IMG/VR virus record: IMGVR_UViG_3300023301_000093
Coordinates: 1 to 24,731 of that record
DNA from: a virus
Strand: one strand, 5' to 3'
Length of the DNA: 24,731 bases
Below are positions 1 through 24,731 of the stretch, piece by piece. The notes below the pieces were generated by a model, which was given only the letters and a program-made list of their open reading frames with translations, was not told the DNA's origin and did not search any database. The first letter of the stretch is position 1. The number at the start of each line of letters is the position of its first letter. Made by a program: the position numbers and the translations under genes.

Positions 1-1539
1 ACCAGTCCAAGTGTGGACATATCCTTCTCCCTCAGTGCGGTACCTTCTCTGGCCTACGTCATTGACTTGCTTTTGGAACATAGACATACCTGGATAGTTA
101 GCATCGAATGAGTCAGAGACAGCTTGCATATTTTCTTTTGGCACACCAGCAGTCAAAGCTTGCTTAGCCACTCCTGCTCCGTACAGGCGCCCGTAGACTG
201 AAGATTTTATTAAGTTACGCCGTTTATCGGACTTTACCATCGTTGGGTCTTGATAAACCTGACGGCCAATTTCAGTGAAGGGGTCAGAGCCTTCCGCGTC
301 TGCGCGGTTGAATAGTTCAATAAGATTTGGGTCACCAGACATAGAGGCGAACATGCGGAACTCAACTTGGTCAAGGTCCGAGGTGATGATTACGTGGTTC
401 TCATCTTTGGGTATAAATGCACGTCGCACAACGTCGTCGCCTTTAGGTAAAGTCTGTAGCGCGGGCTCCGAAATCGACATCCTTGACGTCCTAGCAGCCA
501 AAGTGTTAATAGATGGGTGCAGGAACCCGTTGGAGTTTTTCTCCATAAAGCTGCTGAAGTAAGTGCTGGCAAGCTTGTCTGCTTTACGTTGCTTAAGCAC
601 GACCTCTGCAAGGTTTTTTACTTCTGCGTTGCCCTCGATTGCGAGGCGTTTAATTTCATCTTTGCTCGCGGACTTCTGCCCCGACGGGGTAAATGCAGTG
701 AGCTCAGCGCCTAGCCCCTCAAAAGTTCGAACCAATTGTTGATTGCTGGTCATAGAAGAGTTGTATGTGTTGTAGAACCACAGCTTTGTGCGTTCTGTGT
801 AGTCAATCAATTCTTCGTACTTATTTTTAGAGTAATCAAGGTCAATACGTGCACCGTTGACTTCCATGCGAGTAGCAATCTTTCGGACAGCCATCTCAAG
901 CTCATAAGCTTTGTAGTAGGGGCCCTCTGGGCCACACTTTTGGTAGAACATCTCCCAAAGTCTCGTTGTTAGGACGGTGTCCAAAGCGCCGTAAGCCCAG
1001 TAGGGCTCGTACGTAATTGGGACAGTGCCCCAAGTCCAGCCATTTTTGACCATGCCTATATCTAATCCTTCTTGCAACTGAGCAGAGTGACGGTCAATAT
1101 ACTGCGCAGACAATGGCTTAAGCCCAGCAGCGCCGAGAGGGTTGATAATGCGAGCCATAATCATGGTGTCGTGAGCACGGTCCCAAGGCATCTCCCACTC
1201 AGACTTGACGGCAAACCATTTGGCTTCAAAGGCTATGTTGTGACAAATTACAGGGCCAGAGAACTCCTTCATAGCCTGATAAAATACTCCAGCCCAGCTC
1301 TCCCAAGGAATCGCCCAGCCCTGCATGCCATCGCCAACCTGAACAAGACGGATTCGACCGTGCCAAGGAGAGAAAGCGTCCTTCTTTGGATTACCTGGAA
1401 GTTCGCCTGTCTCAATGTCAATAGAAATAGCGTTGTGGGGTCGGCGCTCGCTCATCCAACGGAGAAATTCTTCAGATTTCTCAACGCTGTCTACTAGGTG
1501 GAGCTGTACCTGAGATAGGTCAGTTCTTTCTTCTGTCAT
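1..1539 (-). CDS. polA: Family A DNA polymerase, 3' end of gene outside window
   Basis: This is the replicative or repair DNA polymerase of the phage. It reads open from ATG at 1539 to the window edge (513 codons seen), so the C-terminal part with motif C is missing. There is no 5'-3' exonuclease domain; the protein starts with a 3'-5' proofreading domain. Exo I is DIE at 41-43, exo II is HNIAFE at 100-105 (Glu where Klenow has Asp), and exo III is YGALD at 183-187. In the polymerase domain, motif A is DLDQVEFRMFA at 388-398. Motif B spans 441-454 with R441, K445, Y449, Y453 and G454. Y449 aligns with Phe762 of E. coli Pol I. An AGGGAC Shine-Dalgarno lies just upstream of the start. The gene is 37 bases below the preceding unknown gene and on the same strand. 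The family call is firm; the replication role is inferred from the family. Confidence 0.95.
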   Translation of the reverse strand, partial: MTEERTDLSQVQLHLVDSVEKSEEFLRWMSERRPHNAISIDIETGELPGNPKKDAFSPWHGRIRLVQVGDGMQGWAIPWESWAGVFYQAMKEFSGPVICHNIAFEAKWFAVKSEWEMPWDRAHDTMIMARIINPLGAAGLKPLSAQYIDRHSAQLQEGLDIGMVKNGWTWGTVPITYEPYWAYGALDTVLTTRLWEMFYQKCGPEGPYYKAYELEMAVRKIATRMEVNGARIDLDYSKNKYEELIDYTERTKLWFYNTYNSSMTSNQQLVRTFEGLGAELTAFTPSGQKSASKDEIKRLAIEGNAEVKNLAEVVLKQRKADKLASTYFSSFMEKNSNGFLHPSINTLAARTSRMSISEPALQTLPKGDDVVRRAFIPKDENHVIITSDLDQVEFRMFASMSGDPNLIELFNRADAEGSDPFTEIGRQVYQDPTMVKSDKRRNLIKSSVYGRLYGAGVAKQALTAGVPKENMQAVSDSFDANYPGMSMFQKQVNDVGQRRYRTEGEGYVHTWTG

Positions 1540-1576
1540 TTTGTCCCTGTCATTTTGTGTTGCTATTCTAGCTTAT

Positions 1577-2050
1577 TTAAGGAATCATTTCTACCCTGTA
1601 TATACGCTCAATTTCTGAGTCCGCATTTGAAGCCTGTTCTAGGAGTCTTTGAGCAACTTTTGTCAGGTAACGAGCGCCACCGTCGGGGTCAAACTTATAT
1701 AGAGCATCTAGCACTGGCTCTGGGTCGTCACTAACCTGAGCCCAAGTTCGGTCTTGCTCTGGGAACAGTAAAGGCATGTTTCTGTCAGGTCTGCATTCTA
1801 CGCAAGGAATTGCCTCGTCTGCAAGCTGGGCCGACTTTAGCTCACTAAGGCCGTACCTTTTGACTAGAGAGCAAGTTGCTGCATGGAATACAAGCGAAAT
1901 GCCTATCCTAGAAAGTATGTAAGAGCCGTTTTCGGTACGGTAGAGCTTAAACTCAATCCACCTAAAAGAGTCGTATCTTTTGGAAGATGACTCTCCCAGA
2001 AGTTGACCGCTAAATTGTAGGGTTCTAGACCCGTCTTTTACTTCAAACAT
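1577..2050 (-). CDS. Conserved-looking phage protein of unknown function
   Basis: A 157-residue soluble protein that I cannot assign. The N-terminal half looks like a beta-rich domain. It contains a segment RWIEFKLYRTENGSYILSR at about residues 30-48, which resembles small hypothetical proteins seen near phage replication genes (recalled, not searched). A CVEC motif at about 83-86 follows a lone Cys and could bind metal, but with only these cysteines that is weak. The C-terminal third is helical and charged. Its ATG overlaps the stop of the upstream 120-residue gene (TAATG at 2050-2052), so the two are probably translationally coupled. It sits between the tail fiber gene and the DNA polymerase, so its position does not decide between structural and replication roles. 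Confidence 0.75.
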   Translation of the reverse strand: MFEVKDGSRTLQFSGQLLGESSSKRYDSFRWIEFKLYRTENGSYILSRIGISLVFHAATCSLVKRYGLSELKSAQLADEAIPCVECRPDRNMPLLFPEQDRTWAQVSDDPEPVLDALYKFDPDGGARYLTKVAQRLLEQASNADSEIERIYRVEMIP

Positions 2051-2412
2051 TACTCTGGCCCCTCTTCGTCTTTATAGTAAACCGATTCCCACCAGCGTAA
2101 GACTTCTTCTTTTGCCCACTCTATTTCTCCCCAACCACCGTTAAAATGCCAACCATCTGAAGGGCTCTCTTCGCTAAGTGCGATAGGGGATAGCCCTTGA
2201 GAAACATCTTTTATGTAAGACACGAGATTTTTTAGATGTACATAGACTTCTTCGTCTGTCAAAGATTCCAGTTCCGCTATGTTAGTAAAGTTTAAAATTA
2301 CTCTCTGCTCTACACCGTCAGAGTCTGTGATTGTCTTTACCCAGCGTGGTCTATCAACTATCGAGGCACCGCCCGCAGGTATTGCCCCATCATATTCAAA
2401 AAGGTAGGTCAT
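2050..2412 (-). CDS. Small acidic protein of unknown function after the tail fiber
   Basis: A 120-residue acidic protein of no family I recognise. It has Trp-rich segments (GWHFNGGWGEIEWAKEEV at about 87-104, then WW at about 107-108) and a helical mid-region. Its start codon overlaps the fiber gene's stop as ATGA (2409-2412), and its stop overlaps the next start as TAATG. Translation coupled to the fiber gene is therefore likely. The position directly after an S74-type fiber is where a fiber assembly or chaperone protein is often found. Small acidic Trp-containing proteins of that kind are common there in phages. That role is inference from position and composition only. Confidence 0.75.
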   Translation of the reverse strand: MTYLFEYDGAIPAGGASIVDRPRWVKTITDSDGVEQRVILNFTNIAELESLTDEEVYVHLKNLVSYIKDVSQGLSPIALSEESPSDGWHFNGGWGEIEWAKEEVLRWWESVYYKDEEGPE

Positions 2413-3836
2413 TTTTTGTCCTTAAGTTTTGTAACTTCTTCTTTAAGAGAGTCTATCTCAGTCTGTTGAACCTTTACTAGCTCTAGCACAAGCAGTGACA
2501 TAAGTCCGTAGTCAAGTTTGTCTGCATCGCCATCTTTGTCGTAGCCCACTGGCTCAGAGAATCCAAGACCCACAAGGTCTTCTACCATGTATCCGTGCAT
2601 CCACTCTTTGTTGAGCTCCTTGTGGTACCCCCTCTTAGACCTTTTGTACTTAAACTTTTTTGGTTCTAAGTTCAGTAATTTTTTAATGTCAGAAGGTTTA
2701 TAGGATTCTATGTCTTTTTTAATTTTTTGCGTTGAAGGGGTGCTGGTTGTCCTCGTTGCGCTTTGGAAGCCAGTAAGAGTTGCCCCTTCATACCCTGTGG
2801 TTGGGTAAACATCAGACACGGTATGTGTGTGGTTACCACGAGCAGCCATCAGAGAGCCAGAACCAAATATGACTCCAATATTAACTCTGGAGCCGCTTCT
2901 TCCAATATAAATAGTGCTACTCCCCGTTACTGTGCTAACGAATGACCCGTCTGTCTGATTGACTCCAACAGCTCCGTTTGCAATTTGACTCCTACCAACA
3001 GCTCCGTTAGCAATTTTTGCACTTCCTACGGCTCCGTTTTGGATTTTGGCGAAGGTCACAGCTTGATTGGTAATTTTATTAGTTGTGACAGCGCCGTCTC
3101 TAATGTTTTGATTAAAAACTGCTCCGCTGGCAAGCTCATTGTTGCCAACCGAGCCGTTAACAATGTTGGCTGCGTCTACGGAGTTTGAGGCCATGGCATT
3201 ATTAGTTACAGCGTCTGTATCAATTTTTGACGAGGTAACTGCATCGGAGGCAAGTTCGCTGGTTCCAACTTCCCCGTTGGCTATTTTATCGGCAGTAACT
3301 GCATCGGGGGCAAGCTCAGAATTTCCAACGGCCCCGTCCTTAATTTTTTCAGAAGTAACCGAATCGTTCTCTAGCTTGGTGTTACTGACTGCGTCATCTA
3401 GCAACTCTGGGGTTCCCACGGAGTCATTCTGCATTTCTACTTGACCAACAGAGTCTCCCTGTAAATTGTCTTGAGCAATAGCATCAACTGCCACTGCTCG
3501 GTTTTCTACAGCAGCGTCTGCAAGTTTTAAGGGAACAACAGCAAAGTCGCCAATTTTTCCAGTGACTACTGAGCTATCAATAAGCTCAAGCGTTCCAACC
3601 GAATCGTTTTGCATCTTTTCTTGCGTAATTGCGTCAGCCTGAACTTGGTCATTGACAATAGAATTTAGCGCAATTTGGTCTGTAGACACAGCGCGAGGTT
3701 GAATAGTGGTTCTGGTGACAACTTGATTGGCGAGTTTAGTGGGGTTGCCTCGATTCTGCAGATACTTAACTCTTCTCTGCAGGTCAGTAATGTTTCCCGT
3801 AAGGGAGCGTCTGCTTGCTCTTCTTCTAGTTGCCAC
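2409..3836 (-). CDS. Tail fiber with decapeptide repeats and S74 intramolecular chaperone
   Basis: A 475-residue fiber protein, probably trimeric and receptor-facing. Residues 1-40 are basic with a short coiled coil (DLQRRVKYLQNRG). Residues 41-290 are 25 consecutive ten-residue repeats in perfect register, close to G-x-x-K-I-x-x-G-A-V, which would form a long shaft. Residues 291-366 are a Gly/Ser/Thr-rich tip that includes NHTHT at about 335-339. Residues 367-475 match the peptidase S74 chaperone domain: STQKIKKDI at 368-376, LEPKKFKYK at 390-398, HGYMVEDL at 414-421, LDYGLMSLLVLEL at 441-453, then a coiled coil. S74 domains help trimerisation and cut themselves off; S368 is the candidate cleavage serine. 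The start is GTG at 3836, preceded by GGAAGG, and overlaps the previous gene by 11 bases. Confidence 0.9.
   Translation of the reverse strand: MATRRRASRRSLTGNITDLQRRVKYLQNRGNPTKLANQVVTRTTIQPRAVSTDQIALNSIVNDQVQADAITQEKMQNDSVGTLELIDSSVVTGKIGDFAVVPLKLADAAVENRAVAVDAIAQDNLQGDSVGQVEMQNDSVGTPELLDDAVSNTKLENDSVTSEKIKDGAVGNSELAPDAVTADKIANGEVGTSELASDAVTSSKIDTDAVTNNAMASNSVDAANIVNGSVGNNELASGAVFNQNIRDGAVTTNKITNQAVTFAKIQNGAVGSAKIANGAVGRSQIANGAVGVNQTDGSFVSTVTGSSTIYIGRSGSRVNIGVIFGSGSLMAARGNHTHTVSDVYPTTGYEGATLTGFQSATRTTSTPSTQKIKKDIESYKPSDIKKLLNLEPKKFKYKRSKRGYHKELNKEWMHGYMVEDLVGLGFSEPVGYDKDGDADKLDYGLMSLLVLELVKVQQTEIDSLKEEVTKLKDKK
2967..3716 (-). repeat. Decapeptide (30-bp) repeat array in fiber shaft, 25 units
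   Basis: Residues 41-290 of the fiber divide into 25 blocks of exactly ten residues with no insertion or deletion. Nearly every block ends in A/S-V or A-I, with Ile, Leu or Met at position 5. The best-conserved units lie near the C-terminal end (for example AKIANGAVGR and SQIANGAVGV). At DNA level this is a degenerate 30-bp period, not an exact tandem repeat. Confidence 0.9.
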
Positions 3837-5823
3837 TCTGGTCTACCTTCCAATCTGTTACTAATCTAAGTTGTACTTCTTCAGGAATCGGGACTCCATC
3901 GGGGATAACTACCGAGTAGGAATCAATCTTGCGAATAAGAATGTCACTTCGAGGCTCTTGGTCGCTCGCCAATCGCTGTCGTACAAACTCATCGTCAACA
4001 ATTATCGAGCACCATTGACCTGGAAAAAACGTGCCAACCTGAGGATAGAGCGAACCATTAGCAACTATGTTGTAGATGCCAACAGGCGGACGGGCTTCAT
4101 ACAAATAGTCCCGAGCATAAGCGTGAAGCGTTAGCTCGTCTTCGATTTCATCTAGCTGCTCTGCTAAATCAAGCAAGGGCCAGCTTCTCCCGTTGGGGTT
4201 AGATAGCATTATACGGTCTGTGGCTCCTGCATAAGGCTGGCTGGCATCATCGCTTAGGTCTTCAATGTTTCCGACTACAAAAAATCTAGTAGCAGCGTCC
4301 TCCGCTGACTCTTCAACGGTAAAACTAAGAATGTTTCCAGGATACTCAAAAACTATCTTTTCAGCACCAAAAGCAGTAATTGGGTATATCTCTCCCTCTG
4401 GAGGAGAGTCAGCAAGACTTATAGGAAACAGTCTGAATGTTCTACTAAAAGATGCGGTGTTGTAGTCGTAGTCACAGTCGATGCGATACTCGAAACCGCC
4501 CTCCACTGTGTTTGAGTATTGCTCAAGTATTTCTCCAACAGTTTTTTGCTCAAAGCCTCTAAAGATTTGGCTGTCTTGGTAAAACCCACTTTTATCAAGG
4601 TTCTCGAAGGCAACCCCAATATCTGCATTAGCTGTGTAGCTGCCGTAGTCCCCGTAAATTACTTTGGAGCCGAATAGCGAAATACCCCCCGCGACACCTT
4701 CAGGCCCAACATTTAAGATTCCACCAGAGCTAAAACTAAAACTGTTTGGGCTAGGTATGTCTATGATTGTGAAACGTCCATTAAATGTTGTGTCTAGCCG
4801 TCCAGTAAAGAAAGCATCTACCCCTGTGACAATAACTGTCTGCCCCACTGTTGCATTGTGCTCATCATCAAGAGTAAGCGTTGCTACATTATCTAACAGC
4901 TGTTTGCTTTGTACGTTTTGAGTACGAATTCCAGGTACAGCCGAAAAAGGAATACCTGGCCCGTCAAGTATCAATCTAATGGTTCGTTTATTTGGTACTT
5001 CTGAGATTATATGAAACCCATCCAGCTCTGAATCAATCTCAACTAATTCTATTTCTTGACCTGGAATTATGCTATGGTCTTCGCTTGTCTGCAGAGTGAC
5101 TACACCCGCAGAGCGCTCTTTAGAGATAATTGCTGCTTGAAGTTCTTTAGCTGGCTTAATTACCTCGTTGGCAAAGTTTAGACCGCTCAGGTCGGTGGAT
5201 GCTCGGAAGATAAGGTCGCGAGCAAAATCATAGGTGTCAATTAGACTACGAACTGCTCCGCTTGTACTTGGTCCGCTACCGTCTCCAGAAGTTGTCGTAA
5301 AGCTGAAGCTAGTTGTTGAGTTAATCTCTGTAATTGTCTGAACGCCGTCGACAATGGGATTTGTATACGAAACGGCAATTTTTTGACCAATATAAAACCC
5401 TTGAGGAAACTCGGTGGTTATAGTTCCTATGCCTGATTCCACAGCAAAAGTGGAGACTCCAATATAATCAGAACCGTATTGAATTGTTTGCCAGATATGC
5501 CTGTGATAAAAGTAACTCATAAACTCAGCGCCATTGACGCTTAAGGTTTGGCTAATTGCGTCGTATGACCTAGACCAAATTATCCCGCCCCAAACACATA
5601 CGCCGTTACGCATGATGTACAGACCTGTTCGGCCAGGCATAGTTGCTTCGTAGAGGTCTAACCCTTTGGTAGACTTAATAAATGGGATGCTGCCGCTAAA
5701 AGCTCCAGCTCTACGGTTTGCTCTTTCATAAGAGACACCTTTAAATGGAACCTCAGAAATTATGTCATTGCTGAGCAGGTCAGTAAGGTAGTAGCGGTAC
5801 TCAACCTGTGTCTCGATAGTCAT
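3826..5823 (-). CDS. Tal-like minor tail / baseplate protein with three inserted repeat modules
   Basis: A 665-residue protein that fits the actinophage minor tail protein following Dit, the tail-hub (Tal) position. Residues 1-115 carry the typical start (two-stranded segment YRYYLTDLL, then RTGLYIMRNGVCVWGGIIW at 65-83). The family's hub sequence resumes at about 195-222 (TYDFARDLIFRAS) and 402-515 (SGFYQDSQIFRGFEQKTVGE at 412-431). Three copies of the roughly 50-residue module described for Dit interrupt it at about 131-176, 238-285 and 311-364. No peptidase or lysozyme motif was seen, so a cell-wall enzyme is not claimed. The start is ATG at 5823 with AAGGA six bases upstream, 22 bases after Dit. 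The stop overlaps the fiber's GTG start by 11 bases. Confidence 0.8.
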   Translation of the reverse strand: MTIETQVEYRYYLTDLLSNDIISEVPFKGVSYERANRRAGAFSGSIPFIKSTKGLDLYEATMPGRTGLYIMRNGVCVWGGIIWSRSYDAISQTLSVNGAEFMSYFYHRHIWQTIQYGSDYIGVSTFAVESGIGTITTEFPQGFYIGQKIAVSYTNPIVDGVQTITEINSTTSFSFTTTSGDGSGPSTSGAVRSLIDTYDFARDLIFRASTDLSGLNFANEVIKPAKELQAAIISKERSAGVVTLQTSEDHSIIPGQEIELVEIDSELDGFHIISEVPNKRTIRLILDGPGIPFSAVPGIRTQNVQSKQLLDNVATLTLDDEHNATVGQTVIVTGVDAFFTGRLDTTFNGRFTIIDIPSPNSFSFSSGGILNVGPEGVAGGISLFGSKVIYGDYGSYTANADIGVAFENLDKSGFYQDSQIFRGFEQKTVGEILEQYSNTVEGGFEYRIDCDYDYNTASFSRTFRLFPISLADSPPEGEIYPITAFGAEKIVFEYPGNILSFTVEESAEDAATRFFVVGNIEDLSDDASQPYAGATDRIMLSNPNGRSWPLLDLAEQLDEIEDELTLHAYARDYLYEARPPVGIYNIVANGSLYPQVGTFFPGQWCSIIVDDEFVRQRLASDQEPRSDILIRKIDSYSVVIPDGVPIPEEVQLRLVTDWKVDQSGN
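4732..5433 (-). repeat. Three dispersed copies of tail module in Tal-like protein
   Basis: The copies code for residues 131-176 (5433-5296), 238-285 (5112-4969) and 311-364 (4893-4732). The third is closest to the shared pattern: DNVATLTLDDEH, then GQTVIVTGVD, TTFNGRFTIIDIPSPNSFSF. The first two are more diverged and lack the His-Gly pair. Unlike the Dit array they are spaced irregularly. Confidence 0.75.
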
Positions 5824-5845
5824 TTAATGTCCTTAAAGTATTACG

Positions 5846-8218
5846 TTAGCCAAGCCATCCAGAGCGGTAATACACTCGGAGAGATGTTTCACCCTCTGGA
5901 TTTCCTGAGTCAATAAATTCTAACTCATTGTCTCCAGGAGCTAATCCTATAAAGTCAGCCAATACATCTACTCTACCTCTTGCACCTTGAACTTCTCCAT
6001 TGAATGCTACTTCGCGGTTCTTGGTATCAATCTCAAGGATGTCTGCTGAAACAATTGCAGTTGCTCCCGACAGGCCAGGAGTAAATTGAACGTTTTGAGT
6101 TTTAATAACGTTTCCACCAGTAAATGTCTCTGGGATTATGTCTGAAATAGTGGCTGTACCGCCCGTAGCAGTCAAGGGAAGACTTCCACCCACGTCTGCT
6201 TGCCCGTTAGGCGTAACGTTCACCATATAAATTGTGCCTGACATTTCAACAAAGACATCAGCGGTTTCGCCCGTGTCTTCGTCTACTGGATACGAAATGA
6301 GAGCAACGTTAGCCGCCGTCTTTTGGCACTCCAAAACATTTAGAAAAGGAATAGCGGAAATAGTGTACGTTCCGTCAAAAGGAGCACCTACCCCCGTAAT
6401 TGTAATTTCTTCTCCGAAAATCGCACCGTGACTATCTCGGGTGGTTATGGTTATAACGTTTCCAGCTAAAAGGATAGAAGCAATCTTTCGGCTTCCAGCT
6501 CTAGCTGTACCGCCAGTGGGTATGGTGGTTGAAACTTGATTAGACCCGCTGTTGGCATAAGTAAAAGTAGTCGAACTGGGCAGGCTGGTAATTGTGTGAG
6601 TTCCGTTGAAGTCTCCACCATTTCCACTACCAGCACCGTCTACAACAACTTTTTCTCCGAGCACAAAACCGTGCGACTGAGACGCAGTTAGGGTCGCTAC
6701 ATTGCTAGACCTTGCTTTGGTTACGATTTTTTTCTGTGTAGTTCTTACTCTCCGATAACTAAAATCAGCAAGCAAAGAAGTAGATGCGATTGTGTACCCA
6801 CCGTTTAACGATAAGTCCACGCCTGTCACGTTTACGTTTTCACCAGCAACAAACCCGTGTGGAGCCGAAGTTGTCAAAGAAACAACGTCTTGAACCATCT
6901 GCTTTTTAATAATAGTCCGAGCGTTAGTTCTAGTAGAAGCGTAGCTGAAGGAGTTAGGAGACGGAATTGCAGTAATTTCAAAAGTTCCGTTGTAGTTAGT
7001 CCCAACGCCAGTTATTGTGACGGTTTCTCCAAGAATGAATTGATGGACGTCAGAAGTGTTAATTGTTGCAATGTTAGAGATTAATGACGCCGAGATAATA
7101 GTTCTCGGAGGAATACGAGTTTTAGAGAATTTTAAGGAATTAGCAGCAGGAGTAGATGTAATTGTATGCACTCCATCAAATACAGAATCCACGCCGCTCA
7201 CGACTATTGAACTACCCGTGGTTAGCCCGTGAGGTTCGGTCGTCTTTATAGTCGCAAAACCGCCTGCCAAAGACTTGAAAGCCGCGGGGATGATGAAAGC
7301 AGCATCTGCTTCGTAATTGAAAGTTGTGTCAGTAGGCACGGCTGTAATGAGGCTGTCCCCATCAAAGGGTGCGCCGATTCCCGAAACATAAACGCTATCT
7401 CCTACAGAGAACCCGTGGGCCTGAGTGGTGGTAAGGGTAGCGATATCTTTTAGGGTTGCTACGTTGAAAGCGAGCTGCTTGTTAACTACGGTTCTGGAAA
7501 TCGGGCCTTTAAGTCCCTGAGTCAAAATAATAAGTTCTTCTGTTGCTCTATTGAAGATAGTGCCTGGACCAGCAAACGGACCTGATACCTCTAGGAAGCA
7601 CGGCACGGAGTAGTTTCCAATATTGGTAATTGTTCCTAAACCACTGACCCCTGTTGCAGAGTTTTTAACTGGAACCTCAGCGAAAGCGTAGCCATCTGGG
7701 CTTGCGTCATTCCATGCGTACTTAATAGGGTCTGCAGCACGCAGCCCAATCTCAAAGTTGGTTCTGCCTCTAAGATTTTCGGTTTCGATTGAGATATCAC
7801 CGTTTAGCGTTACATACGCTGCTCTAATTGGGTTGTTGCCAGTTTTAAACCAAACGCCAGTTCTTGCTAAGTCAGCAGTAGCCGCAATAAGTTTGTCACG
7901 AGCAGCCTCAACGAGAGAAGGTTTTGGAACTAAGAAAGAGCCTCGAATAGAGAAGCTCCGTGAGTTGTAGCGCCCTCGTACTTCGTATGCCCCATCACCA
8001 AATCCTCTAGGAATGTTTGGGACATCAGCTCTAGGTGCTTCCCACCATCCTGGAATGTCAGTAACTACCCAAACAACTCCTTCAGAGTCTAGGGTGTTGA
8101 AGATAAAGTCCCCAAGGACAATGTTTGCGTCAAGCTTTAGACGGCCAATGTCTGGGCTAAAAATCTCCTGCAGACCTCTGTCTACTGAAAAGTTTTCTTG
8201 TCCTTGTGTATAGACCAT
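5846..8218 (-). CDS. Distal tail protein (Dit-like) with six inserted repeat modules
   Basis: A 790-residue Dit-like protein that would form the ring joining tail tube to baseplate. Residues 1-250 match the ring domain of siphovirus Dit proteins (SFSIRGSFLVP at 88-98; NFEIGLRAADPIKYAW at 154-169). The C-terminal part, about 705-790, matches the galectin-like end of Dit (ILEIDTKNREVAFNG at 727-741, GLAPGDNELEF at 758-768, RVYYRSGWLG at the terminus). Between them lie six copies of a 46-51-residue module, five with an exact 62-residue period. Typical Dit proteins are 250-500 residues, so the array explains the extra length. The start overlaps the tape measure stop as TAATG at 8218, which supports coupling. 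The Dit assignment rests on order and these segments, not on a search. Confidence 0.82.
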   Translation of the reverse strand: MVYTQGQENFSVDRGLQEIFSPDIGRLKLDANIVLGDFIFNTLDSEGVVWVVTDIPGWWEAPRADVPNIPRGFGDGAYEVRGRYNSRSFSIRGSFLVPKPSLVEAARDKLIAATADLARTGVWFKTGNNPIRAAYVTLNGDISIETENLRGRTNFEIGLRAADPIKYAWNDASPDGYAFAEVPVKNSATGVSGLGTITNIGNYSVPCFLEVSGPFAGPGTIFNRATEELIILTQGLKGPISRTVVNKQLAFNVATLKDIATLTTTQAHGFSVGDSVYVSGIGAPFDGDSLITAVPTDTTFNYEADAAFIIPAAFKSLAGGFATIKTTEPHGLTTGSSIVVSGVDSVFDGVHTITSTPAANSLKFSKTRIPPRTIISASLISNIATINTSDVHQFILGETVTITGVGTNYNGTFEITAIPSPNSFSYASTRTNARTIIKKQMVQDVVSLTTSAPHGFVAGENVNVTGVDLSLNGGYTIASTSLLADFSYRRVRTTQKKIVTKARSSNVATLTASQSHGFVLGEKVVVDGAGSGNGGDFNGTHTITSLPSSTTFTYANSGSNQVSTTIPTGGTARAGSRKIASILLAGNVITITTRDSHGAIFGEEITITGVGAPFDGTYTISAIPFLNVLECQKTAANVALISYPVDEDTGETADVFVEMSGTIYMVNVTPNGQADVGGSLPLTATGGTATISDIIPETFTGGNVIKTQNVQFTPGLSGATAIVSADILEIDTKNREVAFNGEVQGARGRVDVLADFIGLAPGDNELEFIDSGNPEGETSLRVYYRSGWLG
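6323..7450 (-). repeat. Six-copy tandem module array in Dit-like protein (62-residue period)
   Basis: Copies begin at residues 257, 319, 381, 443, 505 and 585. The first five are spaced exactly 62 residues (186 bp) apart; the last gap is 80. The shared pattern is N-V/I-A-T-L-T-T, then H-G-F-x-x-G-E/D-x-V-x-V-x-G-V, then F-N/D-G-T-x-x-I-T-x-x-P, then F-x-Y. Linkers often carry R-T-I-I-x-K/S-A. Protein-level conservation is clear, while third-position drift shows that these are not recent duplications. The pattern matches repeats in phage structural proteins that databases label E1 FCCH-like (recalled). Confidence 0.88.
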
Positions 8219-11200
8219 TAGACTGCGCCTCTCCTAAGCTCAAAAGCCAACCTGCGAGAGACAAGCTCGGCAAGCTCGCGCTCGTTCATTCCTGCAGATG
8301 GGTAGACGTTAATTGTAGTACCGCCTTTACCACCAGAGAGCATTTTAATCATAGACCTGTCACGGACAGACAACCCATCTTTATCAAGAGGAGCAACCCT
8401 CTCTGCACGTCCGCCTTCACCTAGAACTGCCATCATCCCGCCTCGCGTAGCAGGAACTACGCCACCAGCAGCTAAACGAGGGATATTAGGAGTGTCAATC
8501 GTAAATCCTAAGCCAGCAATCTTTAGAGCTGTGGTTATAAAGTTCGTCGGAATTTTGACGTCTAGCTTAAAGTTATTCCATTTGTCGATTATGAAGTTAA
8601 GAGCACTCTTAAAACTATTCTTGAGCCAATCCCAAAGTCCTGCTGCAGCTGCTCCTATTTTAGCTGGTAGGTCCTTAAAGAACGGGATGAGAGTGTCATT
8701 AAAGTAGTTTTTTACCCCGTTAAAGGCGTCTTTAAACAAGTCACCAAAGAACGCAAAAATGTCCCCAGCCGCGGTCGAGATTACGTTACCAAGGTCTTTA
8801 AACCATCCAGGCACAGTGTTACCCCAAAAGTTTAAGTAGTTCTTCCAAGCGTCTTTAAATAAATCTAGGAACCAGTCAAAAATTTCCTTAGCCCTGTCCC
8901 CTATGGCTTTACCAAGATTTGCAAAGAATGGGAAAATAGTGTCGTTCCAGTAATCTAAAATTCCCTGCCAAATATCAAGGAAAGCGTCTTTTACAAAAGC
9001 CCATGCTTCGCCAAAGAACTCACCAATTTTTGCAGTTGTCTCTTTGAAAAAGGCAACAATCTCGTCCCAATTCTTAACAATAAAAGCAATAGTTGAGATG
9101 ACCACAGCGATGAGAAGCCCCCAAGGTCCACCAAGAATTCTTAGAATACCCATAGCTATTCTGCCCAAAAACGGCAAGAGGAATTTTAGTGCGCTTTTAA
9201 AAGCCACTGCAAATCTACCCTTAAGCTTTGACAAAAACTCAGTCAGTTTTGCAAACCCTTTTTTCCCAAGAATTAACCTAATGTTTCCTAGAAGCGCCTT
9301 GCCAAGGAAACTGAATACTTTAGCTATTCTTCCAACCGCTGTTATAACTCCAAAAAGTAATCCGACAAACTTTAGAACACTCTGGACTATGTCATTTGAA
9401 AGGATAGCGTTTATAATTTTTAGAGCGCCAGTTAGGGTCTGGAAAAAGACCTGAATCGCACCGCTGTCTGTTAAGTTTTTTATCAGTAGGGCAAACTCTT
9501 CTAGGAAAATACCCAACTGTGCGATAGCACCGTCTTCTTTTCCAATCTCATCGCCAATCGAATTAAAAGAGTCAGTGACTTTTCCTATTGAATCTATAAA
9601 TTGCCCAACTCCAGGAGAAGCGCCAAGAGTTAAGAAGCCGCCTATTATTTTCCCAATAACAGTTAGGATTCCTGTAAAGTTTTTGACGGAGTTTTCAAAG
9701 AACGTTCTTAGAGAGCCGTCTTCTTCTCCCGCGGTAATAAACTCTTTAAAAGATTCGGCTGAGGTCTTAAAGTAAGTAAGAAGCTGCTCTCCAGGCCCCC
9801 CTGGGGCATTTATAACTTCTCCAATTATCCCAAAAGCGTCTTTTAAAGCCCCAAAAGTGTCTTTTAGAATGGTGACTTTGCTCTGAACCCCTTCAAAAGT
9901 TTCAGCCAGCTTTCCACTGTTTTCGTCTAATTTTTTAGTTTCTTTCCAAGCTTCACTAGTGTTGACTGCCCAGTCCCCGAAAGCAGTAATCAGGGGCTCT
10001 GCGGCAGCTAAGAGAATTAAAAATCCTTCTAGGAGGTTTATAACTGTTTGACCAAGGTTTCCTAGAAGAGTATTGTTAGTAGACCAAACAGCTTTTAGTC
10101 TGTCAAAATTCTCGCCTTGGAAGAATGTCTTAGCAAAAGTAACAGCCAAGTCTCCAAGGATGTCGCCAGTAGCTTGGAACAAAGGCTCAAGTTCTTTAAA
10201 TTTTCCAATGATTATGGTTAGAGCGGTCTCAAGTTTTGGAAACAGGTCTCGTCCAGCAGCATCACGCAAGTCATCAAAGGCATCTTGTTGCTCAATGAGG
10301 AACTCAACAAAACTCTGAGCTTCTGGTGAAAGCTTTTCTAGTGCATTTCGATACTCATCGATTCCGCCTGAAGCAGCTTTTGACGCGGCTTGCTGAGCAA
10401 GCTGAACTTGCTCTCTGGCGGCAGCAATTCTTCTGTTTAAGTCACGCTCTACGGTTCCTCCAGCACCAGCGTCAGCTGCGGCTTTAGCGGCGTCTTCCGT
10501 GGCCCTGCTTGCATCTCTTATTGCTCTGGCAGCGGCAATCCCAGCATCTACTTCGGCCTGCTGGGCGTCTGCAATGTCTTCTTTGGCCTTAACAACTTCT
10601 TTAGAGCCCTCGACACCAGCTTTCGTAGATGCTTCTGATTCTTTTTTGAGGTCTGAGTTGTTGTCAATAGCCTTGCGGAGGTTTAGCTCGGCTTCTGCAA
10701 AGGCAAGTTCTGCTTCTTGACGTGCTCTAGAGTTTGGTGGGAGGTCCTGAACTCTTTGCAAGGAGTCGCGAGACTTTTCAAAGGCAAGGCGAGCCTTTTT
10801 CTCAGAGATAGCACCGCCTTCAACCTCGAAACGAAGTTGCTGTATCTTCTCTCTGGCGTCATCACGAGCCTCGTTGAGGTCCTCGAGGGCATTAAGAGAG
10901 TTCTTTTGTGCTTGATTATAAGTTCTAGTGGCTCTTTCGGTCCCGAGCAATGCGTCAGCAGCCGCTTCTTCGGCTCTGACAGCCCTCTCACGTGCTGCTG
11001 CAAGGGCTTCAGGCTTTTCTTCTTCTAGTAGCCTCTTAAGAGATAATCTGGCGTCACGGAGGCGCCTAGCGGCTGCCGCCTGTGCATCACTGTTGTCCAC
11101 CGCTGCTTGTTGTGCTTTTAAGCCAGCTGAAAGCGCGTCGCTTACGCCTCTAAAGGCCACTTTAGCGACAATTGCAGCCTGAGCTAAGCTACCTAAGGCC

Positions 11201-11556
11201 GCGACGAATACGATTGAGCCTCTGGCTGCGTTTCCAAGAACTGCACCCAGTACAACCAATCCGCTGACGAGGCTACCGATGATACCGACTACTGCACCAA
11301 TTGCAGGAACAAGAGCAAATGAAGCTATGTTTAAGTTACGGAACTTTACTCGAGCTGCTTCAATTTCTCTAAGAAAATTGTCACTTAAGGCAGAGCCTAT
11401 TCTTCTGTTCTTGAGACCCTTGTTTACTCCGTCTCCTAGGTTTCTACCAGCTTTCTCGCCGACGCCTCCCATACCGTTTAGGTCACGTTCAACTTGCTTT
11501 TTGAATCCAGAAGTGAGAGCGCGGACTACGACATATGCGTCACCTACTACTGCCAT
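8218..11556 (-). CDS. Tape measure protein
   Basis: A 1112-residue tail length-determining protein. Residues 79-135 are hydrophobic and Gly/Ala-rich and may span the membrane. Residues 150-395 are long charged Ala-rich coiled coil, with segments such as EARDDAREKIQQLRFEVEGG (229-248) familiar from actinophage tape measures. A second hydrophobic stretch lies at 806-828 (PWGLLIAVVISTIAFIVKNW). Residues 853-975 are three 41-residue Trp/Phe-rich repeats plus a partial fourth. The C-terminus has the common AAGGVV...GEGGRAERVAPL segment (1029-1056). At about 1.5 angstroms per residue the tail would be roughly 165 nm. The start is ATG at 11556 after a G-rich Shine-Dalgarno. The gene lies directly below the chaperone pair, the classic siphovirus order. 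No lysozyme or peptidase motif was noticed. Confidence 0.95.
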   Translation of the reverse strand: MAVVGDAYVVVRALTSGFKKQVERDLNGMGGVGEKAGRNLGDGVNKGLKNRRIGSALSDNFLREIEAARVKFRNLNIASFALVPAIGAVVGIIGSLVSGLVVLGAVLGNAARGSIVFVAALGSLAQAAIVAKVAFRGVSDALSAGLKAQQAAVDNSDAQAAAARRLRDARLSLKRLLEEEKPEALAAARERAVRAEEAAADALLGTERATRTYNQAQKNSLNALEDLNEARDDAREKIQQLRFEVEGGAISEKKARLAFEKSRDSLQRVQDLPPNSRARQEAELAFAEAELNLRKAIDNNSDLKKESEASTKAGVEGSKEVVKAKEDIADAQQAEVDAGIAAARAIRDASRATEDAAKAAADAGAGGTVERDLNRRIAAAREQVQLAQQAASKAASGGIDEYRNALEKLSPEAQSFVEFLIEQQDAFDDLRDAAGRDLFPKLETALTIIIGKFKELEPLFQATGDILGDLAVTFAKTFFQGENFDRLKAVWSTNNTLLGNLGQTVINLLEGFLILLAAAEPLITAFGDWAVNTSEAWKETKKLDENSGKLAETFEGVQSKVTILKDTFGALKDAFGIIGEVINAPGGPGEQLLTYFKTSAESFKEFITAGEEDGSLRTFFENSVKNFTGILTVIGKIIGGFLTLGASPGVGQFIDSIGKVTDSFNSIGDEIGKEDGAIAQLGIFLEEFALLIKNLTDSGAIQVFFQTLTGALKIINAILSNDIVQSVLKFVGLLFGVITAVGRIAKVFSFLGKALLGNIRLILGKKGFAKLTEFLSKLKGRFAVAFKSALKFLLPFLGRIAMGILRILGGPWGLLIAVVISTIAFIVKNWDEIVAFFKETTAKIGEFFGEAWAFVKDAFLDIWQGILDYWNDTIFPFFANLGKAIGDRAKEIFDWFLDLFKDAWKNYLNFWGNTVPGWFKDLGNVISTAAGDIFAFFGDLFKDAFNGVKNYFNDTLIPFFKDLPAKIGAAAAGLWDWLKNSFKSALNFIIDKWNNFKLDVKIPTNFITTALKIAGLGFTIDTPNIPRLAAGGVVPATRGGMMAVLGEGGRAERVAPLDKDGLSVRDRSMIKMLSGGKGGTTINVYPSAGMNERELAELVSRRLAFELRRGAV
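8632..9000 (-). repeat. 41-residue (123-bp) tandem repeats in tape measure protein
   Basis: Residues 853-893, 894-934 and 935-975 are three units of exactly 41 residues, and a partial unit follows. Each runs F/D-W-F-x-D-L-F-K-D-A-W/F, then Y/F-x-N-D/N-T, then P-F/W-F-K/A-D/N-L, ending D/G-x-I/L-F/W. Trp and Phe recur at matching positions, as is usual for tape measure repeats that line the tail tube. Confidence 0.85.
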
Positions 11557-11575
11557 ACGCTCTCACCCCCTTCTT

Positions 11576-12040
11576 CTAAAGACTTTCAGGCTGGTCTAGG
11601 ACCTGCCCAAATGGAAGCGGACTATCCGCATCAAAGTCTGTTGTCGGTGTATACGCCCTTGTGGGGCGCTTTTGCTGCATTGGGTCGGGAATCACTTCGT
11701 CGGTGCTTCCCATCAACCCATCCGAAGGAAGGGTGTCGTTACTAATATTATAGCTTTGTCCTGTACTGTTGTCTCCGTACTTATACGTAGTTCCATACAG
11801 GTCCCTATACATAACGGAACGTATTTGTGTTTTGGATTCGGACTCTTCAGAAGAGCTGACCAGTAAATCTTCTTCGAAGAAGTAGTGGATAACATCTAGC
11901 ATGTCTGACAGTTCCATTTCTTTAAGCTTTATGCCTTGCACAAGGGCTTTTCCGTTTATATAAGGCCAGAGGTCAATTGCCCACTCTACAAGTCCTCTGG
12001 CCCCGCTGTAGGGCGGCTTGAATACTCCTCTACGAGCCAT
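11576..12040 (-). CDS. Tail assembly chaperone, downstream frame (gpGT-type extension)
   Basis: The second open frame of the tail assembly chaperone pair, 154 codons if started at ATG 12040. It overlaps the upstream frame by 55 bases and lies in its -1 frame, directly before the tape measure gene, which is the arrangement of lambda G/GT. No good Shine-Dalgarno precedes ATG 12040, and a TGA blocks the frame nine bases above it. The frame is therefore most simply read by -1 frameshifting out of the first gene, contributing 141 residues to a fusion of about 249. The start of the open frame carries ARGLVEWAIDLWPYI, typical of chaperone extensions; the end is acidic and disordered. Such fusions bind the tape measure protein and recruit tube subunits. 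The frame is well supported; the exact slip site is less certain. Confidence 0.8.
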   Translation of the reverse strand: MARRGVFKPPYSGARGLVEWAIDLWPYINGKALVQGIKLKEMELSDMLDVIHYFFEEDLLVSSSEESESKTQIRSVMYRDLYGTTYKYGDNSTGQSYNISNDTLPSDGLMGSTDEVIPDPMQQKRPTRAYTPTTDFDADSPLPFGQVLDQPESL

Positions 12041-12324
12041 GAGGTGATTTCACCAAGCGTCTCAACTGAGACAATGCGGATAGGGTCCCTCAATAGGATG
12101 TCGAAACGGGCATAGCTTTCCTCTACGAGGACAGCCTTGAAAAACGAGTCAATAGTTTTGGCTATTGCAGCTCCGTCATTTTCGTCTGAGTTTGCCACCA
12201 AGTCGAGCAACATTTTACCCTGCAAAGCTGGGTAACACTCGAAATCTTCTCCGTGGAGCTTAAACGAAACAGGAGTGTCGGTGACGGCTGCGCCAGCACC
12301 AAAGTCCTTGAATCTATTTGTCAT
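11986..12324 (-). CDS. Tail assembly chaperone, upstream frame (gpG-type)
   Basis: A 112-residue small acidic protein in the position of the phage lambda gpG tail assembly chaperone, two genes before the tape measure. The sequence begins MTNRFKDFGAG, has a beta-strand segment around VSFKLHGEDFECYP (22-35), and then helices such as AKTIDSFFKAVLVEESYARF (55-74). The end, SSRPTAGPEDL, falls inside the overlap with the next frame. AAGGA lies 7-8 bases above ATG 12324. It is separated from the HK97 gp10-like gene above by 58 bases. Most ribosomes would stop here and a minority would shift into the downstream frame. The assignment rests on order, size and overlap geometry. Confidence 0.8.
   Translation of the reverse strand: MTNRFKDFGAGAAVTDTPVSFKLHGEDFECYPALQGKMLLDLVANSDENDGAAIAKTIDSFFKAVLVEESYARFDILLRDPIRIVSVETLGEITSWLVEEYSSRPTAGPEDL
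11999..12004 (-). promoter_or_regulatory. Candidate -1 ribosomal frameshift site (G GGG CC)
   Basis: Inside the overlap of the two chaperone frames the upstream frame reads GCG GGG CCA. A tRNA on GGG (12003-12001) can slip back one base and re-pair perfectly with GGG. The next codon is then GCC, in the downstream frame, giving ...TAG-ARGLVEW. It is not a full X XXY YYZ heptamer. The nearby CGC CCT, where Pro tRNA could slip to CCC, is an alternative. The GAGGAG about 20 bases upstream could be stimulatory. Confidence 0.45.
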
Positions 12325-12348
12325 GCTTCTTCCTTGTCTATGTCATTT

Positions 12349-12370
12349 ACGCACAACTGATGCAGTGCGT
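12349..12370 (-). other. Hairpin between gp10-like and chaperone genes
   Basis: ACGCAC and GTGCGT are perfectly complementary across a 10-base loop that can itself form ACTG-CAT-CAGT. It lies in the 58-base gap, and no T-run follows on the minus strand, so it is not an obvious terminator. It could set mRNA stability or spacing; its function is unknown. Confidence 0.4.
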
Positions 12371-12382
12371 CCTTACTACTAT

Positions 12383-12775
12383 CTATCTTATCAACTTTAG
12401 ATTGTCTGATAAATAGCGATTTGGCTTTGTACCAGGGTGTCTTACTAAAGGAGCAAAAACAATTACTCCCTTACTAAAGAACCTCAAGTGCGTATTCGGC
12501 CCCTTGGGGAGTATTAAATGGGGCTTAGTGCCCTCGTGATGCATGTAGGCATGCTTTACAGAGGAGCCAATTTTTAGATATTGACCTCGAGAATCTCGCA
12601 TGTGACGCATGTGAATCGATGAACGCAACTGCCCCGTTTTTACCCCCACTTGGGCTCTAGCAGCGGTCGTAACCTTAGTTCCTTGCTTTTTAAGGTATCG
12701 TCCAACTTGTCCACCAGGAGAATTTAGATAGTTGTCAATTACTGGCTGTCTCCAGACCAGTCTCACGTTCGCCAT
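12383..12775 (-). CDS. HK97 gp10-like head-tail connector / minor tail protein
   Basis: A 130-residue basic protein of the HK97 gp10-like family, small connector proteins found between head and tail genes. The family pattern is plain: GVKTGQLRSSI at 44-54, a beta segment YLKIGSSVKHAYMHHEGT at 66-83, PHLILP at 85-90, LRFFSKGVIVFAPLVRHPGT at 97-116, and a closing PNRYLSDNL helix. Size matches the family. The start overlaps the stop of the preceding gene as TAATG (12775-12777), so the two are likely made in linked amounts. In related phages it helps close the head-tail joint or the top of the tail. Confidence 0.85.
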   Translation of the reverse strand: MANVRLVWRQPVIDNYLNSPGGQVGRYLKKQGTKVTTAARAQVGVKTGQLRSSIHMRHMRDSRGQYLKIGSSVKHAYMHHEGTKPHLILPKGPNTHLRFFSKGVIVFAPLVRHPGTKPNRYLSDNLKLIR

Positions 12776-13287
12776 TATGGGACAGCCATTGTGATGGTCA
12801 AACGGGTCGTCTGGAAGCCACCTTCAGGAGAGTCAACGTCTACAGTTGCGATTACGCCAAGACCCAATCCGCTGGGGAGCCCGCTCCAACTTGAGTCAAA
12901 GTCTCTAACGCTTTCCATAAGAATCCAAGCGTCTAAAGCAGACACTTCAGTAGCGCCTTGAATGTTTGCAGAATTGGGTGGGTTTCCGTTAGCCTGCGCC
13001 ACGGGAACTTCTCGAGACACCGACACAAGAAGTGTTGCACTTCGAGGGTCGTTACAACGCCTAGGCTCGTTTGCTTCGTCGCCAGGAGTGCCTATGTACA
13101 TCTGAATAAGAGAAACAACCAACTGCTCGCAGTCAACCGCGGGGGCTCCAAAAGTGAAGTACTTGCGAGTTGGAATAGGCATGTTGTAAGAGTCGTAGGC
13201 AGTGACGACTTTGGAAAGAACTTCTCCAAGGAAGGTTGCTAAGTTTTTAGCGTCGTCATTCACGCCACTGATATCTGCTACTGCCAT
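12775..13287 (-). CDS. Tail-terminator-like / connector protein
   Basis: A 170-residue protein in the connector cluster between the head-tail adaptor and the gp10-like protein. It has a helix at 10-32, then CEQLVVSLIQMYIGTPGD (53-70) with C53 and a second Cys at 78. A strand segment ATLLVSVSREVPV (84-96) and a second helix SALDAWILMESV follow, ending in a strand-rich tail. This layout (Cys, G-x-P-G, Cys, R-x-V-P) is one I associate with actinophage tail terminator or completion proteins, from memory. The start is ATG 13287 with only a weak purine-rich AGAAAG upstream, 19 bases after the adaptor gene. The call is moderate; a stopper or other connector role is possible. Confidence 0.62.
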   Translation of the reverse strand: MAVADISGVNDDAKNLATFLGEVLSKVVTAYDSYNMPIPTRKYFTFGAPAVDCEQLVVSLIQMYIGTPGDEANEPRRCNDPRSATLLVSVSREVPVAQANGNPPNSANIQGATEVSALDAWILMESVRDFDSSWSGLPSGLGLGVIATVDVDSPEGGFQTTRLTITMAVP

Positions 13288-13306
13288 GTCATTTCTTTCT
13301 TATGTA

Positions 13307-14446
13307 TTATGCAATTGCTATTGGTGTTATGCGGCTACCCAGTTGATATATAACGTTACCCGTTACTAGGTTAATTATCTCGTTAACCTCGGGGTTTCCT
13401 AAACTTGGTCGGCTTGCATATACATCAATTAGTCCAGGATTACGAGGACCTAAAATTCCAAGCAACGCTGGATAGCCCAGAGCAATTCTAATGGTGCCTT
13501 CTACTCTGTCCAACTGAGCTTCGTTTGAGAAGTCAATAGTCGTAGAGCTGTTGTAGTTAGCTACCGTTGCGTACACGTTCCATGCGCTGTCTTCGGTAAG
13601 GAACTCTCCACCAAATTCGTTGATGTAGTAGACCTGCGTGCCACCCTGAGAGTTGAAGTACAAATCGTACGAGCTGAGCTCAAAGGCAGGGGACTTACCG
13701 ATAATTCGACGAGCGCGAGGCTGGTCTGGTGAGAACACTCGAGAACGAGCACGGGCCTTGTCTGGGTTAACAGCACGCAGGAAAAGGTCAACTGCGTAGA
13801 TACCAGTTTTGAGCTCGTCAATGAAGTCTTGGTTGTCAAGTACTGTGTACGAGACTCCCTGACGAGCAACAGAGGTCACACGTTGAGGGAGGGCGCAGGT
13901 GTCGTCTCCCGAATAAAGCTTTACTAATTCTGTGGCTAAAAGTCTCGCGGCGGCTCGTCCTGAAGGAGGAGGAGGGCTGCCGTATGTATAAGTCACTTCA
14001 ACGTTTGTAGCGGTCCACGAAGCGTTTGGTGTTCCGTATAGTACTGAGTGGTCTGCTAAGTAATAAGTGTCGGGGTCAATAAGTTCGCCATCCATAGTTC
14101 GCATGTTGTGAACCTCAACAACTTTACGTCCTCGCAGTCTTACACGGGTAAGAGCGTTGGTGCCGTCCCCAAGAAAGTCATGGTTTGAGTAACGACCGTT
14201 TCCGCCATTGACAACGTTCTCTACTTTTCCGTTGATTAGCTGGGGAGCATGGGACATGCTAGAAGTCCCAGTGCGAAGATATGGGTCATAGGCAGAAACG
14301 TACCGCTCAGTGACGGTTGTGCTGCCAGAAAATTTACGCCCTGACATACTCCAGAGCAAGTGAGAAGCGGTCTTAATTGCATCATATGCATAGTCAGAGT
14401 CTGCGAATTCGCCAAGCTCTTCTATATCTACCCACAAGTTACTCAT
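13307..14446 (-). CDS. Head-tail adaptor with long C-terminal extension
   Basis: A 379-residue protein whose first 240 residues look like the actinophage head-tail adaptor that binds under the portal. Evidence includes an N-terminal helical bundle (DSDYAYDAIKTASHLLWSMS, 17-36), a beta segment with GRKVVEVHNMRTMDG (106-120) and YGSPPPPSGRAAARLLATEL (155-174). A Cys at 184 and the strong signature LPQRVTSVARQGVSY (186-200), then NPDKAR...SPD at 227-241, follow. Residues about 250-379 are extra compared with typical adaptors. They are rich in aromatic and strand-forming residues (DLYFNSQGGTQVYYINEFGG at 261-280), and I do not recognise that part. A strong AAGGAG precedes ATG 14446. The gene is the first one below an intrinsic terminator, so it is probably expressed by read-through or from an unseen promoter. 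Confidence 0.78.
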   Translation of the reverse strand: MSNLWVDIEELGEFADSDYAYDAIKTASHLLWSMSGRKFSGSTTVTERYVSAYDPYLRTGTSSMSHAPQLINGKVENVVNGGNGRYSNHDFLGDGTNALTRVRLRGRKVVEVHNMRTMDGELIDPDTYYLADHSVLYGTPNASWTATNVEVTYTYGSPPPPSGRAAARLLATELVKLYSGDDTCALPQRVTSVARQGVSYTVLDNQDFIDELKTGIYAVDLFLRAVNPDKARARSRVFSPDQPRARRIIGKSPAFELSSYDLYFNSQGGTQVYYINEFGGEFLTEDSAWNVYATVANYNSSTTIDFSNEAQLDRVEGTIRIALGYPALLGILGPRNPGLIDVYASRPSLGNPEVNEIINLVTGNVIYQLGSRITPIAIA

Positions 14447-14464
14447 TAAGGCTCCTTAGATTAG

Positions 14465-14507
14465 AAAAAGCGGGCAGTTGACGACAGTGTCGTCGCTAAC
14501 TACCCGC
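14465..14507 (-). terminator. Intrinsic (Rho-independent) terminator after tail tube gene
   Basis: On the minus strand, GCGGG (complement of 14503-14507) pairs with CCCGC (complement of 14470-14474). AGTT/AACT and GACGAC/GTCGTC extend the stem, with one mismatch, a three-base bulge and a three-base loop. TTTTT (complement of 14465-14469) follows at once. It starts 12 bases after the tube stop codon and ends before the adaptor's Shine-Dalgarno. The other strand has no T-run, so it acts on minus-strand transcripts. Confidence 0.88.
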
Positions 14508-14519
14508 CTCATAACTAAA

Positions 14520-15566
14520 TTATACTGTTGGGTCCTCAGTTGACGCAATGATGAAGTCAATTGGGAGGTCAGGGTTGTAGAACTCGCCACCAGGTACGTT
14601 GTACGTGGTAGTTGAGCCTTGGCTATCAAAGTCCTGAACTGTGATGTAGCCACGCTGACGGATAACTGTTCCAGCAGGTGATACTGGTGTCGAAGCAACA
14701 TCCGCCGATGTCTTAGCAAAGCGGAAGGTTGTTGGCGTAGGAGCAGCTGTAATTAGGTAGGTACCGTTGAACTCTGAGCCAACATCGGCCACAACTACTG
14801 TCTGACCAATTGCAAAACCGTGAGTTGTTGCAGTAGTCAAAGTAGCAACGTTAGAGGTCAAGCTCTTGTTGCTAATAGTGTTTGTGGACTCGTTGTGCCA
14901 AGTGTAGAAGCCGCGAAGACCTTCAGGTGCCCAGTCGCCACGTGCGTAGCTGTATGGACGCTCTGTAGCAACTGGGAACTCCCAGCGACCGTCAAGACCG
15001 CTACCGAATGCAACGTTTCCAAGACCGTAGCCTTCGAAGGTGTTGGCAAGTAGGCCGTTCTCAATTACGCGGTCACCAGACTGGCGAAGCTTTGCGTATG
15101 GGAAGACCCAGTAGAAGTAAGGAAGAGTTGAGGCACGCTTGCCGTCCTTAACAGCGAAGGACCAAACCTCGATAGTAACACCGTTACCAGCAGGGTCGTC
15201 TCCAACGCCAGGTGCTGCCCAACCAATGCTCTGGTTGGTAGGCGAACCGAAGGTGCCAAAGTTCTTACGAAGAAGAAGCCCACCAGACATAAGAGAGGTT
15301 AGCTCTGGGTCTGGCTCGCAGATAGCGATTTCCATGGTGATTCTCTTCAGTGTGTCAGGAGCCTTGTAGGAGACACAAATTGTGCCGTCTGCAGACTTCT
15401 CTGTTATTTCATCGCCCTCTTCGTACTCAGGAGTAAACGATGCACGCAAAAATGCGGTAGTCGTGTAGCTGTCTCCTGCTCCGTTGAGCATGTTTCCAGC
15501 GCCGTCCAGTCGAGTGACTCGGAGCGCCACGCCTTGGACGCTAGCCGCGTAGTCCTGTGTAGCCAT
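14520..15566 (-). CDS. Major tail (tube) protein with one inserted repeat module
   Basis: A 348-residue tail tube subunit, polymerising into the tube below the head. The N-terminal 225 residues fit actinophage major tail proteins: TAFLRASFTPEYEEGDEI at 37-54, LKRITMEIAICEPDPELTSL at 73-92 and VTIEVWSFAVKDGK at 130-143. Residues 238-285 are one copy of the module found six times in Dit (SNVATLTTATTHG, IGQTVVVADVG, FNGTYLITAAP). A short strand-rich tail follows. The start is ATG 15566, seven bases after AAGGAG. The gene lies between the second capsid-associated gene and a terminator, upstream of the connector genes. That is not the usual place, since tube genes normally follow the connectors. 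A different abundant virion protein is possible but less likely. Confidence 0.75.
   Translation of the reverse strand: MATQDYAASVQGVALRVTRLDGAGNMLNGAGDSYTTTAFLRASFTPEYEEGDEITEKSADGTICVSYKAPDTLKRITMEIAICEPDPELTSLMSGGLLLRKNFGTFGSPTNQSIGWAAPGVGDDPAGNGVTIEVWSFAVKDGKRASTLPYFYWVFPYAKLRQSGDRVIENGLLANTFEGYGLGNVAFGSGLDGRWEFPVATERPYSYARGDWAPEGLRGFYTWHNESTNTISNKSLTSNVATLTTATTHGFAIGQTVVVADVGSEFNGTYLITAAPTPTTFRFAKTSADVASTPVSPAGTVIRQRGYITVQDFDSQGSTTTYNVPGGEFYNPDLPIDFIIASTEDPTV
14712..14855 (-). repeat. Single copy of the tail module in the tube protein
   Basis: It encodes residues 238-285 of the tube protein. It keeps every hallmark of the Dit copies: NVATLTT, THGF, GQTVVV, FNGTY, ITA-P and T-F-R-F. It is among the closest to consensus. 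The flanking protein is tube-like on its N-terminal side. Confidence 0.85.
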
Positions 15567-15605
15567 TCTATTTCTCCTTATAAATTGTTGGTTTTGGCTG
15601 AGTCA

Positions 15606-16520
15606 TTAGGTCGTAGGAATTGTCACTCGCATTGCGAAATGCATTGAGGGGTCAGAGTAGACCGCCGCAGGGCGATATGCTTTGATTCTCATGTTATTTA
15701 TTGTAGCATCTACGCCCTGACCCAAGTCTTCGTTTACGACCTCGACATTGCCTAGGTGGACGTCAACAACACCAGTTGCGTACATCCATTTGTTAGTGAC
15801 AGAAGCAGCAGCGCCTGTCGCACCTACTGGGCCATTACCTGAGTAACCAGAGCCAATAACTACTTGTGTTCCAAGACGTGTCATAACACTTCCTGGGTAC
15901 TCGTCATCACCTTTTCTGTAGAGGAGACGAGTGCCTAAGTCTGAGGCGATGTCGCGTGTCATGTGGATAACACCGTTTTCGCCTAATGGTGATTCTGAGA
16001 TTGCTTGCTCAAGGTACATGAGAGAAATTTGTGGAGTAAATGCTCCTGCAACTGGGATTGTAGAGTCTCCAGTTTTACTCAGGTACATGTTGCCTGAGCC
16101 AACTTCTTCTACATCTGGGGTAGTGCTGACTAACGCACGGGCTGCTGGGCCATCCCAAAACTCGAGCTCTACGGCCTTCTGAGTAACAGCATCAAGCTCT
16201 TGCTTTACGCGGTCGAACCTGTCTTGGCCTAAAATGCCAAAGGTCGAGGCAAAATCTTCTACATCAATAAAGAACGGAACGTAGTTTAAGTAGCGGGCTT
16301 CAGACTGATTGTCTGTGAGCTCGCCGCCCGTTACTATAGCGTCGTTTACGGTTAGAAGACGCACGTATGACGGCATGGTGTTGAATTCTTTATCGAAGCC
16401 ACGAATCCAACGCTCGTCATACTCACTACCAGTGTGGGATGTAGTGCTTGCAACGCTCAGAAGCCCGCAGGGAGCGGGAATTAACTTTGTAGCGGGGAAA
16501 ACCCCTCTAAATATAGCCAT
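15606..16520 (-). CDS. Capsid-associated structural protein next to major capsid gene
   Basis: A 304-residue protein immediately after the major capsid gene. I associate its pattern with a conserved actinophage family at this position, from memory. Segments include GSEYDERWIRGF (31-42), RFDRVKQELDAVTQKAVELE (101-120), then FWDG, GVIHMTRD at 183-190, VVIGSGYSGNGP at 220-231, KWMYATG at 244-250 and YSDPSMHFAM at 288-297. The mix of a helical segment with E-x-E-F-W followed by strands resembles HK97-fold capsid or encapsulin-like proteins, so it may be a second capsid-shell or head-completion protein. No transmembrane or enzyme motif is visible. ATG 16520 has AAGGA close upstream (spacing about three), with GAGGAG further up as an alternative. 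Structural role is likely, exact role uncertain. Confidence 0.68.
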   Translation of the reverse strand: MAIFRGVFPATKLIPAPCGLLSVASTTSHTGSEYDERWIRGFDKEFNTMPSYVRLLTVNDAIVTGGELTDNQSEARYLNYVPFFIDVEDFASTFGILGQDRFDRVKQELDAVTQKAVELEFWDGPAARALVSTTPDVEEVGSGNMYLSKTGDSTIPVAGAFTPQISLMYLEQAISESPLGENGVIHMTRDIASDLGTRLLYRKGDDEYPGSVMTRLGTQVVIGSGYSGNGPVGATGAAASVTNKWMYATGVVDVHLGNVEVVNEDLGQGVDATINNMRIKAYRPAAVYSDPSMHFAMRVTIPTT

Positions 16521-16587
16521 TTTTCCTTATTCTCCTCTGCGGGTTCTAAACATTGCTTTTACTTATTACTTATTGCGTGAATCGGGC

Positions 16588-18744
16588 TTATAGCTCAATT
16601 GTGGATGATGCTACTCCACCAAGAGTGTCGCGAAGTGCAGCAGCTGCACCGTTGACATTGATGGTTGAAGTAATAGCAAGACCCTCAACGCCAACCTTGG
16701 CAACGCCTTCGAAGGTCTCAACGAACATCTTGTAATCGTTGGTTCCAACTAGGGTGCTGTCACGGATGATTCCGAGGTCCAAAGTACCTCCGTCTAGGAA
16801 CAAGAATGTTCCTTCGGCGAATAGGTACCAAGTGAACGAGTCAGCAAACTCAAGAAGTGCAGTTGCACCCTGAGCACCGTATACGTTCTGGTCCATTGAG
16901 TAGCTCACGACTACGCCGCGGCTTGCGATGTAGCCATCAATCTCAGCGTAAGCGTTGAGAGTGCTGTCTCCAGGCATAGACAAAGCAAGGTCAGCAGCCA
17001 TAGCGTCTTTTACCCAAGTAGGGATGATTATACGCAATGGAGCGTCAGCTTCTAGGCGGTGACGTGAACGGTAACCAGCAGCAGCGCGGCCAATCTGAAC
17101 CAAGAAGTCGCGACCAAAACCGATTAGGTTTGTAGTCGTAACTGCGGTCGAGGAGCCAGCAATCTTGCCAAGCAAGTTCTGCTCTGCTTCACGTGCGTGC
17201 TGAATTAGACCAAGCTCGTTGTGACGAGAAATCAACTCAGGGTAAGCGCGTGTTGCAAGGTTACCAAACTGCAACTGAAGAGTGATAGCGTCGGTTGAGA
17301 CGGTATTCTCTGCAGCAGCTTCAACGGTCAAGCTTAGCTTGGAAGATGGGTTTGGGGTCTCAGCTGCATCGTTAGCAGCAGTCCAAACACCAACAGCGTC
17401 AGCATACTCTGACAGCATAGGGGGGGTAACATAACGGATACCACCACGGTCAGCCTGGAAACGAGGCAGAGCGTCACGCACTGGGCGAGCGGTCGAACCA
17501 TTTCCAAAAACGTCGTAGCGGGCTTCGAAAGGAGCAACGTGTCCACCAGCCGCAACGATAGCCTCAGGTGATACAAGATTACTAATCTTGAGCCTGTTGC
17601 TTTCAGCGTCTGAGGTCAAGGTGCGGCTCTCAGGGTAGGACTGAGTGATTGATGCAACAATGTGCTGCTCACCGTCCCCACCATTCACGCGACGAAGCGC
17701 GTGTAGGCGTTTTGCCATTGCCTCAGCAACGGTACTCATGTCATCTAGCGTACTACCAGCTGTGTATCCAGGAATATCTGCACCTGCCGTGATTGCCACG
17801 GGAGAAGCGGTCTCCTTGGATGCCAGACGGCGGTCCGCTGGTACCTCTAGGTCGAGGTTGTCTGCATTTTCGGCAGAAGCGGTCACAGGTGCCTCCATAG
17901 TTTCTTGAGCTGATAGTTCAGCTGCGTTTGATTTGATTTCTTCGTTTGTTGCGGCTTCAGCTGAAACCTCGACCTCAGTTGCGGCTTCTACCTCAGAGTC
18001 CACGGAAGCTTCTGCTTCTGCACCCTCTTTGACGGAAGCAACCTCTTCGGTTGATACTTCTACTTCGGCGGTTTCTACTGCAGCTTCAGCTTCAACAACT
18101 GTCTCCACGGAAGCCTCTTCGGCTTCTACTTCAACAACTGTGTCTTCTTCGGCAGCAGCAGTGACTGTCTCTTCGGCGGATGCCTCTGAGACGGTTTCGT
18201 TTTCAATTGAGAGTTCGGTAGTCTCTTCCACTTCAGTTGATGCTTCAGACATTGTCTTCTTCTTTTCCATTTCGTCCTCTTCCTTTTCGGAATCGGATTC
18301 GGTTGGAGTTTCGGATTCGGCTACTGGAGCCTCGTCTTCCATCTCCTCGGATGCTGGCATTGCAGGAACGTCAGGCTCAGGGGCTACCTTCTCTTCTTCA
18401 GAGTCCATAGCGGCCTCTGAGTCAGATGGGGTCATCTCCTCGTCTTTCATTTCTTCTTTGCCTTCGGAAGCAGTCATATCTTCTTTAGCGTCATCGCCAT
18501 ATACGCGGTTAGCTGCTTCAGCAGCCCGCTGGGCGAGCTCCTGAACTGCGGCCTCGCGCTGCTTGACTTCGCCGCGAACGGCCTCAAGCATGTCGGCAAG
18601 CGACGTCATCGCGTCAACTGTCTGTGAGGAAGGTTCCTCGTTCTCAACCGCTTCGAATTCGGCGACAATCTGCTCTTGTAGCTCGGTAACCTGGTCGGCA
18701 CCTAGCTCAGCGAGCTGATTCATCATCTCTTTAATACGGTCCAC
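16588..18744 (-). CDS. Major capsid protein precursor with giant acidic N-terminal pre-domain
   Basis: A 718-residue capsid precursor. Residues 1-85 are a coiled coil (LQEQIVAEFEAVENEEPSSQ at 22-41). Residues 88-285 are low-complexity acidic sequence: within 91-280 I count 57 Glu, 9 Asp, 9 Lys, no Arg and no aromatic residue. From about 310 on it is a HK97-fold capsid protein: AITAGADIPGYTAGS at 317-331, the common N-terminal segment of mature actinophage capsid proteins, RPVRDALPRFQADRGGIRYV at 420-439, LATRAYPELI at 496-505 and LRIIIPTWVKDAMAADLALS at 570-589. No separate scaffold gene is seen, so residues 1 to about 310 probably act as a built-in scaffold removed by the upstream protease. 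The start is GTG 18744, fixed by AAGGAGG four bases upstream; the next in-frame ATGs are at codons 7 and 8. Confidence 0.92.
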   Translation of the reverse strand: MDRIKEMMNQLAELGADQVTELQEQIVAEFEAVENEEPSSQTVDAMTSLADMLEAVRGEVKQREAAVQELAQRAAEAANRVYGDDAKEDMTASEGKEEMKDEEMTPSDSEAAMDSEEEKVAPEPDVPAMPASEEMEDEAPVAESETPTESDSEKEEDEMEKKKTMSEASTEVEETTELSIENETVSEASAEETVTAAAEEDTVVEVEAEEASVETVVEAEAAVETAEVEVSTEEVASVKEGAEAEASVDSEVEAATEVEVSAEAATNEEIKSNAAELSAQETMEAPVTASAENADNLDLEVPADRRLASKETASPVAITAGADIPGYTAGSTLDDMSTVAEAMAKRLHALRRVNGGDGEQHIVASITQSYPESRTLTSDAESNRLKISNLVSPEAIVAAGGHVAPFEARYDVFGNGSTARPVRDALPRFQADRGGIRYVTPPMLSEYADAVGVWTAANDAAETPNPSSKLSLTVEAAAENTVSTDAITLQLQFGNLATRAYPELISRHNELGLIQHAREAEQNLLGKIAGSSTAVTTTNLIGFGRDFLVQIGRAAAGYRSRHRLEADAPLRIIIPTWVKDAMAADLALSMPGDSTLNAYAEIDGYIASRGVVVSYSMDQNVYGAQGATALLEFADSFTWYLFAEGTFLFLDGGTLDLGIIRDSTLVGTNDYKMFVETFEGVAKVGVEGLAITSTINVNGAAAALRDTLGGVASSTIEL
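17890..18483 (-). other. Low-complexity acidic coding segment of capsid precursor
   Basis: It codes for residues 88-285, dominated by Glu, Ala, Val, Ser and Thr with E-V-E-A-type units. At DNA level it is an imperfect GAA/GAG/GCT/GTT-rich stretch. That bias removes stop codons on the opposite strand and creates a long spurious plus-strand frame. It includes a Met-rich part (residues 90-164) and a Val/Ala part (170-280), suggesting two sub-blocks. Confidence 0.85.
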
Positions 18745-18755
18745 TGTCCCTCCTT
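18745..18755 (-). promoter_or_regulatory. Strong ribosome binding site fixing GTG start of capsid gene
   Basis: The minus strand reads AAGGAGGGACA followed by GTG. AAGGAGG is close to the full anti-Shine-Dalgarno complement, with a short four-base spacer. It is the strongest such site in the window, as expected for the most abundant protein, and argues against starting at the in-frame ATGs 18-21 bases further down. Confidence 0.8.
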
Positions 18756-18767
18756 AGGGCAGTTACA

Positions 18768-18783
18768 TAGGACGGGTGTCCTA
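18768..18783 (-). other. Hairpin in capsid leader (6-bp stem, 4-base loop)
   Basis: TAGGAC and GTCCTA are perfectly complementary around an ACCC loop (minus strand). It lies 12 bases above the AAGGAGG site. No T-run follows. It could protect the processed 5' end or influence ribosome loading. Confidence 0.5.
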
Positions 18784-18826
18784 CTTGCTTATAGTCGAGG
18801 CCAAGGGACTCCTAAACGCACAAGGC

Positions 18827-18841
18827 GTGGAGGCACTCCAC
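18827..18841 (-). other. Hairpin in capsid leader (6-bp stem, 3-base loop)
   Basis: GTGGAG and CTCCAC are perfectly complementary around TGC on the minus strand. It is GC-rich, but the sequence after it (GCCTTGTGCG) has no T-run, so termination is not supported. It sits about 64 bases past the stop of the protease gene. Confidence 0.5.
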
Positions 18842-18905
18842 CTACATATAATGTTACATAGGTTGAAAGGTAGTGATTGTACGAATAGTCGCTTAGATGT
18901 GGTTA

Positions 18906-21900
18906 TTAGGTAAGGAGTCTTAACAGCTTTGACATCTCGGAAGAAATCTCACTTTGATTGAAATAATCTCCGCCAGACATAAATCTCTTTAGGTCAGCAG
19001 TAGCTACATCCGCGTCTTCGTCGCCAATTTTGGCCTCAACGCGCTCAATCATCTCTTCCATAAGCTGTTGCAGAGGGGCAGGTACATCGCTGTACCTAAC
19101 CTTCTGAGCTTCTTCCCCGAAGTCAAAGGGTAGGTTGGCAATTACTTCGCCTAACTTCCCAGAACTCTCACGAATGTTCTCTAAAGCTTCAGGATTAAGT
19201 GCTTTTGCGTCCAATCGGTCAACAATCCCGATTAATTTCTGAGCAGACTCGGTTGCTTGGTCGACATCCCCTGACTTATCGAAGTTCTCAATCTCTTCAG
19301 CTTTTTCAACTGCGTCACTAAGACCAGCAATGCCTAGGTCTGTTTTTAGTCGGGCTAGAACCTTACGGAACTTGCCAGAAGTATCACGAGGCTGGGTGTC
19401 AGGAGTGAGCTTAGGTGTTGCGTCTTCGTTTGCGCGAGAAGTTTTTTCTACTCTTAGAGCTTCAATCTCTTCAGGCGCTAGTCCTTTTAAATCTTCGTCA
19501 TCTCCTGCTGCCGCAGTGATACCTTTCTCAGTAAAAACTGCTTCTAAATTTTCGGAATCAAGAGTTTTTTTTAGAGTTAGCGCCTCTGAAACGGCAAGCG
19601 TTCGTTCGTGTAGTGAAAGTTCTTCACCATCTGCGCTGTACTGGGTGCTCCACTTTGGTGGAAGCAAGTCCTCGCGCTTTAGGCCACGAGCGCGAATCAT
19701 AATGTGCTTGCGAACAGCACCCTTAGCTCCAGACCTTGCTCGTCCGTATGCACGGACTGCATTGCGTAGGTCAGAGATGTTTCTGATTGGGAAAGAGCCA
19801 TCAGGCATAGCCTTGCCTTCTCTGGCAAGACGGCGACGGACGCGGCGAGGGACAACGGCAAGTTCATTCTCTGGGTCATCGTCCATCATCTGAATCATGT
19901 ACTCAACCGACTCATCGTCTTCTTCTTTAGCCCCCTTAACACGGTCAGACAATTCATTCATGCGCTGAAGGTTTTCAGAGCGAATCTCATTGCGAGCTTG
20001 AGCAAAGCGACTACGTGCATCAACAAGTTGCGGTTCGGACTGAGCAACTGCAAGAGCGTCAATTCTTGCGTTCAACTCGGCAAGTGGGTCGCTTCTTAGC
20101 TGAGCAAGCATGCTTGCACCAGCAGCCACCAAAGCCATAACTTGACCCGAGGCAACTCTTGCTCGAGCAATTGGGAATCCAGGCACGTTTACCTGACAAA
20201 CAGCAACTAGTTCTAGACTGCCTTTAATAGGCCTCCAGTCACCAGAAGGTGCCGAAGCACGAGCTGCACGAATCTGCTCTGGAGTAGTTCCAGAGCGTAG
20301 TGACCCAGCAACCCAGATACCATAAGAATCTTCTCCAGCATGAACGTCAGCAAAAGCCGACCCTGTGTCGTCGTAGTGCTTTGCAGCCTGCTGAGCAGAT
20401 GCCTCAAGACCAGCGTGACCGCCAGCAAGAGTTAGCTGCCCAACTTCAACATCTGAGCCCTCGTTGGTACGAACTACTCCAGTGTGGAAGTACGAATACT
20501 TGCTGCGGCTCCGAGGTGGCTTTGTTCCAAAAGCCATCCCAATGTGGTCAACGTGCCATGCGGCAATGTGACCAAACACGCGTCCATCGTCCCCAATAGT
20601 TAGTGGAGTAGCTTTTTTAAGATTTGGGTCATCGAACCAGTCGATTGGCGGCTCGTTCGGGATTGCACCAGCAACCATTCCGCAGGCAACTAGCGCAGAA
20701 GCGTCTAGCGGGTTCACGTTATCTACGTAAATACCGTCTGGTTGCATTGTTTCCTCCTCGGAGTCGATAGTTTCATCAACAATCTGTATGAAGCACTCCT
20801 GAAATGCTGGCTTGGGTACGATAGTGACAGCCATTACACGAGCACTTGTTATATTTATTCTACCTGAGCTAATGTCCTTTGAGTCGTCCCCAGTATCCTC
20901 TGGAGCTTCTTCATCGGCCTCAAACTGGTCCATATCGGCAGATACTCCACGGATAAACCCGTAGCGAACTAGTCTTTCTGCTTCTAGGCCAAATTCTCCA
21001 GAATCAAAGACACCTATAGCGTTACCGATGCCCTCATTGGTTCGCTCCATGTAAGTAATTTGTCCTACAACTACAGAACCATCGTGACCGTTGCCAGTTT
21101 TAATCTGCCACAAAAGCGGTAACGGAAGGTCTCGCATAGAGATAGAGCCCTTTTGGAAAATACGGTTATCGCCAGTCTCAGCCCCCTCGGGGATTACTAG
21201 AGGAATCGAGAACTTTGCACCGTGCTCTGTAGGAGTAGCGCCAATTCGCCCTGCCATCCTAGACTTAGCCGATGTTGCACGCGCACGTAATGTTGCCGTC
21301 TCGACGATAGCCGCTTCTGTCTTTAGACCGCGTAGTTCGGTAGTTTGGATTTCTGCAGAAGCTTTAAGGGCTTTACCCTTTTTCTTGCCAACATTGTTTT
21401 TGTCTCCAGGCCATACGCCAGTCATCTCTTTATGTCTAAGTGCGCAATATCCTTTGGAACGAGGCCCCATATACTTCTTTAGCTGGCGATTGCATCGGGT
21501 CCAGTCACCAGGAGTGTTCCAGCGAATCTTAAGTCCGCCTTTTCCTACGGTCCAGTAACGGCGCAAAGCGCCAGCATTGCCCTTGTTGCGGTCAGCACCG
21601 CCAGCAGCCATAAGTGCAGAAATTATTGAGTTGTTGGTCAAAGCAAAATGTGACTTTACGGTAACACTAGCTGTAACAGCATCTCCGTCAATCTGTTCGG
21701 TAACAACTGCCAAGGTCTCTGTATCCAGTACAATTACAGGAGGGGGGGTAGGGCTGTTTAAATCGGCAAGAATCTGCCCATCTTTAATCCATTTGCCAGG
21801 CTTTCTAATAAAAGTGACTGGGGATATTGTCTTCGTGGTTGCTGGGATTAAGCAAACTAAATTCATAACCGCTTGAGGGTCATCGTCAGCAACAATAGCC

Positions 21901-23816
21901 AAATACATAGGCTTTACATCAGTGGTTTCTGGAGTTAGCTCACGTGCTTTGCCGTCTGCAGCTGCGGTGAGTCCCTCGGCAGAAAGCTTAGTTGGGTCAA
22001 ACTTGTCGTCCCAAGTATTACGGTTTTTGGCTCCAACAACTTCGTCACGAGACTTCTTGTCGTTTACGTCTACACCAGAGTACGTTTTAGGTGTGTACCA
22101 ACTTGAGTAAGTCTGTCCAGAACCTTTGCCAGACTTATCGCCGTACACAGAATCTAACCAGTCGCGGAGAAGTGGCTCGTTGTAGACGTTCTCTGTTGTG
22201 GCAGGGTTCCATCCAGGCTTAGCTGTGCCGTCTGGGTTAAACGCACCTTCGTGGTAGCGCCCTAGCGCAGTGTTGATGTCTGGTACAGCTTTAGGTACAA
22301 ACGGAGGAATCGGGTCACCGTCATACTCAGGGGCTAACCTCTGGTCTCCAACCCAAGAACCCCAGTCCTGCACTAATGTGTTTACATTAGAAGCAGTTAG
22401 AGGCGGAAGTGTTCCAGGAAGCCGAGCATTTGGCTGGTCAAGGGGAGTTCTTGGCTCACCGAGGATTCCACTAAAATCTAGGCTGCTAGAAGGAAAGTTA
22501 GACTGAGCTACGGGCTCGAAAGTATCCACCTGTTGGGTTAAGCCACCAGCAACTGTTACAGACTCGCCGTTAGCAAGTTCAACAGTTACAGTCTCGTTTT
22601 TTGCGTCTTGCGCAGTTATTACGCCTTTATAGCTAGCGTCTCCGCCAATAATGACTGTAGAGCCGTTCTTTGAGAAGCGGCCCATCATGTCACGAACCTG
22701 CGTCTCAGCTCGCTCTGACCTTTCTTCTGGAGTGTCTACTCCTGGACTTGTGTCAACGGAAGGCTGCTCAGCAAACATTGCTACGCCTGAAGCCATAAGA
22801 CCGTCGTCGAACTCGTCTTCTTCCTCTAAAAAGTCAGGAGTGTCGTTGCTTAACTGGTCTAGCAATTCAAAGTCAAGCTCTGGCATTGCCATTTCAAACA
22901 TTTCTGTCTCTTCAAAGTTAATCTGCTTTAGGAAAACTGGCTCCATGGGAGTGTTGTCCAACATTGCAGAACAAGAAATTGCCGTCTCTCGGTCTACAGG
23001 AATGTGAGTTTTTTGGCCCTTATCGTATGGGTCGTCTAAAGCTTTATCGTAAGTTGCAAAGTCATTTTCAACATTGCCCATGTCTTCCCAAGACCCGCTG
23101 TCCCAGAATCTACATGTTCCGTCTTCGTCAACTTTATATAGTCGGTCAATAGCGCCGACTGTCAAGTCTATGCGAATGTAAAAATCAGGCTCAACGCCAG
23201 TAGCAGCATAGGAGCCGTAGTCAAGCTTCTGCTCTGTGTAGTACTCGTCATATCCGCCAGCTGTTACCCCGTCTTGAGAATTCTCGCGCTCAACAATGGC
23301 AGATGCCCAGCGCTGTGCAGCATCTCCACCCCAAAGTGCCCAAGAAATACGGCCGTTAGATGGGTAGTTATCTTCTGCAGGCTTGTAGCCTTTTGCCTTC
23401 TTGTCAACTTCGTGACGAGGAAAATACTTAGCGATGTGGCGTACTTTTTGAATTCCAATTTGGCCACCCGCAATTAAGGTCCTTGCGCTATTCAGACCAA
23501 CAGGAGTGCCACCGCGCTTTTCTTCTTTTCTCCAAGCTAGCCCTCTTTTGGCTTCTGAGACAACTGACTTAGGAATTGTGTACATACGGTCATTAGCCGA
23601 TAGAACTTTGATATCTAGTTCGGTGATAGCGGCTCTAGCCAACTCTGCCGAAGGACCCTCGGGCTCGGCAGCTGAAGCATCCCACTGCGCTGAGGCAATG
23701 AGAGTTTCGGACTCGTCTATGGAGATAACAGTGTTGGATAAAGTGTCAACAATGACAGCTCGTTCGTTGTCTGTGTATAGGAGTCGGGTTTCGTGCTTGC
23801 CGTGGTATTCCATCAT
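18906..23816 (-). CDS. Giant capsid maturation protease polyprotein (two protease-like domains)
   Basis: A 1636-residue protein. Residues 78-175 are a compact domain recalled from other phage proteins (GGTPVGLNSART at 102-113, KVRHIAKYFPRHEVDKK at 124-140, YPSNGRISWALWGGDA at 151-166). At 210-325 there is a conserved strand/helix region, and at 370-430 a possible small beta domain. At 748-804 a Cys/His segment contains YW...KIRW...C775...C791...H795...PG. A prohead protease domain at 868-1015 has candidate catalytic H911 (GHDGSVVVG) and S959 (RGVSAD). A second protease-like domain spans 1056-1220 with H1147 and S1191 and the closing LELVAVCQVNVPGFPIAR. Residues 1338-1388 match a common phage domain (DGSFPIRNISDLRNAVRAYG at 1339-1358). 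The protease would cut the capsid precursor encoded next. Most usual prohead proteases are 200-300 residues. Its start overlaps the upstream stop as TAATG, with a second ATG at codon 2. Confidence 0.85.
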   Translation of the reverse strand: MMEYHGKHETRLLYTDNERAVIVDTLSNTVISIDESETLIASAQWDASAAEPEGPSAELARAAITELDIKVLSANDRMYTIPKSVVSEAKRGLAWRKEEKRGGTPVGLNSARTLIAGGQIGIQKVRHIAKYFPRHEVDKKAKGYKPAEDNYPSNGRISWALWGGDAAQRWASAIVERENSQDGVTAGGYDEYYTEQKLDYGSYAATGVEPDFYIRIDLTVGAIDRLYKVDEDGTCRFWDSGSWEDMGNVENDFATYDKALDDPYDKGQKTHIPVDRETAISCSAMLDNTPMEPVFLKQINFEETEMFEMAMPELDFELLDQLSNDTPDFLEEEDEFDDGLMASGVAMFAEQPSVDTSPGVDTPEERSERAETQVRDMMGRFSKNGSTVIIGGDASYKGVITAQDAKNETVTVELANGESVTVAGGLTQQVDTFEPVAQSNFPSSSLDFSGILGEPRTPLDQPNARLPGTLPPLTASNVNTLVQDWGSWVGDQRLAPEYDGDPIPPFVPKAVPDINTALGRYHEGAFNPDGTAKPGWNPATTENVYNEPLLRDWLDSVYGDKSGKGSGQTYSSWYTPKTYSGVDVNDKKSRDEVVGAKNRNTWDDKFDPTKLSAEGLTAAADGKARELTPETTDVKPMYLAIVADDDPQAVMNLVCLIPATTKTISPVTFIRKPGKWIKDGQILADLNSPTPPPVIVLDTETLAVVTEQIDGDAVTASVTVKSHFALTNNSIISALMAAGGADRNKGNAGALRRYWTVGKGGLKIRWNTPGDWTRCNRQLKKYMGPRSKGYCALRHKEMTGVWPGDKNNVGKKKGKALKASAEIQTTELRGLKTEAAIVETATLRARATSAKSRMAGRIGATPTEHGAKFSIPLVIPEGAETGDNRIFQKGSISMRDLPLPLLWQIKTGNGHDGSVVVGQITYMERTNEGIGNAIGVFDSGEFGLEAERLVRYGFIRGVSADMDQFEADEEAPEDTGDDSKDISSGRINITSARVMAVTIVPKPAFQECFIQIVDETIDSEEETMQPDGIYVDNVNPLDASALVACGMVAGAIPNEPPIDWFDDPNLKKATPLTIGDDGRVFGHIAAWHVDHIGMAFGTKPPRSRSKYSYFHTGVVRTNEGSDVEVGQLTLAGGHAGLEASAQQAAKHYDDTGSAFADVHAGEDSYGIWVAGSLRSGTTPEQIRAARASAPSGDWRPIKGSLELVAVCQVNVPGFPIARARVASGQVMALVAAGASMLAQLRSDPLAELNARIDALAVAQSEPQLVDARSRFAQARNEIRSENLQRMNELSDRVKGAKEEDDESVEYMIQMMDDDPENELAVVPRRVRRRLAREGKAMPDGSFPIRNISDLRNAVRAYGRARSGAKGAVRKHIMIRARGLKREDLLPPKWSTQYSADGEELSLHERTLAVSEALTLKKTLDSENLEAVFTEKGITAAAGDDEDLKGLAPEEIEALRVEKTSRANEDATPKLTPDTQPRDTSGKFRKVLARLKTDLGIAGLSDAVEKAEEIENFDKSGDVDQATESAQKLIGIVDRLDAKALNPEALENIRESSGKLGEVIANLPFDFGEEAQKVRYSDVPAPLQQLMEEMIERVEAKIGDEDADVATADLKRFMSGGDYFNQSEISSEMSKLLRLLT

Positions 23817-24100
23817 TAAAGCTCCTCTGGCTCTTCTTCAAGAGCATATGGCTCTAAATCTGCTTTTGTTAGAGCTTCTTTGCTGTCAAACTTTACTAGC
23901 AAGTTTTCTGACTTAGCTGGGTCCAGGTCTACTAAAACAAGGCTATCAAAATCAATTTCAGCCTCTTCAAAAAGCGGAACCCACTTGCTGTCCTTACGCT
24001 CAAATATGCCTACACCAACCACTTCGTAGTAAATGCGGTCTAGCTCGCCTGTCTCTCGGGAGAGGAACGCTTCCAAAATCTCAACAGTGCTGACTGCCAT
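23816..24100 (-). CDS. Small acidic protein of unknown function before protease gene
   Basis: A 94-residue acidic protein of no recognised family. It has a helix at the start (TVEILEAFLSRETGELDRIY, 5-24), a strand segment YYEVVGVGIFERKDSKWVPL (24-43) and an acidic tail ending EEEPEEL. Both ends overlap neighbours as TAATG (24100 and 23816), so it is embedded in a translationally coupled string leading into the giant protease. The position between the expected portal region and the protease suggests a head-related role, but nothing in the sequence shows one. Confidence 0.75.
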   Translation of the reverse strand: MAVSTVEILEAFLSRETGELDRIYYEVVGVGIFERKDSKWVPLFEEAEIDFDSLVLVDLDPAKSENLLVKFDSKEALTKADLEPYALEEEPEEL

Positions 24101-24408
24101 TATGCTTCCTCACTGTCTTCTAATTCTGGATTAAGATTTCGTAAGTCATCTGCTTCTGACACTTTACGAATAACGTATTTAGCATCGAAAGCTTCAAAGG
24201 TAATTATACCGTCTGAATCAATAGTGACATCCTCGCTATCAACCAAGAAGTCGTATCCGTAGTCGCTCATGTCTACAGTAATATAGTCGTCTGGGCTGCC
24301 TGTTGAAGAGGTAAGAGTGGCCCCAAAAATGTACCGTTTGAAGACCCCCTCGCTAGAAGTTTTCTCAAGAATACCCTCGCCTTTAAAAATTGGTCTTATG
24401 TCTCTCAT
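24100..24408 (-). CDS. Small acidic, strand-rich protein of unknown function
   Basis: A 102-residue acidic protein that I do not recognise. The pattern is short alternating strands: RPIFKGEGILEKTSSEGVFK (5-24), then YIFGATLT, DDYITVDMSDYGYDFLVDSE (40-59) and VTIDSDGIITFEAFDAKYVI (61-80), with a short acidic tail. This suggests a small beta-sandwich or barrel. Its ATG overlaps the preceding stop and its stop overlaps the next ATG (TAATG both times). It is probably co-expressed with the protease in the head module. Confidence 0.75.
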   Translation of the reverse strand: MRDIRPIFKGEGILEKTSSEGVFKRYIFGATLTSSTGSPDDYITVDMSDYGYDFLVDSEDVTIDSDGIITFEAFDAKYVIRKVSEADDLRNLNPELEDSEEA

Positions 24409-24719
24409 TACTTAACTCCAAACATTTCTTCTACAGGTTTTCCAGAAATCTCGGTGATTCCTTCTGCTGTTAGCCGCTCTAATAAAAACTTCCTAGCAGA
24501 TGAGTCCAAGGCTATCCCAGAAAGGTCTGCCCAGCTGAGATTATCCTTGAACAGTACTTCTGATAGCTCTGTCTTTTTTAGAAGCTCTATATAGTCAGTA
24601 TCGGCTACTTTTTTACCCCATGCGTCATAACTAGAGCCGTAGAACTCGGGGCGGCGAATAAGTTGGACTCCGTCAAAGAAGAACTGTAGGCTTGTGAAGG
24701 CAGACTTGTTTAGGTCCAT
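24408..24719 (-). CDS. Small protein of unknown function, possibly 5'-extended beyond window
   Basis: A 103-residue protein (from ATG 24719) with an N-terminal segment SAFTSLQFFFDGVQLIRRPE and helical remainder (DYIELLKKTELSEVLFKDNL). No family is recognised. The frame stays open through the last 12 bases of the window above 24719, and no Shine-Dalgarno is visible there, so the true start could lie outside. Its stop overlaps the next gene's start as TAATG. It is the first of three small coupled genes ahead of the protease. Confidence 0.68.
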   Translation of the reverse strand: MDLNKSAFTSLQFFFDGVQLIRRPEFYGSSYDAWGKKVADTDYIELLKKTELSEVLFKDNLSWADLSGIALDSSARKFLLERLTAEGITEISGKPVEEMFGVK

Positions 24720-24731
24720 AGAAGAAACTTT

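Follow-up and report, generated by a model that had tools for sequence, protein, structure and literature searches.

A small beta domain recurs ten times in three tail proteins of the phage encoded by the 24,731-base IMG/VR record analysed here (the window) and, judged by comparison with homologues, these modules are optional decorations and not core walls, because relatives without them exist and their numbers change often. We consider it reasonably probable that they act as surface add-ons adhering to envelope glycans, their weak contacts being summed by avidity. The record carries a siphophage-type structural block on the minus strand, to which all coordinates below refer. In this block a long ORF, the major capsid protein, a 304-aa protein (gp304), the tube protein, a head-tail adaptor and small neck proteins are followed by the tape measure (1112 aa), the distal tail protein (Dit), a Tal-like protein and the tail fibre. 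The long ORF lies where relatives have an annotated capsid maturation protease, and two overlapping ORFs between the neck and tape measure genes take the tail assembly chaperone position. The closest named relatives by tube protein are the Microbacterium phages Cece, Pumpernickel, A3Wally, Big4 and Zooman (64-67% identity), with one tube module in each Microbacterium phage examined, and DSL-LC01, a metagenome-assembled Actinomycetia phage, is also among the nearest. Likeness of the window tube to Gordonia and Arthrobacter phages is limited to its first 220 residues. Altogether, tube relatives are encoded on at least 447 viral-contig stretches. Since the nearest named tube relatives are actinophages, the host is probably an actinobacterium.

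Searching the whole 24.7-kb record with the tube copy alone returned exactly ten places (E 1.9e-38 to 9.8e-6), one in the tube ORF, six in Dit and three in Tal. Profiles built with the tested protein excluded from training recovered all ten copies, with E-values of 4e-22 for the tube copy, 8e-10 to 7e-17 for the Dit copies and 1.4e-7 to 9e-15 for the Tal copies; the profile search gave no significant module match in the other 15 ORFs of the window. Among 900 shuffled tube, Dit and Tal proteins, the best score was 10.8 bits compared with 66-81 bits for the real copies. Together, the leave-one-protein-out profiles and the shuffles rule out chance resemblance. Both the blind search and the profiles thus agree with the ten copies and the distribution proposed in the initial annotation, and its span of 4732-14855 lies close to the measured extent of 4720-14858. 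Its motif pattern proved a fair description, although some copies have a degenerate form of the HGF motif (HQF, HGL, HGA, HNA, HSI or QGF). Three residues, numbered as in the tube copy, are invariant across the copies (G18, G32 and I36), and T6 and H13 are nearly so. Pairwise identity between copies is 17-52%, and the copies are therefore old. This divergence, together with DNA repeats that are short and weak, rules out a recent duplication within this phage.

Structure prediction yielded small beta domains for the single tube copy and for all six Dit copies (pLDDT about 90-97). In Foldseek searches the tube model matched the FCCH-bearing E1 enzymes Uba1 and Uba6 (probability 1.00, E 6e-4 to 2e-3), at an rmsd of about 7-11 Å over 105-130 columns because the poorly modelled core was drawn in; the aligned residues of this match are not printed, and the module is the sole confidently modelled part of the tube model. 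Subject to this caveat, the tube model shares the E1_FCCH fold. It further matched the phi92 and NF endosialidases (about 3 Å over 97 columns); its matches among predicted viral proteins (BFVD) include cyanophage fibres and proteins of numerous uncultured tailed phages, the smallest deviation being 0.6 Å. Judged from the model of the tube copy, the module resembles the small beta-barrels of E1 FCCH and endosialidase beta-barrel domains. Sequence profiles gave a graded picture. Of 28 Dit homologues, 16 have a Pfam E1_FCCH (PF16190) match, with E 2.4e-10 at best; the window Dit stays below the Pfam E1_FCCH cut-off (20 versus 29.5 bits), and the isolated tube module has no E1_FCCH match in Pfam. 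The label E1 FCCH-like, given in the initial annotation, is borne out by the tube-model search and by Pfam in relatives. Matches to the endosialidase beta-barrel (End_beta_barrel, PF12195) were weak, reaching E 0.029 at best in two of 29 modules and 0.0096 in one Dit homologue, as was the full-length match of the module to phi92 endosialidase residues 200-258 (E 0.74); these endosialidase sequence matches are not significant taken alone. No Ig or fn3 Pfam family matched the window tube, Dit or Tal or any of 29 diverse modules. Likeness to E1 FCCH does not bring a sugar function with it.

The tube protein (348 aa, 14520..15566) was assigned through PHROG 792, major tail protein (E 1.3e-21), and through relatives annotated as major tail protein. 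Its single module, found by the single-copy search and the profiles, covers aa 237-287 (14706..14858) within a modelled beta domain of about aa 227-303. The AlphaFold2 model is confident for the module (pLDDT 93-97) and poor for the core (mostly below 60). Alignment with L010 and L136-L138 places a C-terminal extension at aa 224-321 (14604..14897), between the conserved GFYTW and YNVPG motifs. The DSL-LC01 tube has the same C-terminal tail without a module and is about 77 residues shorter, and module-free tubes also occur in viral contigs L136-L138. The tubes of Phendrix, GMA2 and Mimi terminate at the start of the extension, and the ring-forming core is therefore complete without it. On this alignment, the tube copy does not lie within a loop of the tube barrel but in an extension at the C-terminus, past the end of the complete core. 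In the tube proteins of relatives, mean identity is 47% for the module versus 81% for the core.

Dit (790 aa, 5846..8218) was recognised by Pfam SPP1_Dit (E 9.2e-10, 39.1 bits against a 25-bit cut-off) and by Foldseek, in which its model matched SPP1 Dit (2x8k), TP901-1 (4v96) and 80alpha (6v8i) with probability 1.00; it thus has the Dit core fold. The best Foldseek match was the Bxb1 tail-tip protein (E 1.2e-13), followed by 80alpha, TP901-1, SPP1 and the Douge Dit. Search, profiles and model all place the six copies at aa 256-306 (Dit-1, 7301..7453), 318-368 (Dit-2, 7115..7267), 380-430 (Dit-3, 6929..7081), 442-492 (Dit-4, 6743..6895), 504-558 (Dit-5, 6545..6709) and 585-635 (Dit-6, 6314..6466), with a start-to-start period of exactly 62 residues for copies 1-5. 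Mean pLDDT is 86.7 for the Dit model and about 90 for its six modules. According to the alignment and the SPP1_Dit profile positions, the whole insert spans aa 239-725 (6044..7504) in the C-terminal galectin-like domain; its 487 residues hold the six modules and a beta-rich non-module stretch at aa about 640-723. Module-free Dit proteins of relatives measure 304-326 aa (for example L160, L204, L136 and L210) and read ...ELILVIDPVPNG-QILEIDTQDREV..., and it is at this junction that the window Dit carries its insert. SPP1_Dit is contiguous in the module-free Dit of L160 (aa 212-313), whereas in the window Dit only profile positions 37-97 come after the insert; the array therefore opens one loop of the galectin-like domain. 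With modules inserted into the Dit core and absent from the plain Dit of relatives, the window protein is a candidate evolved Dit, whose inserted modules would be expected to bind carbohydrate of the host envelope.

Directly after the Dit gene lies that of a minor tail protein (665 aa, 3826..5823), identified by PHROG 1885 (minor tail protein, 1.6e-28) and Streptomyces phage homologues, which, following Dit in gene order, is putatively Tal-like; sequence comparison with solved structures gave no match. Search, profiles and alignment place its three copies at two insertion sites. At the first, Tal-1 (aa 129-179, 5287..5439) lies between HRHIWQT and LIDTYDFARDLI; at the second, Tal-2 (aa 238-288, 4960..5112) and Tal-3 (aa 310-368, 4720..4896) lie between RDLI and DYGSYTANADIG. 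Both sites (aa 114-193 and aa 206-391) are empty in the Tal of Streptomyces phages SV1 and ToastyFinz. Comparison with module-free relatives, which the initial annotation had proposed, thereby located insertion points for tube, Dit and Tal, and these relatives display the one conventional fold that had been read from the segments flanking the Dit and Tal copies. The proposed repeated insertion into surface loops holds for Dit (one site) and Tal (two separate sites) and not for the tube copy, which sits in the C-terminal extension. Module-free tube, Dit and Tal homologues also rule out that the modules form core tube or ring wall; modules in the core walls of all relatives, an outcome that would have spoken against decoration, were not found.

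The spread of the module is wider than initially noted, since the profile search of relatives also reached the head-tail adaptor and gp304. In the window both are without a module: the adaptor has 379 aa (13307..14446; PHROG 783, 1.2e-38), and gp304, encoded between the capsid and tube genes, lies at 15606..16520 (PHROG 779, 1.4e-19). In the census of relatives' loci, about 20 had an adaptor of 454-464 aa that holds a single module, and about 10 had a gp304 homologue of 363-417 aa that likewise holds one; both are clean insertions when aligned to module-free homologues. Profile comparison with capsid and tube families (probability below 1%) gave no support for gp304 as a second capsid or tube protein. 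Microbacterium phages have the module in one further minor tail protein as well, which in Pumpernickel also contains four fn3 domains, and they carry arrays of 36-residue half-modules.

Natural empty alleles exist at every site, namely tube, Dit, the two Tal sites, adaptor and gp304, and the number of modules per protein among relatives ranges from 0 to 4 in the tube, 0 to 7 or more in Dit and 0 to 10 in Tal. On a tube-core tree with many unresolved forks, where any degenerate module scoring under the profile threshold would count as absent, the minimum number of changes was 9 for tube, 17 for Dit, 5 for Tal, 3 for adaptor and 8 for gp304; because the tree was built from tube cores, exchange of a whole neighbouring gene would also register as a change. 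An apparent trade-off between Dit and Tal numbers (Dit 1 with Tal 5-6 in L077, L080 and L096; Dit 6-7 with Tal 3) is not strict, as it is broken by L160 (Dit 0, Tal 3) and DSL-LC01 (Dit 1, Tal 2). In a module tree the modules mostly clustered by site, with 43 site changes versus 105-115 under shuffled labels, and most copies were therefore inherited in place. At 50 columns and 265 rows this tree is too thin for single exchange events to be named. Some Dit and tube modules from separate phages share up to 77.5% identity, and their similarity takes in the linkers SNKALT and GT, which suggests between-site exchange of a unit of ~70 residues.

How might such modules act? This phage family would mount a separately folding small beta-barrel on its virion proteins, in loops or at termini: on the tube, at a single site in Dit that holds a tandem array, and at two sites in Tal, to which relatives add the adaptor and gp304. 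As the hosting folds are complete without it, the module most likely protrudes from the tail. Because the tube core is poor in the model, the presumed outward position in the assembled virion is drawn from module-free relatives and from solved structures of other phages. Tape measures correspond to about 0.15 nm per residue. By rough estimate, a tape measure of 1112 aa and rings of about 4 nm would give about 40 rings and about 240 modules on the tube, 36 in the Dit hexamer and 9 in the Tal trimer of each virion. The modules would then behave as carbohydrate-binding and Ig-like accessory domains do elsewhere among siphophages, their numerous weak contacts to envelope glycans making adsorption likelier by avidity, before the receptor-binding tip engages. 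We infer glycan binding and this avidity role from the dispensability of the modules across relatives, their terminal or loop position, low conservation and multiplicity, their fold, and precedent; no conserved sugar-binding platform was identified in the modules. As for precedent, modules in the tube extension and neck of lactococcal 936 phages bound host cells (PMC6669499), and in phage Douge the Ig-like domains that decorate capsid and tube bound mycobacterial glycans (PMC13033339).

Alternatively, the modules might be structural spacers or braces, with the Dit array forming arms or a barrel round the baseplate, the tube modules stabilising ring stacking, and sugar binding not being their purpose. 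Indeed, the extra domains of Bxb1, to whose tail-tip protein the Dit model is closest, shape a barrel-like baseplate (PMC13252515), and the Ig domain of the phage lambda tube contacts neighbouring subunits, its loss reducing activity 100-fold (PMC8718954). However, close relatives are without modules in tube, Dit or both, so that no assembly step depends on them family-wide, and module numbers vary and module sequence is less conserved than the core. A structural role is therefore not general, and we regard it as unlikely. Frequent gain or loss on the tube-core tree would suit near-neutral passengers, tolerated at exposed loops and spread without benefit by illegitimate or homologous recombination among related modules, and the identity of 77.5% between tube and Dit-site modules, linkers included, is as expected for an exchanged unit. 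Passengers of this kind are nevertheless quite improbable, given that the modules are still open-framed, foldable and recognisable despite deep divergence within one phage, and that grouping by site points to most copies having long been kept in place.

The best fold match, E1 FCCH, belongs to an E1 enzyme, and the E1 enzyme carrying FCCH is protein-binding. It might be argued from this that the modules do not target glycans but are protein-binding, recognising a protein or appendage on the host surface, one another or further particles, which we judge very improbable: the phage fold relative of known function binds sugar, as the beta-barrel of the K1F endosialidase holds a polysialic acid site (PMC12632334), and comparable siphophage decorations bound host cells or cell-wall glycans (PMC6669499, PMC13033339). 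It is possible, and offered here tentatively and at less than even confidence, that one beta-barrel serves as a general, exchangeable virion-surface adhesion unit of this actinophage family, moved among head-proximal protein, neck, tube, Dit and Tal independently of the known Ig-like domains and CBMs, with its number per virion tuned by gain and loss. Hundreds of viral contigs and cultured Microbacterium relatives offer presence and absence alleles at six sites in five virion proteins, and these module alleles make the role of accessory surface domains in adsorption directly testable by comparison and deletion. In addition, a fold is now available for a widespread, little-studied aquatic phage domain (many uncultured Caudovirales in BFVD).

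The spread over neighbouring tail proteins had been called unusual, a view that needs softening because decoration of several virion proteins by one fold is already documented for 936 phages (PMC6669499) and Douge (PMC13033339). In lactococcal 936 phages, one kind of module (BppA-like), optional and variable, likewise occurs in the evolved Dit, the tube extension TpeX and the neck passage structure, and host-cell binding has been shown (PMC6669499). Its fold is different, however, the paper describes single modules as opposed to tandem arrays of six or more here, and the BppA-like module is not described there in Tal, the adaptor or a protein upstream of the tube. The Ig-like domains of siphophages (Big_1, Big_2 and FN3 in lambda, T5, SPP1 and Douge) are similarly accessory beta domains, optional and borne by tube and capsid (PMC8718954), of which Douge displays 919 on its surface with demonstrated mycobacterial glycan binding (PMC13033339); in contrast, the module described here matches E1_FCCH and not Ig or fn3 in Pfam, and forms stacks within Dit and Tal as well. 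Bxb1 likewise has a distal tail protein enlarged by several extra domains (PMC13252515), but these are three CTE-like domains, and the likeness to the window Dit is one of the whole model. E1_FCCH (PF16190) and the endosialidase beta-barrel (PF12195) resemble the single tube module in fold, whereas the window has neither an E1 enzyme nor a sialidase. A literature search on FCCH in phages found no relevant paper. As far as the searched literature shows, what is new compared with these systems is the use of this fold as decoration, together with its tandem arrangement within Dit, its insertion into Tal and its occurrence in as many as five families of virion proteins in a single phage lineage, with natural empty alleles at each site.

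Comparing the numbers of E1-FCCH-like modules in the distal tail protein (Dit) and the Tal-like protein (Tal) among relatives of the window phage revealed a loose exchange of module numbers between the two proteins. Three relatives (loci L077, L080, and L096) carry a single module each in Dit and five or six in Tal, whereas in relatives whose Dit holds six or seven modules, Tal has three; the pattern is broken by other relatives. The window Dit also harbors a further beta-rich insert past its sixth module (residues about 640-723; window 6050-6300, minus strand), which belongs to neither the Dit core nor a module.

Elsewhere on the minus strand, the tail fibre (window 2409-3836) contains a repeated AVTxxKI/AVGxxEL pattern, and its C-terminal end showed a weak match to the endosialidase chaperone Peptidase_S74 that stayed under the cut-off (E 0.0013). 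The N-terminal part of the major capsid protein (window 16588-18744, minus strand) is very long, acidic, and rich in Glu, Ala, and Val, and is perhaps a fused scaffold. Two overlapping ORFs located before the tape measure gene (window 11576-12324, minus strand) resemble a tail assembly chaperone pair. The members of such pairs are usually joined by a programmed frameshift; inspection of the overlap sequence did not establish a slippery site.

In the Microbacterium relatives of the window phage, the arrays of both Dit and Tal are built from 36-37-residue units that each cover just the initial half of the module, with approximately six repeats followed by one full module. Such half-module arrays are found in Microbacterium phage A3Wally (L012:14394-18317 and L012:20623-24366), and arrays of the same kind are present at further Microbacterium phage loci (L009, L011, and L016).
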